Source of the DNA: Cryomorpha ignava
GTDB lineage: Bacteria; Bacteroidota; Bacteroidia; Flavobacteriales_D; Cryomorphaceae
Assembly (NCBI RefSeq): GCF_010686655.1
Contig: NZ_JAAGVY010000008.1
Coordinates: 1-64,000 of the forward strand
Direction of reading: 5' to 3'
DNA length: 64,000 bases
Shown here: piece after piece, positions 1 to 64,000 of the stretch
Numbering within the stretch: position 1 is the stretch's first letter
How the letters are laid out: every line of letters begins with the position of its first letter
Notes under the pieces: model-generated
What the model saw: the letters and a program-made list of their open reading frames with translations, nothing else
Databases searched by the model: none
Told to the model about the DNA's origin: nothing
Made by a program: the position numbers and the translations under genes

Positions 1-332
1 CTATTTCTAATTTTTCCACACCTATTTTGGTTGCGGCACATTTCAGTTCTTCTATTCTGGTTTCATTTATTTCTGTTTCTGGGTTGTGTCCAAGAGTTAG
101 TAAATGTATAGTTGCACCTTTTTCTTTCAGATAGGAGGCAAGACCAACACAAGTGATTTCATCATCAGCATGCGGGAAAATGAGTAAGACTCTGGTGTTT
201 TCATCGACAGAGGTTTCTAACGGTATTACCGAATTGTCTTGATAGGATGCTATTTTTTCATAGTCAGTGTTATTTGTATTACACCCAACTAACAAAATCA
301 GGGTTGTCCAGATATAAAATTTACAGTTCATG
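1..332 (-). CDS. PIG-L/LmbE-family deacetylase lipoprotein, 3' part cut by window edge
   Basis: Read on the minus strand, the protein starts MNCKFYIW and has a lipobox-like LLVGC near residue 17, so it is probably a lipoprotein. At about residue 53 it has FPHADDEIT, the PIG-L/LmbE family motif (usually AHPDDE), which supplies zinc ligands and the catalytic Asp in GlcNAc-type deacetylases. The following segment, with LLTLGHNPETE and a long helix, also fits the family. The remainder lies left of the window. Its substrate cannot be read from the sequence. The start codon sits about 17 bases after the core of a palindromic cassette-like site, so this is probably the next unit of the array. The start could be off by a base. 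Confidence 0.75.
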
Positions 333-348
333 GTTCTTTTTAATGTTT

Positions 349-482
349 GCCAACGGTTAGTATATGAAAAGTAGGCGATTACGAAGCACGAAACTTTCGG
401 GTAAACACAAAATTTGATACGAGCCACAAGCCTTGATTTTATTACTGTTTCGCCTATTTTTTATATACATTGTTGTAGGGCG
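349..482 (-). repeat. attC-like palindromic site A
   Basis: An imperfect palindrome between two minus-strand genes. The arms TATATGAAAAGTAGGCGA (about 361-378) and TCGCCTATTTTTTATATA pair over 18 bases with two mismatches. The outer cores are CCAACGG on the left and TGTTGTAGGGCG at 471-482. Read on the minus strand, the left edge is CTACAACA and the right edge is CCGTTGG, the same YAACA...CGTTR layout as integron attC sites. The right-hand core is repeated in inverted form at 1176-1185 on the far side of the intervening gene. Confidence 0.6.
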
Positions 483-485
483 TTT

Positions 486-1166
486 TTATTCCTTTAATTG
501 TTCCTTTTTAGCTTTTTCAATATCTTGTAGGTCAATATAATCCCATTTTTCAATATTGTTGTAAACTCCGACAGTCAGAGCTTTGTAATTGTAATAATTT
601 TGTCCATCAGCAGCTAATATTCTGCCTGTAGTCCTTTCGTTAAAAACTACTAAACTGTCTCTTGGTGGTTCGGTAGCTCTTGGGTTAATAGTATTAGGAC
701 CATTGAAGTGTCGATTGTCAAGTTCTCCGAGCTCCTTTCGTATGCCATTACTATCTACAAAGAAGAATTCCTGAAATGTATATACATCGTCATTCTGACT
801 GAACTTTGTAAAAAGTATTCCGTTTTCAGGGATTCTATAAACTCTATGAATTCCTTCATATTCCTTTTCTTTTCCATTTTCTTGGTCAAAAATCACATAT
901 ACAACACCACGAAAATCTTCAGGTATTAGATACCGTTCAGGAATTTCCATAGCGTTCAAAAAAGTAAATGCTACAAAGCCAAAAGGAAGTCCAATTAAAA
1001 GTACTTTATAAAACCATTTTTTCCTTGAAAGTAAGCACAAGATTGTTCCGAGAATCATTAAACCAAATCCCAAATACATTAACCAAAAGGTGATGAAGCA
1101 AAAAAGTCCAAGAGCAAATAATGCAATTGAAATTCCGAAGAGTGTATTTGAATTCGATTTTGTCAT
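486..1166 (-). CDS. Membrane-anchored protein, probably DUF6843-like
   Basis: 226 residues. Three hydrophobic segments lie in the first 75 residues (about 9-27, 29-45 and 53-70). A soluble domain of about 150 residues follows, opening with IPEDFRGVVYVIFDQENG. That opening resembles the small DUF6843 family found next to Bacteroidota membrane anchors; I recognise it by eye only. The soluble part should face the periplasm or the outside. The gene is a single-gene cassette-like unit: GTTGTAGGGC lies 3 bases beyond its stop codon, and the same word in inverted form lies 10 bases before its start. The ATG follows an A-rich run (TTTAAAAAATG), which is typical of translation starts in this phylum. 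Function unknown. Confidence 0.6.
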   Translation of the reverse strand: MTKSNSNTLFGISIALFALGLFCFITFWLMYLGFGLMILGTILCLLSRKKWFYKVLLIGLPFGFVAFTFLNAMEIPERYLIPEDFRGVVYVIFDQENGKEKEYEGIHRVYRIPENGILFTKFSQNDDVYTFQEFFFVDSNGIRKELGELDNRHFNGPNTINPRATEPPRDSLVVFNERTTGRILAADGQNYYNYKALTVGVYNNIEKWDYIDLQDIEKAKKEQLKE

Positions 1167-1175
1167 TTTTTAAAT

Positions 1176-1310
1176 GCCCTACAACGGCAAATATAAGAGT
1201 AGTGGGGCATTTCGAAGAACATCTTTTCAATTTACCGTAAAGTTCATTGATTGTATAATGTTCATATTTAGACGTAAAGCCCCATTATCTCTTATATAAT
1301 GTTGTGGTGC
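1176..1310 (-). repeat. attC-like palindromic site B
   Basis: The arms ATATAAGAGTAGTGGGGC (1191-1208) and GCCCCATTATCTCTTATAT (1279-1297) pair almost completely. The outer cores are GCCCTACAAC (1176-1185) and GTTGTGGTGC (1301-1310). The left core matches the right core of site A across the 226-residue gene. The right core matches the left core of site C at 3373-3382. Confidence 0.65.
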
Positions 1311-1384
1311 GTGATCGTTAATTTAAAATTATGTCAGAAGTAAAAAGAATAGTTTTCTAGTCCAATATTATTTTAGCGGTTAAC

Positions 1385-1942
1385 TCATTCATTATAGCGT
1401 TTTTTCATAAGCGGCTTTATCTTTAATCTTCCCATGGGATCTGGAACAGAAAATGAGGTTAAAAGCTCTTGATTTTTAGTATGATAAAAAAATTCAAGCG
1501 TAATTTCATTATTCTTGAAAAAGGCATATTCAGGTGTGCTGTATAAAGAGTCATATAATTCATATTGAGTGGTATTTAGCAGTTGCCAATCATTTTCAAT
1601 TTCATTAACATTAGAAGCAGTATAGTAATATTGCAATTTGAAAGGGCTAATAGTTGTTTTGGATACAAAACTACAACTGTCCCAAATATTTCCGTCTTCC
1701 ATTTTCATTGGAAGTTTGTTTTTTAGATCTATAATCAACTCTTTGAGATCCCTTCGTATTTGAATATCATTCGGCGTTAATTTATTAAACTTATCTCTCA
1801 AATGCTCTTCTTCAATTTGTCTTTGCGTCATTCCTGGATACATTTTAGTATTTATACTATCCTTAAATAGGATCGAAGAAACTCGAATAAGTATTACTGC
1901 CGCAACAGAGAATAGAACAGCTTTATAAAATTTATTTTTCAT
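1385..1942 (-). CDS. Hypothetical membrane-anchored protein
   Basis: 185 residues. There is one hydrophobic segment at about residues 8-26 (an N-terminal anchor or uncleaved signal), then a polar domain with no motif I recognise. The basic N-terminus and absence of a lipobox suggest an inner-membrane anchor with the bulk in the periplasm. It is the last of three minus-strand genes enclosed between matching cores at 1301-1310 and 3373-3382. The gaps on its upstream side hold no palindromic site that I can find. No function is assigned. Confidence 0.5.
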   Translation of the reverse strand: MKNKFYKAVLFSVAAVILIRVSSILFKDSINTKMYPGMTQRQIEEEHLRDKFNKLTPNDIQIRRDLKELIIDLKNKLPMKMEDGNIWDSCSFVSKTTISPFKLQYYYTASNVNEIENDWQLLNTTQYELYDSLYSTPEYAFFKNNEITLEFFYHTKNQELLTSFSVPDPMGRLKIKPLMKKRYNE

Positions 1943-2089
1943 GTATAATTTTTTAGTGTCTAATTAGATCAAGACATGCTGTGAATGTAGATTGGTCACT
2001 TCGTTTAGTAGCCATTTAGTTTAGCGTTGACACCGAAGGTAAATGCATTGGAGCACGTTAATTATATACTTCGGAACGGGAGCTATTGT

Positions 2090-2788
2090 TTATTGGTTCT
2101 CGTCTGTAATCCGAGCACCAAAGTAGTCGCTCTTCGCCTTAGCTTGCTTTATTGATTTTTCACCATCATATTCTTTGTAGTACGCGTAAAAAATCAACCT
2201 TTCCTTTATCAAAACCATATTAAGAACCATAACAAGAAAATTTTCATTGCTATCAGATTGCAATTTTGTTAAATAAACTTGAGATATTCTTCGGTCATCA
2301 GTTCTATAGGACTCAAGCAAAACAGGCCGGTCAAAAGTGACGTGTTTAGTAAGAGAATCGAGTTTTGGTTTAAAATCGCTCCACCTTTCTTTAAAAAATC
2401 CCTCTCCAACCTCGTCGTTGATTAGGTCTAATTCAGGCTTTCCCATCTTCATGCCTTTAGCAATCTTTCCTGCATATATTTTAAAGTAATCATCGTGGGC
2501 GAATTCACCATAGCTTTCTCTTTTAGCATAATCGCTGTCGCTTAGGTATATTCCTATAATTTCCTCTTTTTCCCGACTTAATTCGTCATGCATTGATGAG
2601 ATTTTAGGATCAGAGTAACATTCGTTCATTCCCTCAATTTCCGGTAGGCAAATTGAAATGTCCCCAAAAGTTTTTTCATTCCCGCATTGGATGACTTCTA
2701 TCACCTTTGGGGGTTTGCTGTGGTTCTGGCTACCTATTGGGTCACAACTGATGGCAGCGAGAAGTGGCAAAATGTAAAATATCTTCAT
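2090..2788 (-). CDS. Hypothetical lipoprotein
   Basis: 232 residues. The N-terminus MKIFYILPLLAAISCDPIG has a short basic start, a hydrophobic stretch and a lipobox ending in Cys15, so it should be lipid-modified. The mature part is charged, with aromatic segments near the C-terminus (FLVMVLNMVLIKERLIFYAYYKE), and matches no family I know. It lies in the middle of the three-gene unit bounded by GTTGTGGTGC-type cores. Asp at +2 after the Cys is an inner-membrane retention signal in E. coli, but this rule does not hold reliably in Bacteroidota. Confidence 0.55.
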   Translation of the reverse strand: MKIFYILPLLAAISCDPIGSQNHSKPPKVIEVIQCGNEKTFGDISICLPEIEGMNECYSDPKISSMHDELSREKEEIIGIYLSDSDYAKRESYGEFAHDDYFKIYAGKIAKGMKMGKPELDLINDEVGEGFFKERWSDFKPKLDSLTKHVTFDRPVLLESYRTDDRRISQVYLTKLQSDSNENFLVMVLNMVLIKERLIFYAYYKEYDGEKSIKQAKAKSDYFGARITDENQ

Positions 2789-3060
2789 CTTATTTATTTA
2801 TTTAAGACTGTTTTTCTTAGGTAATCTCGTGTTTGCGTGTTTTTAGTTACTCACCTTAAAATTTAAGCGTCAATGTCAAATATCAAAAGAACAGTTTCGC
2901 TACAATTGCATAATTTTGATACTAAAGAGCCAAAGTTTCATCCTACTAATAGTATCACCTTCGGCTGTTCGAAAAGCATATTAGAAGAGCATTGAGTTTG
3001 TAAGTTTAGACGAACTTTTTAATCTTCTTTCGTATGACCCTGTATTTCGTAGAGAAGTAT

Positions 3061-3354
3061 TTAGCAAACTCGGTCGAGAGATTCCTTGAGTTTATCCCTT
3101 TCTCTTTCGTAAGAGTTTTTACGAGCGTTCTTTTTTCGTTCTTTATAAATATCAAACTCTTTCTCTATTTGATAAGATATGTCATCAATTACATCTCGTA
3201 TTATAAAATCAAACTTTTTATCTTTGTTTATATTCTTTAATTCTCTTATAGCTTCTAAAGAACTTCTTGCGATTGAATTAAGGTCTTGCTCACCCAAGTC
3301 TCCGAGTTTACTTCTTGATTCTGATATTACTTTAAAAATTTCCTTTTTGCCCAT
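3061..3354 (-). CDS. Small charged helical protein, unknown function
   Basis: 97 residues if translation starts at MGKKEIFKVI. An in-frame extension upstream would run into the palindromic site, so I prefer the inner ATG, which follows AACATAAA. The protein is almost entirely predicted helix and rich in Lys, Glu and Arg, with no signal peptide or membrane segment. It is the only apparently cytoplasmic product of the left array. It is the first gene of the three-gene unit: the core GCACCACAAC lies just before its start, and the matching GTTGTGGTGC lies 2 kb away. No family is recognised. Confidence 0.5.
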   Translation of the reverse strand: MGKKEIFKVISESRSKLGDLGEQDLNSIARSSLEAIRELKNINKDKKFDFIIRDVIDDISYQIEKEFDIYKERKKNARKNSYERERDKLKESLDRVC

Positions 3355-3372
3355 TTTATGTTCTATTTTAAT

Positions 3373-3508
3373 GCACCACAACGTTTTGCGCATATGGCTT
3401 GTGGCGGCTTCCGAAGGTAAATCTTTCATTCCAGGATAATCTCGATCCGAAGATCATGTTTCGAATGTAGGAAAATCCCGCTATAAGCCATATGCAGTGT
3501 TGGTGGTA
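3373..3508 (-). repeat. attC-like palindromic site C
   Basis: The arms GCATATGGCTTGTGGCGG (3390-3407) and CCCGCTATAAGCCATATGC (3477-3495) pair with only two G/A changes. The outer cores are GCACCACAAC (3373-3382) and GTTGGTGGTA (3499-3508). A spacer of about 70 bases separates the arms. The right core recurs in inverted form at 4085-4094, enclosing the 186-residue gene. Confidence 0.65.
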
Positions 3509-3516
3509 GTTTTCTT

Positions 3517-4077
3517 TTATTTTCCGAATTTATCAAGATTAAGCTGAATATAATTTGCCGAGTCTGGTTTGAAATCTGTCTTAAACAATGAGAAACTTAA
3601 AGTATCTGGATTCATTTTGTTGAGATCATTATTCCACAAATTGTATTTCAATCTGAATGAAGTATCTGATTCAACTTTACCACTATAGAAATTCAGGTCA
3701 TAGTTGCCCGCTCGATTTACATAGTGTTCAATGAAAATGCTGTCGTTTTCTACCCACCAGATACCCCATCCCCAAATCCCATATTTTTTATCCATAGGAT
3801 AGAAAAGTGAATCATTTTTGAACTTTTGGTAATACACACTCTTTATGTCAGTTGGATCGTCCTGTGTAGTCCAAATGTTATTCATGTAGCCATTGTCAAA
3901 GAGGACGAAGGGTAAATATCCATTTTCAGTTTCTGCAACATAGTATCCATTTACATTCAATGGCCGTGGTCGATTGTGGAGTTTATCTGTGGAGAGATTT
4001 TCTTTATTGTATATGGTGATACAGGCATTTAAAGAAACTAAAATGATTATGATCTGTATGACTTTCGCGCTTCTCAT
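3517..4077 (-). CDS. Hypothetical Trp-rich lipoprotein
   Basis: 186 residues. The N-terminus MRSAKVIQIIIILVSLNACI is a lipoprotein signal with a lipobox ending in LNAC at about residue 19. The mature domain is rich in Trp, Tyr and Asn (for example GIWGWGIWWVENDSIFIEHY) with alternating polar and aromatic residues that suggest beta strands. No family is recognised. The gene fills one cassette-like unit exactly: GTTGGTGGTAGT ends 7 bases beyond its stop codon and ACCACCAAC begins 8 bases before its start. Confidence 0.6.
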   Translation of the reverse strand: MRSAKVIQIIIILVSLNACITIYNKENLSTDKLHNRPRPLNVNGYYVAETENGYLPFVLFDNGYMNNIWTTQDDPTDIKSVYYQKFKNDSLFYPMDKKYGIWGWGIWWVENDSIFIEHYVNRAGNYDLNFYSGKVESDTSFRLKYNLWNNDLNKMNPDTLSFSLFKTDFKPDSANYIQLNLDKFGK

Positions 4078-4084
4078 TTTAAAT

Positions 4085-4150
4085 TACCACCAACGATCAC
4101 TGTAAGGTGCGTATCCCGGAGGGTATGCACTTTACAGAATGTTGGTGGTA
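4085..4150 (-). repeat. attC-like palindromic site D, compact hairpin
   Basis: The shortest site of the left array. The arms CTGTAAGGTGCGTATCC (4100-4116) and GGGTATGCACTTTACAG (4121-4137) pair over 17 bases, with three positions of the G/A or T/C kind and a loop of only a few bases. The outer cores are TACCACCAAC (4085-4094) and GTTGGTGGTA (4141-4150). The units on both sides carry the same core word, so this site is flanked by identical cores. Confidence 0.65.
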
Positions 4151-4164
4151 GTTTTTTCTTTATT

Positions 4165-4671
4165 TCAAATTTTCAATCCATCTAGCTTCATCTGATTAAT
4201 AATTTCAGTGGCTACTTTTTCTGGATTGCCAGGCCCCGTTACATTAGAACCCTTCGTGTAGACTCGGGCGGCCCAAATCTTTTTATTTTCTTTTGGGTTC
4301 AGCAGTTCTATATTTAGCAATGTGTTGCTAGGTTGTCCGTTGTATAGCGAAACTCGCACGTGATTAATTGTCATGATTATGTCGGCCTGCTGATCTGTCG
4401 TTATTTCTGCCCTTTCAGAACTTAAATTTGGATCCATTTCATTGATAACTTTGGTGGTAGCGTCTATACCACTTTCTTTTAGTCCTTGCTTCAAGCTAGC
4501 GCACAATTCCTTGCTGAATTTCTCTACGTTATCAGGCGTCCAGCAAACCAGTGCAATATTTTTGATGTCTGAGTTGAAGGTGGTCTGTCCCGTTGAATTA
4601 ACAGTCGAGGCACACCCACCGAGCCCCATTAAGGCTACACAGATCAATATATTCAACAGTTTTTTTCTCAT
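4165..4671 (-). CDS. Hypothetical lipoprotein
   Basis: 168 residues from MRKKLLNILICVALMGLGGC, a textbook lipoprotein signal with lipobox LGGC at residue 20. An in-frame start 24 bases further upstream would place the first residues inside the recombination core, so it is not preferred. The mature part has TTFNSDIKNIALVCWTPDNVEKF, then a segment with QADIIMTINHV and NTLLNIELLNPKENKKIWAARV. This looks like the small lipoproteins that carry a DUF4136- or GNA1162-like alpha/beta fold; I am not certain of the family. It is the first gene of the left array when read in the direction of transcription. Confidence 0.6.
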   Translation of the reverse strand: MRKKLLNILICVALMGLGGCASTVNSTGQTTFNSDIKNIALVCWTPDNVEKFSKELCASLKQGLKESGIDATTKVINEMDPNLSSERAEITTDQQADIIMTINHVRVSLYNGQPSNTLLNIELLNPKENKKIWAARVYTKGSNVTGPGNPEKVATEIINQMKLDGLKI

Positions 4672-4683
4672 AATTCTTCTAAT

Positions 4684-4760
4684 TACCACCAACATCCCTA
4701 TAAACGCAACTTCTCAAATTTCTATATCGTTTATATCGCTTATATAAGCCAGTTAGGATC
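4684..4760 (-). repeat. Array-start site E, attC/attI-like
   Basis: The core TACCACCAAC (4684-4693) matches 4141-4150 across the 168-residue gene. Beyond it lies a weaker palindrome with arms ATAAACG (about 4700-4706) and CGTTTAT (about 4728-4734). On the minus strand the border reads GTTGCGTTTATAGGGAT followed by GTTGG. Nearly the same border stands before the isolated cassette at 49648-49670. The inner edge is ATGTTGG instead of CGTTG as in the internal sites, so this is probably the conserved upstream end of the array. Confidence 0.5.
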
Positions 4761-5337
4761 GTTTTTTCAAATTTAGCACAAACGCATATATTAACCAAGC
4801 AAAGAAGTATTGTTACAACATTTAATTATGTCCAGTTCAGCTACTTCGGAAAATACAAGCGCCGGTGAAAAGTAGAATTCGAAATGAACAAAGCCCTTTT
4901 GAGACTTAACCCTGATTTCGGTTTAAGGTTTGTTAATAAAATCTCCACGAAATTTTAAGTATCTGTGTTTAACCGTTAGGAACGGCTAAATCGAAAGCGT
5001 GACTGTTACTGGAACTCCAGCGTAGGTAGCCTGTACAAAAAACGAAAATGTGGTTACTGAATAAAAGGGTTACATCAGTTAAAAAAAAAAGGCTCTTTTA
5101 TCCCCAAATTCGTAATTGTTCTCCGCAGAAAATTGGTTTTAGAGAGATTTTAATATTTGTATAACGTTGTTGCAACAATAGCTGTGCAATTCAATTCTGG
5201 CGGAACGCCAGACAAAGCCAGCTTCGCTATACTAATGATTAATATCAGCATGCCATGCAGCCCAGACCCAGAACATACTATTCATCAACCTCTAAATTGC
5301 AAATTGTCCATTGCCCTTTGCCCATTGCCCATTCATT
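4761..5337. other. Gene-free stretch between the cassette array and the ATPase remnant
   Basis: About 580 bases without a convincing reading frame. It contains an A-run at about 5080-5090. Around 5285-5335 there is a CATTGCC-type short repeat (TCCATTGCCCTTTGCCCATTGCCCATT), a kind of intergenic filler also present in this window near 52050. No integrase, promoter pair or palindromic site is visible. A 24-codon frame at 4884 is too short and featureless to call. Confidence 0.5.
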
Positions 5338-5553
5338 TCAGCTCAACTTCTTAACCCTCAGCCGCATCGAATTCCCAATAACAATTACATCACTAAACGC
5401 CACTGCAAGCGCAGCAACCATCTGATTTAAAAACCCGAAAGCGTCAATAGGAATAGCAACAAATCCGGCTTTTTGCAGCGAATTGCTGATTCCTGCCGCG
5501 CAATTGTTGCAGGTCATCCCTTCTACAACGACTGAAATTTCTGCTGTTTCCAT
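5338..5553 (-). pseudogene. Remnant of a copper-translocating P-type ATPase with internal deletion
   Basis: 71 codons. Residues 1-31 are the start of a heavy-metal-associated domain with the GMTCNNCAAGI metal-binding loop. From about residue 32 the sequence reads VAIPIDAFGFLNQMVAALAV and ends in FSDVIVIGNSMRLRVKKL, which is the last transmembrane helix and C-terminus of a CopA-type ATPase. A full protein has 700-800 residues, so everything between (the actuator, phosphorylation and nucleotide domains and most membrane helices) is missing, yet the frame is intact. It cannot pump ions. It might still be made as a one-helix metal-binding peptide, but a decaying deletion product is more likely. 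It is divergent from the TetR gene that follows. Confidence 0.75.
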
Positions 5554-5651
5554 AAGGGAAAATTAGGAAAATGAATGGTGATTCGGCTTTTAGAATTCGG
5601 AGCTAATTTAAACTTAACGTGAATTTAACATTCAAATTGGGAGTAAAGCTA

Positions 5652-5659
5652 TATATTTG
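5652..5659 (+). promoter_or_regulatory. Candidate -7 box of the TetR/ABC export operon
   Basis: TATATTTG fits the Bacteroidota -7 consensus TAnnTTTG and lies 26 bases before the TetR start codon. The -33 element is not clear. Confidence 0.4.
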
Positions 5660-5685
5660 CGAGTATAAATCGCAAAATTGAACAA

Positions 5686-6369
5686 ATGCCATCTAGTTTA
5701 GCAAATATTCGTATTGATGTTAGTGCCAAGATTTATCTTAAAGACCCCTATTCATCTGACTTGGGTAAGAATATCGTCGCAAATGCACTTGCGCTGATTG
5801 ACGAGTTGGGAATGGAAAAATTTACTTTCAAAAAGCTTGCTCATGAAATTAATACCACCGAAAGTGCTATATACAGATATTTTGAAAGCAAGCACAGGCT
5901 GGTATTGTACTACATAGCTTGGTACTGGGGATGGATGGAGTATAATCTGGTATTTGGTTTGGCGAATATTTCAGATCCCAAACTAAAACTGGAAATGGCT
6001 ATAAAAATCCTTACCAACGATTTGAAAGATTCAAATAGTGTGGTATTTAGTATTGAGCGACTTTATCGCGTGGTAATCTCAGAATCATCTAAGGCCTATC
6101 TTATAAAAGATGTAGATCACGCAAACAAAGACGGAATTTATCTGCAGTTTAAGAATCTATGTAACCGGTTTAGTTTGCTTCTTCACGATTTTGCGCCAGG
6201 CTATCCATACGCACACTCGCTGTCGTCTATGTTAATCCAGGCACATCTTGATCAGCATTTTTTCTATAATCATTTGCCTGCGCTCACAGAGCTGGAAAAT
6301 GACACCATGCGATTTGAATTTTTTAATGAGTTAATATTTAGCACGTTGTTGGCATGGAAAAACAAGTAA
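5686..6369 (+). CDS. TetR/AcrR-family transcriptional regulator
   Basis: 227 residues. A helix-turn-helix domain lies at about residues 26-70, containing GMEKFTFKKLAHEINTTES and AIYRYFESKHRLVLYYI, the classical TetR pattern in which AIYRYF is the recognition helix. A variable helical ligand-binding domain follows. It is the first gene of a four-gene operon and overlaps the ABC gene by 16 bases. By position it is most likely the local repressor of the export system. Its ligand is unknown. Confidence 0.85.
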   Translation: MPSSLANIRIDVSAKIYLKDPYSSDLGKNIVANALALIDELGMEKFTFKKLAHEINTTESAIYRYFESKHRLVLYYIAWYWGWMEYNLVFGLANISDPKLKLEMAIKILTNDLKDSNSVVFSIERLYRVVISESSKAYLIKDVDHANKDGIYLQFKNLCNRFSLLLHDFAPGYPYAHSLSSMLIQAHLDQHFFYNHLPALTELENDTMRFEFFNELIFSTLLAWKNK

Positions 6370-8072
6370 ACTATAAGGCTCCAATAGAACGCTTACGCAG
6401 ATTGCTTTCGGAAGAGCGTAAAATGATTTATCTCATATTTACTTATGCAATAATTAATGGAATCATTGTACTCACCATTCCGCTGGGGATTCAAGCAATT
6501 CTGAATTTTATTCTCGGTGGGCGGGTTAGCTCATCGTGGGTAATCTTGGTATTCATTGTTATAACAGGTCTCACCGTTTCAGGCTGGGTTCAAATTGTAC
6601 AATTGTCGCTTACAGAAAAACTTCAGCAACGCATTTTTGCAAAGTCGTCTTTCGAAATTGCCGTAAGGCTTCCGCGTATTAAACTGGAAGCTCTCCATGA
6701 TCAATACACACCTCAGATGATTAACCGCTTTTTTGATACTGTAAATCTTCAAAAAGGTATCGCAAAATTGCTTGTGGAGCTTCCTACGTCAACCCTTCAG
6801 GTGTTTTTTGGATTTCTGCTTATTGCATTGTATCATCCGTTTTTCGTCCTGTTTTCGATTGGTGTAATCATTTTTCTGTTCTTGCTATTCAAGTACACAG
6901 GACCCAAGGGTATACGCACTTCTCTTCAGGAATCAACCAAAAAATACGATGTTGCGAATTGGCTGGAAGAGCTAGCACGTACGCCGGGTACATTCAAATT
7001 AGGCGGCATTTCAAATCTCCCACTTTTTAGAATTGATAAGCTACTGGCCGGTTATTTACATTTTAGAAACGAGCATTTTGGTGTATTGCTCAGGCAGTAT
7101 AAAATTATGATTGCCCTAAAGGTTGTTACCATTAGCTCTCTTATTGTTTTGGGTAGCTTGTTATTAATTGATAACCAGATAAGTTTAGGGCAGTTCGTTG
7201 CAGCAGAAATCATTGTAATTCTCATAATGAATTCAATAGAGAAAATAATTCTAAGCTTAGAAACTGTTTATGATGTTCTCGCTTCTGTAGAAAAGCTTGG
7301 ATCAATTACCGACTTGCCACTAGAAGAAGACGTGAATGAAAACAGCCAGAAAATAGTGGAAAAGAACGGTTTTTCAATAGGTGTTGAGAATCTGGAATTC
7401 ACCTATCCGGGCTCTTCGTTTCCTACCATTCGCAACTTGAGTTTTAAGCTAGCCAAAAGCGAGAAGGTCTGCCTTTTAGGGCCATCAGGTTCTGGTAAAA
7501 GTACCTTGTTGCAGCTTATTTGTGGGTTTTATGAGGTATTTAAGGGGCGCATTACATACAACGATATTCCACTTAGTGCCTTGCAGCTTAATATGTTGAG
7601 AATGGATATTGGTGCAAATGTATGGCAGGAAACCATCTTTCACGGTACGCTTCGAGAAAATGTTTCGCTTTCTAAAGATGGCGTGTCTGATGAAATGATT
7701 TATACCGCACTCGAAAAGGTAGGTGCCATACCCATGGTAAATCTATTGAGCGAAGGCCTTAATACAATGCTGTACCCTGAAGGACTTAAACTTTCTCGCG
7801 TTTTGGTAAGCAAATTAATTCTTGCCAGAGCAATTGTGTCAATTCCTAAACTCCTGATTTTACAGGTTGATGCCGATATTTTCACCAACTTAGAAAAACA
7901 AGTTTTTTACGATTATTTGTTTGCCCAATCCTGGAGCATTATCGGCGTAAGCAGAGACGAAGATTTTATTAAAAAATGCAACAGAACACTCATTCTCGAT
8001 GCAGGAAGTATTCTGTTTTCAGGCGATTATAAATCTCTTAAAGCTTCAAATCATGTTGAATTTATCAGATAA
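6354..8072 (+). CDS. ABC exporter half-transporter with a degenerate ATPase domain
   Basis: 572 residues. An ABC exporter membrane domain (about residues 20-310, six hydrophobic segments) is fused to a nucleotide-binding domain (about 340-572). Walker A is intact (GPSGSGKST, about 376-384), and so is the Q-loop (VWQETIFHGT, Gln near 425). The other motifs have gone: the LSGGQ signature is LSRVL near 480, Walker B reads LLILQV near 500-505 where LLILDE is expected, and the H-loop region reads GVSRDED near 531-537 with no His. As written, it should bind ATP but hydrolyse it poorly or not at all. With the HlyD and TolC genes downstream it forms a three-part envelope-spanning export system; the substrate is unknown. 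It might pair with another ATPase or act as a regulated channel. Confidence 0.85.
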   Translation: MEKQVNYKAPIERLRRLLSEERKMIYLIFTYAIINGIIVLTIPLGIQAILNFILGGRVSSSWVILVFIVITGLTVSGWVQIVQLSLTEKLQQRIFAKSSFEIAVRLPRIKLEALHDQYTPQMINRFFDTVNLQKGIAKLLVELPTSTLQVFFGFLLIALYHPFFVLFSIGVIIFLFLLFKYTGPKGIRTSLQESTKKYDVANWLEELARTPGTFKLGGISNLPLFRIDKLLAGYLHFRNEHFGVLLRQYKIMIALKVVTISSLIVLGSLLLIDNQISLGQFVAAEIIVILIMNSIEKIILSLETVYDVLASVEKLGSITDLPLEEDVNENSQKIVEKNGFSIGVENLEFTYPGSSFPTIRNLSFKLAKSEKVCLLGPSGSGKSTLLQLICGFYEVFKGRITYNDIPLSALQLNMLRMDIGANVWQETIFHGTLRENVSLSKDGVSDEMIYTALEKVGAIPMVNLLSEGLNTMLYPEGLKLSRVLVSKLILARAIVSIPKLLILQVDADIFTNLEKQVFYDYLFAQSWSIIGVSRDEDFIKKCNRTLILDAGSILFSGDYKSLKASNHVEFIR

Positions 8073-9408
8073 CAGAATTGAGCCGGGTAAATATATCTCG
8101 CGTTTTGAGTCGCTCAAAAGCGTAGAGTATAGCTTTAAGCCACTAAGAAAAATAAGAACCGTAGTTATTGTTTCTGTCATCTTTGTCGTTTTTCTATTTC
8201 TGCCCTGGACACAAAATGTTAGGGCTCCCGGAAATCTCACCACGCTGTATCCCGACCAAAAACCACAAACGGTACAGAATATTATTCCGGGAAGGATTGA
8301 AAAATGGTTTGTGCGCGAAGGTCAGTTGGTTCAAAAGGGCGATACTATTATTCAAATGTCGGAAGTGAAGGATGCCTATTTTGATCCGAAGCTTATCGAG
8401 AGAACAGATGATCAAATTGGCTCTAAAAAGAATGCTGCAGTGAATTATAAGCAGAAAGCTGGCGCTCTGACTGATCAAATTGATGCCTTGGCAAAAAACA
8501 GGATCAATAAAGCGGAGCAAGCTGAAAACGAGGTTATTCAGGCTCAGCTAAAGCTCGTTTCGGATAGCATCGATTTCGAGGCGTCTAAGTTAGATTACGC
8601 TATAGCAAGCCAGCGCCTTCAACGAATGGAGGAGCTCTACAAGCAAGGTTTGAAGTCGCTTACTGATTTAGAAAGTCGTAGGCTCAAAGTGCAAGAGTCA
8701 CAAGCTAAACAGATTAGTGCAGAGAATAAACTCCTTACTGCCCGAAACGAGCTTTTAAATGCAAAAATAGAACTGAATTCTATTGACAATTATTATGCAG
8801 AGATGCTTGGAAAGGCAAAATCAGATCGTAATTCTGCGCTCTCAACATTCTATGACACCGAGGCGGAAATTTCTAAAATGCAGGGTCAGCTCTCAAATTA
8901 CCAGGTACGTAGAGATAATTACTTCGTTACGGCCACTCAAGCGGGCCATATTACGCGCACCTTGTCAGTAGGTTTGGGTGAAACAATAAAGGAAGGAACC
9001 GAGATAGTGAGCATTATGCCCATTGATTACGATCTGGCGGTTGAGTTATACATCGAACCCGTTGATTTGCCATTGATGAAAATTGGTGATGAGGCCAATA
9101 TTATTTTCGATGGTTGGCCTGCGATTGTTTTCTCGGGATGGCCCCAGCTCAGCAACGGAACCTTTGGTGGTGAAGTATGGGCTATTGACAATTTTATTTC
9201 ATCCAATGGAAAGTATCGTATTATTTTAATTCCCGAAACCGAAGAAGGTGGCTGGCCTGAAGACTTGCGGGTGGGTTCAGGTGCAGATGGAATTATGCTT
9301 CTGCGAAATGTGCCACTCTGGTATGAATTGTGGCGTCAACTCAATGGGTTTCCGCCAGATTATTACACGGTTTTTGGTGAGGATGAAGGTAATGGTGAAA
9401 AGAAATAG
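8053..9408 (+). CDS. HlyD-family periplasmic adaptor
   Basis: 451 residues from the ATG at 8053, which overlaps the ABC stop codon by 20 bases. A single membrane anchor lies at about 36-52. A biotinyl-lipoyl-like segment (IIPGRIEKWFVREGQLVQKG, about 80-100) follows, then a long coiled coil (about 130-310, with many Gln, Lys and Ala) and a beta-barrel part containing GHITRTLSVGLGETIKEGTEI. This is the membrane-fusion subunit that links the inner-membrane ABC protein to a TolC channel. The tight overlaps on both sides argue for translational coupling of the export operon. Confidence 0.88.
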   Translation: MLNLSDNRIEPGKYISRFESLKSVEYSFKPLRKIRTVVIVSVIFVVFLFLPWTQNVRAPGNLTTLYPDQKPQTVQNIIPGRIEKWFVREGQLVQKGDTIIQMSEVKDAYFDPKLIERTDDQIGSKKNAAVNYKQKAGALTDQIDALAKNRINKAEQAENEVIQAQLKLVSDSIDFEASKLDYAIASQRLQRMEELYKQGLKSLTDLESRRLKVQESQAKQISAENKLLTARNELLNAKIELNSIDNYYAEMLGKAKSDRNSALSTFYDTEAEISKMQGQLSNYQVRRDNYFVTATQAGHITRTLSVGLGETIKEGTEIVSIMPIDYDLAVELYIEPVDLPLMKIGDEANIIFDGWPAIVFSGWPQLSNGTFGGEVWAIDNFISSNGKYRIILIPETEEGGWPEDLRVGSGADGIMLLRNVPLWYELWRQLNGFPPDYYTVFGEDEGNGEKK

Positions 9409-10831
9409 GATGAGAATAGTTTTTTTTCTTCTTTCAATGATCTTTGGTTATCACGCCTTGGCTCAGGTTGAGTCAATCAGCACATCTACTCAGCGCGATT
9501 CGGTTTTAGATTATAATAGTTTTCTTAAGTTGGTAGAAGCCTATCATCCGGTTTCGCTTAGCGCCAACTTTAATATGGACATTGCCGAAAGAAATCTAAT
9601 GATTGCAAGAGGAGGCTTTGACCCGCTTCTTTATGGTAATTACAGAACCAAAGAATTTGGTGAGACTGATTATTACACGGCATTAAATGCCGGGCTCGAA
9701 ATCCCTACCTGGATGGGAATCACGGTTCGTGGCGGATACGAAGACAATCAAGGACAATATCTCAACCCCGAAAATACCGTGCCCGGCAATGGACTTATAA
9801 ATGCAGGTATTACAGCGCAACTCGGTTCGGGATTGCTTATGGATAGCAGAAGAGCTGCACTTCGCCAGGCGCAAATTAGCATCGATCTCACTCAAGCTGA
9901 AAGGCAGATTTTGCTTAATCGGCTATTTGTGGAAGCTTCAACAGTATATTTTGAGTGGGCCCTTGCCGCCGAAAATCTGGTGGTCACAGAGAACGCGCTG
10001 TCGCTGGCCGCCACTCGCTACGAGGCTACCAAGGTGAGTTTTGAGTTTGGCGATTTGCCGGCTATCGATACCACAGAGGCTTATACGCAAGTGCTCGATC
10101 GGCTCTATCAGTTACGCGATGCACAATCGCAATGGATTAAGTATGTAAACGCAGCTTCCGTTTATTTGTGGACAGGCGAGCAATTGCCACTGAATATAGC
10201 ACCAGGCGTTTATCCAAACCTATCTGGAGCCATTTCATTTACCGAAGAACTTTTTGCCATCAACAACAATCATCCCGAATTGCAGAAACTCGAGTTTAAG
10301 ATAGATTATTTGAATATTGACAGAAGGCTAGCTTCCGAATACTTGCGTCCAAAAATTGAGTTGAAGTATAATTTTCTTTCTGAAAATGCTTTCGCCAATT
10401 CGGATACTGAGCTGTTTGGTACTTCCCGATTCTTTGAGAATAATTACAATTTTGGAGCTAAGGTTTCTTTTCCGCTATTTATTCGCGAAGCACGCGGAAA
10501 ACTCGGAATGACGAAGATCAAAATAGATCAAACCGGCCTGGAGTTCGATTTAAAGCAGGCGCAACTCAATGCAAAGTTGAGCACCTTGATTGGATATTTA
10601 GCAAATTTAAGTGATCAAATCAGTTTTTACGAACAAAACATTGCCTTATTGGAGCGCATGCGCGTTGGTGAGGAGCAGCTTTTTGAAAATGGTGAGAGCA
10701 GTCTTTTTCTGGTTAATGCGCGTGAAACCAAATTGATAGATGCCGAAATGAAGTACAATGCACTCTTGGCAAAGGAGCGAATCGTTCGAGCAGAAATTCG
10801 TGAAATTAGTGGTCAAGGCTTTTTTGATTAA
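9392..10831 (+). CDS. TolC-family outer membrane efflux protein
   Basis: 479 residues from the ATG at 9392. The alternative ATG at 9410, one base after the HlyD stop codon, is also possible. A signal peptide (RIVFFLLSMIFGYHALA, then Q) is followed by alternating long helices and short strands typical of TolC: NFNMDIAERNLMIARGGFDP early, the paired helices around QAERQILLNRLFVEASTVYF, and a second repeat in the C-terminal half. It is the last gene of the tetR-ABC-hlyD-tolC operon and provides the outer-membrane channel. Confidence 0.87.
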   Translation: MVKRNRMRIVFFLLSMIFGYHALAQVESISTSTQRDSVLDYNSFLKLVEAYHPVSLSANFNMDIAERNLMIARGGFDPLLYGNYRTKEFGETDYYTALNAGLEIPTWMGITVRGGYEDNQGQYLNPENTVPGNGLINAGITAQLGSGLLMDSRRAALRQAQISIDLTQAERQILLNRLFVEASTVYFEWALAAENLVVTENALSLAATRYEATKVSFEFGDLPAIDTTEAYTQVLDRLYQLRDAQSQWIKYVNAASVYLWTGEQLPLNIAPGVYPNLSGAISFTEELFAINNNHPELQKLEFKIDYLNIDRRLASEYLRPKIELKYNFLSENAFANSDTELFGTSRFFENNYNFGAKVSFPLFIREARGKLGMTKIKIDQTGLEFDLKQAQLNAKLSTLIGYLANLSDQISFYEQNIALLERMRVGEEQLFENGESSLFLVNARETKLIDAEMKYNALLAKERIVRAEIREISGQGFFD

Positions 10832-10873
10832 AAAAAATAGCACTTTATATTATGCAAAGAATATAGAAAATAC

Positions 10874-10881
10874 TAATTTTG
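10874..10881 (+). promoter_or_regulatory. Candidate -7 box of tRNA-His
   Basis: TAATTTTG fits TAnnTTTG and stands 17 bases before the tRNA. TATG at 10851-10854, 19 bases upstream, is a weak match to the -33 TTTG box. Confidence 0.45.
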
Positions 10882-10897
10882 CACCCTCAATATACAC

Positions 10898-10972
10898 GGT
10901 GGTTGTAGCTCAGTTGGTTAGAGCGCCTGGTTGTGGTCCAGGAGGTCGTCGGTTCGAACCCGATCTTCCACC
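10898..10972 (+). tRNA. tRNA-His (GTG anticodon)
   Basis: A cloverleaf with TAGCTCAGTTGGTTAGAGC as D-arm, anticodon stem CCTGG/CCAGG around loop TTGTGGT (anticodon GTG), and T-arm GTCGG/CCGAT around TTCGAAC. An extra G at the 5' end (position -1) opposes C73, as expected for tRNA-His. Two neighbouring acceptor positions look like U-U in my alignment (GTGGTTG against CTTCCAC). CCA is not encoded. A terminator hairpin follows directly. Confidence 0.9.
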
Positions 10973-10979
10973 CATCATT

Positions 10980-11020
10980 AAAAAAGCTGTTTCGCCCGAT
11001 AGGAGAAACAGCTTTTTCTT
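10980..11020 (+). terminator. Intrinsic terminator after tRNA-His
   Basis: AAAAAGCTGTTTC pairs with GAAACAGCTTTTT around a short loop, then a T-run. Confidence 0.8.
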
Positions 11021-11348
11021 TTTAAAAGAATCTGCTTGACGAAATAAAGCGTAGCTGAAATACAAGAAAACACGAATCTTATCGAAGTTCAAGAACTGCT
11101 CATCAAAGATCGAACTGGTTTGGCAGTCCTTTTTTCAAATCGTTGAAGGTTGTCCTTCTCAAGAATGATTAAATTTCGGTTTTTATTTTCAATCGAAAGA
11201 GTGTATTATTGTGAAACGTGTTGAGGTGAATATGTTGTTTGTTGATCGCCTCAATACCATTTTAGTCAATATGTTTAGTTTGTTTAATGTTTAGTTGAAG
11301 AAAGGAGTTTAAAGCTCCTTTCTTTAATTTACAGAGGTTCTTTAACTT
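11021..11348. other. Gene-free stretch
   Basis: About 330 bases between the tRNA terminator and the stress-protein gene. Apart from the hairpin at 11298-11324 I see no feature and no reading frame worth calling. Confidence 0.5.
11298..11324. terminator. Hairpin downstream of the universal stress protein gene
   Basis: AAGAAAGGAG and CTCCTTTCTT form a perfect 10-base stem around a 7-base loop, 25 bases beyond the stop codon of the minus-strand stress gene. The T-run on either side is weak, so its direction is uncertain. Confidence 0.45.
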
Positions 11349-12173
11349 TTACTTATCCTGAAGCACCAATATGGGCAATGCAGAATGAGAAATAAGTTTG
11401 CGGCTTACCGAACTTCGAAACAGGCCTTCAAAAAATCCATATTGGTGTCGCACTACTACAAGCACATCGGGATTGTGCGTTTCTATACCATCCTGAATGC
11501 CTTCATTTATCTCGTTATCAAATAGATAAGTAATACGTGTTTTACCTTCTCCGAAAATGCGATCGAGCTGGCTGCGGAATTTTCCTATTTTCTCATCGTC
11601 AGATTCCTGACCCTGTTTTCTAATGTGCAGAAAATCAAGTTTAGCATTTGATTTGCTTGTGAGCGTTGAGAGAAATTGAAGGTGCTTGTCGTTTTCAGTT
11701 ACTTTCAAGTCTGTTGCAAACAGTATATGCCCAATATTTTTATAAGCATGATCTGCGGGAACAATCATAAGTGGATCTTCCACATTTTTGGCAGCTGAAG
11801 CCGCATTTGTACCAAGCCATTTTTCGGTGATACCGCTGGCACCTTGGGTACCCATTACCACAAATTCAATTCCTTCAGTTCGGCTCATTCTGTTTATTAC
11901 TTCTACAACAGTGCCATGCTGGGCATTGTAGGTAATAAGCACATTTGATTTGTTGATCGATTCCACTTTTCTTTTGAGAAGCTCAAGCTCTTCGTTTGCA
12001 TTTTTCTCCAAAATCTCGGTAATGTCTACCATTATTGCAGATCCGGTAGCTGGCATACTGTACGCATGAACAACGTGGATAGAATAGTCTAAGAGTTCTG
12101 CTAAGCGAATGGCGTATCCAAGGGCGTTAAACGCTCCGTCAGAAAAGTCGGTAGGTACAAGGATGGTATTCAT
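11349..12173 (-). CDS. Universal stress protein with tandem UspA domains
   Basis: 274 residues holding two UspA-type alpha/beta domains. The first opens with MNTILVPTDFSDGAFNALGYA and ends around FVVMGTQGASGITEKWLGTNAA and DPLMIVPAD. The second begins near residue 148 (IGHILFATDL) and ends PILVLQDK. The G-2X-G-9X-G nucleotide-binding pattern is partly present in the first half and lost in the second. Tandem Usp proteins are common in Bacteroidota and usually respond to starvation or oxygen stress. It is a single gene, with citrate synthase upstream having its own terminator. Confidence 0.9.
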   Translation of the reverse strand: MNTILVPTDFSDGAFNALGYAIRLAELLDYSIHVVHAYSMPATGSAIMVDITEILEKNANEELELLKRKVESINKSNVLITYNAQHGTVVEVINRMSRTEGIEFVVMGTQGASGITEKWLGTNAASAAKNVEDPLMIVPADHAYKNIGHILFATDLKVTENDKHLQFLSTLTSKSNAKLDFLHIRKQGQESDDEKIGKFRSQLDRIFGEGKTRITYLFDNEINEGIQDGIETHNPDVLVVVRHQYGFFEGLFRSSVSRKLISHSALPILVLQDK

Positions 12174-12286
12174 TATGTAGGTTTTAGCGAATTAAATTCT
12201 GTTTACTGTAAAGATAAGTCGGAAAGGCATTACAGAAAACTTATTTCGTAAAAGAATATAAAAATTAGAAGAATCTGCCGACTATA

Positions 12287-12317
12287 TGCAAAAAGACCAT
12301 CACAGCTGTGATGGTCT
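12287..12317 (-). terminator. Intrinsic terminator of citrate synthase
   Basis: AGACCATCAC and GTGATGGTCT form a perfect stem and, read on the minus strand, are followed by TTTTT. It lies 24 bases beyond the stop codon of gltA. Confidence 0.85.
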
Positions 12318-12340
12318 CTACATTTTATGCAATATGACTT

Positions 12341-13633
12341 TTAGTCTTTTCTTTTTTCAATAGGAACATAATCTCGCTTGGTTGCTCCAACGTACACCTG
12401 ACGTGGACGGCCAATTGGTTCCTGATTTTCTATCATTTCTTTCCATTGGGCAATCCATCCCGGGAGGCGACCAATGGCAAATAGTACCGTAAACATTTCG
12501 GTAGGAATGCCTATTGCACGGTAAATGATACCAGAATAGAAATCTACGTTTGGATACAATCCACGTTCTATAAAGTAAGGATCTTTTAGGGCAACTTCTT
12601 CCAGTTTCCTGGCTATCCCAAGAGCCTTATCGTCCACACCCATTTTAGCGAGTATTTCGTCGCAAGACTTTTTGATAATCGTAGCGCGTGGATCAAAGTT
12701 TTTATAAACCCTGTGCCCAAAGCCCATCAGTCTGAATGAGTCGTTTTTGTCTTTTGCTTTTTCAATCCATTTTTGATAATCACCACCATCGGCAATAATC
12801 ATTTCAAGCATTTCAATTACGGCTTGGTTTGCACCTCCATGCAGTGGGCCCCAAAGCGCAGAAACTCCTGCAGATATAGCTGAATAAAGATTTGATTGTG
12901 AAGAACCAACGATACGTACAGTACTTGCAGAGCAGTTTTGCTCGTGATCGGCGTGGAGAATTAGCAATTTATTAAGTGCATCAACTACTACCGGGTCAAG
13001 TTCATACTTTTCGCTTGGCACTGCAAACATCATGTAAAGGAAATTCTCTACATACGATTTTTTATTGTCGGGGTAAATGTACGGTTGCCCTTTGCTCGAT
13101 TTGTACGAAAGTGCAGCCAGGGTGGTAATTTTAGCTACCAAACGATGAAAAGTAAGTTCAATATCTTCTATAGAGCGATTTGGATTTTGTGACTCGGGAT
13201 AGAAGGTACTCAAAGAAGAAAGCATAGACGACAAAATACCCATTGGGTGAGCCGTAGATGGAAACGCTTCGTAAAAGCGTTTCATATCTTCATGAATCAA
13301 TGTATGGTTGGTAATTCTTTCTTTAAAGTAGGCACTTTGTTTTTTGTTTGGCAAGTCGCCGTTTATCAGCAAATAAGCTACTTCCAAAAAATCAGAATTT
13401 TCGGCAAGCTGCTCAATTGGATAACCCCGGTATCTCAAAATTCCTTTTTCGCCATCAAGAAAAGTGACTGCCGATTTAGTTGCCCCCGTATTCTTGTAGC
13501 CCGGGTCTAAGGTGATAAGTCCTGTAGTGGCTCTTAGTTTTGATATATCAATTGCAACTTCGTTTTCGGTACCTGTTACCAAAGGTAGTTCGTATGTTTC
13601 ACCGTTTACAATAAGCTTGGCAGTTTCACTCAT
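12341..13633 (-). CDS. gltA: Citrate synthase
   Basis: 430 residues, the usual length of the bacterial hexameric type II enzyme. It condenses acetyl-CoA with oxaloacetate to citrate in the TCA cycle. Diagnostic segments are LHADHEQNCSAST, WGPLHGGANQAVIEML with the active-site His, GFGHRVYKNFDPRA with the second His, and the C-terminal GWIAQWKEM. The N-terminal beta-rich domain (TYELPLVTGTENEVAIDISKL) is that of Gram-negative type II enzymes. It is monocistronic, with a strong terminator. Confidence 0.95.
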   Translation of the reverse strand: MSETAKLIVNGETYELPLVTGTENEVAIDISKLRATTGLITLDPGYKNTGATKSAVTFLDGEKGILRYRGYPIEQLAENSDFLEVAYLLINGDLPNKKQSAYFKERITNHTLIHEDMKRFYEAFPSTAHPMGILSSMLSSLSTFYPESQNPNRSIEDIELTFHRLVAKITTLAALSYKSSKGQPYIYPDNKKSYVENFLYMMFAVPSEKYELDPVVVDALNKLLILHADHEQNCSASTVRIVGSSQSNLYSAISAGVSALWGPLHGGANQAVIEMLEMIIADGGDYQKWIEKAKDKNDSFRLMGFGHRVYKNFDPRATIIKKSCDEILAKMGVDDKALGIARKLEEVALKDPYFIERGLYPNVDFYSGIIYRAIGIPTEMFTVLFAIGRLPGWIAQWKEMIENQEPIGRPRQVYVGATKRDYVPIEKRKD

Positions 13634-13774
13634 TTTATTCTTAATAATTTTAAATTTATTTTAGTGCGCTAAAGATAATTAACTTAACGCACATTCCTGT
13701 TATTTGTTCAGAAAGTAGGAGAGTATAGCAGATATTTTTGCCATTTTTAGCTTCCGCAAATAATCTTCGCTATA

Positions 13775-14305
13775 TTAAGGAGCTTTTGTGTATTCTTCCC
13801 AGGTTTTATCCTTGTACACATTCTCTGCAAAGAAGGTGAGAATAGGCATAATTTGCTCTGGTTTATAGAAGCCCTGAACGGGAGATAAAATCCCGAAATC
13901 TTCATCCATGTATACAATTGTGGGATAGGCAATTCTGCCATTTACAGGCGCTATGGCCCGTGTAAGATCATGGGTGCCGTTTCTACCTGCCTTATTGGCG
14001 TCGTAGGTTTCATTCTTATAAGTCGTGCCTCTGAATGTTACTTCGCCCGAACCTTCTGCATTGAACTTAATCGCGTAGTAGTTTTCATTTATGTACTGTA
14101 CTACTTGCGGATCGCTAAAAGTAGTATTGTTCATCATTTTACACGGCCCACACCAATCTGTGTAAACGTCCACCATCACCTTTCGGGGTTCCTTTTCCAT
14201 TTTGGCTTCTACTTCATCCCAGCTTATCCAGTTTATTCCACCCGTTTTATTCTGAGCATAAATTAGTGATGGAAAGAAGAGTAGAAGAAAGAGTAATTTT
14301 TTCAT
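13775..14305 (-). CDS. Secreted thioredoxin-fold protein
   Basis: 176 residues with a signal peptide (MKKLLFLLLFFPSLIYA, then Q). A thioredoxin-like domain contains WCGPCK at about residues 51-56, with KVMVDVYTD before it and VVQYINENYYAIKFNAE after it. The domain resembles the DUF255/thioredoxin_7 type, and YPTIVYMDED supplies the cis-Pro loop. It should act as a periplasmic disulfide reductase or chaperone. It is the last gene of the DPP IV-POT-POT run, 39 bases after the upstream transporter, so it may serve the secreted peptidase. Confidence 0.85.
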   Translation of the reverse strand: MKKLLFLLLFFPSLIYAQNKTGGINWISWDEVEAKMEKEPRKVMVDVYTDWCGPCKMMNNTTFSDPQVVQYINENYYAIKFNAEGSGEVTFRGTTYKNETYDANKAGRNGTHDLTRAIAPVNGRIAYPTIVYMDEDFGILSPVQGFYKPEQIMPILTFFAENVYKDKTWEEYTKAP

Positions 14306-14344
14306 AATAATTTGGTTTGGCAGATTTAAGGCAAAGATAATGCC

Positions 14345-16009
14345 TTAATGTATTCCATGCATCCATTTTCGCAGAAGCGGAACCATTAGGAATAGTATCA
14401 AAGCGGCACCAAGTACTACAGCTACACCCCAAATTAAATACGTATTTGCATATACAGAGAGCGTTTCAGAAGGGGGCGCAGTATCACCCACATCTTCACC
14501 AGCTGTTAGCTCTCCAATCAAACCCGCCATTTTGTTGGCAAGAGAGATAGATAAAAACCAAGCCCCCATAACAAATCCTACGGCTTTGGCAGGTGATAGT
14601 TTTGTAATCATAGATAACCCAACCGGCGATAAGCAAAGCTCACCAGTGGTATGAAAGAAGTACATGGCAATCAAAAACACCATAGAGACCATTCCTTCTA
14701 CTGCAAAGTATTTTGATCCGATAACAATAACCCCAAAACCGACAGCGAGGAAGAACAAACCGAGAACAAATTTCATCGGTGTTGATGGCTCTTTGCCGCT
14801 GCTGTTTAGCTTTATCCACATATATGAGAAAAGCGGAGCAAGGATAATAATAAAGAAGCTATTGAAGAACTGGAAGGTAGATGCGGGAATTCCATGACGG
14901 ACAATATTCCTTTCGGTAAATAAGGTAATGGAGCCACCGGCCTGTTCAAAAAGCGCCCAAAATACGGCGTGAAAGACAAAGAGAACCATGATTACCCACA
15001 TCCGTTCTTTTTTGGATTTATCGTCTTGTTTGAGCGACATGACAAAAATAACTGCCAGAATTCCGATGCTCAATACCAGTAGAATTACGGTTACGACATC
15101 GCTCAAATTTAAAAATTGGGCACAAATAGGAATAAAAATCAAGGTGCCGATAATGGCAAGCCACTGATTTCGCTTCAGGTTTGGAGAAGTATATTTTTCA
15201 AAAGATTCAGCTTCGCGCATATGCGCGTCGAGAATTGCTTCAGATCCGGCTTCGAGTCTGGCTACATCTTCTTTCTCATTTATCTCTTCATCTATATCGT
15301 ATTGGCTTGGGTTGATTCCTTTTTTCCCAAAAGCACGAGGCCCCATAAGCCAAAACACGAGTAGGCCGGCGAGCATTCCAATACCTGCAAGACCAAATCC
15401 ATAGTGCCAGCTTATTTCTTCGCCTACGTATCCACAAGTTACAATGGCAAGGAGAGCTCCAATATTTACACCCATGTAAAAGATAGTAAATGCACCGTCT
15501 TTTCTACTGTCATTTACGCCGTAAAACTTACCGAGAAAGCTGGAGATATTTGGCTTGAAGAATCCATTTCCAATAATAATAAAAGCAAGCGAAAGAAAGA
15601 AAAGCTGCATATTTCCGCCAAAATACATCCCTTCAAGAGCAAGGGCAAAGTGGCCTGCCATCATGAGAATACCTCCGAATAAAATAGCTTTTCTGAAGCC
15701 CAGAATTTTATCGGCAATAATACCACCCACTACCGGAAAGAGGTAAACCATGGCGGTATAAGAGCCATAAATTCCGAGCGCTTTGCTATCGGCTTCGCCT
15801 TGCCCCAAATGGTTAAAGAGTTCCTTAACCATATAGAGGGTAAGGAGTGCCCGCATTCCATAATAAGAAAACCGCTCCCACATTTCTGCAAAAAACAGAA
15901 CGAACAGCGCTCTGGGATGAAGTTTTCTATTGGAATAAATAATTATTGGTACCCAGATAATTACAAATATCCAGGCTACGACCATTATCCAGAAAGCTAT
16001 ATTATCCAT
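14345..16009 (-). CDS. Proton-dependent oligopeptide transporter (POT/PTR2 family)
   Basis: 554 residues with about 14 hydrophobic segments. EMWERFSYYGMRALL matches the POT signature ExxERFxYYG on helix 1, and GNGFFKPNISSFLGKFY is the second family signature. It imports di- and tripeptides with protons. It is larger than its neighbour because of a charged loop near residues 235-275. The order DPP IV, POT, POT, thioredoxin-like on one strand suggests a peptide-scavenging operon in which the peptidase releases dipeptides. Confidence 0.92.
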   Translation of the reverse strand: MDNIAFWIMVVAWIFVIIWVPIIIYSNRKLHPRALFVLFFAEMWERFSYYGMRALLTLYMVKELFNHLGQGEADSKALGIYGSYTAMVYLFPVVGGIIADKILGFRKAILFGGILMMAGHFALALEGMYFGGNMQLFFLSLAFIIIGNGFFKPNISSFLGKFYGVNDSRKDGAFTIFYMGVNIGALLAIVTCGYVGEEISWHYGFGLAGIGMLAGLLVFWLMGPRAFGKKGINPSQYDIDEEINEKEDVARLEAGSEAILDAHMREAESFEKYTSPNLKRNQWLAIIGTLIFIPICAQFLNLSDVVTVILLVLSIGILAVIFVMSLKQDDKSKKERMWVIMVLFVFHAVFWALFEQAGGSITLFTERNIVRHGIPASTFQFFNSFFIIILAPLFSYMWIKLNSSGKEPSTPMKFVLGLFFLAVGFGVIVIGSKYFAVEGMVSMVFLIAMYFFHTTGELCLSPVGLSMITKLSPAKAVGFVMGAWFLSISLANKMAGLIGELTAGEDVGDTAPPSETLSVYANTYLIWGVAVVLGAALILFLMVPLLRKWMHGIH

Positions 16010-16062
16010 AAGGCAGATGTATTAGGTTGTGAGCAACACTATGTTTTAAAATTGGTTAAGTT

Positions 16063-17478
16063 TTAAAGTGACTTGTCGGCTAATTCAAATTTTTCTTGTT
16101 CGGGTGGTGTTTCGATTTGTAAATCTTCAGCACCGTGAGTCAAACGTTTAAGCGGTTTAAGCAAGGCTATAACCAGCAGGCCGACTAACGTGCAGAAAAT
16201 GGCGATTCCTGTAAAAATTTCGAGCTCGCCTGCAGACTGTGACCACTCTCCAAGCAAACCTGCCAGTTTATTTCCAAAACCTGTGGCTGCAAAATAAGCA
16301 CCCATCATAAAAGATGCATATTTAAGCGGAGCAAGTTTTGTGATGAATGAAAGCGCAACCGGCGAGGCGCAGAGCTCACCAATAGTGTGAAGTAGATACG
16401 CAAATACCAACCAGTACATTGCCGATTCTCCTTCAGCTGCGTATTGCAGGGAAGCGCCTGTCATAAACAAAAATCCCCAGCCCATAATGATTATTCCAAT
16501 TGCCATTTTGAATAGCGACGAAGATTCCTTGTTGCGTCTTTTTCTGGTTGCCCAAAATGCGGCAATCGGAACTCCAAGGGTAATAATAAAGAAGGCATTT
16601 ACAGATTGAAACCAGGATGCAGGAACCATAAAGTCCAGAAATCCAATATAGAGGTCGGTTTTTTGAGCGGTGTAAATATTTAAAAGACCTCCGGCTTGTT
16701 CAAATGAACCCCAGAAAACAATGATCAAAGCAAAGGAAATGAACATAACCTTCATCCTGTCTTTTTCTATGTGCGTCAGTGGCCTTTTCTTGGCTGCCTG
16801 CTCTTCACGGCTCATTTCTGTAGTAGATTCTCCAATACCTTTTAAGAATTTTTGTCCCCACATAAATACAACCTGGCCTACCACCATTCCTATGCCAGCA
16901 AGCCCGAAACCGAGATGCCATCCATAGAATTCACCTACGTATCCTACTATGAGAGCTGAAAGAAAAGCACCTATATTTATTCCGATATAGAAAATAGTAA
17001 AACCTTTGTCGCGGCGATCGTCGCCCGGTTCGTAGAGCCCGCCAACCATAGTAGAAATATTTGGCTTTAAGCCACCGACTCCCAAAATAATTAAAGCCAG
17101 ACCAGCGTAAAATGCCCAAAGTGCATCAACAGCCAAAATACCATGCCCGGCGCAAAGCAAGAGACCACCTATTAACACCGTTCTTTTTTGACCCCAAACT
17201 TTGTCGGCGAGCCAACCACCGGGAATCGACATTACGTAAACCAGCATGGTGTACCATCCGTAAAGAACTAAAGCATCAGATTCATCCCATCCATATCCGG
17301 GATTGTCGCCTGTGGACGATGAAATAAGGTACAGTACAAGTATGGCTCGCATTCCATAATAAGAAAAGCGTTCCCATAATTCTGTAAAGAATAAAATGTA
17401 CAGCCCTTTCGGGTGCCCCATAAATTCTTCTCGCACTATTGATGGATTTGTTGATTGATTGTTCTCGTCTAAGATCAT
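16063..17478 (-). CDS. Second proton-dependent oligopeptide transporter (POT/PTR2 family)
   Basis: 471 residues. The signatures ELWERFSYYGMRAIL and GVGGLKPNISTMVGGLYEP are intact, and about 12 membrane segments are visible. The C-terminus is charged and cytoplasmic. The gene starts 3 bases after the DPP IV stop codon, so the two are surely co-transcribed and probably translationally coupled. It is a paralogue of the next gene downstream. The two differ most in the central loop and may have different peptide preferences. Confidence 0.92.
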   Translation of the reverse strand: MILDENNQSTNPSIVREEFMGHPKGLYILFFTELWERFSYYGMRAILVLYLISSSTGDNPGYGWDESDALVLYGWYTMLVYVMSIPGGWLADKVWGQKRTVLIGGLLLCAGHGILAVDALWAFYAGLALIILGVGGLKPNISTMVGGLYEPGDDRRDKGFTIFYIGINIGAFLSALIVGYVGEFYGWHLGFGLAGIGMVVGQVVFMWGQKFLKGIGESTTEMSREEQAAKKRPLTHIEKDRMKVMFISFALIIVFWGSFEQAGGLLNIYTAQKTDLYIGFLDFMVPASWFQSVNAFFIITLGVPIAAFWATRKRRNKESSSLFKMAIGIIIMGWGFLFMTGASLQYAAEGESAMYWLVFAYLLHTIGELCASPVALSFITKLAPLKYASFMMGAYFAATGFGNKLAGLLGEWSQSAGELEIFTGIAIFCTLVGLLVIALLKPLKRLTHGAEDLQIETPPEQEKFELADKSL

Positions 17479-17481
17479 TTG

Positions 17482-19746
17482 TTACAAATTGTCTTTAATA
17501 AAATTCGTCATCTTGGTATAGAGATGGAAGCGTGTGTTTCCACCATAAATGCCATGGTTTTTATTGGGATAAATAAATAGATCGAACTGTTTATCGGCAT
17601 CCACAAGTGCTTTGACCATTTCCATTGTGTTTTGATAATGTACATTGTCATCGGCAGAGCCGTGAATTAGCAAATATGCGCCATTAAGTTGATTTACAAA
17701 ATTTATTGGCGAATTTTGATCGTATCCTTTGGCATTTTCTTGTGGAGTGCGCATAAATCTTTCGGTGTAAATACTGTCGTAATACCTCCAGTTGGTAACG
17801 GGCGCCACAGCGATTCCCATCTTAAAATAATCGGCACCCTTGGTCATAGCAAGCGAAGTCATAAATCCGCCATAGCTCCATCCCATCATTCCCAAGCGGT
17901 TCTGGTCGATGTATTTTTGGTTCCCAAAAAATTTCGCAGCTTCAATCATGTCCTCGGTTTCAAGTTTTCCGAGTTCTAAGTAGGTACTGTGCTTAAAATC
18001 TTTACCGCGGTACATCGTTCCGCGTGGATCTACAGAAATTACGATATACCCTTCCTGAGCCAGCATTTGGTGCCAAAAGTAGTTTGAGCCATCCCACGAG
18101 TCTGTTACAGTATTTCGACCAGGCCCTCCGTAAATCATAAAAATAGCGGGATACGCTTTGGTGGGATCGAAATTTTTCGGCTTAATGATCCAATAATTCA
18201 GATCAATATTGCTGACCGTTTTAAAGGTTCCAAACTCTTTTTTGGAAATATCAAGCTGATCAATTTTTTTCTGAAGAGCGGCGTTTGTTTCTAAATTGCG
18301 TATTTTCCTTCCTTTAGAATTGAAAAGTGCGATTTTATAAGGCATATCGGCAGCCGTTTCAAAATTTATAAAATAGTCGAACGATTTGCTAAAAGAGGCA
18401 TCATTGGTGTGCCCGTTTGGTGTGAGTTTGGTTAGCTCTCCGCGCATATCCTTGGCGGGTACCACCGTGCTTTTTGTCTTATTGTATGTTTTGAATACTG
18501 GCTGGTAGTCGAGGCTATATACTTCGCGCTCAAGAGGGCTTTCAATAGCGGCAGAGAAATACAATTTATTATCATTTTGATCAGCACCATAAAATTCCAC
18601 AACCTCCCAGGTTCCTTTTGTGAGCTGAGCCACTTCGGTACCTTTTAAATCATACATATATATATGATTCCAGCCATCCTTCTCGCTATTCCACAAAAAG
18701 TGTTTGTTGTCATTTAGAAAAATCAGATTATCATTAACCTCAATATAAGTATCCGACTTTTCGTCGTATATAGTCTTTACCGTAATATGCTTATTCGGGT
18801 TTGCCACATTCGCAAGCAAAAATTCCAGATGATTTTGATGGCGGTTGAGGCGCATAATCGCCAATTCGTCATCATTTTGGGTCCATTTGATTCGCGGAAT
18901 ATATTGATCGGCCTGTGCATTTGCATCTATTTCAACCTTAGCCGATTTCTTTAGATCATAGACCATTATGCCCACTTTCGAATTATCTTCTCCGGCTTTG
19001 GGGTACTTAAAATCGTAGGTAGTAGGGTAGAGGTTATCGTAAATGAGCATGTCAAAATTTTTCACTTTCGATTCGTCAAAACGATAGTAGGCTATCTTAC
19101 TTCCTTTTGGAGACCAATAAAAACCTCTGGCAAATCCAAATTCTTCTTCATAAACCCAATCTACTGCGCCATTAATTATTTCACCCCATTTCCCATCGTC
19201 GGTTACGCGGGTTTCTGTACGCACATCGAGATTTGAAATAAAAAGGTCATTTTTTCTAACGAAGGCCACCTGATTTTCTGTTGGCGAGAAGGCCGCAAGC
19301 TGTTGTTTTCCAAGTTCGAAATTTGTGATAGGTCTTATTTCATTCGAATTTAAGTCAATGGCATAAAAATTTGCTTTAGACGATCGTCGATAAATGCTTT
19401 CTTCATCGGTGGCAATCAGAATTTTTTCTTCGTTGGGGCTGAATGAATAGCTGGAAAATTGAATTTCATTGCCATCTACGCCTTCATAATCCGAACTCCT
19501 TATTAATGTATCTACAGCATTTCCGCTCTCGTATGCGTACTTTACGATGTACTGGTTGCTACCTTCAGAGACGCTTCTTGTATAATGAATTCCATCGCTC
19601 ATGCTTACAATTCCTTGCACGTATTCCGGGCTGTAAGTTCCTTGTTTCCAAATTTTTTCGATAGAAATTTTATTGTCTTGCGCGGTTGCGACTGTTACAC
19701 TTAAGAGGCAAAAAATTGCCAGCGATACTCTATAAATCAGATTCAT
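17482..19746 (-). CDS. Dipeptidyl peptidase IV-like S9 serine protease
   Basis: 754 residues, typical of the S9B family. A signal peptide (SLAIFCLLSVTVATA, then Q) precedes an N-terminal beta-propeller (about 40-480) carrying WVYEEEFGF, whose paired Glu residues hold the substrate N-terminus. The alpha/beta-hydrolase domain follows, with nucleophile GWSYGG near 624, Asp in GSADDNVH near 697 and His in KNHGIYGG near 731. It cleaves X-Pro or X-Ala dipeptides in the periplasm or on the surface, feeding the two POT carriers encoded just downstream. Confidence 0.95.
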   Translation of the reverse strand: MNLIYRVSLAIFCLLSVTVATAQDNKISIEKIWKQGTYSPEYVQGIVSMSDGIHYTRSVSEGSNQYIVKYAYESGNAVDTLIRSSDYEGVDGNEIQFSSYSFSPNEEKILIATDEESIYRRSSKANFYAIDLNSNEIRPITNFELGKQQLAAFSPTENQVAFVRKNDLFISNLDVRTETRVTDDGKWGEIINGAVDWVYEEEFGFARGFYWSPKGSKIAYYRFDESKVKNFDMLIYDNLYPTTYDFKYPKAGEDNSKVGIMVYDLKKSAKVEIDANAQADQYIPRIKWTQNDDELAIMRLNRHQNHLEFLLANVANPNKHITVKTIYDEKSDTYIEVNDNLIFLNDNKHFLWNSEKDGWNHIYMYDLKGTEVAQLTKGTWEVVEFYGADQNDNKLYFSAAIESPLEREVYSLDYQPVFKTYNKTKSTVVPAKDMRGELTKLTPNGHTNDASFSKSFDYFINFETAADMPYKIALFNSKGRKIRNLETNAALQKKIDQLDISKKEFGTFKTVSNIDLNYWIIKPKNFDPTKAYPAIFMIYGGPGRNTVTDSWDGSNYFWHQMLAQEGYIVISVDPRGTMYRGKDFKHSTYLELGKLETEDMIEAAKFFGNQKYIDQNRLGMMGWSYGGFMTSLAMTKGADYFKMGIAVAPVTNWRYYDSIYTERFMRTPQENAKGYDQNSPINFVNQLNGAYLLIHGSADDNVHYQNTMEMVKALVDADKQFDLFIYPNKNHGIYGGNTRFHLYTKMTNFIKDNL

Positions 19747-20024
19747 TAAATTAAAAAATTACAGAAGCGGCGGTGAATATAGGAATTTCGATTTACACAA
19801 ACGATGCCAAATCATTTTGCTTATGAAATATTTTTAAATGCAATCTAGTTGCTTATTGATTTCAATAAAATACCGTATCACCCCTAAGGGTGAGAAAAAG
19901 TTTCACAAAGAATTCATTGAATTGTAGTAGGTAAAGTTCAGTATTAGAATGAGATGTCAAAATATTTACTCAATGGCAATCCAATTTTCTTATAGAAAAG
20001 TTTATTTATTAAGAATCTTTGTAT

Positions 20025-20032
20025 TATATTTG
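20025..20032 (+). promoter_or_regulatory. Candidate -7 box of a small RNA
   Basis: TATATTTG fits TAnnTTTG. TTTA at 20001-20004 could serve as a poor -33 box. No gene follows, but a terminator hairpin stands 120 bases downstream. Confidence 0.4.
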
Positions 20033-20039
20033 TGTCACT

Positions 20040-20172
20040 TGGATAAGTCATTGTGGGAGTCCCCTATCTTTCATCGTCTCACTCTAAAGACTCTCACGTT
20101 CATGACCCCAAGATAGTTTTTCTGTTTCATAGCCCTGAAAACCCTTCAATCGAGAAGGGTTTTTAGGTTTTA
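20040..20172 (+). ncRNA. Candidate small RNA of about 130 nt ending in an intrinsic terminator
   Basis: Between the TATATTTG box and the hairpin AAAACCCTTC / GAAGGGTTTT (followed by a T-rich run) there is no reading frame. Internal complementarity is present: CTATCTT with AAGATAG, and competing with it GGGAGTC with GACTCTC. The two pairings overlap, which would suit a switch or simply reflect chance. I do not recognise the family. Confidence 0.35.
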
Positions 20173-20281
20173 AGTCATTTCGCAACCTACCTTTCGTCCG
20201 GTTTTATCTAGCGACTTAAAGCCAATTCATTTCAGAGAATAGAATTCAACTTCTGCTGAATAACCACAACAAGAAATAGTT

Positions 20282-20409
20282 ACATAGGTGTTTGGTTTAA
20301 TCTTAGAATGCGCAATCGTTGTAGTCGCAGGTAACTTATCACCGTAGACCTCAGGAGCCCGTATGGAGAGAGTCCATATGGCTGCATCTCGCAGGCACAA
20401 TTTCTATGT
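20282..20409 (+). ncRNA. Candidate structured RNA, possibly 6S-like
   Basis: ACATAG-GTGTTTG (20282-20294) pairs with CAGGCAC (20392-20398) and CTATGT (20404-20409), leaving a 5-base bulge. At the tip AGCC-C-GTATGGA (20356-20367) pairs with TCCATAT-GGCT (20373-20383). The result is a long rod with a large internal bubble, the general shape of 6S RNA, for which a Bacteroidota class (6S-Flavo) is known. I cannot confirm that class from the sequence, and no clear promoter or T-run frames the block. Confidence 0.3.
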
Positions 20410-20497
20410 TCCTATATATCTATGTGGTGAAAATTAAAGAAGTATTAAACTTAGATCAAACAGACTGAATTAAAAGAGTTGTTTAAGCTGGGCCCGC

Positions 20498-21594
20498 TTA
20501 TTTTCTCGATTTAATAGAATCAAGCCATGAAAATTCCCGATTCATTTCAGTAAATACGATTCGTAAAAAAGAATACACGGGCAAGGCAGCAACCATTCCC
20601 AATATACCGCCAAGAGAACATGCAATTAGGATGACTAAAAAGATTTCTAAGGGATGAGCTTTTATGCTGTTTGAGAAAATGGCAGGCTGAAAAATGTAAT
20701 TATCGAGCAGTTGAGTAATCGTAAAAACCAATACCAGTCCTAACATTTTGGGACCGACCACATCAGAAAAACTATAAGCGATATTATTGGCCAGAAGTAT
20801 AAAAGCGCCAAAACTTGCGCCAATCCACGGGCCGAGATAAGGAACTAAATTTGCAATGCCTGTAAAGGTTGCGATGAGCAATGCATTTTGCACACCCACT
20901 ATACTTAATCCGATATAAACGCAAGTCGTTATTGCTACTATTTGAACAAGAAGACCTAAAAAATATCTCGACAAAATCTTGTTTGTATTGACAAAAATCT
21001 GATCAACCGCTTTTTCCATTCGCATTGGCGAAATAGCTAAAACAAGTTTTCGTATTGTGTTTTTGTCTTTCAGAAAAAAAATGAGATAAAGGAAATAGAG
21101 AATATGGCGATCAGAAAATTACCGAAGACACCGATTGCAGTATTTAAAAACCCGGATAATAAGGTGAAATTAAGTGAGCTAAAGATGTAATCTACTGATT
21201 GGTTTATATCTATTTTCATATCGGGATTGATGTGATATGCAACGATAAAATCGTTAAAACCATCTATATATGGTCGAAATTTTTCTTGAAAAAGAACGAA
21301 GTCGATTTTTGAAAGCTGTTGAAATTGACCGAAAACTACCGGCAAGAAAGCGCCTATTAGTACTGCAAGAATGCCAATAATTGTAATAAGTGTAAAAGCA
21401 GCTATAAGAGCACGGGGCAATACCTTGCCTTTAATTTTTATTTTTTCGAGTAAATTAGAAAGCGGCCTTCCAATTAGAGCTACTATTGCCGCCACCAAAA
21501 CATAGAGCAAAATAGTAGAAGCTTGATAAAGAATCCATCCGGCTATGAATATCAAAGTGAGTATAAGTAGCAGTTGTAACACTTTTCTGATCAT
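20498..21594 (-). pseudogene. AI-2E-family transporter split by a frameshift
   Basis: The N-terminal half runs from the ATG at 21594 (MIRKVLQLLLILTLIFIAGW) to a stop just after ISFFF. The C-terminal half continues in another frame with LKDKNTIRK and then the rest of the permease, ending at 20498. The break lies in a run of eight T on the coding strand (8 A at 21074-21081). One extra T would restore FFFLKD, the usual family motif, and give a protein of about 365 residues. It may be a sequencing or assembly error in a homopolymer, a genuine mutation, or phase variation. The intact homologue is at 41390. Confidence 0.8.
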
Positions 21595-21596
21595 AA

Positions 21597-22250
21597 CTAC
21601 CGTATAGATAAGTAGAGAATTCCATAAAAAAGAAACTGGCAAATAATTGCCATTTGCCCAAGTCGGGGCTTCGCTACCAAAGGATATTTTTGAAATATAG
21701 CCGCCAAAAAGAAGGCAACGACGAATCTCGAAACGTAATTTTGAACAGGGATGTGATTTCCTTCCCATGCCCACAAGTCAAAATAAACAGCAACCGGCTC
21801 AATGAGCATATAAAGAAGAGTAACGAGCGCAGCTGTTAATAGCCAGGTTATTACCGGATGCAATTTCGACATCTTAAATATAGAATAACTGCCCCAAATT
21901 AAGATCATCCACTGCAAACCAATAATAGGAGGGGTGTGAAAAAATTTCCAGCCAAGCATTTCGCCAAAAGTGTATTCCCCGAAAGGGAAACCCGTATTTA
22001 CTCCTAATATCTCTACGCCATAGCCCAATAAAATTATGGTAATTGCCACGGGCCATCCCAATTTATTATTTGATTTTGAATCGAGCCAAATCATTCCGCC
22101 TGTTATGAAAATTAAGATGGGAGTGAGATATACAAACCAAGCCGAAAGTGGCGATACATAGCCCGCAGCACCAAGTAAATGCAGAACCAAAAGAATTGCG
22201 ATGCCTGCTTTCTTGGACTTAAATTGCTCCAGACTTTCAATTTTTCTCAT
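21597..22250 (-). CDS. Carotenoid biosynthesis protein, CruF/DUF422 family
   Basis: 217 residues with about 7 hydrophobic segments. Family marks are GYGVEILGVNTGFPFGEYTF, GLQWMILIWGSY and LMIEPVAVYFDLWAWEGNHIP with VQNYVSRF. Proteins of this family add water to the 1,2 double bond of carotenoid end groups (CruF-type hydratases). In Bacteroidota they sit in carotenoid or related gene clusters. Here the only close partner is the AI-2E gene 2 bases downstream, so the exact substrate cannot be inferred. Confidence 0.8.
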   Translation of the reverse strand: MRKIESLEQFKSKKAGIAILLVLHLLGAAGYVSPLSAWFVYLTPILIFITGGMIWLDSKSNNKLGWPVAITIILLGYGVEILGVNTGFPFGEYTFGEMLGWKFFHTPPIIGLQWMILIWGSYSIFKMSKLHPVITWLLTAALVTLLYMLIEPVAVYFDLWAWEGNHIPVQNYVSRFVVAFFLAAIFQKYPLVAKPRLGQMAIICQFLFYGILYLSIR

Positions 22251-22409
22251 TGGTGATTGAATGATTGACCAAACAAAAATACTGTAATTAGACTGTTAAT
22301 TGATATTTGCTGCGACATAATGGGTTATAAACAGCACTTTGATTTTTTAAAAAGAATTTTGAATAAGTGCATATGCTGATTTTTCACGAAAACAGGTTGG
22401 TAAAATTAA

Positions 22410-22438
22410 TTGAGTTCAGACAAAATCTCTTATCTTTC
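22410..22438 (+). promoter_or_regulatory. Candidate promoter of the polyphosphate kinase gene
   Basis: TTG at 22410-22412 and TATCTTTC at 22431-22438, 18 bases apart, fit the Bacteroidota pattern TTTG-N18/19-TAnnTTTG except for the last base. Confidence 0.4.
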
Positions 22439-22491
22439 AATGCAATTCACATTCGGGTTGCTATATTGTGATCAAAATAATTCGGAAGGGT

Positions 22492-23370
22492 ATGAAATTG
22501 GATTTTAATAGATATGAAGTAATAAGTGGGAATGGCTTTCGTCTGGCAGACTATTCTACGAAACCCGATTTTTCTCTATCCGCTAAGGAGTCGAAAAAAA
22601 TAATTAAAGCGAATGTTGAAGAAATAGCAGATTTTCAGGAAAGAATGTTTGCCAATCAAAAAAGGTCGGCATTAATTGTTTTTCAGGCGATGGATGCTGC
22701 CGGAAAGGATGGAACAATTGAGCGGCTTGTAACAGGCGTAAATCCGCAGGGAGTTTTGGTAAGGCCATTTAAGGCGCCTACTCCTATGGAATTGCGCCAC
22801 GACTTTTTGTGGCGGGTACAATTAAAACTTCCTCCACGAGGCATAATAGGCGTCTTTAATAGATCGCATTATGAAGAGGTTTTGGTGGTACGTGTTCATC
22901 CGTCTTATTTGCTTCAACAGAATATTCCCGGAATAGAATCTATTGAAGACGTGAACGACGACCTCTGGGAAAGGCGTTTTAAAATGATTCGAAATTTTGA
23001 GCAAAATCTCGTCCATACGGGAACGCATGTGATGAAATTCTTTCTTCATATTTCCAAAGATGAGCAGAAAAAGCGATTGCTTGACCGTATCGGCGAGCCT
23101 GACAAGCATTGGAAATTTAATTTGGGAGATGTCACAGAACGCCCATACTGGGATAAGTATATGCGCGCTTTTGACGATGCTATTAGAAACACGGCATCGC
23201 CAGATGCGCCCTGGTATGTTATTCCCGGTGATGATAAAGACGACGCTAGAGCAATTGTAACGTCCATTGTGGCACAAAAGCTTGGAGCGGTAAAAGAGCA
23301 GTGGCCTGATGCGGGAGCAAAGAAACGTGACGAAATAGATGCAGGCGAAGAAATTCTTGAGAATGAATGA
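22492..23370 (+). CDS. Polyphosphate kinase 2 family phosphotransferase
   Basis: 292 residues from the ATG at 22492, which is preceded by GGAAGGGT. An in-frame GTG lies 24 bases upstream. Walker A-like AMDAAGKDGTI (about 73-83), lid region GVFNRSHYEEVLVVRVHP (about 121-138) and the C-terminal HWKFNLGDVTERPYWDKY are standard PPK2 marks. These enzymes move phosphate between polyphosphate and nucleoside mono- or diphosphates. The class (AMP- or ADP-acting) depends on residues I cannot judge securely. It stands alone, with stress-related genes (PRC-barrel, CsbD) nearby. Confidence 0.92.
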   Translation: MKLDFNRYEVISGNGFRLADYSTKPDFSLSAKESKKIIKANVEEIADFQERMFANQKRSALIVFQAMDAAGKDGTIERLVTGVNPQGVLVRPFKAPTPMELRHDFLWRVQLKLPPRGIIGVFNRSHYEEVLVVRVHPSYLLQQNIPGIESIEDVNDDLWERRFKMIRNFEQNLVHTGTHVMKFFLHISKDEQKKRLLDRIGEPDKHWKFNLGDVTERPYWDKYMRAFDDAIRNTASPDAPWYVIPGDDKDDARAIVTSIVAQKLGAVKEQWPDAGAKKRDEIDAGEEILENE

Positions 23371-23515
23371 GGCACCGCCAGTAAAGAAAATGAGGTGAAA
23401 GTGTTGCATTTCATACACAATCCATTTTCATATAGTTCTGATTAATAATGATTTAAAAAAGGAGCGTAAATTGCTTTTACTTCTTTGATTAACTGAATAA
23501 CAAAAATTTAGGAAT

Positions 23516-23899
23516 ATGGAAACGCTCTCAAATACTACAAACAAAGGACTTATTTTATCGGCAACAAGTATAATAGGTACACCCGTACGCAACGATAAAG
23601 ACGAGTCGATCGGAAAAATTGAAGATTTAATGATCAATACGCAAACCGGTGAAATGCTCTATACAGTACTTTCAGTCGATACGGGATTTCTTGATATGGG
23701 GAGCAAATATTTCGCGGTTCCGCTACAGCGTTACCGATTTGATACTATCAGAGAAATGATGATTCTCGATGTGCCAAAGGAAAAATTGGAATCTGCACCG
23801 GGTTTTGACAAGGATAACTGGCCTACCGCCGAGGATGAAGACTTTCTAAAAACCATTTTTACTCATTATAATGTAGAGCGGTATCATCACTCATTTTAA
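23516..23899 (+). CDS. PRC-barrel domain protein
   Basis: 127 residues. SIIGTPVRNDKDESIGKIED begins a PRC-barrel (about 18-95), including MINTQTGEMLYTVLSVD and YFAVPLQRYRF. PRC-barrel proteins are small beta-barrels found in photosynthetic reaction centres, RimM and many stress-related proteins. The role here is unknown. There is no signal peptide. Its neighbours PPK2 and CsbD suggest a general-stress set, but this is only context. Confidence 0.85.
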   Translation: METLSNTTNKGLILSATSIIGTPVRNDKDESIGKIEDLMINTQTGEMLYTVLSVDTGFLDMGSKYFAVPLQRYRFDTIREMMILDVPKEKLESAPGFDKDNWPTAEDEDFLKTIFTHYNVERYHHSF

Positions 23900-23938
23900 A
23901 TTTATTAAAAGTAAAATCGACTTAATCTTTTAGGGTTC

Positions 23939-25462
23939 TTAATCCATCAAAACCTTATAGGTAGGGTCTTCCATCACGTTTACATCTATTATTTCATTGG
24001 CATTGGCCAAAAGCTTTTGACAGTCTGGGCTTAAATGCTTTAGATGCACTTTTTTACCCACTTTGAGGTAGCGTTCCGTTATTTTATTGAGCGCTTCTAT
24101 GGCGCTCATGTCTACTACGCGGCTCTCTGCAAAGTCTATAATTATTTCTTCAGGATCGCCCAGCACGTCAAACTTTTCGTTAAAGGCCATGACAGAACCG
24201 AAAAACAATGGGCCATAAATTTGATAATGCTTTACACCGTCTGCATCAATCATTTTACGCGCTCTAATTCTCTTGGCATTATCCCATGCAAAAACAAGGG
24301 CGGCTATTACTACGCCTATTAAAACGGCGAGTGCCAGGTTGTGTAAAAAAACCGTAACAAGGGTAACCATTACCATCACAAAAATATCTGATTTTGGCAT
24401 TCGTTTAAATGTTCGTAGGCTCGCCCATTCAAAGGTTCCTATTGCAACCATAATCATAAGTCCCGTAAGTGCCGCCATAGGCAAGCGCTCTATCAGGCTG
24501 GAGCCAAACATGATAAATACCAGCAGCATTACTGCGGCGACAATTCCTGAAAGTCGCGCTCTGGCACCATTTGAAGTATTGATAAGGCTTTGGCCAATCA
24601 TGGCACAACCACCCATTCCCGAAAACAGGCCTGAAAGAATATTGGCCGTTCCCTGCGCCACAGCTTCTTTATTACTCCGGCCGCGGGTTTCGGTAATTTC
24701 ATCAATAATATTCAGCGTAAGCAAACTCTCTATCAAGCCTACCCCTGCCACAATTGCGGCATAGGGAAATATGATTTGTAGTGTTTTCCACTCCAGTGGC
24801 ACTAGCGGAATATGAAATGGTGGAAATGTTCCTTTAATTGAAGCAATATCGCCAACGGTTCTGGTGTCTATATCCAAAAATACTACGAGGCCAAAAATGG
24901 TGAGAATAGCGACCAGAGAAGCGGGAATGGCTTTGCTCAATTTTGGCAAAAAGTAGATTATAGCCATGGTAAGGAGCACGAGCCCGAGTAAAATATAAAG
25001 TGGTTGACCTGTAAGCCAGTTGCCGTCAAGGTCTTGAAATTGGGCGAGTTGCGACATGAAAATAATAATAGCGAGCCCATTTACAAAACCAAAAATAACG
25101 GGGTGTGGCACCAGCCGCATAAGCTTGCCCAGCCGCAGTAAGCCCGCGGTGAGCTGAAGAATCCCGGCAAGAATTACAGCTGCGAAAACATATTCTACGC
25201 CGTAATCCATTGCCAGTGAAACAATTACTACGGCAATTGCTCCCGTTGCTCCGGAAATCATTCCCGGTCTTCCGCCCAAAATAGAAGTAACCAGCCCCAT
25301 AACAAATGCTGCATAAAGGCCTGTAAGTGGAGAAAGTCCCGCAATAATCGCGAAGGCGACCGCTTCTGGAACCAAAGCGAGTGCCACGGTAAGTCCGGAA
25401 AGTACCTCTGTGCGGTAATTTACTTTTTGCGAAAAATCAAAAAAGTTAAGGTATTTTTTCAT
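23939..25462 (-). CDS. SulP-family anion permease with STAS domain
   Basis: 507 residues. The SulP membrane domain (about residues 10-390) opens with NYRTEVLSGLTVALALVPEAVAFA, then GLYAAFVMGLVTSILGGRPGMISG and GLFSGMGGCAMIGQSLIN. A C-terminal STAS domain (about 405-505) carries ADFAESRVVDMSAIEALNK-like text. SulP proteins carry sulfate, bicarbonate or other anions; the substrate is not predictable here. There is no carbonic anhydrase neighbour. The gene converges with the PRC-barrel gene, and only 39 bases separate their ends. Confidence 0.9.
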   Translation of the reverse strand: MKKYLNFFDFSQKVNYRTEVLSGLTVALALVPEAVAFAIIAGLSPLTGLYAAFVMGLVTSILGGRPGMISGATGAIAVVIVSLAMDYGVEYVFAAVILAGILQLTAGLLRLGKLMRLVPHPVIFGFVNGLAIIIFMSQLAQFQDLDGNWLTGQPLYILLGLVLLTMAIIYFLPKLSKAIPASLVAILTIFGLVVFLDIDTRTVGDIASIKGTFPPFHIPLVPLEWKTLQIIFPYAAIVAGVGLIESLLTLNIIDEITETRGRSNKEAVAQGTANILSGLFSGMGGCAMIGQSLINTSNGARARLSGIVAAVMLLVFIMFGSSLIERLPMAALTGLMIMVAIGTFEWASLRTFKRMPKSDIFVMVMVTLVTVFLHNLALAVLIGVVIAALVFAWDNAKRIRARKMIDADGVKHYQIYGPLFFGSVMAFNEKFDVLGDPEEIIIDFAESRVVDMSAIEALNKITERYLKVGKKVHLKHLSPDCQKLLANANEIIDVNVMEDPTYKVLMD

Positions 25463-25601
25463 TGAATTACGGATACTGTAGATGTTCTTAGCCGGCTAAT
25501 TTAATAATCTGAAAGCCATTGATTTTTGAGCGCGCGAAGATAGTTATTTTTTTAGTGATTCAGTGTTATCAAGACCCGTCTTATAAGTTAAAATGCGTAA
25601 T

Positions 25602-25634
25602 CTCGGAAAATAACGATCTCTTCGATTTTCCGAG
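25602..25634. repeat. Perfect inverted repeat in the SulP-patatin gap
   Basis: CTCGGAAAAT and ATTTTCCGAG are 13 bases apart. The stem has no T-run directly after it. It could be an operator or a decayed element. Confidence 0.4.
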
Positions 25635-25773
25635 AAGGATTTTCATCCATTACCATTTCGTATTTTAGCCCAAAAAATACTTGTTGAAACCGAACCTTAG
25701 AATTTGAAAACGAAAAGAAAAACAATTGGTTTAGATTGGCGAAATTCACACTTCGCAAAATAATTCAATAATT

Positions 25774-26847
25774 ATGAGTGAAAAAAAAGTAACAATTCTT
25801 TCAATTGATGGTGGTGGCATACGCGGCATTATACCCGGAGTAGTGATGGAATATATAGAAGGAGAATTGAGAAGAATAGAAGGAGATGACAAGCGGATAG
25901 CAGATTATTTTGATTTGATTGCCGGAACAAGTACCGGTGGAATTCTTACCGGTCTCTATCTGATTCCGGATGAAAGCAATCCAACACGCCCTAAATACGA
26001 TGCCTCTGAAGCCGTAAACCTCTACTTTCTGAATGGCCCTAAAATATTTGATTTAAATCTTTGGAATCGCATCCGCACACTCGGTGGTATGACCGATGAG
26101 AAATACGATGCCGCCTATTTTGAAAAGGCACTAAAAAACTATTTTGGCGATTCATTGCTATCAGATCTTCTTAAGCCTTCTCTTATAGCCGCTTATGATA
26201 TCGAAAAACGTAGAGCAGTATTCTTTACATCCATAGAAGCTAAAGAAACTGCAGTGCGTAATTTTAAAATGCGCGATGTAGTTAGAGCCACATCCTCGGC
26301 ACCTACTTACTTTGAGCCTCCGCTTATTTACGCTGAAGATGGCGCCGCTTATGCCTTGATAGATGGTGGAGTATTTGCCAATAATCCCGCGTTGTGTGCG
26401 TATGCGGAAGCACGCAAGATTAATTTTAGCAACATTGGCAAAGCTATAGAGCCTTGCGGCGAAGAGATGCTTATTATAAGCCTTGGTTCAGGCGCCAAGT
26501 CTATGGCTAGAAAAAGGCCTTACCTGTATAGAAAGTACAAGGATGCTGGCAAATTAAAGTGGATTCCGGCAGTAATAGATATCATGACTAGCGGAAACTC
26601 CGAAACGGTAGATTATCAACTCATGCAGATCTTTGATACCATGACCCCCAGCGATAAAAATGACTACCATAGGGTAGATCCCGGCATAGGTCTTGCAAAT
26701 CCTGAAATGGACGACGCCAGCCCTGCAAATATGGAGGCATTGCGCCAAGCTGCCAAAGCTTACATAGCCGAAAACCAAAATGAACTTGATGTAATAGTCA
26801 GTAAACTAATAGCTCATAAGCAGGATAAAAAAGAAGAGTTGGCATAA
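25774..26847 (+). CDS. Patatin-like phospholipase
   Basis: 357 residues. The patatin fold shows the oxyanion loop SIDGGGIRGIIPG (about 9-21), the nucleophile GTSTGG (Ser53) and the catalytic Asp in DGGVFANNPA (Asp197). Such enzymes deacylate phospholipids or lipid droplets. Some patatins act in anti-phage CBASS systems (CapV), but no cyclic nucleotide synthase gene is adjacent, so a metabolic or membrane-repair role is more likely. There is no signal peptide. Confidence 0.92.
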   Translation: MSEKKVTILSIDGGGIRGIIPGVVMEYIEGELRRIEGDDKRIADYFDLIAGTSTGGILTGLYLIPDESNPTRPKYDASEAVNLYFLNGPKIFDLNLWNRIRTLGGMTDEKYDAAYFEKALKNYFGDSLLSDLLKPSLIAAYDIEKRRAVFFTSIEAKETAVRNFKMRDVVRATSSAPTYFEPPLIYAEDGAAYALIDGGVFANNPALCAYAEARKINFSNIGKAIEPCGEEMLIISLGSGAKSMARKRPYLYRKYKDAGKLKWIPAVIDIMTSGNSETVDYQLMQIFDTMTPSDKNDYHRVDPGIGLANPEMDDASPANMEALRQAAKAYIAENQNELDVIVSKLIAHKQDKKEELA

Positions 26848-27067
26848 CACTGCAGAAGGGTTCCCATTCTGTGCGGATTATTACCCTTCTATGTGTAATC
26901 TTACCCCAAAATATGCGCACTGAATCGATGTTTTTAATTTTTTTCATCTCGTTATTACATTGTAAATCAGTTAATTGTTCTAATTCCTTTCGGTGGAGCT
27001 GATTCTGGTATAAATCTCGCATATATAGTAGTATAAGATTTATTACTAACATTTAAAAACACATATC

Positions 27068-27259
27068 ATGAGCGCAACAGCAGATAAAATTAAAGGAAAC
27101 TGGAATACTATTAAAGGGAAACTAAAACAGCAATACGGAGATCTTACCGACGACGATTTAACATACGCAGAAGGTAAAGAAGACGAAATGCTGGGTAGAG
27201 TTCAGAAAAAAACTGGAGAGTCGAAAGAAAATATTAAAAAATTCATCGACAACGTATAA
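27068..27259 (+). CDS. CsbD family small stress protein
   Basis: 63 residues. MSATADKIKGNWNTIKGKLK and YGDLTDDDLTYAEGKEDE form the CsbD-like domain, with GRVQKKTGESKENIKKFID as the C-terminal helix. CsbD proteins are induced in general stress regulons, but their molecular role is unknown. Its size and the AAAAACACATATC leader are typical of a small, well-expressed Bacteroidota gene. Confidence 0.88.
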   Translation: MSATADKIKGNWNTIKGKLKQQYGDLTDDDLTYAEGKEDEMLGRVQKKTGESKENIKKFIDNV

Positions 27260-27392
27260 GTTCGATTTATTATGAAACAGATCAATTTGAAAACCCGTTG
27301 CCACCTGGCATCGGGTTTTCTTATATAAAATTGGCATTCCTTTTTGATCACTCATTCCAATTGCGTTTTAATTCTTTGTAAATTCGTCGGCT

Positions 27393-28316
27393 ATGGCGAT
27401 AAATATTGACAGGAATAAATACCAGAACCTCACAAAAATGGAGTTTCTGGCTCGACAGGTGGTTGAGGGTTTTATTACAGGAATGCACAAAAGCCCTTTT
27501 CATGGATTTTCGGTTGAATTTGCCGAGCACCGTTTATACAATACTGGCCAAAGCACGCGCCATATAGATTGGAAACTATATGCGCGCAGCGAAAAACTTT
27601 TTGTAAAGCGCTACGAAGAAGAAACAAATTTGCGATGTCGTATCGTGCTTGACACGTCTGCTTCTATGCGCTATCCCGAAGCAAAAGGCGACGACAAGCA
27701 CAGCAAGCTTACTTTTGCCACCTACGCGGCAGCTGCTCTTACCGAAATGATGCGCCGCCAGCGCGATGCTGTGGGATTGACCACTTTTTCAGAAACGGTA
27801 GAGTTTCACTCACCCGCCAAGTCAACAATGGCTCACCATAAGTTTTTGTTTAACCAAATGGAAGCCTATCTCAATGCAGAGCCAGACGCTAAGCAAACCT
27901 CGGCTGTAGATGCCATGCATCAAATTGCAGAGCGTATTCACCGCCGGTCGTTAATAGTTGTGCTCAGTGATATGTTTGACAATTCCGAAAAGCAAGACGA
28001 GCTTTTTTCAGCTTTGCAGCGATTGAAATTTAATAAGCACGAGGTTATTCTATTTCACATTACGGATAAAAGTACTGAGCTTGATTTTGAATTTGAAAAT
28101 CGGCCATACACATTCGTAGATACTGAAACCGGCGAGCAGGTTAAGGCTCATCCAAATGAAATCAGAGAAACTTACCTCAATCAAATGGATAAGTTTATGT
28201 ACGAGCTTCAGCTAAAATGCGGCCAGTACGGTATAGATTTCGTTTCTGCCGATATCGCAGATGGGTTTAATGATGTATTGTTAAAATACATGATTAAGCG
28301 AAAGAAACTTTTTTGA
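27393..28316 (+). CDS. DUF58 protein with von Willebrand A-like domain
   Basis: 307 residues. FHGFSVEFAEHRLYNTG and STRHIDWKLYARSEKLFVKRYEEE form the DUF58 signature. A vWA-like fold follows with MIDAS-type DTSAS (residues near 87-91), then VGLTTFSE and LIVVLSDMFD. In Bacteroidota such proteins usually work beside MoxR-type AAA ATPases and BatA/BatB proteins at the inner membrane, but no moxR is present here. It is a lone gene; its partner is presumably elsewhere. Confidence 0.9.
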   Translation: MAINIDRNKYQNLTKMEFLARQVVEGFITGMHKSPFHGFSVEFAEHRLYNTGQSTRHIDWKLYARSEKLFVKRYEEETNLRCRIVLDTSASMRYPEAKGDDKHSKLTFATYAAAALTEMMRRQRDAVGLTTFSETVEFHSPAKSTMAHHKFLFNQMEAYLNAEPDAKQTSAVDAMHQIAERIHRRSLIVVLSDMFDNSEKQDELFSALQRLKFNKHEVILFHITDKSTELDFEFENRPYTFVDTETGEQVKAHPNEIRETYLNQMDKFMYELQLKCGQYGIDFVSADIADGFNDVLLKYMIKRKKLF

Positions 28317-28408
28317 TTCATTTGGTTGATAATCTGATTTATAGAATGGCAGCAATAGATTTTTACAAAACCAATTTTAATTTTTTGATTAATTTCTGCT
28401 GAAATTCT

Positions 28409-28438
28409 TTTGGACAATGGAAATTTCGATTACTTTTG
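28409..28438 (+). promoter_or_regulatory. Promoter of tRNA-Asp
   Basis: TTTG at 28409-28412 and TACTTTTG at 28431-28438 are separated by 18 bases and match the Bacteroidota consensus on both boxes. Transcription would start about 25 bases before the tRNA. Confidence 0.65.
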
Positions 28439-28470
28439 CCACCGCTCCGCAAGGAGTACAACTTATACCA

Positions 28471-28544
28471 GGTCCGGTAGTTCAGTTGGTTAGAATGCCT
28501 GCCTGTCACGCAGGAGGTCGCGAGTTCGAGTCTCGTCCGGACCG
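28471..28544 (+). tRNA. tRNA-Asp (GTC anticodon)
   Basis: Acceptor GGTCCGG/CCGGACC pairs fully. The anticodon stem CCTGC/GCAGG surrounds CTGTCAC, giving GTC. The T-arm is CGAG-type around TTCGAGT. The discriminator is G and CCA is not encoded. Confidence 0.95.
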
Positions 28545-28575
28545 CAAAAAGCCACCCTTGAGGTGGCTTTTTTGC
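28545..28575 (+). terminator. Intrinsic terminator after tRNA-Asp
   Basis: AAAAAGCCACC and GGTGGCTTTTTT form a stem around CTTGA with a following T-run. Confidence 0.85.
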
Positions 28576-28601
28576 TTTGTATAGGTATCTTAGATTGCTA
28601 A

Positions 28602-29834
28602 ATGATTGAATCTTACGACATAGTAGTTATTGGAGGCGGCGCCGCGGGGTTTTTTGCTGCTATTCACGCAGCAAACGCTTCCGCGAATTCTGTTGTGATT
28701 CTGGAAAAAACCAATAAAGTGCTTACGAAGGTTGCAGTAAGTGGTGGCGGTAGATGCAATGTTACCCATGATTGCAATTACCCATCGCAACTGGTAGAAA
28801 ACTATCCCAGAGGAGGTAAAAAACTAAGGAAGTCATTTGAGCTTTTTGACGCTAAAAGCACTCAAAATTGGTTTGAAAACCGTGAGATTCAACTTAAAAC
28901 AGAATCGGATGGACGGGTTTTTCCGGTTTCAGACAATTCCAAAACGATTGTGGATGCACTCTGGCACGCTGCAGAAGAGAATGGAGTAAAAGTTCATTAC
29001 AAAAGGGAAGTAGCAAAAATAACAATGATCGAAGACGGAGGGTTTCGACTTGAACTCTCAAGCGGAGATCAAATTCTGGCAGCTAAAGTTATTGTTACCA
29101 CCGGCGGATTTAATAAAATAGGAGGCTATCAATGGCTTAAAGATCTGGGGTTAAAAATAGCAAAACCTGTTCCCAGTTTATTTACATTTAATGTGCCCGA
29201 TAGTGAAATGAAAGATCTAATGGGGCTTTCCGTTTCGCAAGGCGGCGTACAAATACCAGGCACAAAATGGAAAAGCGAAGGCCCTGTTTTGATTACACAT
29301 TGGGGATTTAGCGCGCCTGCAGTAATTAAACTCTCGGCCTGGGCTGCTATTTATCTGAATGAAATTAATTACAAGTTTCCCATTTTAATAAATTGGGCAG
29401 GAGCCGGTGAGCCATTCGTAAGAGAAGAAATAAGCGGTATGCGTCAGAAACATCCTTTAAAAGTTGTGGTCTCTAATCCCATGTTTGGTTTGCCGGCGCG
29501 ACTGTGGGAAAAGCTTTGTGCCATGGCAGAAATAAGCGCAAACTTAAAATTTGCTGATTTACCGGCTAAAAAGGCGAATAAATTGATGGAAAATTTGGTG
29601 CGTTGCGGATTCAATGTATCCGGAAAAACTACTTTTAAAGAAGAGTTTGTGACTTGTGGTGGTGTGGAACTTGATGCAGTTAACCTACTTACATTTGAGT
29701 CGAAAAAGGTTCCGGGTTTATACCTCGCCGGCGAAGTGCTTAATGTTGATGGGATTACAGGTGGATTTAATTTCCAGCATGCATGGACAAGTGGCTACTT
29801 GGCAGGGAAAAATGCTGGAGAATCGCTGCATTGA
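28602..29834 (+). CDS. FAD-dependent oxidoreductase, HI0933/YhiN family
   Basis: 410 residues. The N-terminal Rossmann fold IVVIGGGAAGFFAA (about 7-20) is followed by the family mark KVAVSGGGRCNVTHD (about 44-58), the insert domain, and a closing FAD contact GEVLNVDGITGGFNFQHAWTSG (about 380-401). The family is widespread, and some members reduce flavin or bile-acid intermediates (BaiN). The reaction in this organism is unknown. The start ATG lies 27 bases after the tRNA terminator. Confidence 0.9.
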   Translation: MIESYDIVVIGGGAAGFFAAIHAANASANSVVILEKTNKVLTKVAVSGGGRCNVTHDCNYPSQLVENYPRGGKKLRKSFELFDAKSTQNWFENREIQLKTESDGRVFPVSDNSKTIVDALWHAAEENGVKVHYKREVAKITMIEDGGFRLELSSGDQILAAKVIVTTGGFNKIGGYQWLKDLGLKIAKPVPSLFTFNVPDSEMKDLMGLSVSQGGVQIPGTKWKSEGPVLITHWGFSAPAVIKLSAWAAIYLNEINYKFPILINWAGAGEPFVREEISGMRQKHPLKVVVSNPMFGLPARLWEKLCAMAEISANLKFADLPAKKANKLMENLVRCGFNVSGKTTFKEEFVTCGGVELDAVNLLTFESKKVPGLYLAGEVLNVDGITGGFNFQHAWTSGYLAGKNAGESLH

Positions 29835-29934
29835 AGGGGTTTAGAAATTAGAAATCTTACGCCGAAATTATTAGGGATTATTGTGTTTTGGATCAACAAA
29901 ACATAGATACTTTTGTTCCTTTTAAAAACCAACT

Positions 29935-30423
29935 ATGAAAAAGATATTTGTATTCTTTGTATTCGCTACCCTTGGTGTTTCGGCCTTTGCGCAGAGCCCT
30001 ATCGGAGCCGATGGTAAGCAGTTTAATTTTGGTTTGGGTCTTTACGGTTCCGGAATTCCGGTTTATGCCGGATTAGACTTTGGGGTACATCCAGATATTA
30101 CGGTGGGTCCACAGATAGGTCTCGATCTTAACTTAGACTACTTAAGCATTTCCGGTAGAGGAGATTACCATTTTAATACGATTCTCGATATTCCGCGTGA
30201 CTGGGACTTTTATGCCGGACTTAATATCGGATTTGCTATCGGTTTTGAGGATGATCACGATCACGGCATCCATAATAAGAATCACGACCACGTGAGCGGT
30301 CTAGATTTGGGCTTCCAAATCGGAGGGAGATATTATTGGAATAGTAGCTGGGGCATCAATCTTGAATTGGGAGGAGGTAATAATCTCAATGGTGGTCGTT
30401 TTGGCCTTTCTAAAAGATTTTAA
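29935..30423 (+). CDS. Small secreted outer-membrane-like protein with a His/Asp-rich loop
   Basis: 162 residues. Signal peptide KKIFVFFVFATLGVSAFAQ. The mature part alternates aromatic and Gly residues (FGLGLYGSGIPVYAGLDFGV; GINLELGGGNNLNGG), as in small beta-barrels. Near residue 104-118 it carries DDHDHGIHNKNHDH, a possible metal-binding loop. No named family is recognised beyond generic outer-membrane barrel. It stands alone between the flavoprotein and fabV. Confidence 0.65.
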   Translation: MKKIFVFFVFATLGVSAFAQSPIGADGKQFNFGLGLYGSGIPVYAGLDFGVHPDITVGPQIGLDLNLDYLSISGRGDYHFNTILDIPRDWDFYAGLNIGFAIGFEDDHDHGIHNKNHDHVSGLDLGFQIGGRYYWNSSWGINLELGGGNNLNGGRFGLSKRF

Positions 30424-30523
30424 TTAGCTGATTTACTGAGAATATAGCTCGCGCATTAAGCACTAATTGCGGTGTCTTACTGGTTTGATCATTAGGTGGT
30501 TGGAGCTAAAAAATCAATATTAA

Positions 30524-31711
30524 ATGATAATAGAACCTAAAACGCGTGGGTTTATCTGCATTACCTCACACCCAACAGGCTGCGAGCAAAATGTTTTAAA
30601 TCAAATTGATTATATAAAATCGAAAGGAAAAATCGCAGGTGCTAAAAACGTGCTTGTTATTGGAGCATCAACTGGTTTTGGTTTGGCTTCGAGAATTACA
30701 AGTGCTTTTGGCTCAGAGGCTTCTACCATAGGTGTTTTTTTTGAAAAACCACCTTCGGAAGGAAAAACAGCTTCACCGGGGTGGTACAATACCGCTGCTT
30801 TTGAAACAGTAGCTCAAAATGCAGGCCTATATGCCAAAAGTATAAACGGCGATGCCTATTCAAAAGAAGTAAAAGCTCAAACTATAAAACTAATCAAGGA
30901 AGATCTTGGTGAAATTGATTTGATGATTTATAGCCTGGCGTCACCTGTAAGAACGCATCCTGAAAGTGGAATTCGATATAAATCGACCCTAAAACCAATT
31001 GGAGATACTTTCACCAATAAAACAGTAGATTTTCATACTGGAGAAGTAAAAGAGATAAGCATAGAACCGGGTACAGAAGAAGATATTGAGAATACGATTG
31101 CAGTAATGGGAGGCGAAGATTGGGAGATGTGGATAAGTGAATTGAAAAAAGAAAATTTGCTTTCTTCTAATTTCAAGACCGTGGCCTACTCGTATATTGG
31201 GCCAAAAATTACCGAACCGGTTTATAGAAAAGGAACGATTGGAAAGGCAAAAGACCATTTAGAGAAAACCGCTTTTACCATTACAAATTTGCTAAAAGAT
31301 ATTGGCGGAAAAGCGTACGTTTCGGTTAATAAGGCATTGGTAACCCAGTCTAGCTCTGCTATTCCCGTAATTCCATTATATATTTCCTTGTTGTATAAGG
31401 TTATGAAAGAAAAAGGTGTGCATGAAGGCTGTATTGAGCAGATTCAGCGGCTGTATTCCGAAAGATTATTTCTCAATCAGGTGCCACAAGATTCAGAAGG
31501 TAGAATACGCATAGACGATTTGGAAATGCGCTCTGATATTCAAGCCGAAGTTTCGAAATTGTGGGAGCAGGCTTCCACAGAAACGCTTCCATCTATTGGC
31601 GATTTAGAAGGATATAAAAATGATTTCTTTCATCTCTTTGGTTTTAGTTACGATCAAGTTGATTACGACAAGGAGTCTAACGAAATAGTCAGTATTCCTG
31701 GATTACAATAA
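30524..31711 (+). CDS. fabV: Enoyl-[acyl-carrier-protein] / trans-2-enoyl-CoA reductase (NADH)
   Basis: 395 residues, the normal FabV size. The N-terminus IEPKTRGFICITSHPTGCEQ is diagnostic. The cofactor loop NVLVIGASTGFGLASRITSAFG and the catalytic Tyr-X8-Lys (YRKGTIGKAK, Tyr234 and Lys243) are intact. It carries out the last reduction in fatty acid elongation and is usually resistant to triclosan. The C-terminal LFGFSYDQVDYDKESNE is conserved in the family. The gene is monocistronic. Confidence 0.95.
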   Translation: MIIEPKTRGFICITSHPTGCEQNVLNQIDYIKSKGKIAGAKNVLVIGASTGFGLASRITSAFGSEASTIGVFFEKPPSEGKTASPGWYNTAAFETVAQNAGLYAKSINGDAYSKEVKAQTIKLIKEDLGEIDLMIYSLASPVRTHPESGIRYKSTLKPIGDTFTNKTVDFHTGEVKEISIEPGTEEDIENTIAVMGGEDWEMWISELKKENLLSSNFKTVAYSYIGPKITEPVYRKGTIGKAKDHLEKTAFTITNLLKDIGGKAYVSVNKALVTQSSSAIPVIPLYISLLYKVMKEKGVHEGCIEQIQRLYSERLFLNQVPQDSEGRIRIDDLEMRSDIQAEVSKLWEQASTETLPSIGDLEGYKNDFFHLFGFSYDQVDYDKESNEIVSIPGLQ

Positions 31712-31873
31712 ACAGATGGATACCTAAAACATCCGTTAATGCCTACTTAAATAGGTAGCTCTGAGAGAACATATTTCATTTCTATTAAATTACGCTTGCC
31801 GCTTAACAAGTATTGGCAATGTGCTGCGCAACTGTTCAGTTTTCATCCGTTTGTTTGTAAAAATCTTGAATCT

Positions 31874-33466
31874 ATGAAACATGCTTTAGTGCTTTTTCTT
31901 TCATTTTTTCTTTCTGTTAATCTTGCTCTTGCGCAAGATGAGCCGGAAGGGTTGCTTGACCAATATGAAGGCGATTGGTTTAACCTGAGTCCCGAGCAAA
32001 ATAATGTCTTTGGTGTTTCGGTAAACGAGGCTTATAAGCATTTTGCAGATCCAGAAATTCAGCCAGTTATTGTCGCAGTTATTGATGATGGAGTAGATGT
32101 ATCTCATCCTGATTTGAAAGGCAAACTTTGGATAAATGCCAATGAAATACCGGAAAATGGAATTGATGATGATGCAAATGGATACATTGACGATATATAT
32201 GGATGGAATTATCTGGGAAATCCGGACGGTGAAAATATTGAGCATGAAAATATTGAGATTGTTCGTCTTTACCGACCTTTGAAAGAACGCTTTGAAAATG
32301 TGGATGCCGAGGCAGTTCCCAAAGCTGATAAAAAAGCGTACAAAGAATATCTCTTTTACAAAGCCGCTTACGATGAAAAAATAAGTGAACTGAATTCCGA
32401 GTATTCGCAATATGCTCAGCTTGCCGCACTTTATCAGGGCGCTTCGGCATATATGAAAGAGCAGCTGAAATCTGAAGAGTTAACAATCAACGACCTGATC
32501 AAATATCAACCTGAAAATGAAGACGATGGTCAGGTTCGCGATTTTCTTTTGATGGCCGAGCAGGAAGGGCTTAGGCAGTATCTTACCGAAAATGATTCTT
32601 ACTTTGAGTCTTCAATTCAGTATCATTACAATATTGATTTTAATCCCAGAACTATTGTAAATGAAGCCGAGGCTGAACGAAATAATACCGCTTACGGCAA
32701 CCCAATGGTTTGGGCGGGTAATCCCGATCACGGTACCCATGTGGCCGGAATTATTGGAGCCGTACGACACAATGACAACGGCATAAACGGTATCGCGAAA
32801 AACGCCCGAATTATGTCGCTTCGTGTGGTGCCCGATGGCGATGAACGCGATAAGGATGTGGCTCTAGCCATCAGATACGCAGTTAACAATGGCGCCAAAG
32901 TGATTAATATGAGCTTTGGAAAAGATTATTCACCCGAAAAAGAATTGATATACAGCGCAATAGAATACGCTTCCGCGAATGATGTTTTGCTGATTCATGC
33001 AGCTGGAAATGACTCTGAAAACAATGATAAGTTGGCTAACTATCCCGATGGTACAATGGGAAAGCGAAAGTCTTTTGAAAATTGGATTACAGTAGGAGCT
33101 AGCGGGCCTTTGCGTGATATGACCTTTATTGCAGAGTTTTCGAATTACGGCAAAAAATCAGTTGATATTCTTGCACCCGGAGTTGATATATTGAGCCTTG
33201 TATCAGGTGGCGGAGTTGATAGCTACTCGGGTACGAGCATGGCTGCACCGGTTGTGAGTGGAATAGCGACAGTATTGCGAGGAGCTTATCCCAACCTTTC
33301 GGCCAATGAAATTAAAGAAATCATTCTTCAGTCAGCTGATATTGATAAGAAACTCCACGTTATGTTTCTAGGTGATGACCTCAAAATAAAAAAGTTGATT
33401 CGAAACCCAGGCGTGCCATCTCTTTTTATGTCGCTCGTAATTGCAAAGGTTAAATCGGGCTCCTGA
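31874..33466 (+). CDS. Secreted subtilisin-like serine protease (S8)
   Basis: 530 residues from the ATG at 31874, giving the signal peptide KHALVLFLSFFLSVNLALA then Q. The catalytic triad is Asp71 (VIDDGVDVSHPDL), His289 (DHGTHVAGI) and Ser455 (GTSMAAPVV). An insert of about 210 residues between Asp and His, rich in Glu, Lys and Tyr, is common in Bacteroidota members. There is no type IX sorting domain. The C-terminal 35 residues (after SADIDKK) look unlike usual homologues, so the end could be truncated or altered. Confidence 0.9.
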   Translation: MKHALVLFLSFFLSVNLALAQDEPEGLLDQYEGDWFNLSPEQNNVFGVSVNEAYKHFADPEIQPVIVAVIDDGVDVSHPDLKGKLWINANEIPENGIDDDANGYIDDIYGWNYLGNPDGENIEHENIEIVRLYRPLKERFENVDAEAVPKADKKAYKEYLFYKAAYDEKISELNSEYSQYAQLAALYQGASAYMKEQLKSEELTINDLIKYQPENEDDGQVRDFLLMAEQEGLRQYLTENDSYFESSIQYHYNIDFNPRTIVNEAEAERNNTAYGNPMVWAGNPDHGTHVAGIIGAVRHNDNGINGIAKNARIMSLRVVPDGDERDKDVALAIRYAVNNGAKVINMSFGKDYSPEKELIYSAIEYASANDVLLIHAAGNDSENNDKLANYPDGTMGKRKSFENWITVGASGPLRDMTFIAEFSNYGKKSVDILAPGVDILSLVSGGGVDSYSGTSMAAPVVSGIATVLRGAYPNLSANEIKEIILQSADIDKKLHVMFLGDDLKIKKLIRNPGVPSLFMSLVIAKVKSGS

Positions 33467-33581
33467 TTTAGGCATCTTTCCATTCATTTTCTCGTCATAT
33501 AAGCAGCGTTTTGGTAGTTAAATGAATCACTTTGTGATTTCTATTTAACTTTTCGTAAATTTATTACCCTGTTTAGTAGAT

Positions 33582-34841
33582 ATGAAGATCATTTATCTTA
33601 AACCGTTGCTGCTTTCATTCTGCGCTGCATGGGCTTTTTTAGGCTCATTCTCAATTCATGCGCAGACCGGATCGGGTTCATTTCCCAACTATGGAGATGA
33701 AGGTTTAAGACGCGTTGACATAAACGAGATCATCGATAAAACCTACCTGCGCGATTCTACCTTTACCTATATTTCCACAGCTGAGTCTACAGAAGAAGAA
33801 TGGTTGCTAAAGGAGAAAGCGGTTTATTCATACGACAATCAGGGTAGGGAAGTACTACGCCAAATATTTGCAAAGGAGAACGATGCGTGGAAAGGATACA
33901 AACAGAAAAAAAGCACCTATATATCAGATTTTCTTGCTGCAGAAGAAGAGCTTATCCGAGCTGAAAATAAGGCTGTTTACGAGCCGTCAATTAAACGCGA
34001 TTTTAGTTATAATTATGTGGGTCTAATAAGTGAAATTACCACATTTGAAAACGTAAATACGCAATGGGTGGCCGATTCCAAAACCAGTTATACGTACAAT
34101 TCGGATTATTTGATTTCTGAAGAGTCGAGTTTTGAGTGGATGGAATCTGAAATGAAATGGGAAAGAATTTCGCGTTATTTGTATACCTACAATGGCTTAG
34201 ATGACCTTAAAAAAGAGGTGTTTCAAATTTGGGTCGATAGTCTGAATACCTGGAAAAATGAAACCAGTAAAGTTTACGAATACAATGAATCCGATGATCT
34301 TATTTCTACTACCCGCAGTACATGGAATAATTTGGAGAATGGATGGATTAATACATCTGTAGTTTCTATTCAATACAATGACGAGGGTCAGTTTTTAGGC
34401 AGTGCACAGAAACTTCTTAATCAAAATTCTGAATTTATACCCTCCCAATCTGAAACTGCAAATTACGATTCAGAAGGTAATATTGGCGAAATCGTAAAAA
34501 GTGCCTGGGATGAAAGTTCAGGTGTCTGGGATAATTATCAAAAGCAGGTGCATTATTGGAGTGAGTACAATCGTGGCAATTTATCGCAAGGAAGAAACGA
34601 AATAGAATGCTTTTTTGCAAATCCTTACACCATCGGGCTTCCCTTGTATTGCAGCTCGCTTAAGTCCGATGTTATTTACACAGTTTCAGTATACGATCTG
34701 AATGGAAGGTTTTTTTATTCTGATCATTTTCTGGGCAGTTCTTCTTTTAGGATTAAACGCTTTATAGAATCAGGTTATTACATTTTTCACATTTCCGGAG
34801 GCCTCGATTCCCATTCTGAAAAGGTTTTTATAAAAAATTGA
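33582..34841 (+). CDS. Secreted repeat protein with type IX sorting domain
   Basis: 419 residues. Signal peptide (LLLSFCAAWAFLGSFSIHA, then Q). Residues about 85-340 hold six or more imperfect repeats of 40-45 residues, each with a Y-x-Y-(N/D) start: YSYDNQGRE, YTYNSDYLI, YTYNGLDDL, YEYNESDDL, IQYNDEGQF and NYDSEGNIG, with Trp-rich ends. The last 75 residues form a beta-rich domain with VSVYDLNGRFFYSD and the terminal EKVFIKN, typical of T9SS type A sorting. The protein should be exported to the surface. Function unknown. Confidence 0.78.
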   Translation: MKIIYLKPLLLSFCAAWAFLGSFSIHAQTGSGSFPNYGDEGLRRVDINEIIDKTYLRDSTFTYISTAESTEEEWLLKEKAVYSYDNQGREVLRQIFAKENDAWKGYKQKKSTYISDFLAAEEELIRAENKAVYEPSIKRDFSYNYVGLISEITTFENVNTQWVADSKTSYTYNSDYLISEESSFEWMESEMKWERISRYLYTYNGLDDLKKEVFQIWVDSLNTWKNETSKVYEYNESDDLISTTRSTWNNLENGWINTSVVSIQYNDEGQFLGSAQKLLNQNSEFIPSQSETANYDSEGNIGEIVKSAWDESSGVWDNYQKQVHYWSEYNRGNLSQGRNEIECFFANPYTIGLPLYCSSLKSDVIYTVSVYDLNGRFFYSDHFLGSSSFRIKRFIESGYYIFHISGGLDSHSEKVFIKN

Positions 34842-34898
34842 GTTTTTAAACCCACTTCTCATTCTGAATTTATCTAACTTCATGGCAAAAGTAATCCC

Positions 34899-36098
34899 AT
34901 GAAAGAGATAGAAAACCCAATTGCGGAAGCGCCAAATATTCAAAATCAGATTGTAGATCAGTTTATTGCGGTTAGAAAACGCACAGAAGATATTTGCCAG
35001 CCGCTTCAAAAAGAAGATTACGTCGTTCAGCCCATTGATGATGTATCCCCGCCAAAATGGCATCTAGCGCATACCACCTGGTTTTTTGAAACATTTTTTC
35101 TATCAGAGATATTGCCCGAATATCAGAAGTTTGATCCTGATTTTAACTACTTGTTTAATAGCTACTACGAATCTGTCGGCAAACGTGTTTTGCGCACTGA
35201 CCGCGGAAACATTACACGACCCGGAGTAGATAAGATTTATGCTTACCGCAAATATGTGGATGAGCATATCGTAAAAGCCCTTCGGGAGGAAACGGCTAGC
35301 CAGCAACTTCTGGAAATTATTCAACTTGGTTTGCAGCACGAAATGCAACACCAGGAGCTCTTGCTTACAGATATCAAATATATTCTGGGGCACAATCCCA
35401 TATTTCCGGTTTACGATGCCAACTGCGAAATAGATCGGATTCCCGTCAATTCAAATACTGATTTTATTGCTGTCGATCAGGGAATTTATGAGATCGGATT
35501 CCATGGAAGTGGTTTCTCATTTGATAATGAGTGGAACAGACACAAGGTTTATCTCCACGATTTTGAAATTTCTTCTCAGCCGGTTACTTTTGGCGAATAT
35601 ATTGATTTTGTGGAAGATGGCGGGTATAAAAACTTTAAATTCTGGCATAGTGACGGTTGGGCTTGGGTTAATCAAAACAAAATTGCGGCACCCATGTTTA
35701 TGTATGAGCAAAACGGAACATGGTTTAGATATACTCTGAGCGGTTATAAGCCTATAAATCCAAACGACACACTTATGCACATTAGTTTTTACGAAGCTTC
35801 GGCTTATGCCGCATGGAAAGATTGCAGGCTACCTACTGAATATGAGTGGGAAGCGGCATCTGATCTGTTTGCATGGGGAAACTGCTGGGAATGGACCAAT
35901 AGCGCCTATTTGCCTTACCCCGGTTTTAAAACAGCTGCGGGAGCGATAGGTGAGTATAACGGCAAGTTTATGATAAATCAGATGGTGCTGCGTGGTGGGT
36001 CGAAAGCCTCTTTTACGGGGCATAGCCGTAACTCTTACCGCAATTTTTTTCATCCACATTTACAATGGCAATATGCAGGCTTAAGGCTTGCCAAGTAG
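34899..36098 (+). CDS. egtB: Ergothioneine biosynthesis sulfoxide synthase EgtB
   Basis: 399 residues, near the family length. A DinB-like N-terminal domain contains WHLAHTTWFFETF (His55, His58) and LQHEMQHQELLLTD (His147, His151), including the HxxxHxE iron-binding motif. A formylglycine-generating-like C-terminal domain follows with LPTEYEWEAAS, GNCWEWTNSAYLPYPGF and RGGS. It couples trimethylhistidine and a thiol with oxygen. It is followed 3 bases later by egtD, and the two plus the DUF427 gene form an operon. EgtE and EgtA/C are not seen nearby. Confidence 0.92.
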   Translation: MKEIENPIAEAPNIQNQIVDQFIAVRKRTEDICQPLQKEDYVVQPIDDVSPPKWHLAHTTWFFETFFLSEILPEYQKFDPDFNYLFNSYYESVGKRVLRTDRGNITRPGVDKIYAYRKYVDEHIVKALREETASQQLLEIIQLGLQHEMQHQELLLTDIKYILGHNPIFPVYDANCEIDRIPVNSNTDFIAVDQGIYEIGFHGSGFSFDNEWNRHKVYLHDFEISSQPVTFGEYIDFVEDGGYKNFKFWHSDGWAWVNQNKIAAPMFMYEQNGTWFRYTLSGYKPINPNDTLMHISFYEASAYAAWKDCRLPTEYEWEAASDLFAWGNCWEWTNSAYLPYPGFKTAAGAIGEYNGKFMINQMVLRGGSKASFTGHSRNSYRNFFHPHLQWQYAGLRLAK

Positions 36099-36101
36099 GA
36101 T

Positions 36102-37043
36102 ATGAGTTTTAAAGAAGATGTAGGCACCGGTCTGAGTGAGAACCCAAAGTATTTGTCTTCGCGTTATTTTTACGATGCCGAAGGTGACAAGATTTTTCAG
36201 GCTATTATGAAAATGCCCGAATACTACCTGACAAATGCAGAGTTTGAAATTTTCTCAACCCAAGCGGAGCAAATTCTCTCTGAACTTGACGTAAATGGTC
36301 GTAAATTTGATTTAGTAGAGTTCGGCGCCGGAGATGGTTTTAAAACCAGAATTCTTATTGAACGCCTTATCGAAGCCGGGGCAAATTTTCGGTATATTCC
36401 AATCGATATTTCTGAAAATGTGCTAAATACCCTGAAATCTGATTTTCAAAAGCGCTTTCCTGATCTCGAAATATTAGCAGAAAATGCTGAATACTTTGAA
36501 GCCTTGGAAAGCATAAATAGAAAATCTGAAAATCCCAAAGTAATTCTGTTTTTGGGATCGAGTATTGGTAATTTTTTGGAAGATAGAACAGTTCGGTTTT
36601 TGAACGCGCTGTATGCCGTTTTGAATGTTGGTGATTTTACCCTTATTGGATTTGATCTGAAGAAAAATCCCAAAACCATTCTTGAAGCATACAACGATAA
36701 GCAGGGGATAACTAAAGCGTTTAACCTCAATTTATTGAAACGGATAAATAGGGAATTAGAAGCAGATTTTGATTTGGAAGCTTTTGACCACTACCCGTAC
36801 TATGATCCCGAAACAGGGTTTGCCAAAAGCTATATTGTGAGCTTAAAAAAGCAAACGGTAAATATTAAGGGATTGAAGAAGCAATTTGTCTTCGATGCAG
36901 GAGAAGCAATACACACAGAAATAAGCCGTAAATACGGGATTAACCAAATAGAAACACTATTTGAAAATGCCAACTTTAATGTTTCTAAACATTTTTTCGA
37001 TTGTAAGCATTATTACGTTGATACTTTAGCTAAGAAAATATGA
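36102..37043 (+). CDS. egtD: L-histidine N-alpha-methyltransferase EgtD
   Basis: 313 residues. It contains the AdoMet motif FDLVEFGAGDGFKTRIL (about 67-83), PIDISENVL, and the family signature ILFLGSSIGNF. EgtD trimethylates the alpha-amino group of histidine to hercynine, the substrate of EgtB. N-terminal SSRYFYDAEGDKIFQ is also typical. The gene lies 3 bases after egtB and overlaps the DUF427 gene by 4 bases, so the three are translated as a coupled unit. Confidence 0.94.
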   Translation: MSFKEDVGTGLSENPKYLSSRYFYDAEGDKIFQAIMKMPEYYLTNAEFEIFSTQAEQILSELDVNGRKFDLVEFGAGDGFKTRILIERLIEAGANFRYIPIDISENVLNTLKSDFQKRFPDLEILAENAEYFEALESINRKSENPKVILFLGSSIGNFLEDRTVRFLNALYAVLNVGDFTLIGFDLKKNPKTILEAYNDKQGITKAFNLNLLKRINRELEADFDLEAFDHYPYYDPETGFAKSYIVSLKKQTVNIKGLKKQFVFDAGEAIHTEISRKYGINQIETLFENANFNVSKHFFDCKHYYVDTLAKKI

Positions 37044-37324
37044 AAGCCATCTGGAAAGGGCACGTCCTTGCCGAAAGCGACAAGACAATTAACATTGAAG
37101 GGAACGAATACTTCCCGCAGGAAGCTGTGAAATCTGAATATTTACACAAAAATGATTTTCATACCATATGTCCCTGGAAAGGAGTTGCAGCTTATTACGA
37201 TATAAAAGTAAATGGCGACACAAACGAAAATGCGGCATGGTATTATCCTGATGCGAAGCCGGCCGCAAAAGAAATAACCAATTACGTGGCTTTTTGGCGC
37301 GGGGTAGAAGTAAAGGAGAATTAA
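37040..37324 (+). CDS. DUF427 small protein
   Basis: 94 residues. KAIWKGHVLAESDKTINIEG, YFPQEAVKSEYL, TICPWKGVAAYYDI and NAAWYYPDAKPAAKEI are DUF427 marks. The family has a beta-barrel-like fold of unknown biochemical function and often accompanies redox or small-thiol genes. Here it overlaps egtD by 4 bases (ATGA), so a link with ergothioneine synthesis is inferred. Its stop codon shares bases with the cca stop codon on the other strand. Confidence 0.88.
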   Translation: MKAIWKGHVLAESDKTINIEGNEYFPQEAVKSEYLHKNDFHTICPWKGVAAYYDIKVNGDTNENAAWYYPDAKPAAKEITNYVAFWRGVEVKEN

Positions 37325-38754
37325 ACGGGTTTTAAACCGAGCTTTTTACCAAGGTTAAGCATAAATGTAAATGCTTCGTCGTAGCTATTGTGAATTTCTC
37401 CATCGAGAATAGCTTCTTTAATGGCATTTTTTATGGTGCCTACAGCGCGAGAGGGTTCTATACCAAAGGTCTCCATAATCAACTCGCCGCTTATGGGTGG
37501 CTGCCAGTTTCTTACGCGGTCGTTCTGTTCAACTTCTACAAGCTTTTTCTTTACTTTTTCGTAATTGGCCAGATACCGTTTTACTTTAGCTTCATTCTTT
37601 GATGTAATATCGCTCTTGCATAGCGTCATCAAGTCGTCAATATCGTCGCCAGCATCAAAAAGCAATCGTCGTATAGCCGAATCGGTGGCCTCTTCCTTGG
37701 TTAGTGCAATAGGTCGCAGGTGCAACGCAACCAGCTTTTGCACATATTTCATCTTAGCATCGAGTGGTAGCTTCAGCCGCTTAAATATACTCGGCACCAT
37801 GCGTGCTCCGCGGTCTTCGTGTCCGTGAAAAGTCCAGCCGATTTCCGGTACAAATCGTTTGGTGGCCGGTTTGGCAATATCGTGCAGTATGGCAGCCCAT
37901 CGCAACCAGAGGTTATCGCTGGTACGCGCCACATTGTCAAGAACCTCGAGCGTATGGTAAAAATTATCTTTATGCATATGCCCATCGCGCTCTTCTGTGC
38001 CGTAAAGGTCAACCATTTCTGGAAAAAACATCTGTAGTAATCCGGTGTCAAACAAGAGCTTAAAGCCAATAGACGGTTTTGGAGAGAGAATGATTTTATT
38101 GAGCTCTATGCTTATTCGCTCTTCACTTATTATGCTGATTCTATCGCTCATTTTTTCAATGGCCTGAATCGAAAGTTTGTCAATTTTAAAGTTTAGCTGC
38201 GAAGCAAATCTAATAGCGCGCAGCATGCGCAGCGGATCGTCACTATAGGTTATTTCAGGATCGGTTGGAGTTCGTATTATTTTTTTCTCAAGATCTTCTA
38301 GTCCATAAAAAGGATCAATAAAATTACCAAAATCATTTTTCGACAGCGCAAGAGCCATTGCATTTATGGTGAAATCGCGTCGCAATTGATCATCTCTTAA
38401 AGAGCCTTTTGTCACACTTGGCTTTCGCGAATCAGGGCTATAACTTTCCTTACGTGCTCCCACAAACTCCAGTTCCCACTCTTCAAAGTGAAGCATGGCT
38501 GTGCCAAAAGTTTTAAAAATAGCCACGTTTGTATTTCCAATTTCTTGAGCTACTGCGTTGGCCAGAGCTATGCCATCACCCACGGCAACTATATCAAGGT
38601 CTTTGCCTTCTCTTCCTAAAAGTGTATCTCTTACAAATCCTCCTATTACGTAGGCCTCGCAATTTTCTTTCTCTACAACTTTTTTAAGCATCTTAAAAAC
38701 AGTCGATTCCAGAACTTCATCAAAGGGCATTTTGGTTGTTGCAGACTTATTCAC
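37321..38754 (-). CDS. cca: CCA tRNA nucleotidyltransferase with HD domain
   Basis: 477 residues from a GTG at 38754 (an ATG at 38730 is an alternative). The head domain has YVIGGFVRDTLLG and DLDIVAVGDG, then RRDFTINAMAL, DPLRMLRAIRF and a C-terminal HD domain with RWAAILHDIAKP and HEDRGA. It adds or repairs CCA at tRNA 3' ends. This fits the two tRNAs of the window, neither of which encodes CCA. It overlaps the upstream gene by 8 bases and ends on top of the convergent DUF427 gene. Confidence 0.92.
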   Translation of the reverse strand: MNKSATTKMPFDEVLESTVFKMLKKVVEKENCEAYVIGGFVRDTLLGREGKDLDIVAVGDGIALANAVAQEIGNTNVAIFKTFGTAMLHFEEWELEFVGARKESYSPDSRKPSVTKGSLRDDQLRRDFTINAMALALSKNDFGNFIDPFYGLEDLEKKIIRTPTDPEITYSDDPLRMLRAIRFASQLNFKIDKLSIQAIEKMSDRISIISEERISIELNKIILSPKPSIGFKLLFDTGLLQMFFPEMVDLYGTEERDGHMHKDNFYHTLEVLDNVARTSDNLWLRWAAILHDIAKPATKRFVPEIGWTFHGHEDRGARMVPSIFKRLKLPLDAKMKYVQKLVALHLRPIALTKEEATDSAIRRLLFDAGDDIDDLMTLCKSDITSKNEAKVKRYLANYEKVKKKLVEVEQNDRVRNWQPPISGELIMETFGIEPSRAVGTIKNAIKEAILDGEIHNSYDEAFTFMLNLGKKLGLKPV

Positions 38755-39316
38755 GGATAATTTTAACGTTGCTAGCCAGGTCGAGATAAATAATCGGAAT
38801 TTTCTTCATTGAGTAGCTTTTAATTCCGGGCGGCAAAGTTAGCACATATTCTATTTCATCCAAAATTGCCGTATCTCCTTCTTCTATCGTTCTGGCCAGA
38901 CTTCCATCAGCCTTTAGCAAAGCCGTAGCCGCTACAGGTCCATTTGCAGCCTGCACAAGTTTTCGCTCTTCCATACTTGTCACCATTCTCACAGCAATTG
39001 TACCATCAGCGGCCAGTGCATTCTTGGCGATATCTCTACCTCCGGGTAGTACCAGAATAATAGGAGAATCGGCTGTATCAAAAATATCCCACGCAAGTGG
39101 TGGCACATCGTGCACGTACTTGTTTACACGTGCATCGCTATCCATTAAAATGGTAAAACCCTTATCTGCTTTTCGTTTTTTTAGCTTCCGCAAATGATCT
39201 ACCGACGCGCTATTACGCGCATCGCAAATCAGCGAAATACTGTCTTCCAAATAGGTCAGGATTATAGCACCATCCTTAATTTTCAGTGGTGCTTCTTTAA
39301 TTGTAATTTCTATCAA
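38747..39316 (-). CDS. Sua5/YrdC/YciO-like protein with eroded active site
   Basis: 189 residues from a TTG whose first bases overlap the upstream gene's stop codon. The fold is recognisable (RKLKKRKADKGFTILMDSD, VPPLAWDIFDTADSPIILVLPGG, NALAADGTIAVRMV), matching L-threonylcarbamoyladenylate synthase. However the entry motif YPTDTVYGL is replaced by TYLEDSISLICD, and the later SAN-type motif reads PVAATALLKADG. It may have lost the normal reaction and keep a binding or regulatory role. It lies in the same operon as cca, which also concerns tRNA. Confidence 0.7.
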   Translation of the reverse strand: MIEITIKEAPLKIKDGAIILTYLEDSISLICDARNSASVDHLRKLKKRKADKGFTILMDSDARVNKYVHDVPPLAWDIFDTADSPIILVLPGGRDIAKNALAADGTIAVRMVTSMEERKLVQAANGPVAATALLKADGSLARTIEEGDTAILDEIEYVLTLPPGIKSYSMKKIPIIYLDLASNVKIIRE

Positions 39317-40293
39317 GGCTCAAAAAATTGGTTGAGATCTATGGTATATGCGCATTTAAAATGTCCTTCCGGACACGCTTTTTTGCCGTGAAGGCCACAA
39401 GGGCGACATTCAAGCTTTTCGCGGGTTTCAATTATTTTGCTGTTGTCGCTAAGCGGCCCAAAACCAAATTCGGGAATTGTGCTGCAATAAATCGCAGTAA
39501 TAGGCGCATTTACAGCCGATGCAATATGCATTGGGGCAGAATCGTTTGTGTAATTCATTCGGGCACCTTCCATAAGCGCTGCCGATTGCAATAGAGTTAG
39601 CTCGCCGGCAAGGATAACCACATTGTCATGCACGCTCTTATTTTTGATAGAAGCGCAAAGATCTATATCTGATGGAGCTCCAAGCAAAAATATTTTCCTC
39701 TCGGGGTTTAATTTGTCTATAAGTTTTACCCATTTTTCTTCTGGGTATTGCTTGGTAAACCAAACAGATGCCGGCGCTAGGCAAAAATAAGGACTGGATT
39801 GATACTGGCCTACTTTCTCATAATCTGCCGTGGAAGGATATAAGACCGGTCGCTGAAAACTTGGATCTGTAAGATGCTCTATCAGGCTTAAATTGCGATC
39901 TACCTCATGCATTTTTTGATCTATAACATGCGGAAACTTGTGGGTAAATGCGAAAGAGAACGGATTTTTGGAAAAGCCAATTTTAATTTTGGCTTTGGAA
40001 GAAGTGGTGAGAAAACCGGATGAGGCAAAACGCTGCAAATTAATTAACACGTCGTACTTGTTTTTCCTAATTTCTGCCGTAATTTTTGCTAGGGTATTGT
40101 ATTTTGATTTTCTCTTGTCCCAAATCAAAACCCGGTTTAATTTAGGATGACCTTTAAGCAAACCTTCATTTCCTTTGCGGAGCAAAAAATCAATATTGCT
40201 TTCCGGGTAAAAACGTTTCAGCTTCTCGATAAGTGGTGTAGCCAGTATCACATCACCAATAAAAGCTGTTTGAATAATCAAAATGTTTTTCAT
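39313..40293 (-). CDS. Glycosyltransferase family 9, ADP-heptose-LPS heptosyltransferase-like
   Basis: 326 residues. NILIIQTAFIGDVILATPLIEKLK opens the GT-B N-terminal domain. FCLAPASVWFTKQYPEEKW, NDSAPMHIASAVNAPITAIY and TIPEFGFGP are the family's later marks. It should add a heptose or similar sugar to the lipopolysaccharide core. The short linkers put it in one operon with dapD (4 bases away) and the YrdC-like gene (4-base overlap). Which acceptor it uses is not readable. Confidence 0.88.
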   Translation of the reverse strand: MKNILIIQTAFIGDVILATPLIEKLKRFYPESNIDFLLRKGNEGLLKGHPKLNRVLIWDKRKSKYNTLAKITAEIRKNKYDVLINLQRFASSGFLTTSSKAKIKIGFSKNPFSFAFTHKFPHVIDQKMHEVDRNLSLIEHLTDPSFQRPVLYPSTADYEKVGQYQSSPYFCLAPASVWFTKQYPEEKWVKLIDKLNPERKIFLLGAPSDIDLCASIKNKSVHDNVVILAGELTLLQSAALMEGARMNYTNDSAPMHIASAVNAPITAIYCSTIPEFGFGPLSDNSKIIETREKLECRPCGLHGKKACPEGHFKCAYTIDLNQFFEP

Positions 40294-40297
40294 TCTT

Positions 40298-41110
40298 TTA
40301 TACGGCTACCTGATGCTCTCTAAGTGCCTCGTTAAGAGAGGTCTTAAGGTCTGTGCTTTTTTTTCTTTTGCCAATAATAAGTGCGCAGGGTACCTGATAC
40401 TTTCCTGCAGAAAATTCTTTTTCGTAAGAACCGGGTATGACTACACTTCGCTCTGGAACTTCACCCTTATAGGTTTTTGGTTCACTACCGGTTACATCTA
40501 TAATGTGTGTGCTTTTTGTGATCACTACGTTGGCGCCAAGCACTGCTTCTTTGCCTATTTTTACACCCTCTACCACTATGCATCGTGAGCCTATAAATGC
40601 ACCATCTTCAACTATCACCGGCGAGGCTTGCAAAGGTTCTAAAACACCACCTATACCTACACCGCCACTTAAATGCACGTTTTTTCCAATCTGTGCACAG
40701 CTGCCCACAGTTGCCCACGTGTCTATCATGGTATTTTTATCTACGTAAGCGCCAATATTTACATAACTCGGCATCATAATTACGCCCGGAGCGAGATAGG
40801 AACCATATCGCGCTATGGCGTGAGGCACTACACGTACTTCTTTTTCAGCGTAGCCTGTTTTAAGTTTCATCTTATCGTGAAATTCAAAAGGGCCAACTTC
40901 TATCGTCGTCATTTTCCGAATGGGAAAATAAAGCACTACGGCTTTTTTTACCCATTCATTTACTGCCCACTTTCCATCTTTAAAAGATGCGCAGCGTAAA
41001 TTCCCCCTGTCCAGGCCATCTATAACTTCCTCAATGGCCTCTAAAGACTCCTTATCTTTAAGAAGATCCCGATTTTCCCAGGCCGCTTCTATTCTTTCGG
41101 GTGTTGTCAT
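40298..41110 (-). CDS. dapD: 2,3,4,5-tetrahydropyridine-2,6-dicarboxylate N-succinyltransferase
   Basis: 270 residues. The N-terminal helical part (MTTPERIEAAWENRDLLKD) leads to a left-handed beta helix with hexapeptide repeats and the signature GAYVDKNTMIDTWATVGSC. SCRIVVEGVKIGKEAVLGANVVIT continues the helix. The enzyme makes N-succinyl-amino-ketopimelate in the succinylase branch of diaminopimelate/lysine synthesis. It is the first gene of the minus-strand operon that continues with the heptosyltransferase-like gene. Confidence 0.95.
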   Translation of the reverse strand: MTTPERIEAAWENRDLLKDKESLEAIEEVIDGLDRGNLRCASFKDGKWAVNEWVKKAVVLYFPIRKMTTIEVGPFEFHDKMKLKTGYAEKEVRVVPHAIARYGSYLAPGVIMMPSYVNIGAYVDKNTMIDTWATVGSCAQIGKNVHLSGGVGIGGVLEPLQASPVIVEDGAFIGSRCIVVEGVKIGKEAVLGANVVITKSTHIIDVTGSEPKTYKGEVPERSVVIPGSYEKEFSAGKYQVPCALIIGKRKKSTDLKTSLNEALREHQVAV

Positions 41111-41389
41111 AAATGCTACATTAGTTTAGCAAAGATAGCAATCTAAAAAGGGCTGGCGAATATAGTTGATTATTCTTGGCTTATTTAAAATTTAATTCCT
41201 GTTCAGGTAGTGGTTTGTTCCTTTCTGTAAATATTTGAAACTACATTCCGATTTAGCTTTTTATGGAGTGAAAATCAGCAAGACTGTCTTCATTTGCTAA
41301 AATTTTGATACAAAATGAATGCATTATGCGTATTCTGTCTTAATTTATTACCAACGTAAAAAACTTTCCTTTCCTTTACAATCTAAATA

Positions 41390-42538
41390 ATGACAGAATT
41401 ATTTCTGTCTTCGATACATGGTATGAAAGATCTAAATTTTGACAGCTTAAAAAAACTTACAATTTTTTTAATTTTTGCTACTCTTTTGGTGTATATCATG
41501 ATTGTGGGTCAAGGCATTATAGTGCCTTTAACTATTGCCTTTTTTATTGCTTTTTTTCTGGTGCCCTTGTCAAATTTACTTGAGCGCATTCATTTTCCAC
41601 GGGTGCTGGCAGCTATTGTAAGCGTGCTCGTAGCCATTATTGTTCTAGCCGGGCTGCTCACGCTGTTAGGTTCACAGGTTCAGCGGTTTGCGAGTGATGC
41701 TGATCAAATGGTTCAAAAATTTTCAGAGCTAAAAGACAAACTGCCCGATGTTGTAATGAGCAATATAGATGACTTATCGGTAGAAAAAGGAATTAAATTT
41801 GTTCAGTCCCACATGGGCGAAATATTTACAAGCTTAACTGGCTTTCTCGGAAGTTTTAGTGTTGTGATTATAGTGCCAATTTACATTGTGCTTATTTTGG
41901 TTTATCGAGATCATTTAAAGGAATTTTTATTTCGGGTTTTTGACAGAAAGAAGGCAAAGAGCTCACACGATGAAGGCCAAGGCATCAGAAAACTTGTGCC
42001 GCGAATAAGAAGGGTAGTGCAAAAATATCTTACAGGTGTTTTTTACGTTATGTGCATCCTCTTTGTGCTTTACAGTATCGCGCTTTTTTCATTAGGAATA
42101 AAGCACGCAATGCTATTTGCTGCCATTGCCGCTTCGCTCAATATTATTCCTTTCGTAGGCCCGTTTATTGGTTCGGCTCTTCCTATTTTGTTTGCATTCA
42201 TTACTAAAGATTCACTTTTCTATCCCGTTGCTGTACTCGGTTGTTTTGTAGTTATTCAGGCTGTAGAAGGAAATTTCCTCACCCCTAAAATTGTGGGTAA
42301 TAATGTGAGCCTTAATCCTTTCATTACGCTTGTAGCGCTTATTGTCGGAGGTTCTATTTGGGGTGTCGTAGGAATGATTTTGTTTATACCACTGGTGGCC
42401 ATCCTCAAAGAGATTTTTGGAGCAATAGATGGCTTAGAGCCTTATGGCTATTTATTGGGCGATCCGGGTACAGAAGACTCCGAACCAAAATTTTTGACCA
42501 AGATTGTCAATAAAATTAAATCTAAAGTCTCCGAATAG
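41390..42538 (+). CDS. AI-2E-family transporter
   Basis: 382 residues. Hydrophobic helices lie at about 25-75 and 145-190, then four more in the C-terminal half with FAAIAASLNIIPFVGPFIGSALP and EGNFLTPKIVGNNVSLNPFIT, typical of the AI-2E (TqsA/YdiK) family. Some relatives export autoinducer-2 or act as sodium/proton antiporters. The substrate is not certain. It is the intact homologue of the frameshifted gene at 20498-21594. It is divergent from dapD, with a 280-base gap. Confidence 0.88.
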   Translation: MTELFLSSIHGMKDLNFDSLKKLTIFLIFATLLVYIMIVGQGIIVPLTIAFFIAFFLVPLSNLLERIHFPRVLAAIVSVLVAIIVLAGLLTLLGSQVQRFASDADQMVQKFSELKDKLPDVVMSNIDDLSVEKGIKFVQSHMGEIFTSLTGFLGSFSVVIIVPIYIVLILVYRDHLKEFLFRVFDRKKAKSSHDEGQGIRKLVPRIRRVVQKYLTGVFYVMCILFVLYSIALFSLGIKHAMLFAAIAASLNIIPFVGPFIGSALPILFAFITKDSLFYPVAVLGCFVVIQAVEGNFLTPKIVGNNVSLNPFITLVALIVGGSIWGVVGMILFIPLVAILKEIFGAIDGLEPYGYLLGDPGTEDSEPKFLTKIVNKIKSKVSE

Positions 42539-42546
42539 TTTTTAGA

Positions 42547-43980
42547 TTATTGTACCACAAGGGTTGATCTACGTATAATTTTACCGGCTTGAAAGGATAC
42601 TACATATGTTGCAGCAGCTAACTTGCTAATGTCAACTTGAGTTTGGCCTTCTGCAATATTCCTTTCCATGACTACTCTGCCATATGTATCCTGTACAATG
42701 AGGTAGCCGCCCTTTTCGGGAATAATAACGTTTAGCCAATCACTGGCAGGATTTGGGTAAACGTCAAGTTTGAGCTGTTTATTTTCAGCTATTCCAGACA
42801 CCAAATCGCAAGCCGTGGCGAGCCCGCTAAAAAATTCATATACATCTACTAGAGCAGGTTGAATGCATTGGCCGTGTGTTGCACCGGCAAGCGAGTTTAA
42901 CGCCTGCACGTCTGCAGCACCATTGGCATTCATTGCAGAATCTGCAGTAATGCTGTTTTGATAATTCACTTGCTCATCACCGGTACAATAAAACATGCGT
43001 AAGGGTACCTGCGGCGTCCAGTTGTGTGTATCGTTGTCTTCTAGATCTAGCCAAAGGGGATGATTGGGATTGCTCTGAAAATTACTGTAAACAGAATCTA
43101 CCAAAAGATTTGAAAGTTGGTTGGGCAAAGTATCATTTACCACGTTCATAGAATAGGTATTTTGAACCCCGTCAAAAAAAGGTGTCACTATAGTATCATA
43201 AGGGCTTTGTATGATGTCGCTCAAGTCGGTGTATAAATTTCCATAAGCCAGCTGATAGCTAATTAAAAGATAAACGATGTATCCCGGATTGGAGTAGGGT
43301 GCATCGCTAAGAATAACTTCAGCCTGCGAGCCAGACAGGTCATATGGGCCGCTGCACGGCGCGCCTGCCACTATTCCTAATTCTTCATTCAAATCATTCT
43401 CTTCGGCGTATTTTAGTGTAGCCATTGCAGCTTGTCCGCCTTGCGAATAGCCGGTTATAAAAAGCTCACCATTGTCTTGCTGGGGTTTTGTTTCCAAAAA
43501 TTCACGAGCCGCTCGAATTAAGTCTATCGTTGCAGTAGCTTCCGATTCTGCGTGTACATACGGATGAATACCTGGATTTTGGCCCAGACCCAAGTAATCA
43601 GGAGCAACCGCAATAAAGCCTGTGCTGGCAAATACTTTGGTTAAGAACCCTTCCAGATTGTTGTAGCTCGGTACATCGAGTTGTTTTAAAACCGTTCCGT
43701 GACAATAGGCAATCATCGGGAAGCTATTGCATGATGCAGCGCTAACAGGTATAGCCACAGCCCCTGAAGCAATCGTTGGCTCTCCGGCTGTGTTGGTGGT
43801 ATTGTAAGTAATTCTGTAAAAATCTACATCGTATTGAGCAGGAATTCCAGGAACGAAACCGAGTGAAAATGAATTTGTGAAATTCAAAAACTCGCTATTT
43901 ACCAAATACTGCGATTTCACAGTGGCAGACAGAAATAAAAGCAATAGAAGCAATGGGAGTGGTAGATTTTTAAGTTTCAT
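42547..43980 (-). CDS. Secreted alpha/beta hydrolase with type IX sorting domain
   Basis: 477 residues. Signal peptide (LPLPLLLLLLFLSATVKS, then Q). An alpha/beta hydrolase domain (about 60-390) has IAYCHGTVLK, the nucleophile GYSQGGQAAM, the acid region and a His in THGQCIQPA. It resembles the LIP/secretory lipase type or a tannase-like esterase. A C-terminal T9SS type A domain starts LDVYPNPASDWLNVIIPE and ends RRSTLVVQ. It should be exported and tethered to the surface. Substrate unknown. Confidence 0.85.
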   Translation of the reverse strand: MKLKNLPLPLLLLLLFLSATVKSQYLVNSEFLNFTNSFSLGFVPGIPAQYDVDFYRITYNTTNTAGEPTIASGAVAIPVSAASCNSFPMIAYCHGTVLKQLDVPSYNNLEGFLTKVFASTGFIAVAPDYLGLGQNPGIHPYVHAESEATATIDLIRAAREFLETKPQQDNGELFITGYSQGGQAAMATLKYAEENDLNEELGIVAGAPCSGPYDLSGSQAEVILSDAPYSNPGYIVYLLISYQLAYGNLYTDLSDIIQSPYDTIVTPFFDGVQNTYSMNVVNDTLPNQLSNLLVDSVYSNFQSNPNHPLWLDLEDNDTHNWTPQVPLRMFYCTGDEQVNYQNSITADSAMNANGAADVQALNSLAGATHGQCIQPALVDVYEFFSGLATACDLVSGIAENKQLKLDVYPNPASDWLNVIIPEKGGYLIVQDTYGRVVMERNIAEGQTQVDISKLAAATYVVSFQAGKIIRRSTLVVQ

Positions 43981-44057
43981 ATTGGTTGTAATTCAAAGAT
44001 TTATTGAAAGAATTTCGAGCATAAGGTAATAATTCTTTGGGATGATTACTTTTGACC

Positions 44058-44495
44058 ATGGCAAAAATAATTGGTATTGATTACGGAACTCGGCGCTGTG
44101 GAATAGCCGAAACCGATGATTTACAGATTATTGCAAGCGCTTTAACCACAGTTCCAACCAATGAAATATTTAAGTTTTTGGACGATTATTGTGCGAAAAA
44201 CAGCGTAGAAGCAGCCGTAATTGGTTTGCCGGTGCGTATGAGCGGCGAATTAAATGAGGTAGAAGAAGATATTTTGAAGTTCATCAAGAAATTTTCAAAC
44301 AAGCATCCCAAAATTCGCATAGAGCGAATAAACGAGGCTTTTACTTCAAAGCTCGCTATGCAGACGATGATACAATCTGGAGCAAATAAAAAGAAAAGAA
44401 GAGAGAAAGGAAATTTAGATAAAATCAGTGCAACCCTTATATTGCAGCAATATTTAGAAAATCAGCGAAATATATTAAGAAATGAGCGAAGATAA
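44058..44495 (+). CDS. ruvX: Putative pre-16S rRNA nuclease RuvX/YqgF
   Basis: 145 residues from the ATG at 44058 (a TTG 6 bases upstream is also in frame). AKIIGIDYGTRRCGIAETD holds the RNase H-like Asp. AAVIGLPVRMSGELNEVEED and INEAFTSKLAMQ follow the YqgF pattern, and the C-terminal DKISATLILQQYLE is conserved. It matures the 5' end of 16S rRNA. A TACTTTTG box ends 3 bases before the ATG, so the transcript could be leaderless. The gene overlaps clpP by 14 bases. Confidence 0.92.
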   Translation: MAKIIGIDYGTRRCGIAETDDLQIIASALTTVPTNEIFKFLDDYCAKNSVEAAVIGLPVRMSGELNEVEEDILKFIKKFSNKHPKIRIERINEAFTSKLAMQTMIQSGANKKKRREKGNLDKISATLILQQYLENQRNILRNERR

Positions 44496-45051
44496 AGACA
44501 ACGACAAAAAGAAAGATGGCGGTATAAACCGCGAAATTGAAAAACTACACCTCGAAGAGCGAAAAGTATTTTTGTGGGGACAAGTTGACGATGACTCGGC
44601 GAGATATGTAATAGACCGCATGTTGTATTTGGATCACAAAGAACCGGGAAAGGAAATTACTTTCGTGATAAACAGCCCAGGTGGATATGTAACTTCCGGA
44701 TTTGCGATTTACGATACCATGAAATCGCTAAAAAGTCCGGTTTCGACTGTGTGTCTCGGATTGGCAGCATCAATGGGAAGCATTCTGCTTTCTGCCGGAA
44801 CCAAAGGAAAACGCAAGATTTATCCAATGGCAAAAGTAATGATTCATCAGCCGAGCGGTGGTGCACGCGGACAATCGTCAGATATTGAAATTCAAGCCAT
44901 TGAAATCTTGAAAACTAAAGAACTTGGCGCGAAAATTTTGGCTGAGAACTGTGGTCAGAGCGTTGAGAAAGTCATGAAAGATTTTAACCGCGATTACTGG
45001 ATGGACGCTGAAGAAAGTGTGGCTTACGGAATTGTGGATACGGTGGCTTAA
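44482..45051 (+). CDS. clpP: ATP-dependent Clp protease proteolytic subunit
   Basis: 189 residues. The catalytic triad is intact and falls on familiar numbers: Ser97 (GLAASMGSIL), His122 (MIHQPSGG) and Asp171 (NRDYWMDAEE). FVINSPGGYVTSGFAIYDTM shapes the wall of the chamber. The N-terminal 30 residues are polar and charged. It forms the barrel of a Clp protease, but clpX/clpA is not adjacent. The link with ruvX is by overlap, and it may be a second ClpP beside the usual clpX-linked copy. Confidence 0.93.
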   Translation: MSEDKDNDKKKDGGINREIEKLHLEERKVFLWGQVDDDSARYVIDRMLYLDHKEPGKEITFVINSPGGYVTSGFAIYDTMKSLKSPVSTVCLGLAASMGSILLSAGTKGKRKIYPMAKVMIHQPSGGARGQSSDIEIQAIEILKTKELGAKILAENCGQSVEKVMKDFNRDYWMDAEESVAYGIVDTVA

Positions 45052-46023
45052 GATTGGCTATAAGCTTCGGGCTGCAAGTCTTTAGAATAAGCGGAACGCA
45101 TGGCTGCAAGTGAATTTAGGTGCTGGATTTTTTTCTGCGGCTAAATAGATTTCATTTGCAGTTTGTGGTTTGTTGTCCGTCTGTTACTATGTACATGCTG
45201 ATCTCTTAAAGCCTGACTTTGGCTTACTATAGGGGAGTAGCGGCTAATGTTCAGTTAAAAATGCGTTTAAATACATCTTTTTAAACGGTGTTCAAGATTT
45301 TCAACTCTGCCCTACTTGTGCCATCTTTTTAGGTATGGGCTGGACGAATACTTAAGTTATCGTAGCGTGTTTATTTATAGGGTTATCCATTTAAGTCGCG
45401 AAACGTAAAATTTCCCCTGCACAATATGCCTATTATCGAAGTAATTCCGTAAAGCACTGTTTGCCATCGCGATAGTGAGAAATTGATTTTGAGTCACCGA
45501 ACTCATTTAGAGATTTCTTTTCCACTTTACTCATGCTTAATTAATCGAATTGGTATTCGTGAGCTCAAGCACAGCTTTTCGGTTGTACAGAAGTAATAAT
45601 TTGTTTTTTTAGCGGTTTCTGTGAGATCGTTCGCTCTCGCTCTCTTAGTTCTTGAAACAACCGAATGACGAAGGAATGAGCTCATGGCTACCATAATATT
45701 TTTTAATAATTCAGCCATAAAGTGGAGCAACTAAGGCGACAGCCGATCTCATGAGTACCTATAAAAACAAATGCAAACGAATAAAATTCAAGGCTGCAAA
45801 TAAAACAGCAACCTAAACTTCTCCACTCCTAAGTGCGGCCGGGTGATCTCCTTGTGCCTCGGAGCTTTCCGGTCTTACTAAGGATTGGCTTCGATCAGAA
45901 CGCAGTTTTTTTTGAGGCCGCCTCGCCTGCTCTTAGCCTATCGGTTTCACATAGCCAGGTCATCTCCGCTGCGAAGCAAGTAAATGCTCTACGCAACGCA
46001 TTTCGATATCTAAATGGATAACC
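45052..46023. other. Gene-free, decayed-looking stretch
   Basis: About 970 bases between clpP and the ATPase gene. Two frames of 62-67 codons are open: plus strand 45833-46021 (FDQNAVFFEAASPALSLSVS, AAKQVNALRNAFRYLNG) and minus strand 45527-45730 (KRARANDLTETAKKTNYYFC). I do not recognise either as a folded protein. The first resembles text I have seen as short predicted proteins in several Bacteroidota genomes, hence likely a repeated remnant. No palindromic cassette site is visible. Confidence 0.4.
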
Positions 46024-47457
46024 CTATTTATTTATTTTCTTCATATCAAGCGTATTTTTTCCGACTGTATATGCATAAGCTGAAGAAGGTAAAAATTGAA
46101 AATGAACTTCTGCATGTTCCACTTCCCCCTCTTTGCTTATTGAAGTAACAATGGGTGTTTTAATATTATTCTCTTGACAAAATTTGATCAAACTTTTTAA
46201 TTCTTTTGGCTTTTCATAATATCGATCAGACCATTTGATTTCGAGAGCCCAAATAGGCTTCAGTGTATTATCACTCAGCCCCACCATATCCACCTCACCA
46301 TTACTCCATCTAGCATAATACGGCGTAAACCAATCTCTATGCATCCATTGAGCAAATATGGCAGTTTCAACCATATTTCCTATCATTTCATCAGTTGATG
46401 TTATAGGTGTAAATAAGGCGCTCCTTAATGATGGATTAGTCAGGTAAATTTTGAAAAAGTTATCTCGTTTGAATCTTTTTCCGCTTTGATCAATTCGTCT
46501 TACTTGCTTTATTAAAAATGCTGCTTCTAAGTATTCAATATACTTTTTTAATGTGTTTTTAGGTACTTGTGATTGTTTACTCAAGGTCTCAAGCGAAAAT
46601 TCACCGCCACTGTTGTATGCAATGGTTGTAAACAAAGAATATAATTCTCTTGTGTCGCTTATGCCATAGAGACTAGGTAAATCTCTTAGAATAACTTTGT
46701 CTACAATATCTTGCCTAATATATCGCCCCGGGTTTGCTTGAATTTTTTCAGAAAGTATAACTTCCGGATAGCCTCCAAAGTTGATGTAATCTAAAAAATG
46801 CCTATTAAGCTCATCTAAATGAGTTGTAGAATAAAATTCTGTCTGTTTATCATGCCAATTTAGCTTTATAGGCTTAATTAACGTGTCTAAACCTTTTAAA
46901 GATATGAATTCATTGAAAGTAAGGGGAGGAAGTAAAAAATCTGTAAAGCGGCCAGCCCCACTTTCGTTGCTTGCAAACTTTAAGGCAGCTGCAGCAGAAC
47001 CAGATACGATAAACTTATCTTTTCTATAACTATCTACTAATGATTTTAAGTGTACTTCCCAATCTCTACAGTATTGAATTTCATCAAATATTATGTGCCA
47101 ATCAGATTTGTCAGTCAGACCAGTGGCTTGTTTTGAATCAATAAAAAGTTGCTCAAGAGATATGTTGTTATAAATTGGGTTCTCTATGGTTATAAATATT
47201 ATTTTTTTTGGATTTGTCCCGCATTCGATTAATTCTTGAACCATATGATAGAGCATAACCGTTTTTCCAACCCTTCTCGGGCCCATCAATACCACGGCTC
47301 TCCTAATTTCTCTTTCTTTGACTAATGGTTTAAATAGTTCAAAGTACAATCTTCGTGGCATCTCATTGTAGTCAGTCTCAATTTCGCCTTCTATCCACCA
47401 TGGATTTTCAAATCGAATTCGATCCAATATCTGATCTTTAGATATTTCTCTTATCAT
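46024..47457 (-). CDS. AAA+ ATPase with DUF4143 domain
   Basis: 477 residues from ATG 47457. An upstream TTG at 47478 falls inside a TATATTTG promoter-like box and is not preferred. The ATP-binding domain (about 50-190) has VVLMGPRRVGKTVMLY as Walker A and WHIIFDEIQYC as Walker B. A C-terminal DUF4143-type nuclease-like domain follows, with YLEAAFLIKQVRRI, NGEVDMVGL and LEIKWSDRYYEKP, the latter resembling the core of PD-(D/E)XK enzymes. Such genes are scattered, often on accessory DNA; their role is unknown. Confidence 0.88.
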   Translation of the reverse strand: MIREISKDQILDRIRFENPWWIEGEIETDYNEMPRRLYFELFKPLVKEREIRRAVVLMGPRRVGKTVMLYHMVQELIECGTNPKKIIFITIENPIYNNISLEQLFIDSKQATGLTDKSDWHIIFDEIQYCRDWEVHLKSLVDSYRKDKFIVSGSAAAALKFASNESGAGRFTDFLLPPLTFNEFISLKGLDTLIKPIKLNWHDKQTEFYSTTHLDELNRHFLDYINFGGYPEVILSEKIQANPGRYIRQDIVDKVILRDLPSLYGISDTRELYSLFTTIAYNSGGEFSLETLSKQSQVPKNTLKKYIEYLEAAFLIKQVRRIDQSGKRFKRDNFFKIYLTNPSLRSALFTPITSTDEMIGNMVETAIFAQWMHRDWFTPYYARWSNGEVDMVGLSDNTLKPIWALEIKWSDRYYEKPKELKSLIKFCQENNIKTPIVTSISKEGEVEHAEVHFQFLPSSAYAYTVGKNTLDMKKINK

Positions 47458-47590
47458 TTCATTCGTGTTTGATGCCAAATATACGAAATAGAGTCATTTA
47501 AATGATCTTATAATCATATAATATTTGTTTTAAAGAAAAAAGAAGCAAACGGGATTCTTATTTCCCATTCTTTAAGGGGTCTGTATTTCC

Positions 47591-49021
47591 TTATTTGATA
47601 ATAATTTTTTCTGTTACAACGCTATTATCAAATTCAACTTTCAAAAAATATTGGCCACCTGAAATTCCTGAAATATCTAACTGTCTTTCAAATAATTCGA
47701 ATTGTTTTATTCGTTTTCCATTTAAATCAAGTAATGTAATCCGTAGTACCTTAGCATCTCTATTAATAGAAATGTGCAGCAGATCACTCGCAGGGTTTGG
47801 GAAAATATTAATCTGGTTTAGCTGATTAGACAAGTGTGGCGTTGAAAGCACTCCGTTTTCATCAACTTTAAAGGCTACAGCTTGTATGTCTCCTTGTATA
47901 ATGGATGTACCTGTACATATAAATCCATTGTCATTGGTTTTTTTTATATGATGTCCTTCGGCGGCAGTTCCAGAATCGTAGGTGATAAAACGATCCCAAA
48001 CTATATCAAAAGCATTATCTATCTGAATAATTCTATAATTTGATTCAATATCAAAACTCAACATTGTAACTACGTCAAAATCATCTTTATAATATGAATA
48101 AGCCCATTCTCTAATCGTGTTGTCATAATTAAATTCGTAATCATTCAGAAACACCCCATTTGCATCAAGCTCAATAATCAATGGTCTTGCAATCCAATTA
48201 GGTGCATACCACCCACAAACTAAAATATTCCCATTGTTTTTGATGAATACAACTCGACCTTGTCCGCCAAAGTAGTCATAAGTATTATTCCATAATAAGT
48301 TTCCCGTATTGTCCAAGGCAACTGCATATATACCTTCGGGTGTACTTATCGTTGATGTAACTTTCCCAGAAATTATATAGTTGCCATCAGGTGTTTCTGC
48401 CACCGAGTATGCTTGATGCCTAATCGATGGATGTAGTCCATCAGGGTGAGTATATACCCATTCAACGTTACCAAAAGCATCTGTTTTAATAGCATACAAA
48501 GCCTGTGAATTTGCAGACGTAGCAGTATGGTTTGCTCCTACCGAAAGTAAACCGCCTTCTGACGTTTCAACTACTTTTACTAAACCCTGAGCAAAACTCC
48601 CACCGTAGTTATGCTGCCATAGTATATCTCCATCGGTATTTATTTTTGCTAAATAGGCATCCTTATAGTCATTTTGAAACCCATAATCTGATACACCGGC
48701 AATTACAAGATTACCATCCATGGTTTTAATGATGCTATAGAAACTAAGATCTTGGTAAGCTGAATTCGGGTCACTATAATTAATAGACCACAATTCATTT
48801 CCATTTACGTCCATTCTCCTTATTACTGCGTCTCCAACATAGTTTGCAAGCGTATCCTGATATACCTGATTCCCACAACTAATGTAATCACCATTGCTTA
48901 GTTGTGTGATTCCTTCTCCGTAATCACCCTTGCCTATATCTCCATATGTTTTTTTGAAAGAAATTTGTGAGTACGCGCCTTGACTAATAAGCGTTAAACA
49001 AACAATAGCTAAGATTCTCAT
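47591..49021 (-). CDS. Secreted beta-propeller-like repeat protein with type IX sorting domain
   Basis: 476 residues. Signal peptide (ILAIVCLTLISQGAYS, then Q). At least six repeats contain D/N-G-N-(Y/L)-(I/V/L)-(I/S/V)-x-G or similar: LSNGDYISCGNQV, MDGNLVIAGVS, EGGLLSVGAN, PDGNYIISGKV, NNGNILVCGW and DNGFICTGTS, as in propeller domains. The T9SS domain begins INIFPNPASDLLHISI and ends TEKIIIK. Its start codon lies 17 bases beyond palindromic site F (minus strand), so it could be a cassette cargo, but no matching core is found beyond its stop. Confidence 0.85.
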   Translation of the reverse strand: MRILAIVCLTLISQGAYSQISFKKTYGDIGKGDYGEGITQLSNGDYISCGNQVYQDTLANYVGDAVIRRMDVNGNELWSINYSDPNSAYQDLSFYSIIKTMDGNLVIAGVSDYGFQNDYKDAYLAKINTDGDILWQHNYGGSFAQGLVKVVETSEGGLLSVGANHTATSANSQALYAIKTDAFGNVEWVYTHPDGLHPSIRHQAYSVAETPDGNYIISGKVTSTISTPEGIYAVALDNTGNLLWNNTYDYFGGQGRVVFIKNNGNILVCGWYAPNWIARPLIIELDANGVFLNDYEFNYDNTIREWAYSYYKDDFDVVTMLSFDIESNYRIIQIDNAFDIVWDRFITYDSGTAAEGHHIKKTNDNGFICTGTSIIQGDIQAVAFKVDENGVLSTPHLSNQLNQINIFPNPASDLLHISINRDAKVLRITLLDLNGKRIKQFELFERQLDISGISGGQYFLKVEFDNSVVTEKIIIK

Positions 49022-49037
49022 GTCATCTTTTTTTATG

Positions 49038-49170
49038 GTGGGTAACGACTAAGCTAAGAAACGTGCGGCTTAATATCCGATATTCTCTTACCTGAGAGTT
49101 GTTTTAAGTTGAAGGTAATAATCTTCATTTTAAAAGGATCCCGCATGTATTCTTAGGTAATGTTGGGCAC
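49038..49170 (-). repeat. attC-like palindromic site F
   Basis: The arms GCTAAGAAACGTGCGG (about 49053-49068) and CCGCATGTATTCTTAGG (49141-49157) pair with few mismatches. Outer cores are GTGGGTAACG (49038-49047) and TGTTGGGCAC (49161-49170). In the minus-strand direction the site runs from CCCAACA to TCGTTACCCAC. GTTGGGC here agrees with the canonical integron GTTRRRY core, unlike the other sites. Confidence 0.6.
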
Positions 49171-49173
49171 AGC

Positions 49174-49638
49174 TTATTCTTTCTCTTTTCGCGTCAATAC
49201 TATCTGGGTCAGAGTTTCTTTTTTCTTTGGGTCAAATATTGTCAAATTCACTGACGGATAGTCCGTTCGACTCTCATTAAGCTCGAACAAGTATTCTTTA
49301 TTGTTCTGATTCGCTAAACAGACTTTTGCGTTGTATTCAAATCCCGTGGAGTCAACACTAACAATATCTGCTACCCACCTGCAGTAAATGTCGAAGATCA
49401 GAGTATCGGACTCGCGAGTTTTTAAGTCTCCAGCCCCGTATACGAATGTCGCTTGTATCAATTCAGTTCCGACAAACCCCGTGAAGATAAAGTCCAAAGA
49501 GTGGAGCATACCATCTTCTGAGTTCTCGAAGTGAAACTCTTTTCCTATCTCTTTCTCTTCTCTGATTTCCGTATACAGCTGTCCTGTTGCACCAGTGCTT
49601 AGTGTGATTAAAAATATCAGATTTAACAGCTCCTTCAT
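49174..49638 (-). CDS. Hypothetical secreted protein in a cassette-like unit
   Basis: 154 residues. Signal peptide (LLNLIFLITLSTGATG, then Q). The mature domain is beta-rich with VGTELIQATFVYG, DTLIFDIYCRWVAD and EYLFELNESRTDYPSVN. No family is recognised. The unit is bounded by GTTGGGCAC beyond the stop codon (49162-49170) and GTGCCCAAC before the start (49648-49656), with attC-like sites on both sides. The ATG follows CAATAAAAA. Confidence 0.6.
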   Translation of the reverse strand: MKELLNLIFLITLSTGATGQLYTEIREEKEIGKEFHFENSEDGMLHSLDFIFTGFVGTELIQATFVYGAGDLKTRESDTLIFDIYCRWVADIVSVDSTGFEYNAKVCLANQNNKEYLFELNESRTDYPSVNLTIFDPKKKETLTQIVLTRKEKE

Positions 49639-49647
49639 TTTTTATTG

Positions 49648-49690
49648 TGCCCAACATTCCAATAAGCGCAACAGTTGCGTTTATTTCACC
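49648..49690 (-). repeat. Array-start site G, related to site E
   Basis: GTGCCCAAC (49648-49656) followed by ATTCC and a hairpin AATAAGCGCAAC / TTGCGTTTATT (about 49661-49685) with a two-base loop. On the minus strand the border reads GTTGCGCTTATTGGAAT then GTTGG. Site E has GTTGCGTTTATAGGGAT then GTTGG. These two are the only sites with this border. Confidence 0.5.
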
Positions 49691-49915
49691 TATATCCATA
49701 TACTTTCCAAAAGCTTTTTGAAAAGTCTATGATCCATAGAATGTTCTAAATACAAGTATAAGAAATTATAAGACAGGCTATTTAAGCTCTGGCCGATTAT
49801 ATACGAATGTTGCTTCGTACCGTAGGCGTAGAATGGAGTTACACGATTAATTATACGTATAATAATACGTGTAATTTTATTGTACACTTATTAGCAGGCC
49901 TGTTTCGGCTCCCAC
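49691..49915. other. Short gap before aroE
   Basis: About 225 bases, A/T-rich, with TACGTATAATAATACGT-type inverted repeats near 49854-49870. No gene is seen. Confidence 0.4.
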
Positions 49916-50644
49916 CTAACCAGTCCAAATCTCCCAGCTCATCTCTGCCTGGATTTTAAGCATGCTCAATCCATTTACCACAATAGCTCCTTTTTCCTTT
50001 CCTCTGCGCAGAAATTCTGTTTCCGCAGGGTTGTAGGTAAGGTCGTAGAGCAAGTGTTCCGAAGTCAAATATTCATAGGGAATATCCGGAAAACTGGAAA
50101 CATCGGGATACATGCCCAATGGAGTTGTATTAACAATCAGCTTAAAGGCGTTGATAGCATTTTGGTTTATTTCTGAATAACCCAGCTGCCCTTCTTCGGG
50201 CGTTCTGCTTGCAAGCACTACATCGAGCCCTGTTTGCCGTAAGGCATACGCCACAGCTTTTGACGCACCGCCCGTACCGAGTATTAGCGCACGCTCCATG
50301 CCGTGAGCTAGAAATGGTTTTATGCTATTGCTAAATCCACCGGCATCAGTATTAAAACCAATCGTTTTTCCGTTGCTAACGCGAATGCTGTTCACCGAAC
50401 CAATTTCTTTGGCGCTGGGATCAACTTCATCCAAAAATGGAATGATAACCGTTTTGTACGGAATGGTGACGCTCAAGCCCAGAAGGTTTGGGTTTTCGGA
50501 AAGGATCTTTGGAAAAACATCAATCGTTTCGAGTTCAAAGTTTTGGAAACGAGCGTCAATCTGCTCCTTTTCAAACTTTTCACGAAAGTAGGCCTCCGAA
50601 AAGGAATGCTTTAAGGTTTTGCCGATAAGGCCGTAGAGATCCAT
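49916..50644 (-). CDS. aroE: Shikimate dehydrogenase
   Basis: 242 residues. LYGLIGKTLKHSFSEAYFREKF opens the substrate domain. GLSVTIPYKTVIIPFLDEVD has the catalytic Lys; GFNTDAGGFSNSI the Asp partner; LILGTGGASKAVAYAL the NADP loop; and NTTPLGMYPDVSSFPDIP the later signature. It reduces 3-dehydroshikimate in aromatic amino acid synthesis. It is the last gene of a minus-strand run with DUF368 and the rhodanese, separated from DUF368 by 1 base. Confidence 0.95.
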   Translation of the reverse strand: MDLYGLIGKTLKHSFSEAYFREKFEKEQIDARFQNFELETIDVFPKILSENPNLLGLSVTIPYKTVIIPFLDEVDPSAKEIGSVNSIRVSNGKTIGFNTDAGGFSNSIKPFLAHGMERALILGTGGASKAVAYALRQTGLDVVLASRTPEEGQLGYSEINQNAINAFKLIVNTTPLGMYPDVSSFPDIPYEYLTSEHLLYDLTYNPAETEFLRRGKEKGAIVVNGLSMLKIQAEMSWEIWTG

Positions 50645-50645
50645 A

Positions 50646-51587
50646 TTACGCCTTTTTTGTAGCGACTTTTTCCAAAATGAAAATAATCGCTATGCCTACA
50701 ACCGCCATGATAATTGCCACAGTGAGCTGCGATGGCTCGCCAGTTAGGCTGGTATAAGTACCGGGAAGAATATTCTCTTCTACCAGTGCAATTTTCTGCT
50801 CATTGGCTTCACCCGGATGTTTTACGAACCACTCAAGCACATTTTTCCAGGGCCAGATTTTATTTAGCGAGCCCAGCAGGAATCCGGCGAGGGTAGCCAC
50901 CGTAATATCGTGAAACCGGCTGAACATAAATTTCAGAAACTTGCTAAAAACCAAGAGCCCCGTTACTGCGCCTGCAATAAAAACGAGGATGGTGGTAATA
51001 TCGCGGTCATTGAGCGCTGTGAGAACTGTGAAATAAGATCCGAGTAAAATCAAGATAAAACTTCCTGAAATTCCAGGGAGAATCATGGCACAAATGGCAA
51101 TCATTCCCGAAATAAAGAGATACCATGTGGCTCCAGGTTCGGTAACGGGTGGCAAATCTGTAAGCAGCCAGGCAATAATGGCGCCGGCGGCAAAGGCAAA
51201 GTAGCGCGAACCGCTCCAGTTTTTAACCTTTTTGGCTACGAGCGGAATGCTGGCGAGAATTAATCCAAAAAAGAATGACCAGGTGCCTATAGGTTCATTT
51301 TCCAGAAGGTAAGAAATAAGTTTTGACAAGCTTAAAATGCTGATGGCAATGCCACCCAGCACAGCGAGCAGGAAGTTGCCATTCATCGCTTTCCAAAAAG
51401 GCTTAATACCTTGCTTAAAAAGAATGCCGATTGTTTTAAAATTTACACGGCTTATGGTATCAATAAGCTCTTCGTAAATACCTGAAATAAAGGCTATTGT
51501 TCCTCCTGAAACACCGGGAACAACATCGGCAGCACCCATACCCATACCTTTGAGCACCAGGAGCGAATAATCTTTTACACTACGCAT
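50646..51587 (-). CDS. DUF368 integral membrane protein
   Basis: 313 residues with about 9 membrane segments. KGMGMGAADVVPGVSGGTIAFISGIYEELIDTI is the family's N-terminal mark, and MILPGISGSFILILLGSYF the second half mark, reflecting a repeated fold. DUF368 proteins are related to polyprenyl-phosphate flippases in newer work (PopT family), so a role in recycling undecaprenyl phosphate is possible but not shown here. It overlaps the rhodanese gene by one base, so the genes are coupled. Confidence 0.88.
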   Translation of the reverse strand: MRSVKDYSLLVLKGMGMGAADVVPGVSGGTIAFISGIYEELIDTISRVNFKTIGILFKQGIKPFWKAMNGNFLLAVLGGIAISILSLSKLISYLLENEPIGTWSFFFGLILASIPLVAKKVKNWSGSRYFAFAAGAIIAWLLTDLPPVTEPGATWYLFISGMIAICAMILPGISGSFILILLGSYFTVLTALNDRDITTILVFIAGAVTGLLVFSKFLKFMFSRFHDITVATLAGFLLGSLNKIWPWKNVLEWFVKHPGEANEQKIALVEENILPGTYTSLTGEPSQLTVAIIMAVVGIAIIFILEKVATKKA

Positions 51588-51904
51588 CAGTATACAATTA
51601 TTTTAGGGTCAATATCAAGAGCCCAGGCTGCAATTCCGCCCTCTAGGTGATATACATTCTCAAAACCTTTGTCGGTTTCGAGAGCATGAACCATCGCAGT
51701 GGCACGGGCACCGCTTCTGCAATGAATTACTACCATACAGTCTTTTCTAATCTTGTCGCAATGATCCATTACTTCGGCCATGCGGATGTGATCGCCACCA
51801 ATATTTCCCGAGTCAACCTCGTAGTTTTCGCGAATGTCAATAATCTGAATGGTCTCTCCGGCATCTAGCTTTTCCTTCAGCTCTTTTGGAGTAATTTCTT
51901 TCAT
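51587..51904 (-). CDS. Single-domain rhodanese
   Basis: 105 residues. KEITPKELKEKLDAGETIQIIDIRENYEV leads to the active-site loop HCRSGARATAMVHAL, with Cys as the persulfide carrier and following Arg residues. The C-terminal NVYHLEGGIAAWALDIDP is classical. It transfers sulfane sulfur or acts as a thiosulfate/persulfide carrier. It is the first gene of the minus-strand operon with DUF368 and aroE. Confidence 0.92.
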   Translation of the reverse strand: MKEITPKELKEKLDAGETIQIIDIRENYEVDSGNIGGDHIRMAEVMDHCDKIRKDCMVVIHCRSGARATAMVHALETDKGFENVYHLEGGIAAWALDIDPKIIVY

Positions 51905-52045
51905 GATTCTTTTGATTTCAGAGTGATGATTGTGATGATTTCAGATTTAGGCCGCAAAGCTCGGTGGTTCATTGATGCGTGGCCTTGGCGATTTATCACG
52001 AGGCGTTAATTTCAGATTTAAGCCGTACCTTATTTTAAATGAAAA

Positions 52046-52113
52046 ACTAAGTCCATGCCAATAATCACTAGCCTATTGCCTATTGCTAATTGATTTGCCT
52101 ATTGCCTATTGCC
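52046..52113. repeat. CTATTGC short tandem-like repeats
   Basis: CCTATTGCCTATTGCTAATTG and CCTATTGCCTATTGCCAATTG lie side by side just downstream of the ComA-like gene. The same type occurs near 5285-5335. Confidence 0.55.
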
Positions 52114-52121
52114 AATTGAAC

Positions 52122-52904
52122 TTATGGTCTAAAAGAACTTGCCTCTTCCGGCAGGTACTCAAAGAAAGTATCGCCACGCAGTCCTAAACGCAAAGTTTCC
52201 AATGGAATAACATCAAAAGGTGCAATATTCCCCAAATTTACATTAGCGCCAATAAGTTTAATAAACCAAACCTGCTGTGCTTTTTGAGGTGCTTCCCAAA
52301 GGATATCTTCAGCGGCTACCTTAGCCAGAATTTTGTTTACCAACACCACGTGAGCCGTTCCGTTTGGTCTGTAAATCCCTACGTTTCCGCTTTCGCGTGC
52401 TTCGGCAATTACCTTCCAACTTCCGGCTTTAAGCTCGGTATCCATCATTTTAACCCATTTTGCAGGAGCAATAAGAATACCTTCTTCTTTTGATCCTACT
52501 TCAGAGAGCACTCTGTAGTTCTTAGCAAGAGTAGAAATATGTTCAAGTTTCACGTCGTGCTCAAGGTGTATACTTCCATCAGATACTTCTACCGTTTCCA
52601 AACTCAACTCATCGAGCAGTCGGCGGAAATCGTCAAACATATTTCGGGCAATAAAAGCTTCAAAAAGAGTTCCGCCCAAATATACTTTCATATCATTGTC
52701 GTGATAGAGTTTAATCTTGGCTTTCAGGTCTTTGGTGAGGTAAGATGTACCAAACCCAAGTTTTACTATATCGGTAAGTGTTCCGTTGGCATCCAGAAAA
52801 TTTTCTGCGCTCCTAAGGCTCAATCCCTTATCCATTACCATGGTTAGGCCATTGGTTCGGGGTCGTTCTGTACGTTCGGGAAGAAAAGGGAGATCAAAGT
52901 TCAT
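52122..52904 (-). CDS. Phosphosulfolactate synthase-like protein (ComA family)
   Basis: 260 residues. PRTNGLTMVMDKGLSLRSAENFLDAN and IVKLGFGTSYL, KIKLYHDNDMKVYLGGTLFE, VEVSDGSIHL and VLSEVGSKE follow a TIM-barrel ComA pattern. The family adds sulfite to phosphoenolpyruvate to make phosphosulfolactate, first found in coenzyme M synthesis. Bacteria without methanogenesis use it for sulfolactate or sulfonolipid-related compounds. Which product applies here is unknown. Its start overlaps the TPR gene by 11 bases. Confidence 0.85.
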   Translation of the reverse strand: MNFDLPFLPERTERPRTNGLTMVMDKGLSLRSAENFLDANGTLTDIVKLGFGTSYLTKDLKAKIKLYHDNDMKVYLGGTLFEAFIARNMFDDFRRLLDELSLETVEVSDGSIHLEHDVKLEHISTLAKNYRVLSEVGSKEEGILIAPAKWVKMMDTELKAGSWKVIAEARESGNVGIYRPNGTAHVVLVNKILAKVAAEDILWEAPQKAQQVWFIKLIGANVNLGNIAPFDVIPLETLRLGLRGDTFFEYLPEEASSFRP

Positions 52905-54321
52905 CTTTGGTATGCGCTTGAGTATGTATATCTAAAAGGGCTGCAATATTGGGAATTAGAATTGACTCTGGAAAGATACTGATGAAATATTTGCACCCTT
53001 TAGAATTATCATTCAAAGCAATGGCGAGTACATCGCTGCCATGCTCTATCTTGCCCGCCTTAATTAAGTGTTTGGCTTTTTGCCAGATTAAGTCTAAAGA
53101 TCCTGTGATTTTCGATTCGCCAAGCTCCAAAGTATCTACTGCTTTTAAATGACCAAGGCTTATTGCCTGAAGATCGGCAAGAGCGATCCACGACTCCTCA
53201 TCGTCTTCAAAAAGCTCTACCATTTTCTGGTAAACGTCTTCAGCGTCGTCGTTTTTATCACATTTTTCGAGAAGCTCCGCATAAATATGCCAGTTGTCCA
53301 TATTCAGCTCATCGTATTTCAACGCTTCGCGATACAAGCTGAGACTCTCGGTAAAATTGTTTTCGAAATCCTTTACGGCACCCAGTCCCATTAAGGCATC
53401 CACATATTTTGGATCCAGCGTGAGTGCTTCCAAATAATTGGCTTCCGCCAATGACCACATTTCCATCCGCTCATAGCATTCGCCGATAGCGGCATAAACC
53501 ATAGGATTTTTTGAGTCGTATTCAAGCGATTCCAGATATGCGTCAATGGCTTCCTTATCCCGCTCGCAGCTGGTTAGCATATTGGCATGCAGAATATGCG
53601 CGTTTACAAAATCGTCTTTTATTACGAGGCAGTATTCTACAGATTCAATTGCTTTTTCAAAAAGACTTAGCTTTTCAAAGCATAGCGCCAGATTGTACCA
53701 TCCTACAAAACTGTACGGATATTCATCCACATAATCCTGAAAGAAATCCACGCCATTTTCAAGTTCTTGCGCCATATCGTAGCAGTAGCCCAGTTCAAAA
53801 AGGCTCGGCTCGTGCTCGGGGTTTATTTCGAGCGATTGTTTTAAACTTTGAATGGCGCCAGCATAATCTTCTACCATCTCTTGCTCAAAGGCCAGATCGA
53901 GGTAGATATCTTCTTTATTTTCAGAAGTGGCATTGAGCGCTTTTATGAGGCATGATTTTGTGCCTTCATAATCGCTTAAATTTCTATGCACCACCGCTTT
54001 AAAAAGAAGCATTTCGGTATTAAGCGGTTCTGCGGCTTCCAGATAGTCCAGAATTTCCATTGCCTTTACAGGTTTTTTGCCCAGCAAAAGGGTGTGAGCC
54101 TGCTTCAGCAATAGAGCCGAGCTTTGCGGATACAATGACAAACCATGCATTACCGCTTTTCGCGCTTTGTGGTGAACACCACGCTCAATATAGTAATCAA
54201 CCAGAAATTCAATATCCTCCACATCGAAGAAATACGAATTTCGTGATTTGAGCATTTCTTCAAATTTTTCGATAAGTCTTGGATTAGACTCACTATAAAA
54301 ATTACTTGAGTACTCCGTCAT
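52894..54321 (-). CDS. Tetratricopeptide repeat protein
   Basis: 475 residues with about ten TPR-like helical pairs from residue 50 to 420, for example EDIYLDLAFEQEMVEDYAGAI, VGWYNLALCFEKLSLFEKAI and PMVYAAIGECYERMEMWSLAE. Such repeats form protein-binding scaffolds. There is no signal peptide, so it is cytoplasmic. It is coupled by overlap to the ComA-like gene; a partner is not visible. Confidence 0.9.
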   Translation of the reverse strand: MTEYSSNFYSESNPRLIEKFEEMLKSRNSYFFDVEDIEFLVDYYIERGVHHKARKAVMHGLSLYPQSSALLLKQAHTLLLGKKPVKAMEILDYLEAAEPLNTEMLLFKAVVHRNLSDYEGTKSCLIKALNATSENKEDIYLDLAFEQEMVEDYAGAIQSLKQSLEINPEHEPSLFELGYCYDMAQELENGVDFFQDYVDEYPYSFVGWYNLALCFEKLSLFEKAIESVEYCLVIKDDFVNAHILHANMLTSCERDKEAIDAYLESLEYDSKNPMVYAAIGECYERMEMWSLAEANYLEALTLDPKYVDALMGLGAVKDFENNFTESLSLYREALKYDELNMDNWHIYAELLEKCDKNDDAEDVYQKMVELFEDDEESWIALADLQAISLGHLKAVDTLELGESKITGSLDLIWQKAKHLIKAGKIEHGSDVLAIALNDNSKGCKYFISIFPESILIPNIAALLDIHTQAHTKDEL

Positions 54322-54646
54322 AGGCTAGTTTATGTGCGTTCCTTGTCAAATTTATAAAAAGACACACCTTTTGTTCCGCTGGAAAATAATTGTTGTTAAC
54401 AATGAAATGCACAACAACTTTTATGCTTCCATTTTTTATGTTTTCCCAAAGGACATACAAAGGTAATGTATTTAAAATCGAAAAGCACCTATTTACAGTT
54501 CAGTCTTCGCGTACTTATTTATGGATTTACAAATTTTAGGGAATGGGTGGTTTGTTAACGTCAAATTTCTCAATTGAATTCGTTATATTGTCTTAATAAT
54601 AAGGATGCAAATGAAACTTTCGAGGTTTTGAATTGATTTTCTTGAT
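54322..54646. other. Gene-free A/T-rich stretch
   Basis: About 325 bases upstream of the TPR gene. The expected promoter for the minus-strand run is not obvious. No frame or repeat is seen before the REP-like block begins. Confidence 0.4.
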
Positions 54647-54769
54647 GACCCTGTAAGGCGTCAAATGTCTGTAGTACATGGATTGAAGTGTGTTCAGTCG
54701 ACCCTGTAAGGTGTCGTACCTTTTTAATGTTCATCCAGTTTAATGAAGTGCGACACCTTACAGGGTCGA
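54647..54769. repeat. REP-like repeat with perfect hairpin
   Basis: GACCCTGTAAGGCGTC at 54647 is a near copy of TCGACCCTGTAAGGTGTCG at 54698-54716. The latter pairs exactly over 19 bases with CGACACCTTACAGGGTCGA at 54751-54769. The loop is about 34 bases. Such extragenic palindromes are often copied by single transposases, but none is in the window. Confidence 0.6.
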
Positions 54770-54848
54770 TTTATGTATATCCGTAATTTATTCTGCTACA
54801 AACATGCGACGGCTTAGAGCGTCATCAAAATACTTGCTATTCAATGCC

Positions 54849-55018
54849 ATCGCGCACCCTATCCCTAAAGGGCACCACCGCACATCTCTTGCAAGGGAAT
54901 AATTGTAATCATAAAGATGCCACCTCACCACGATCTGAAGATTATCTGAAATAATGCTTCTCGAAGAATGATAATGTGTGCGGTGGAAGCTCTCCTTCAG
55001 GGGCTGGGGGTGTGCGAT
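54849..55018. repeat. MITE-like palindromic element
   Basis: ATCGCGCACCC...CCACCGCACA on the left (54849-54884) corresponds to the inverted TGTGCGGTGG...GGGTGTGCGAT on the right (54975-55018), with about 90 bases of centre. The ends share about 75 percent by eye. No frame is inside. Target-site duplications were not recognised. Confidence 0.5.
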
Positions 55019-55276
55019 AGTTTTGATTAGCAGTCAATTATGTTTATTAAATTTGAAATGTTTAGTTCTCTAATACTATGAGCGCGGAGATTAGTCAGTA
55101 GCTAAGAACGCTTCCCGCCATGTTGAAACTAAGTCAGAGGAAAGGATTCATGGATAGTTTGAAAAGAGCAATATATCAGAATTCCAAAACTGAAAAAATC
55201 ACAGCACCACTCTTTTGGATAGGTTAAAAGTGAATAAAATAGAAGCGACAAATGCCGATGATCATAAGTGGAATCA

Positions 55277-55284
55277 TACCTTTG
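55277..55284 (+). promoter_or_regulatory. -7 box of glmM
   Basis: TACCTTTG fits TAnnTTTG. Transcription would start near 55290, after the in-frame GTG at 55268, which supports the TTG start of glmM at 55301. Confidence 0.5.
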
Positions 55285-55300
55285 CGTAAAATTTTTTGAT

Positions 55301-56689
55301 TTGACACTAATAAAATCCATTTCCGGAATTCGCGGAACCATCGGCGGTAAGCCAGGCAATAATCTTACGCCGGTTGATATTGTGAAATTTGCTGCCGCTT
55401 ACGGCGAAATGCTGAAGAAAGCTCATCCCGGTAAGCATCTTAAAGTTGTACTAGGACGCGATGCGCGTATATCTGGTCAAATGGTTTCTTCGCTTGTATC
55501 ATCTACTTTGACCGGTCAGGGAATAAACGTTATTGACTTGGGCTTGAGCACTACCCCAACTGTAGAAATCGCCGTTCCGCTTGAAAAGGCAGATGGTGGA
55601 ATTATTCTAACCGCAAGCCATAACCCCGAGCAGTGGAATGCACTGAAACTCCTTGATAATCGCGGGGAGTTTATTTCGGCGGAAGCTGGACAATCCATTA
55701 TTGATACAGCTGAAAATGAAGATTTTGAATTTGCCGAAGTGCGTGCACTTGGCACTTATTCAATAGATGATTCGTATTTGCAAAAGCACATCGACCTGGT
55801 ACTTAATTATCCGCTTGTAGATGTGGAAGCCATTCGCGAAGCTGATTTTAAAATTGCTGTTGATGCGGTTAATTCATCCGGAGGGATATTTGTTCCGGCC
55901 TTGCTCGAAGCGCTTGGTGTTACACAGATTGAGAAATTGTACTGCGATCCTACGGGAGAGTTTCCGCATAATCCGGAGCCGCTTCCGGCGCACTTAACCG
56001 ATCTTTCTGATGCGGTGAGTTTACAAGAATGCGACCTCGGAATTACGGTAGATCCCGATGTAGACAGATTGGCTTTTGTTTGCGAAAACGGAGAGGTTTT
56101 TGGCGAGGAATATACCCTCGTTGCAGTAGCAGATTATGTGCTTTCGCAGCGAAAGGGAAGTGCGGTTTCTAATCTTTCTTCTACCAGAGCTTTGCGCGAT
56201 GTGGCAGAGAAGCACGGCGGAAAATATTTCGCATCGGCAGTAGGCGAAGTGAACGTGGTAAATACCATGAAAGCCGAACAAGCCGTAATAGGTGGTGAAG
56301 GAAATGGGGGAGTAATTGTACCTGATTTTCATTATGGTAGAGATGCGCTGATTGGAATTGGCTTGTTTCTGACTCATTTGGCAAAAACCGGAATGTCTAT
56401 GCTCGATCTACGCGATTCTCTTCCACAATATTTTATTTCGAAGAATAAAATTGATCTCACTCCGCAAATTGATGTGGATGCCGTTTTAGACCAAGTTGCC
56501 GAGAAGTATAAAAATGAATCGGTGAACCGGATAGACGGAGTGAAAATTGATTTTGCCGATGGATGGGTACATCTGCGAAAATCAAATACCGAACCCATTA
56601 TTCGCATTTATGCCGAACACGCTTCAGAGCAGGAAGCAATCCAACTGGCAAATAGAATCATAGCCGATATTAAAGCGGTAATTTCGTAA
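55301..56689 (+). CDS. glmM: Phosphoglucosamine mutase / phosphohexomutase
   Basis: 462 residues from TTG at 55301 (TTG ACA CTA ATA AAA, giving MTLIKSISGIRGTIGG). An in-frame GTG 33 bases upstream precedes the likely transcription start. The active Ser106 lies in TASHNPEQWNAL, the Mg loop in DPDVDRLAF (Asp251 on), the sugar loop in GGEGNGGVIVPDFHYGRDA and the phosphate loop in RKSNTEPIIRIY. The reaction is probably glucosamine-6-P to glucosamine-1-P for cell wall precursors, though phosphomannomutase activity cannot be excluded. Confidence 0.9.
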   Translation: MTLIKSISGIRGTIGGKPGNNLTPVDIVKFAAAYGEMLKKAHPGKHLKVVLGRDARISGQMVSSLVSSTLTGQGINVIDLGLSTTPTVEIAVPLEKADGGIILTASHNPEQWNALKLLDNRGEFISAEAGQSIIDTAENEDFEFAEVRALGTYSIDDSYLQKHIDLVLNYPLVDVEAIREADFKIAVDAVNSSGGIFVPALLEALGVTQIEKLYCDPTGEFPHNPEPLPAHLTDLSDAVSLQECDLGITVDPDVDRLAFVCENGEVFGEEYTLVAVADYVLSQRKGSAVSNLSSTRALRDVAEKHGGKYFASAVGEVNVVNTMKAEQAVIGGEGNGGVIVPDFHYGRDALIGIGLFLTHLAKTGMSMLDLRDSLPQYFISKNKIDLTPQIDVDAVLDQVAEKYKNESVNRIDGVKIDFADGWVHLRKSNTEPIIRIYAEHASEQEAIQLANRIIADIKAVIS

Positions 56690-56694
56690 ATTTG
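56687..56694 (+). promoter_or_regulatory. -7 box of the cysteine desulfurase gene
   Basis: TAAATTTG fits TAnnTTTG, overlaps the glmM stop codon and stands 22 bases before the start codon. Confidence 0.45.
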
Positions 56695-56716
56695 CACCCG
56701 CTAAGCCGATAGTACA

Positions 56717-57859
56717 ATGAAAGTATATCTCGATAATGCCGCTACAACGCCTATGGCACCAGAAGTGCTTGAGGCAATGATGCCATTTTTTACCACACAT
56801 TTCGGTAATCCTTCCAGCACCCACCAATTTGGACGAACGGTAAAGTCGGCAGTAGAAACGGCGCGAAAGAGTATAGCCCGTCAGCTTAATTGCTCGCCGA
56901 TGGAAATTTGCTTTACTTCGGGTGGAACAGAGGCAGACAATATGGCCATAAATGGCGCCGTGAGTCAGCTTGGAGTGCGCCACATTATATCTTCGGAGGT
57001 AGAACATCACGCTGTGCTACATACTGTTGCCCATTGCCATACTGACCGCGATATTCGCATTAGTATGGTAGATCTCGACAAGCAGGGGCATGTGAATATT
57101 GCGCATTTGCGAAAGCTTCTTGCCGATTCTGAAGAAAAAACGCTTGTTTCGCTTATGCATGCCAACAATGAAATTGGTACCATGATAGATTTGGATGAGA
57201 TAGGTGATATATGTGCAGAATACGGTGCTCTATTTCATTCGGACACCGTGCAAACGATGGGACATTTCAAACTGGATATGGCCAAAACCAAAGTGCATTT
57301 TATTACTGGTGCTGCTCATAAATTTCACGGTCCCAAAGGTGTTGGATTTTTATATTTGAGCAAAGATGTTCATATAGAACCCCTTATACGCGGTGGGTCG
57401 CAGGAGCGAAATATGCGTGCCGGAACCGAAAATATTTACGGAATTGTTGGTATGGCAAAAGCGCTTGAAATGGCTTGCGCCGATATAGAAGGGCATCAAA
57501 AATACGTGCAAGGGTTGAAAGATTATATGAAGAAACAACTCTGTGAAAAGGTGCGTAATGTGACCGTTAACGGGTGCGAAGACCGAAGTCTTTATACTGT
57601 TTTAAATGTAAAGCTGCCCCCGACTGATAATGCCTCAATGCTTCTGTTTTTGATGGATATAGACGGTATAGCCTGCTCTGGCGGGAGTGCCTGCAGCAGC
57701 GGAAGCAATCAGGGCAGCCATGTTTTGCGCGCTCTGCACGTAGATCAAAAATCACCAAATGTTCGTTTTTCTTTTAGCCGATATACTACCCGCGAAGAGA
57801 TTGATTATGCGGTAGAGCGCCTTGTGCACCATTTGAATCCAATACCAGTAATGCATTAA
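56717..57859 (+). CDS. Cysteine desulfurase (IscS/NifS type)
   Basis: 380 residues. KVYLDNAATTPMAPEVLEAMMPFF is the start of a class V aminotransferase. ITGAAHKFHGPKGVGFLY carries the PLP Lys202 and SGGSACSSGSNQGSHVLRAL the sulfur-accepting Cys326 on its mobile loop. It supplies persulfide for Fe-S clusters or tRNA thiolation. There is no iscU or other Fe-S gene adjacent, so its role (housekeeping or tRNA) is open. Confidence 0.93.
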   Translation: MKVYLDNAATTPMAPEVLEAMMPFFTTHFGNPSSTHQFGRTVKSAVETARKSIARQLNCSPMEICFTSGGTEADNMAINGAVSQLGVRHIISSEVEHHAVLHTVAHCHTDRDIRISMVDLDKQGHVNIAHLRKLLADSEEKTLVSLMHANNEIGTMIDLDEIGDICAEYGALFHSDTVQTMGHFKLDMAKTKVHFITGAAHKFHGPKGVGFLYLSKDVHIEPLIRGGSQERNMRAGTENIYGIVGMAKALEMACADIEGHQKYVQGLKDYMKKQLCEKVRNVTVNGCEDRSLYTVLNVKLPPTDNASMLLFLMDIDGIACSGGSACSSGSNQGSHVLRALHVDQKSPNVRFSFSRYTTREEIDYAVERLVHHLNPIPVMH

Positions 57860-58226
57860 ATTTTGCACTATTTTAGTTCTGTCCGGCTTGTTTCTATGCC
57901 AAATTTTAGATTTCATTTGCATAACAATCGTTCTGTGCAAAAGTCGTAGCGGATTGAAAATACTCAAATTTCACCTACACTTTCAGAAAGCAAGGGGTTT
58001 GCTTCATTCGAATGAGCCATTTCAGCTATGGAAACTCCCTGATTTTTAAAGAGATCTCACTTCAATTAACTTGTAAGGTAAGAATTCTTTTTCGAATAAA
58101 ACATGATAATTGTCTTGTTTTAAGTTGATGTCCATCATTTCTTATGGATTGACTGCCCTGTACATTTACACTTTCAATACAAGAAAGGAATACATTAAAA
58201 ACGAACCTCTTAAAAACAACAATATC
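57860..58226. other. Gene-free stretch
   Basis: About 370 bases before the YceI gene. I see no clear hairpin or promoter pair. A frame running into the YceI gene from 58110 adds residues unlike a signal peptide and is rejected. Confidence 0.5.
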
Positions 58227-58766
58227 ATGAAGTACACATTAATCTTATTCTCCTTGTTTGCATTTTCAATCTCATTGAGTGCGCAGGAGTATCAATCAAA
58301 TCAGTCTGAAAGTTCTATGAAGGTTTCAGGCACGTCAACCCTGCACGACTGGCATATGGATGTAGAGTCATTTACCGCTAAGGCGAGCTTAAATGGTGAA
58401 TCTCTGGAAAACGCTCGCTTTACAGCTGAAGTGAAGTCTATGAAAAGCGGAACCTCTTCAATGGACGACAATACCTACGAGGCCATGAAAGAGGAGGATT
58501 ATCCACGTATCAGTTTTCAGTCAAGTTCAATTTCAGGAAAAGAAGGAAAGCTTACTATAAAAGGTAATCTAACCATCGCGGGAGTTACCAAACCAATAAC
58601 AATGAACACAACCCTGGAGAAATGGGCAGAAAAAAGCATGACTGTAAAAGGTAAATATACCTTTAAAATGTCAGAATTCGGAATTGACCCTCCACGGGCA
58701 ATGCTCGGAACTATACGCACCGGCGACGAAATTACCATTGATTTTAACCTTGTTTTATACAAATAA
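58227..58766 (+). CDS. Secreted YceI-family protein
   Basis: 179 residues from ATG at 58227, giving the signal peptide KYTLILFSLFAFSISLSAQ. The YceI lipocalin-like barrel is seen in MKVSGTSTLHDWHMDVESFTAKA, FTAEVKSMKSGTSSMDDNTYEAM, DYPRISFQSSSISG and GITKPI-like GVTKPITMNTTLEKW. YceI proteins bind polyprenoid or isoprenoid chains. The gene is 45 bases before a beta-barrel porin-like gene, and they may share a transcript. Confidence 0.9.
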   Translation: MKYTLILFSLFAFSISLSAQEYQSNQSESSMKVSGTSTLHDWHMDVESFTAKASLNGESLENARFTAEVKSMKSGTSSMDDNTYEAMKEEDYPRISFQSSSISGKEGKLTIKGNLTIAGVTKPITMNTTLEKWAEKSMTVKGKYTFKMSEFGIDPPRAMLGTIRTGDEITIDFNLVLYK

Positions 58767-58811
58767 TATTAAGCTAAAAAGAACCTAATCATTTATCTAA
58801 AAAATCAAATT

Positions 58812-60092
58812 ATGAAAACTAAGAAGGTATTAATTACCCTGATGATTGCAGCATTTACGAGTCCACTTTTGGCGCAGCTGCAACCCGATTTACAATACTT
58901 CAGACCCAATGATCAGCGTGGAATCAACGTGTTTGAAACCAGCAAAACCGATACCGTTGGCTTCGATGGTGTGAAAGTACGTGTAGGTGGCGATTTTGCG
59001 CTACAGTTTCAGTCGCTAGACCATTCAAATGAAAACAATACTTTAATAGATCTGGGTTCGAATTTTAACCTACCCACTGCCAACTTAAATCTGAATGCTC
59101 AACTTTACGACGGGATGCGCTTGCATTTAAGAACCTACCTGTCTTCTCGTCACCACGCTGAATCATGGGTTAAAGGTGGTTACCTTCAGGTCGATAAACT
59201 TGATTTTATAAAAGAAGGTTTTCTTAAAGGGTTTATGGATATCGCCACAATCCGAGTAGGGATGGACGAATTTGGATATGGTGATTTGGTATATCGAAGA
59301 ACGGATAATGCAAGTGCCATTTACAATCCATTTATAGGCAATTACATTATGGACTCTTTCTCTACAGAAGCATTTGGTGAAGTAATTGTACAAAAAAACG
59401 GCTTCCTGGGGTTGGTTGGTTTGACAAACGGAAAACTTAATCAGAGTGTTGTGATAAACGACAAATCGGACAACCAGCCATCGATTTTCGCAAAGCTGGG
59501 GTATGATAAACAAGTGAATGAAGACTTGCGCGTACGACTTACTGCAAGCATTTATACCAATGGTGGAGAAACAACGGGCCAGTGGATGTACAATGGCGAT
59601 AGAGCAGGAGCCCGTTACTACAAAGTGATGCACGACACATCAGGCGCAGGAAGTGACTTTGACCCACGCTTTAATCCCAATTTTAGACAAATGACTGCGA
59701 TACAAATAAATCCTTTCGTAAAATACAAAGGATTGGAGTTCTTCGGAGTATATGAAATTGTTTCGGGAACAACTCTTGCTGCATTGAGCAACTCTGAGCT
59801 TGGCGACGGAAGCTATACACAGTTGGGTGCTGAACTTTTATATCGCTTTGGAACGAACGAAAACTTATATGTTGGAGGACGCTACAATATGGTGAGCGGA
59901 GAATCAACCGGGGTGTCTAAAACCAATGAAATCGATAGATTAAATTTAGGATTGGGCTGGTTTATGACCAAAAATGTGCTTGCTAAAATTGAATATATGA
60001 ATCAGAACTATTCAGGAGATGGATACATTGGGTCTCGATTTGAAAATGGAAACATTCAAGGGATAATGATCGAAGCAGTTATAGGTTTCTAA
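58812..60092 (+). CDS. Outer membrane beta-barrel protein, porin-like
   Basis: 426 residues. Signal peptide (VLITLMIAAFTSPLLA, then Q). The mature part is a series of amphipathic strands with aromatic ends (LQLYDG-type turns; LNLNAQLYDGMRLHLRTYLS; VGGRYNMVSGES; LNLGLGWFMTKNVLAKIEYMNQNY), and the last residue is Phe (IEAVIGF), as in many porins. It is followed by a strong terminator. The partner YceI gene upstream suggests a role in small hydrophobic solutes, not proven. Confidence 0.78.
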   Translation: MKTKKVLITLMIAAFTSPLLAQLQPDLQYFRPNDQRGINVFETSKTDTVGFDGVKVRVGGDFALQFQSLDHSNENNTLIDLGSNFNLPTANLNLNAQLYDGMRLHLRTYLSSRHHAESWVKGGYLQVDKLDFIKEGFLKGFMDIATIRVGMDEFGYGDLVYRRTDNASAIYNPFIGNYIMDSFSTEAFGEVIVQKNGFLGLVGLTNGKLNQSVVINDKSDNQPSIFAKLGYDKQVNEDLRVRLTASIYTNGGETTGQWMYNGDRAGARYYKVMHDTSGAGSDFDPRFNPNFRQMTAIQINPFVKYKGLEFFGVYEIVSGTTLAALSNSELGDGSYTQLGAELLYRFGTNENLYVGGRYNMVSGESTGVSKTNEIDRLNLGLGWFMTKNVLAKIEYMNQNYSGDGYIGSRFENGNIQGIMIEAVIGF

Positions 60093-60117
60093 AAAGTCCT
60101 TAAAATCAATTATTACG

Positions 60118-60150
60118 CTACCTCTCAAATATTTGGGGGGTAGTTTTTTT
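60118..60150 (+). terminator. Intrinsic terminator after the porin-like gene
   Basis: CTACCTCTC and GGGGGGTAG pair (two G-U) around AAATATTT and are followed by seven T. Confidence 0.8.
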
Positions 60151-60219
60151 GCTTAGAATCGAGGTGCTTTCCTGATTTGAATAAGATTTTCGACCATAAA
60201 AGGATTTCAGAATAGTTCC

Positions 60220-60852
60220 TTATCTAAGCTTAATCGAAAAAGAAATTTCTATTGAGTCGTCTGTGTGCACTGCGCCAAATAATTTGGTTGGAGGCTCAAT
60301 TTGAAATTTTGTCATAAGCACATTATGCATGCCCGTAAGTGTCAGGTGATTATTGGTATTAGTTATTAAAGCGTGCTCAATATATTCATGCTGTGCATAG
60401 CCCGCTATGAGCAGCGTAATATATGCGCTAATCATTTGTGAGCCATTTTGTTTATGAGGTTCTATAGCCGTTACCTTATTGATTTTCATGGTGATGTATG
60501 GAAATTCTTTCTCTTTTAAGGAGGTTTTCAAATCGCTGGTCATAAGGCTTTTGTCACAGATAAAATCAGCCACGCAAAACTTCAATTCCATACCTTCAAA
60601 CAATTCCGCACCAGTCTTTGTGTCTAATACATAAGACAGAGTATCATTTGAATCCAGCTCAGCTAATTGACATATAAAGTCGCTAATATTTGTGTTTCCT
60701 GATATTTCCAGCTGGGCAGATTCAAGAATAACGGGATGTAATTTGTTTTGACCGTGAAGCACTGTCGGAAAACAGAAAGTAGCTAGTAATCCAAAAATGC
60801 TTAGTGCATGTTTTTGACTCTGCGAAATAAAGATGTGTCTTTTACTTTCCAT
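60220..60852 (-). CDS. Second YceI-like secreted protein
   Basis: 210 residues from the ATG at 60852 (MESKRHIFISQ). A weak signal peptide has a hydrophobic segment ending LHGQ. The mature part resembles YceI (ISGNTNISDFICQLAE; LKEKEFPYITMKINKV; YAQHEYIEHALI; FQIEPPTKLFGAVHTDDSIEISFSI) but it is much more divergent than its neighbour. It faces the porin-like gene, with their ends about 130 bases apart. Confidence 0.75.
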   Translation of the reverse strand: MESKRHIFISQSQKHALSIFGLLATFCFPTVLHGQNKLHPVILESAQLEISGNTNISDFICQLAELDSNDTLSYVLDTKTGAELFEGMELKFCVADFICDKSLMTSDLKTSLKEKEFPYITMKINKVTAIEPHKQNGSQMISAYITLLIAGYAQHEYIEHALITNTNNHLTLTGMHNVLMTKFQIEPPTKLFGAVHTDDSIEISFSIKLR

Positions 60853-61037
60853 TATCAAAACCGCGCAAACGTTACAGAAGTCGTTATTTAACTGTCCTGG
60901 TTTGCTATTGGTTAAAGTTAAGCTTTCACATCCATATCTCAACACTTTCTCAGATTTAGCTTGCGGACTTTAACAAATGCAGTTTCCTGATTCTGTTCTA
61001 GAAAAATCTTAAGGTAAAAAGTATGCCAATTGAAATA

Positions 61038-62495
61038 CTATTTGCCCTCCTTATCCTTGACCAGTTCAGGATTTTTTTCATCAAAAAGATCTGGGTCAAA
61101 TCCAAAAAGTTTATTCTTTTTGATCATGACATCTACATAGTTTGGCACCATTTTCTCCCAGCCCGACTCGCCAGATTTGATCAAGTTTAATGCTTCACGA
61201 CTTTGAATAGCAAGTACTTCTGGGTCGTATCCTTTTAGATCAACCACCCTTCCATTAAAAATCAAATAGTCGTACAGCGGGCGTATGCGTGGGTGTATAG
61301 GCATGTTTTTGCTAGACATAATTTCTTCGTCATCAGCACCTTTAGAAGGATAGAGATAAACTTTGAGATCGCGCGTAAACAGAATTCCAAAAGCTTCGAG
61401 TATTCCGCCATTCAGCTCTCGGTAGTACTTCTCGTCAAATAGCTCTATCATATTGGTGACGCCCATAATCAACCCCATTCGCTTATTGGTAAACGTAGAG
61501 AAATATTGAATGAGCTTGAAATATTCCTGATAGTTTGAAATCAGTACCGTTTGACCAAGCGAGCAAAGTATATCTGCCCGGTCGAGAAAATCCTGCTCAT
61601 CAATATCACCATCTACACGCAGATTATTCAGCGTTATTTCAAAAAGTACCTGCAAGTTGTCAGAATCAACGCGCTGCTCCTTCACAAAAGCGTTGTAACC
61701 GTTAATGATCATGTCGATATTCACCTTGGTTACAGGTCTAAAGCTTCCGCGAATGGCGAGAATATTTTTTTTGTAGAGCAAATCTGCCGGCTGAAGATTT
61801 TTTCCGTCAGGGCTAAAAATCACCGCGTCGGTCATTCCGTTTTTAACCAGCTGAAGGCTTAGCAACCTATTGTCGAGGGTTTCAAAATCAGGGCCATTCA
61901 TAGAAACCATATCGACTTCTATCTGGTCGCGTTGTAAATTATCGTAAAGCGATTTGAGAAACTCACGCGGATTTTGATAGTAAAAATAGCAACCATAGAG
62001 CATATTAACGCCTACTACTCCAATTGTTTCCTGCTGCTGTGCCGCCTCATTTTCGTGAAGCTGCACGTGTAGAATCACTTCATTCGGCGATTTTTCAGGG
62101 CTAGTTTGAAACTTTATTCCCAGCCAGCCGTGACCCTTAAAGCGTTTTTTAAAGTCGATTGTGGCTACCGTATTGGCAAACGAAAAAAACTTTTTTCCCG
62201 GATGTTTTTCTCTGTCCAGGCGCTCTTCAATCAGCGCGTACTCGTGATTGATCATTTTGCGCAATCGCGTCTCACATACGTAGCGGTTCTTATCCTCATG
62301 CCCGTAAATGGCATCGCTTACATCTTTGTCGTATGCCGACATGGTTTTAGCGATAGTGCCCGAGGCCCCTCCCGCTCTAAAGAAATGGCGAACGACCTCC
62401 TGGCCTGCGCCAATTTCAGCAAAAGTTCCATAAATAGCAGGATCGAGATTTACCCGAAGCGCTTTTTGTTTGGCAGTGAGAATTACTCTTTCCAA
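61038..62495 (-). CDS. Conserved Bacteroidota protein of unknown function
   Basis: 485 residues from a TTG start (giving ERVILTAKQKALRVNLDPAI). Recognisable text is YGTFAEIGAGQEVVRHFFRAGGASG, TIAKTMSAYDKDVSDAIYG and MISSKN-like MSSKNMPIHPRIRPLYDYL. I know this as a long conserved family in Bacteroidota that databases have labelled inconsistently (TonB receptor, nicotinate-nucleotide enzyme); neither label is supported by visible motifs, and there is no signal peptide. It is probably cytoplasmic. A TAACTTTG box overlapping the start is considered a coincidence. Confidence 0.75.
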   Translation of the reverse strand: MERVILTAKQKALRVNLDPAIYGTFAEIGAGQEVVRHFFRAGGASGTIAKTMSAYDKDVSDAIYGHEDKNRYVCETRLRKMINHEYALIEERLDREKHPGKKFFSFANTVATIDFKKRFKGHGWLGIKFQTSPEKSPNEVILHVQLHENEAAQQQETIGVVGVNMLYGCYFYYQNPREFLKSLYDNLQRDQIEVDMVSMNGPDFETLDNRLLSLQLVKNGMTDAVIFSPDGKNLQPADLLYKKNILAIRGSFRPVTKVNIDMIINGYNAFVKEQRVDSDNLQVLFEITLNNLRVDGDIDEQDFLDRADILCSLGQTVLISNYQEYFKLIQYFSTFTNKRMGLIMGVTNMIELFDEKYYRELNGGILEAFGILFTRDLKVYLYPSKGADDEEIMSSKNMPIHPRIRPLYDYLIFNGRVVDLKGYDPEVLAIQSREALNLIKSGESGWEKMVPNYVDVMIKKNKLFGFDPDLFDEKNPELVKDKEGK

Positions 62496-62603
62496 AGTTA
62501 TTTTTTGGTTTATAGTGAGAAGTGCTACAAAACTAAGGCCTTTAACGCAAACAACATAGATTTTAGCATCCTTTTTGGATTGCGTTAGTTTAAATGATCT
62601 TCT

Positions 62604-62611
62604 TAGTTTTG
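62604..62611 (+). promoter_or_regulatory. -7 box of the metallo-hydrolase gene
   Basis: TAGTTTTG fits TAnnTTTG and ends 9 bases before the ATG, so the mRNA would be almost leaderless. Confidence 0.4.
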
Positions 62612-62620
62612 TGCAACTCT

Positions 62621-63388
62621 ATGAAATTAACTTTTCTCGGCACCGGAACATCACAGGGAATTCCTGTAATAGGATGTAAATGCGAGGTATGCACTTCTGT
62701 GGATGTGCGTGACGATCGCTTGCGCACCTCTGCAATGATTGAGATTGATCAAAAAATTCTGGTGATTGATACCGGTCCTGATTTTAGACAGCAAATGCTC
62801 CGCGCAAAACCGGGAAGGGTTGATGCCGTAATATTTACACACGAGCATAAAGATCATGTTGCAGGGCTCGACGACATCAGACCCTTTAATTTTCAAACCG
62901 GAATGCCCCTGAATGTCTATGCTTCCGATAGGGTAGAAGAGGCTTTAAAGCGCGAATATCATTATGTGTTTAATGATGCTTTAAAATATCCGGGTGTACC
63001 CGAAGTAAACCTTCACAAAATCTCTGCACAGTCTGCATTCTCTATTGGTGACACCGAAATTATACCCATTGAAGTCCTTCATTATAAACTACCTGTTTTG
63101 GGTTTTCGAATCAAGGATATGGCCTATATTACAGACGCCAACTTTATTTCTGAAAAGGAGAAAGTAAAGCTTCAAGGCCTTGACGTGCTAGTGCTAAACG
63201 CTTTGCGCAAAAAGACCCATATTTCACATTTTAACCTACAGGAAGCCATTGATCTTTCGCAAGAACTCGGAGCAAAACGTACCTATCTCACTCATATTTC
63301 ACATCTTATGGGTAAGCATGAAGATGTGAGCAAGGAGCTTCCGCCAAATGTCTTTTTGGCTTATGATGGTCTTGTGGTTGATTGCTAG
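62621..63388 (+). CDS. Metallo-beta-lactamase-fold hydrolase, PhnP-like
   Basis: 255 residues from the ATG at 62621. KLTFLGTGTSQGIPVIGCKCEVC is the PhnP-like start; the zinc site is FTHEHKDHVAGLDDIRPFNF (His74, His76, Asp78, His79). Later marks are GFRIKDMAYITDANF, LVLNALRKKTHISHFN and LTHISH. The family includes phosphodiesterases and lipoyl/octanoyl-related or RNase Z-like enzymes. The exact substrate is unknown. Confidence 0.88.
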   Translation: MKLTFLGTGTSQGIPVIGCKCEVCTSVDVRDDRLRTSAMIEIDQKILVIDTGPDFRQQMLRAKPGRVDAVIFTHEHKDHVAGLDDIRPFNFQTGMPLNVYASDRVEEALKREYHYVFNDALKYPGVPEVNLHKISAQSAFSIGDTEIIPIEVLHYKLPVLGFRIKDMAYITDANFISEKEKVKLQGLDVLVLNALRKKTHISHFNLQEAIDLSQELGAKRTYLTHISHLMGKHEDVSKELPPNVFLAYDGLVVDC

Positions 63389-63648
63389 ATTCAATTACGA
63401 ATTACGAATGTCGAATTACGAATGTTGAATTACGAATGTTGAATTTAGCCTAGCACACCACTCCCAAGAACCAACCGAATTCCCTTTTCACCTTCGCGAG
63501 ACAAAAAAGGTAAGCGTAGCGAACATCTCCCCAAAAAACTCCACCCCAATTCTCCTTTGCGTCTTTGCGCCTTGGCGAGACCTAATGCGAAGTGCGAAGC
63601 ACAAGCATACAAACCCTAACGCCAAATGCGTCATCCTTGATTTGCGCC
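63389..63648. repeat. Short direct repeats and gene-free stretch
   Basis: GAATTACGAATGTCGAATTA-like words occur four times between about 63396 and 63445 (units GAATTACGAATGTTG). Further on CTTTGCGTCTTTGCGCCTTGG occurs near 63555. Both types are common in noncoding Bacteroidota DNA. No gene is seen. Confidence 0.55.
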
Positions 63649-64000
63649 TTAAAACTCACAATGTCCCGGAGTTCGAGGAAAAGGAATGACATCGCGGATA
63701 TTGGTCATGCCTGTTACAAACATCACCAGCCTTTCAAAACCAAGTCCAAAACCTGCATGTTCACAGGTTCCGAATTTTCTGGTTTCTATATACCACCACA
63801 CGTGCTCTTCTTCAATTCCCATTTCTTTGCAGCGGCGCAAAAGTACATCTAGCCGCTCTTCACGCTGCGATCCTCCGGTTATTTCGCCAACTCCCGGAAA
63901 TAAAACATCCATTGCAGCCACTGTTTTATTGTCGTCATTCAAGCGCATGTAAAATGCTTTAAACGATGCCGGATAATCGGTAATGATAACCGGTTTTTCA
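63649..64000 (-). CDS. asnS: Asparagine-tRNA ligase, C-terminal part
   Basis: Read on the minus strand from the window edge: [22 protein letters not shown], then [60 protein letters not shown] and stop. Class II motifs 2/3 and the AsnRS signature are clear. The start lies right of the window. The enzyme charges tRNA-Asn. Confidence 0.95.

Follow-up and report, generated by a model that had tools for sequence, protein, structure and literature searches.

A cassette array with wobble-bearing hairpin sites in Cryomorpha ignava, and a possible integron variant whose integrase lacks the I2 helix

The first 4,745 bases of a 64,000-nucleotide stretch of the Cryomorpha ignava genome (the window, positions 1-64000 of contig C8, base 1 being the first base of that contig) are likely the attI-proximal part of an integron cassette array, in which cassettes would be inserted at a G|TT core by a tyrosine recombinase that joins attI to the hairpin formed by the bottom strand of attC. 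Our best reading is that the array belongs to a widespread integron variant without I2, the absence of I2 being an observation on the integrases of relatives only. With somewhat less confidence, we also favour the broader view that the array belongs to a second type of integron, widespread in one bacterial order, with a Xer-like integrase devoid of the I2 helix, cassettes captured as folded single strands, and polarity set by T.G wobbles in place of extrahelical bases. Such a system may preserve a state that preceded I2, and it would be missed by standard detection, which relies on IntI with I2 and on a canonical attC model. An earlier note on this DNA had called positions 1-4760 an integron-like cassette array, and that description was upheld by the matching of cores, by the attI, by a cassette present in two arrays and by integrase-linked arrays in this genome and its relatives.

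The cassettes of the window stand in tandem, all in one orientation, between sites with a G|TT core. The array starts at an attI-like site with an eroded integrase-gene tail (4691-4745, minus strand; core word TTTATAGGGATGTT at 4691-4704), and the entry point for cassettes, G|TT, is at 4693/4692. Read from there on the minus strand, cassette 1 (4094-4692; core GTTGGTGGTA / TACCACCAAC) carries a lipoprotein-like gene at 4165-4671; cassette 2 (3382-4093; core GTTGGTGGTA) carries a gene at 3517-4077 to which no function was assigned; cassette 3 (1185-3381; core GTTGTGGTGC) contains the ORFs 3061-3354, 2090-2788 and 1385-1942; cassette 4 (354-1184; core GTTGTAGGGC) carries a DUF6843 gene at 486-1166 (Pfam PF20862, 61 bits); and cassette 5 (1-353; core GTTGGCAAAC), truncated by the contig end, contains a PIG-L-like gene (PF02585). 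Since contig C8 begins at window base 1, the assembly truncates the array there. Four attC-like sites, D (4082-4150), C (3370-3508), B (1173-1310) and A (342-481), lie on the plus strand, which is the bottom strand of the sites. In the gene direction each is ordered R''(..AAC)-3 nt-L''-loop-L'-5 to 7 nt-R'(GTT..). PADLOC gave no match for the cassette proteins, and a search of Rfam likewise gave none.

The cores and palindromes claimed in the earlier note were all present where it had placed them, and its rule that a unit's core recurs at the opposite end of that unit held in full: each of the four complete units is flanked on both sides by its own 10-base core, identical at 7/7 variable positions. 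Two details had to be amended. Of the five palindromic sites that had been named A to E, the first four are attC-like, and E (4680-4745) is instead attI-like and common to six other arrays. The unit given as 1385-3354 does have matching cores, but it is one 2,197-base cassette with three ORFs, extending over 1185-3381, inside which our stem detector found no further site scoring at least 22. This detector seeks only AAC/GTT and a stem, and gave scores of 29.5-35 to sites A-D. When 1-4745 was shuffled 60 times with dinucleotides preserved, no site reached 29 and one reached 25; on both strands of window positions 9001-64000, one match scored at least 22. We then used covariance models. The first, R1, was built from the window sites and applied, together with the detector, to the rest of the genome; the second, R2, was built from sites of the whole genome, with A-D in its training set, so that its scores for the window sites are those of training sites: 52.4 bits for D (E 8e-13), 38.6 for C (E 1e-8), 43.1 for B (E 5e-10) and 53.2 for A (E 5e-13). 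In the 64-kb window R2 found these four sites and nothing else above 10 bits, and the class 1/2 attC all went unmatched. With the window cores as search words, nothing beyond the window itself was recovered.

R1 and the detector revealed further arrays on contigs C100, C75, C51, C55, C47, C45 and C22, which allowed the core matches to be measured against chance. Among 30 units on eight contigs, 27 match at 6 or more of the 7 variable core positions and three are without a core match, whereas non-cognate core pairs share 2.2 positions on average; none of 100,000 permutations reached the observed sum. The stems themselves show covariation. With 20 sites aligned almost gap-free on the bottom strand, 90.8% of cells were paired as compared with 69.5% in shuffles, and 77 cells were changed on both sides (22.9 in shuffles); when the alignment was slid, pairing dropped to 29-49%.

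In their fine structure the sites depart from known attC. According to Bouvier et al. (PMC2727003), the extrahelical G of attC is absolutely conserved and acts as the strand selector. The earlier note had likened the internal sites to canonical attC, a likeness that did not hold, as extrahelical bases are mostly absent and T.G wobbles stand in their place. Under neutral scoring of 31 stems, 16 have no bulge at all, and only two extrahelical G were seen overall, so that the conserved extrahelical G is not a feature of the sites of this genome. By the same procedure, 11 of 11 class 1/2 attC used as controls had one to three L'' bulges, at about the same places, and no excess of A:C. Read on the top strand, the 31 stems have A(L''):C(L') 51 times and C:A once. 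These A:C pairs are T.G wobbles in the bottom strand and lie 10 and 15-16 nt from AAC; in the alignment of 20 sites, one stem pair is G.T in 18 and another in 12. The bottom strand folds better in 24 of 30 sites (Wilcoxon p 1.8e-4; A:C 49, C:A 1). Because the sites share ancestry, the wobble counts are not independent of one another. The core also differs from GTTRRRY, as the earlier note had stated for most cores: GTTR is retained, the bases after it are free, and 9-10 nt are paired.

The earlier note had also described the array as lacking an integrase. This is true of the window but not of the genome, in which one integrase gene is interrupted both by the start of contig C75 and by the end of contig C100; it is transcribed toward the array and runs into the same attI. 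As these two arrays follow a C-terminal integrase fragment at contig ends, the genome has an integrase; the remainder of the gene is absent from the assembly. The fragment comprises 59 residues of the C-terminus, ending TEIYTHVL..MKSPLDILYEKSTFEKSDNGMLI, and is directly followed by TATAAACGC..GCGTTTATACGGATGTT, at whose GTT the first cassette begins. The attI-like sequence of C8 is 85% identical to the sequence that follows the fragment on C75 and C100. An attI-like start adjoins at least seven arrays of this genome, and the word TTTATANGGATGTT was located nine times, seven of them at array starts (C8, C45:23528, C47, C51, C55, C75 and C100). Two more matches to the attI word, with a different seventh base, are found at C45:13397-13410 and C68:2280-2293. 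C51, C47 and C8 still show the end of the integrase gene in eroded form. These ends at a shared attI make decay the most likely way in which the window array lost its integrase; an array so deprived might be served in trans by the copy at C75/C100. No full IntI came out of a search of the genome, which yielded XerC/XerD-like genes, a pair of transposon-type recombinases and, besides these, just the two C-terminal fragments. The part of C8 that was covered has at least two attC-like sites with no integrase nearby, as a CALIN would, but the contig ends inside the array and the sites are non-canonical.

To which group the fragment belongs is a matter of small differences. It scored 42.6 bits against TIGR02249, 31.4 against XerC and about 31 against XerC/XerD; in a second comparison its scores were 60.2 bits for IntI, 57.4 for the I2-less group and 49.5 for Xer. 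Since the integrase of the window genome is known by these 59 residues only, and these are slightly nearer IntI in bits, it may carry I2. Among 84,980 species, no relative of the fragment exceeded about 55% over most of its length, and the nearest were gammaproteobacterial IntI without arrays. A pseudogene of an I2-less-group integrase, from the family of the window genome (G001:C8, about 374594-375154), is over 36 residues the closest match to the fragment (64%).

We examined the integrases that stand beside such arrays in relatives. None of the 399 genomes of the order had a match to TIGR02249 above the cut-off. What precedes the relatives' arrays are tyrosine recombinases of about 280-400 aa that read toward the array and match TIGR02249 at about 2-180 and 239-315 only. 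Six such integrases with an array were found (in G004, G101, G261 on contig C3, G053, G050, where the gene is broken, and G003), two of them, G003 and G004, in the family of the window genome; G184 was left out, as its integrase is opposite to its sites. In these six platforms 41-115 nt separate the stop codon from the core of the first cassette, this core agrees with the first attC at 6-7 of 7 positions, and in most of them an inverted repeat such as AATAAACGTAATACGTTTATT lies between stop and core. The I2 stretch comprises 19-20 residues in the relatives' array integrases and 59 in eight IntI; from KGxKDR to HTLRH, the insert-free integrases mostly span 63-67 residues and IntI 106. The insert-free sequences retain the catalytic residues R, K, HxxR, H and Y. 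In a tree whose basis is thin (four Xer rows, midpoint root), the insert-free integrases and IntI fall on one side and XerC/XerD apart (100/98), and the insert-free integrases form the sister group of IntI (81/84). An AlphaFold model of one relative's integrase (pLDDT 78, pTM 0.56), with IntI4 (2a3v) and XerA as its top PDB matches, is too weak to suggest more than the absence of the extra helix. The integrase group also includes members outside arrays. On contig C70 (L027, 4700-7000), a tyrosine recombinase adjoins an IS91-like transposase gene, behind which the DNA switches abruptly to a high G+C content; the contig is possibly misjoined or foreign.

The sites are widely spread among relatives. 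R2 matched in 132 of the 399 genomes of the order, in 44 of 70 genera. In the relatives' loci that were fetched, 41 of 72 adjacent pairs have cores that agree at 6/7 or better (0 of 20,000 permutations; non-cognate rate 1.5%), and the 31 others, without a core match, represent missed or spurious sites. At 54 distinct sites of relatives, A:C was counted 87 times and C:A four times, with L'' bulges in five and an extrahelical G in none; these counts were made with our own scripts on loci chosen mostly by R2. R2 matches occurred in 13 of 16 genomes with close integrases as compared with 119 of 383 others, an association that is only moderate. A plasmid of Chryseobacterium sp. SNU WT5 (Flavobacteriales; NZ_CP041688.1) carries an insert-free integrase (WP_143853951.1, 65 residues between KGxKDR and HTLRH) beside an array with matching cores.

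Movement of cassettes had been proposed in the earlier note, and is borne out by natural junctions rather than by circles. The search for window units in other contexts recovered the PIG-L cassette (window 1-353) on C100, with 235 nt identical from GTT on and unlike attC before the two copies. The Chryseobacterium plasmids NZ_CP041688.1 and NZ_CP094530.1 (C. oryzae) have integrase and attI in common and diverge exactly at GTT: the latter is about 90% identical across integrase and attI up to ATATAAACAAGTT, after which a different gene follows. This divergence is a natural junction, placed exactly where one was predicted.

These observations bear on three other explanations. The palindromes could be transcription terminators or REP/MITE-like repeats, with genes that were never mobile as units; the sites are indeed intergenic hairpins, some of whose bodies recur in the genome. 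However, the outer cores pair with the far end of their own unit and not with the hairpin, the cassette found elsewhere has its border at GTT, the natural junctions lie at attI|GTT, and the core permutation test strongly disfavours this explanation, which we regard as very improbable. Transfer of double-stranded modules by XerC/XerD acting on dif-like sites, as in pdif modules, fares little better and is improbable. XerCD pdif modules are likewise gene units between short recombination sites moved by Xer-like enzymes, and the dif-like inverted repeat in the attI of relatives and the Xer-like length of the integrases agree with such a mechanism. Here, however, hairpins with strand-asymmetric wobbles and cores that vary from unit to unit lie between the cassettes in place of a constant dif-like site, and a dedicated integrase stands at the array start.

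An ordinary integron remnant of the CALIN type deserves more weight, but we consider it unlikely as well. By this account a canonical IntI, I2 included, is encoded in the window genome, whose attC differ in detail only. The C-terminal fragment does have LGHSSLETTEIYTHVL in common with gammaproteobacterial IntI, and its slightly higher score to IntI than to the I2-less group points the same way. Against this stand the extrahelical G missing from the attC, the same type of site beside I2-less integrases in relatives, including the family of the window genome, and the lack of any above-cut-off, full-length IntI match in the order's 399 genomes.

In the I2-less variant that we favour, attI would be bound as a double strand and attC as a folded bottom strand, the cut would be made at G|TT, and the cassette would enter at the attI adjoining the integrase gene. 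T.G wobbles some 10 and 15 nt inward of the AAC/GTT core may be what the integrase recognises, at the places that hold the extrahelical bases read by IntI, and the wobbles at these positions would set polarity through the choice of strand. In the view based on crystal structures, extrahelical bases are the landmarks by which I2 reads attC (PMC7790495), and the joint absence of I2 and of extrahelical bases is what would be expected if the two depend on each other. I2 is also held to be the domain that took integron integrases from double- to single-strand recombination (PMC7790495); a system without I2 and without extrahelical bases, yet with own cores and attI, would make the order of events in the origin of integrons testable. 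Such a variant would help to explain why few integrons have been reported from Bacteroidetes (PMC9024848), and would mean that a large reservoir of mobile gene cassettes has so far gone unseen.

The arrays resemble chromosomal integrons and CALINs in their tandem one-way cassettes, R''-L''-L'-R' hairpin sites, G|TT junction, own-core matching and attI at the array start, and the integrases of relatives come from the sister branch of IntI. They differ in that the relatives' array integrases are without I2, the sites have T.G wobbles instead of extrahelical bases and a GTTR core with 9-10 paired bases, the integrase is co-directional with the cassettes, and one genome has at least seven attI. 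Decay of intI and multiple intI per genome are already known (PMC2426708). In the 'atypical' integrons of Treponema, too, intI points toward attI and has the orientation of the cassettes, but the available part of that report describes intI with ordinary attC and mentions no I2-less integrase (PMC3607928). Insert-free members exist in an 'integron-like' subgroup of simple tyrosine recombinases (PMC8138268), and the G053 integrase falls into this subgroup, or NF040815, 'site-specific tyrosine recombinase/integron integrase' (240.9 bits, cut-off 220). The accessible portion of that source terms the insertion essential for integron function and does not link insert-free members to cassette arrays. 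A literature search that left most subscription journals and preprints outside found nothing linking insert-free integrases to cassette arrays and no report of wobble-type attC.

The bodies of the sites and the sizes of the cassettes are varied. About six types of attC body occur in the genome, and near-identical bodies are found with different cores and genes, as if bodies had been joined to genes during cassette formation; the body of site B shares 93% identity with C75:8768-8903, whose two cores and genes differ. Among relatives in the order, one short attC body, CTAAACTGCATTAAAACGCAGTTTAG, is shared by many genomes belonging to different families (for example at loci L189, L193, L198 and L202). 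On contig C51 of the window genome, two attC with matching facing cores (GTTATGCCC) are separated by 11.8 kb (15125-26922); this stretch is either one giant cassette or what remains of an array that has lost its inner sites. At the other extreme, an attI-proximal cassette at 2750-3215 of locus L020 (C100) has matching cores (GTTGCCTAAT/ATTAGGCAAC) and no evident ORF, and one array on NZ_CP041688.1 seems to hold three copies of a mini-cassette (9897-10071, 12027-12166 and 14408-14547), all sharing the core GTTGGGAAAA and one attC body.

Follow-up and report, generated by a model that had tools for sequence, protein, structure and literature searches.

A probable remnant cassette array in Cryomorpha ignava points to a dispersed, integron-like cassette system in Bacteroidota

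We analysed a stretch of 64,000 nucleotides of Cryomorpha ignava (contig NZ_JAAGVY010000008.1 of assembly GCF_010686655.1, positions 1 to 64,000), referred to here as the window. A gene at 49174..49638, on the minus strand like all cassettes, arms and sites of the window described below, encodes a 154-residue protein that belongs to no Pfam family and is predicted to be secreted from its signal-peptide-like N-terminus. The gene is enclosed by an inverted repeat, AATGTTGGGCACA at 49159-49171 and TGTGCCCAACATT at 49646-49658, with a spacing of 474 nt; the original prediction had the gene bounded by two short sequences, and these arms are real and complementary over 13/13 bp. From the complementarity of the 5' arm (GTTGGGCACA, 49646..49658) and the 3' arm (R'', 49159..49171) that pairs with it, together with the alignment of sites, we infer the boundaries of a cassette of about 609 bp (cassette 1, 49046..49654), running from the TT of the first GTT to the G of the next.

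Outside the gene, two palindromic sites, F and G, had been proposed. Both exist, but they are not of the same kind, given that F is an attC-like hairpin and G contains an attI-like site. Hairpin F (49037..49171, from R'' to R', with GTT at 49044-49046) is recovered by the attC covariance search that had been proposed as a check, scoring 48.1 bits (E 7e-8) with model R2, which was built without it. Its left arm has one unpaired T, and a fold of the hairpin together with the start of its own cassette gives -23.8 kcal/mol on the top strand and -27.9 kcal/mol on the bottom strand (z -5.4 and -6.8, respectively). The attI-like site in G (49653..49700, end approximate) has inverted boxes AATAAACGCAAC/GTTGCGCTTATT and ends in the GTT (49653-49655) that starts cassette 1. 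This copy is diverged and has no adjacent recombinase: its core (49653-49672) agrees in 16/20 positions with an attI-like site found behind a recombinase on contigs C75 and C100 of the same genome. The window holds 2 attI-like sites, compared with a mean of 0.0 in 40 simulated windows.

The main array spans 1-4.7 kb, and its distance from the focal unit is approximately 45 kb, as originally claimed. It consists of an attI-like site (4691..4745, core 19/20) and attC-like sites at 4085..4150 (R2 64.4 bits), 3373..3508, 1176..1310 (57.5 bits) and 345..481 (65.8 bits). The site at 3373..3508 starts a three-gene cassette that extends to about 1310 and is enclosed by a fourth main-array arm pair, GTTGTGGTGC. 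A perfect 10-bp GTT/AAC arm pair hugs only 4 of 59 window ORFs, namely the 154-aa gene and three genes of the main array. In control pairs of mismatched genes, runs of 10 occurred in 0.06% of trials, part of these from real arms. The focal cassette's own ends agree in 10/10 positions. The only homologue of the 154-aa protein among eight family genomes searched (40%, genome G004) lies inside another cassette array, beside other genes, so the gene does not always keep the same neighbours and the refutation proposed on that ground fails; beyond G004, no homologue was found in a class-wide sample of 395 genomes. The 154-aa gene is confirmed as a gene cassette of the main array's kind, apparently mobilised by a system of integron type.

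It was correctly foreseen that the focal unit and the main array are alike in kind, but the unit is not single, given that the neighbouring gene for a T9SS-sorted protein (47591-49021) is itself a cassette (cassette 2, 47583..49045). A paralogue of this gene in the same genome (contig C95, L180:2287-3723) has 66% amino acid identity and a common start, GTTACCCACCATAA, and keeps an attC-like site 8 nt past the stop. The window copy matches the C95 copy through CAAATAAGGAAATAC and diverges after it, and the site is gone. A different attC type stands upstream of the C95 copy, as predicted by cassette shuffling, and one cassette type is found behind different sites. By this comparison, the T9SS gene is to be seen not as a fixed neighbour but as a second cassette that has lost its attC. 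A gene for an AAA_14/DUF4143 ATPase (46024-47478) sits where this attC was lost. We consider it very probable, jointly with the mechanism proposed below, that the focal locus is a small remnant array composed of an attI-like site, the 154-aa cassette, the attC-like site F and the T9SS-protein cassette without attC.

A comparison with related genomes for an empty site between aroE and the T9SS gene had also been suggested. It did find aroE with other neighbours in four relatives (G001, G003, G004 and G005), in which it is followed by an opposite-strand SAM-hydrolase-like gene and then by PhoH-like and purC-like genes, which we take to be such from their sequences; in G003 and G004 a small ORF lies between aroE and the SAM-hydrolase-like gene. 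However, none of the four has a clean empty site, because the aroE region has been rearranged in the host genome. An empty site of the G004 array was also sought in the other seven genomes of the family, none of which has a homologue of its flanking gene.

The description of the sites started from an alignment of five attC-like sites of the window and two of G004, which gave a first model, R1, in which the AAC-GTT stem covaries. R1 gave F 15.7 bits and missed its proper register. R2 was grown from R1 to 40 sites, with F excluded; in these, 83.7% of cells are paired compared with 60.2% after shuffling, and 177 cells are double-changed compared with 58.5. A search with R2 through 482 kb of host DNA, which was partly chosen for earlier site matches, yields 63 sites, and such counts are lower bounds. 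In other Bacteroidota, 524 kb of DNA around aroE, taken without selection, gave no match at E <= 1, and across the order, sites at E <= 1e-7 under strict filters are present in 50 of 199 genomes. Several host contigs terminate in or beside attC-like sites, as expected of repeats. The GTTGGGC motif had been read as a canonical integron GTTRRRY, but this fit is coincidental: only 4 of 97 sites fit GTTRRRY, and 8 of 97 fit RYYYAAC. Group II intron structures (RF02001 and RF01998) at L134:14959-15219 in G001 and L178:1067-1241 on host contig C71 lie about 100 nt from attC-like sites.

At least 11 attI-like sites are present in the host, including those at 4691 and 49653 in the window and others on contigs C55, C45, C2, C47, C51 and C68. 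With at least 63 attC-like sites alongside them on many contigs, the capacity for insertion does extend beyond one array, as had been supposed. Contigs C75 and C100 start with a common 230 bp (99.1%), comprising the last 59 codons of a recombinase gene and a site ending in GGTTGCGTTTATACGGATGTT, and diverge exactly at the GTT into different cassettes. Where an attI-like site is followed by a covariance-model site, the arms agree over at least the first 7 nt in 10/10 cases, and an exact 8-nt partner occurs within 3.5 kb in 7/10. On contig C68 (L186:1530-2280), one attI-like site is followed by a first cassette with genes for an HTH protein and for a protein that weakly, below the cut-off, resembles Gp49/RelE; this is likely a toxin-antitoxin cassette.

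Of the host enzyme, the assembly contains just the last 59 residues: on C75 and C100, an IntI-like tyrosine recombinase gene is present by its 3' end, with attI behind it. Matches to this peptide at E <= 1e-6 occur in 78 of 199 genomes. Relatives carry intact recombinases of ~380 aa with attI and arrays directly downstream, among them G004, from the host's family, in which a 374-aa recombinase (L142:499-1623) has an array behind it. The order is recombinase, attI, array: in ten genomes a GTT about 41-119 bp past the recombinase stop starts the first cassette, with its complement 0.5-3 kb on, and wherever a site is found within 5 kb of a recombinase (8 pairs on 7 contigs), it shares the strand of the recombinase and follows it at 0.76-3.8 kb. 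On the Persicobacter plasmid CP012862.1, a site (58.2 bits) is found about 5 kb downstream of the recombinase. Per genome, the co-occurrence of sites and recombinase is weak to borderline (p 0.05), with both screens insensitive. A remnant at G000:C2:15022-15243 matches only the N-terminal domain of the array recombinase and contains a stop.

The alternative that survives best, although we regard it as improbable, is a canonical integron or CALIN, in which the missing body of the host integrase would include the additional domain typical of IntI, with ordinary attC as sites. The architecture of attI, cassette and attC is common to both, the AAC/GTT borders are kept, and the host's C-terminal 59 residues, with an IntI-like SPLD motif at their end, share half of the compared positions with IntI1 (22/44). 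However, no gene in the host or in the 199 genomes of the order passes the TIGR02249 integron-integrase cut-off. Seven full-length relatives (373-524 aa) were scanned; in every one the TIGR02249 match is split into two stretches by a gap, and six of them pass NF040815 (XerA-type/integron integrase). Compared with IntI1 and IntI2, all full-length Bacteroidota array-type recombinases examined, including that of G004, are without an insertion of ~42 residues, and the KGxKDR-to-RHS distance is 60-61 residues in the Bacteroidota enzymes measured versus 102 with the insertion. This insertion is the additional domain that is named necessary for activity where PMC2426708 cites Messier and Roy 2001, and corresponds to what PMC7790495 calls the I2 helix. 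In a predicted structure (pLDDT 83, pTM 0.51), which matches Xer, XerA and IntI4 folds, no helix occupies its place. In a small tree, IntI1 and IntI2 form a strong clade of their own, the place of which among the Bacteroidota enzymes is weakly supported. The rarity of GTTRRRY among the sites also speaks against a canonical integron, as does a small class 1 integron plasmid, on which R2 has no match.

Clearly less probable is that another enzyme moves the cassettes, be it XerC/XerD, the tandem recombinases of contig C99 or an IS91-type element on C70, with the IntI-like gene as a passenger. Xer proteins are indeed encoded on C6 and C26, and the C70 element stands beside an attC-like site, but the one enzyme that is found repeatedly just upstream of attI and the first cassette, always in one orientation and in many genera, is the SPLD-type recombinase. 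C99 (L086) resembles a recombinase-trio element, with two tyrosine recombinase genes in tandem and a third, short ORF; it was rejected as the missing recombinase body because it has no overlap with C75/C100. On C70, a broken tyrosine recombinase (L083:5293-6356) adjoins an IS91-like transposase-like ORF, and a GC-rich ORF of 793 aa (L083:2752-5133) is unlike the remaining contig and could be an assembly chimera or foreign DNA.

If cassettes move as circles, the own start and end of each must pair, rather than one half of a composite site with the other. We compared 7 variable positions in 48 cassettes from 8 genomes, each lying between neighbouring sites: the own ends of one cassette agree in 5.85/7 positions with a mean exact run of 8.3, whereas the halves of one composite site agree in 2.46/7 and shuffled partners in 2.48 (maximum 3.29 in 20000 shuffles). 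We read this own-end matching as the signature of circular cassettes whose ends would fold together. Hairpins after genes are common in AT-rich genomes and the window has many weak chance repeats, but the idea of ordinary genes with terminators and chance inverted repeats is barely credible given the gene-specific arms, the invariant GTT register and the common attI copies, and is already refuted in practice by the cassette-end test, in which end complementarity falls far outside the shuffles.

The sites also carry a fixed asymmetry. An inner pair is A:C in 61/63 sites and another in 38/63, never C:A, and at arm position 11, A:C is seen in 28/42 cassettes, again never C:A. On the opposite strand these mismatches are G.T wobbles, and when the circle sites are reconstructed, the bottom strand gives the better fold in 39 of 42 (p 5e-8). 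In classical attC, extrahelical bases govern strand choice (PMC2727003), whereas no extrahelical column was identified in our site alignment. Conserved G.T wobbles may mark the strand in place of extrahelical bases.

Taken together, we favour a dispersed integron-like cassette system at a probability of roughly 85%. The enzyme would be a tyrosine recombinase of Bacteroidota, akin to IntI and XerA and encoded just upstream of some attI copies, which would cut at G|TT and excise cassettes in circular form. Circularisation would bring the two ends of a cassette together, and these would fold into a hairpin, presumably of the bottom strand, which the recombinase would insert at the GTT of attI or of another attC. 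Strand choice would be made via the G.T wobbles, with the SPLD-type recombinase as the probable catalyst. For the host, this would mean dozens of swappable cassettes at many places in the genome, the 154-aa gene being one of them.

We lean, with some reserve, towards a wider view in which Bacteroidota have a second widespread integron lineage with an I2-less recombinase and strand marking by G.T wobbles, so that I2 would not be required for folded single-strand recombination. The I2 helix has been described as the innovation that lets integron integrases use folded single strands (PMC7790495). If true, an I2-less cassette system makes that claim testable and shows a route from Xer-like enzymes to single-strand recombination. 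For Bacteroidetes, IntegronFinder 2 reported a single complete integron (PMC9024848), and with sites in a quarter of the order genomes, a large Bacteroidota cassette pool may escape current tools. We found no description of such arrays in Bacteroidota in a literature search that left preprints and most subscription papers outside and is not proof of absence.

Among known systems, XerA-type recombinases (NF040815; PDB 4a8e, 5hxy) give the best profile and PDB matches of the array recombinase, which differs from them in its IntI-like SPLD C-terminus, its N-terminal domain and its linkage to cassette arrays. In the passages of PMC8138268 on an integron-like tyrosine recombinase subgroup, the insertion is called essential for integron function and the members without it come with no described cassette arrays, whereas here arrays are linked. 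By the definition of IntegronFinder 2 (PMC9024848), a CALIN has two or more attC sites and no integrase nearby; with a single attC-like site (F) plus an attI-like site, the focal locus falls outside this definition, and the main array has four attC-like sites. With integrons and CALINs the system shares a tyrosine recombinase gene, attI next to it (on C75/C100 and in relatives), tandem cassettes on the same strand, AAC/GTT borders, hairpin attC with an unpaired spacer and a variable terminal loop (compared with PMC2727003), complementary own cassette ends and group II introns next to sites. It differs in the relatives' recombinases, which are without the additional domain (I2 helix) and have an extra N-terminal domain of ~75 residues, in arms of ~10 bp instead of the 7-bp GTTRRRY core, in fixed A:C (bottom-strand G.T) positions with no conserved extrahelical base seen, and in many dispersed attI copies, with attI located 3' of the recombinase gene. 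Since few sites fit the GTTRRRY core and the relatives' array-linked recombinases lack the additional domain, we do not file it as a canonical integron; judged from sequence, it appears to be a cassette system that works like one.
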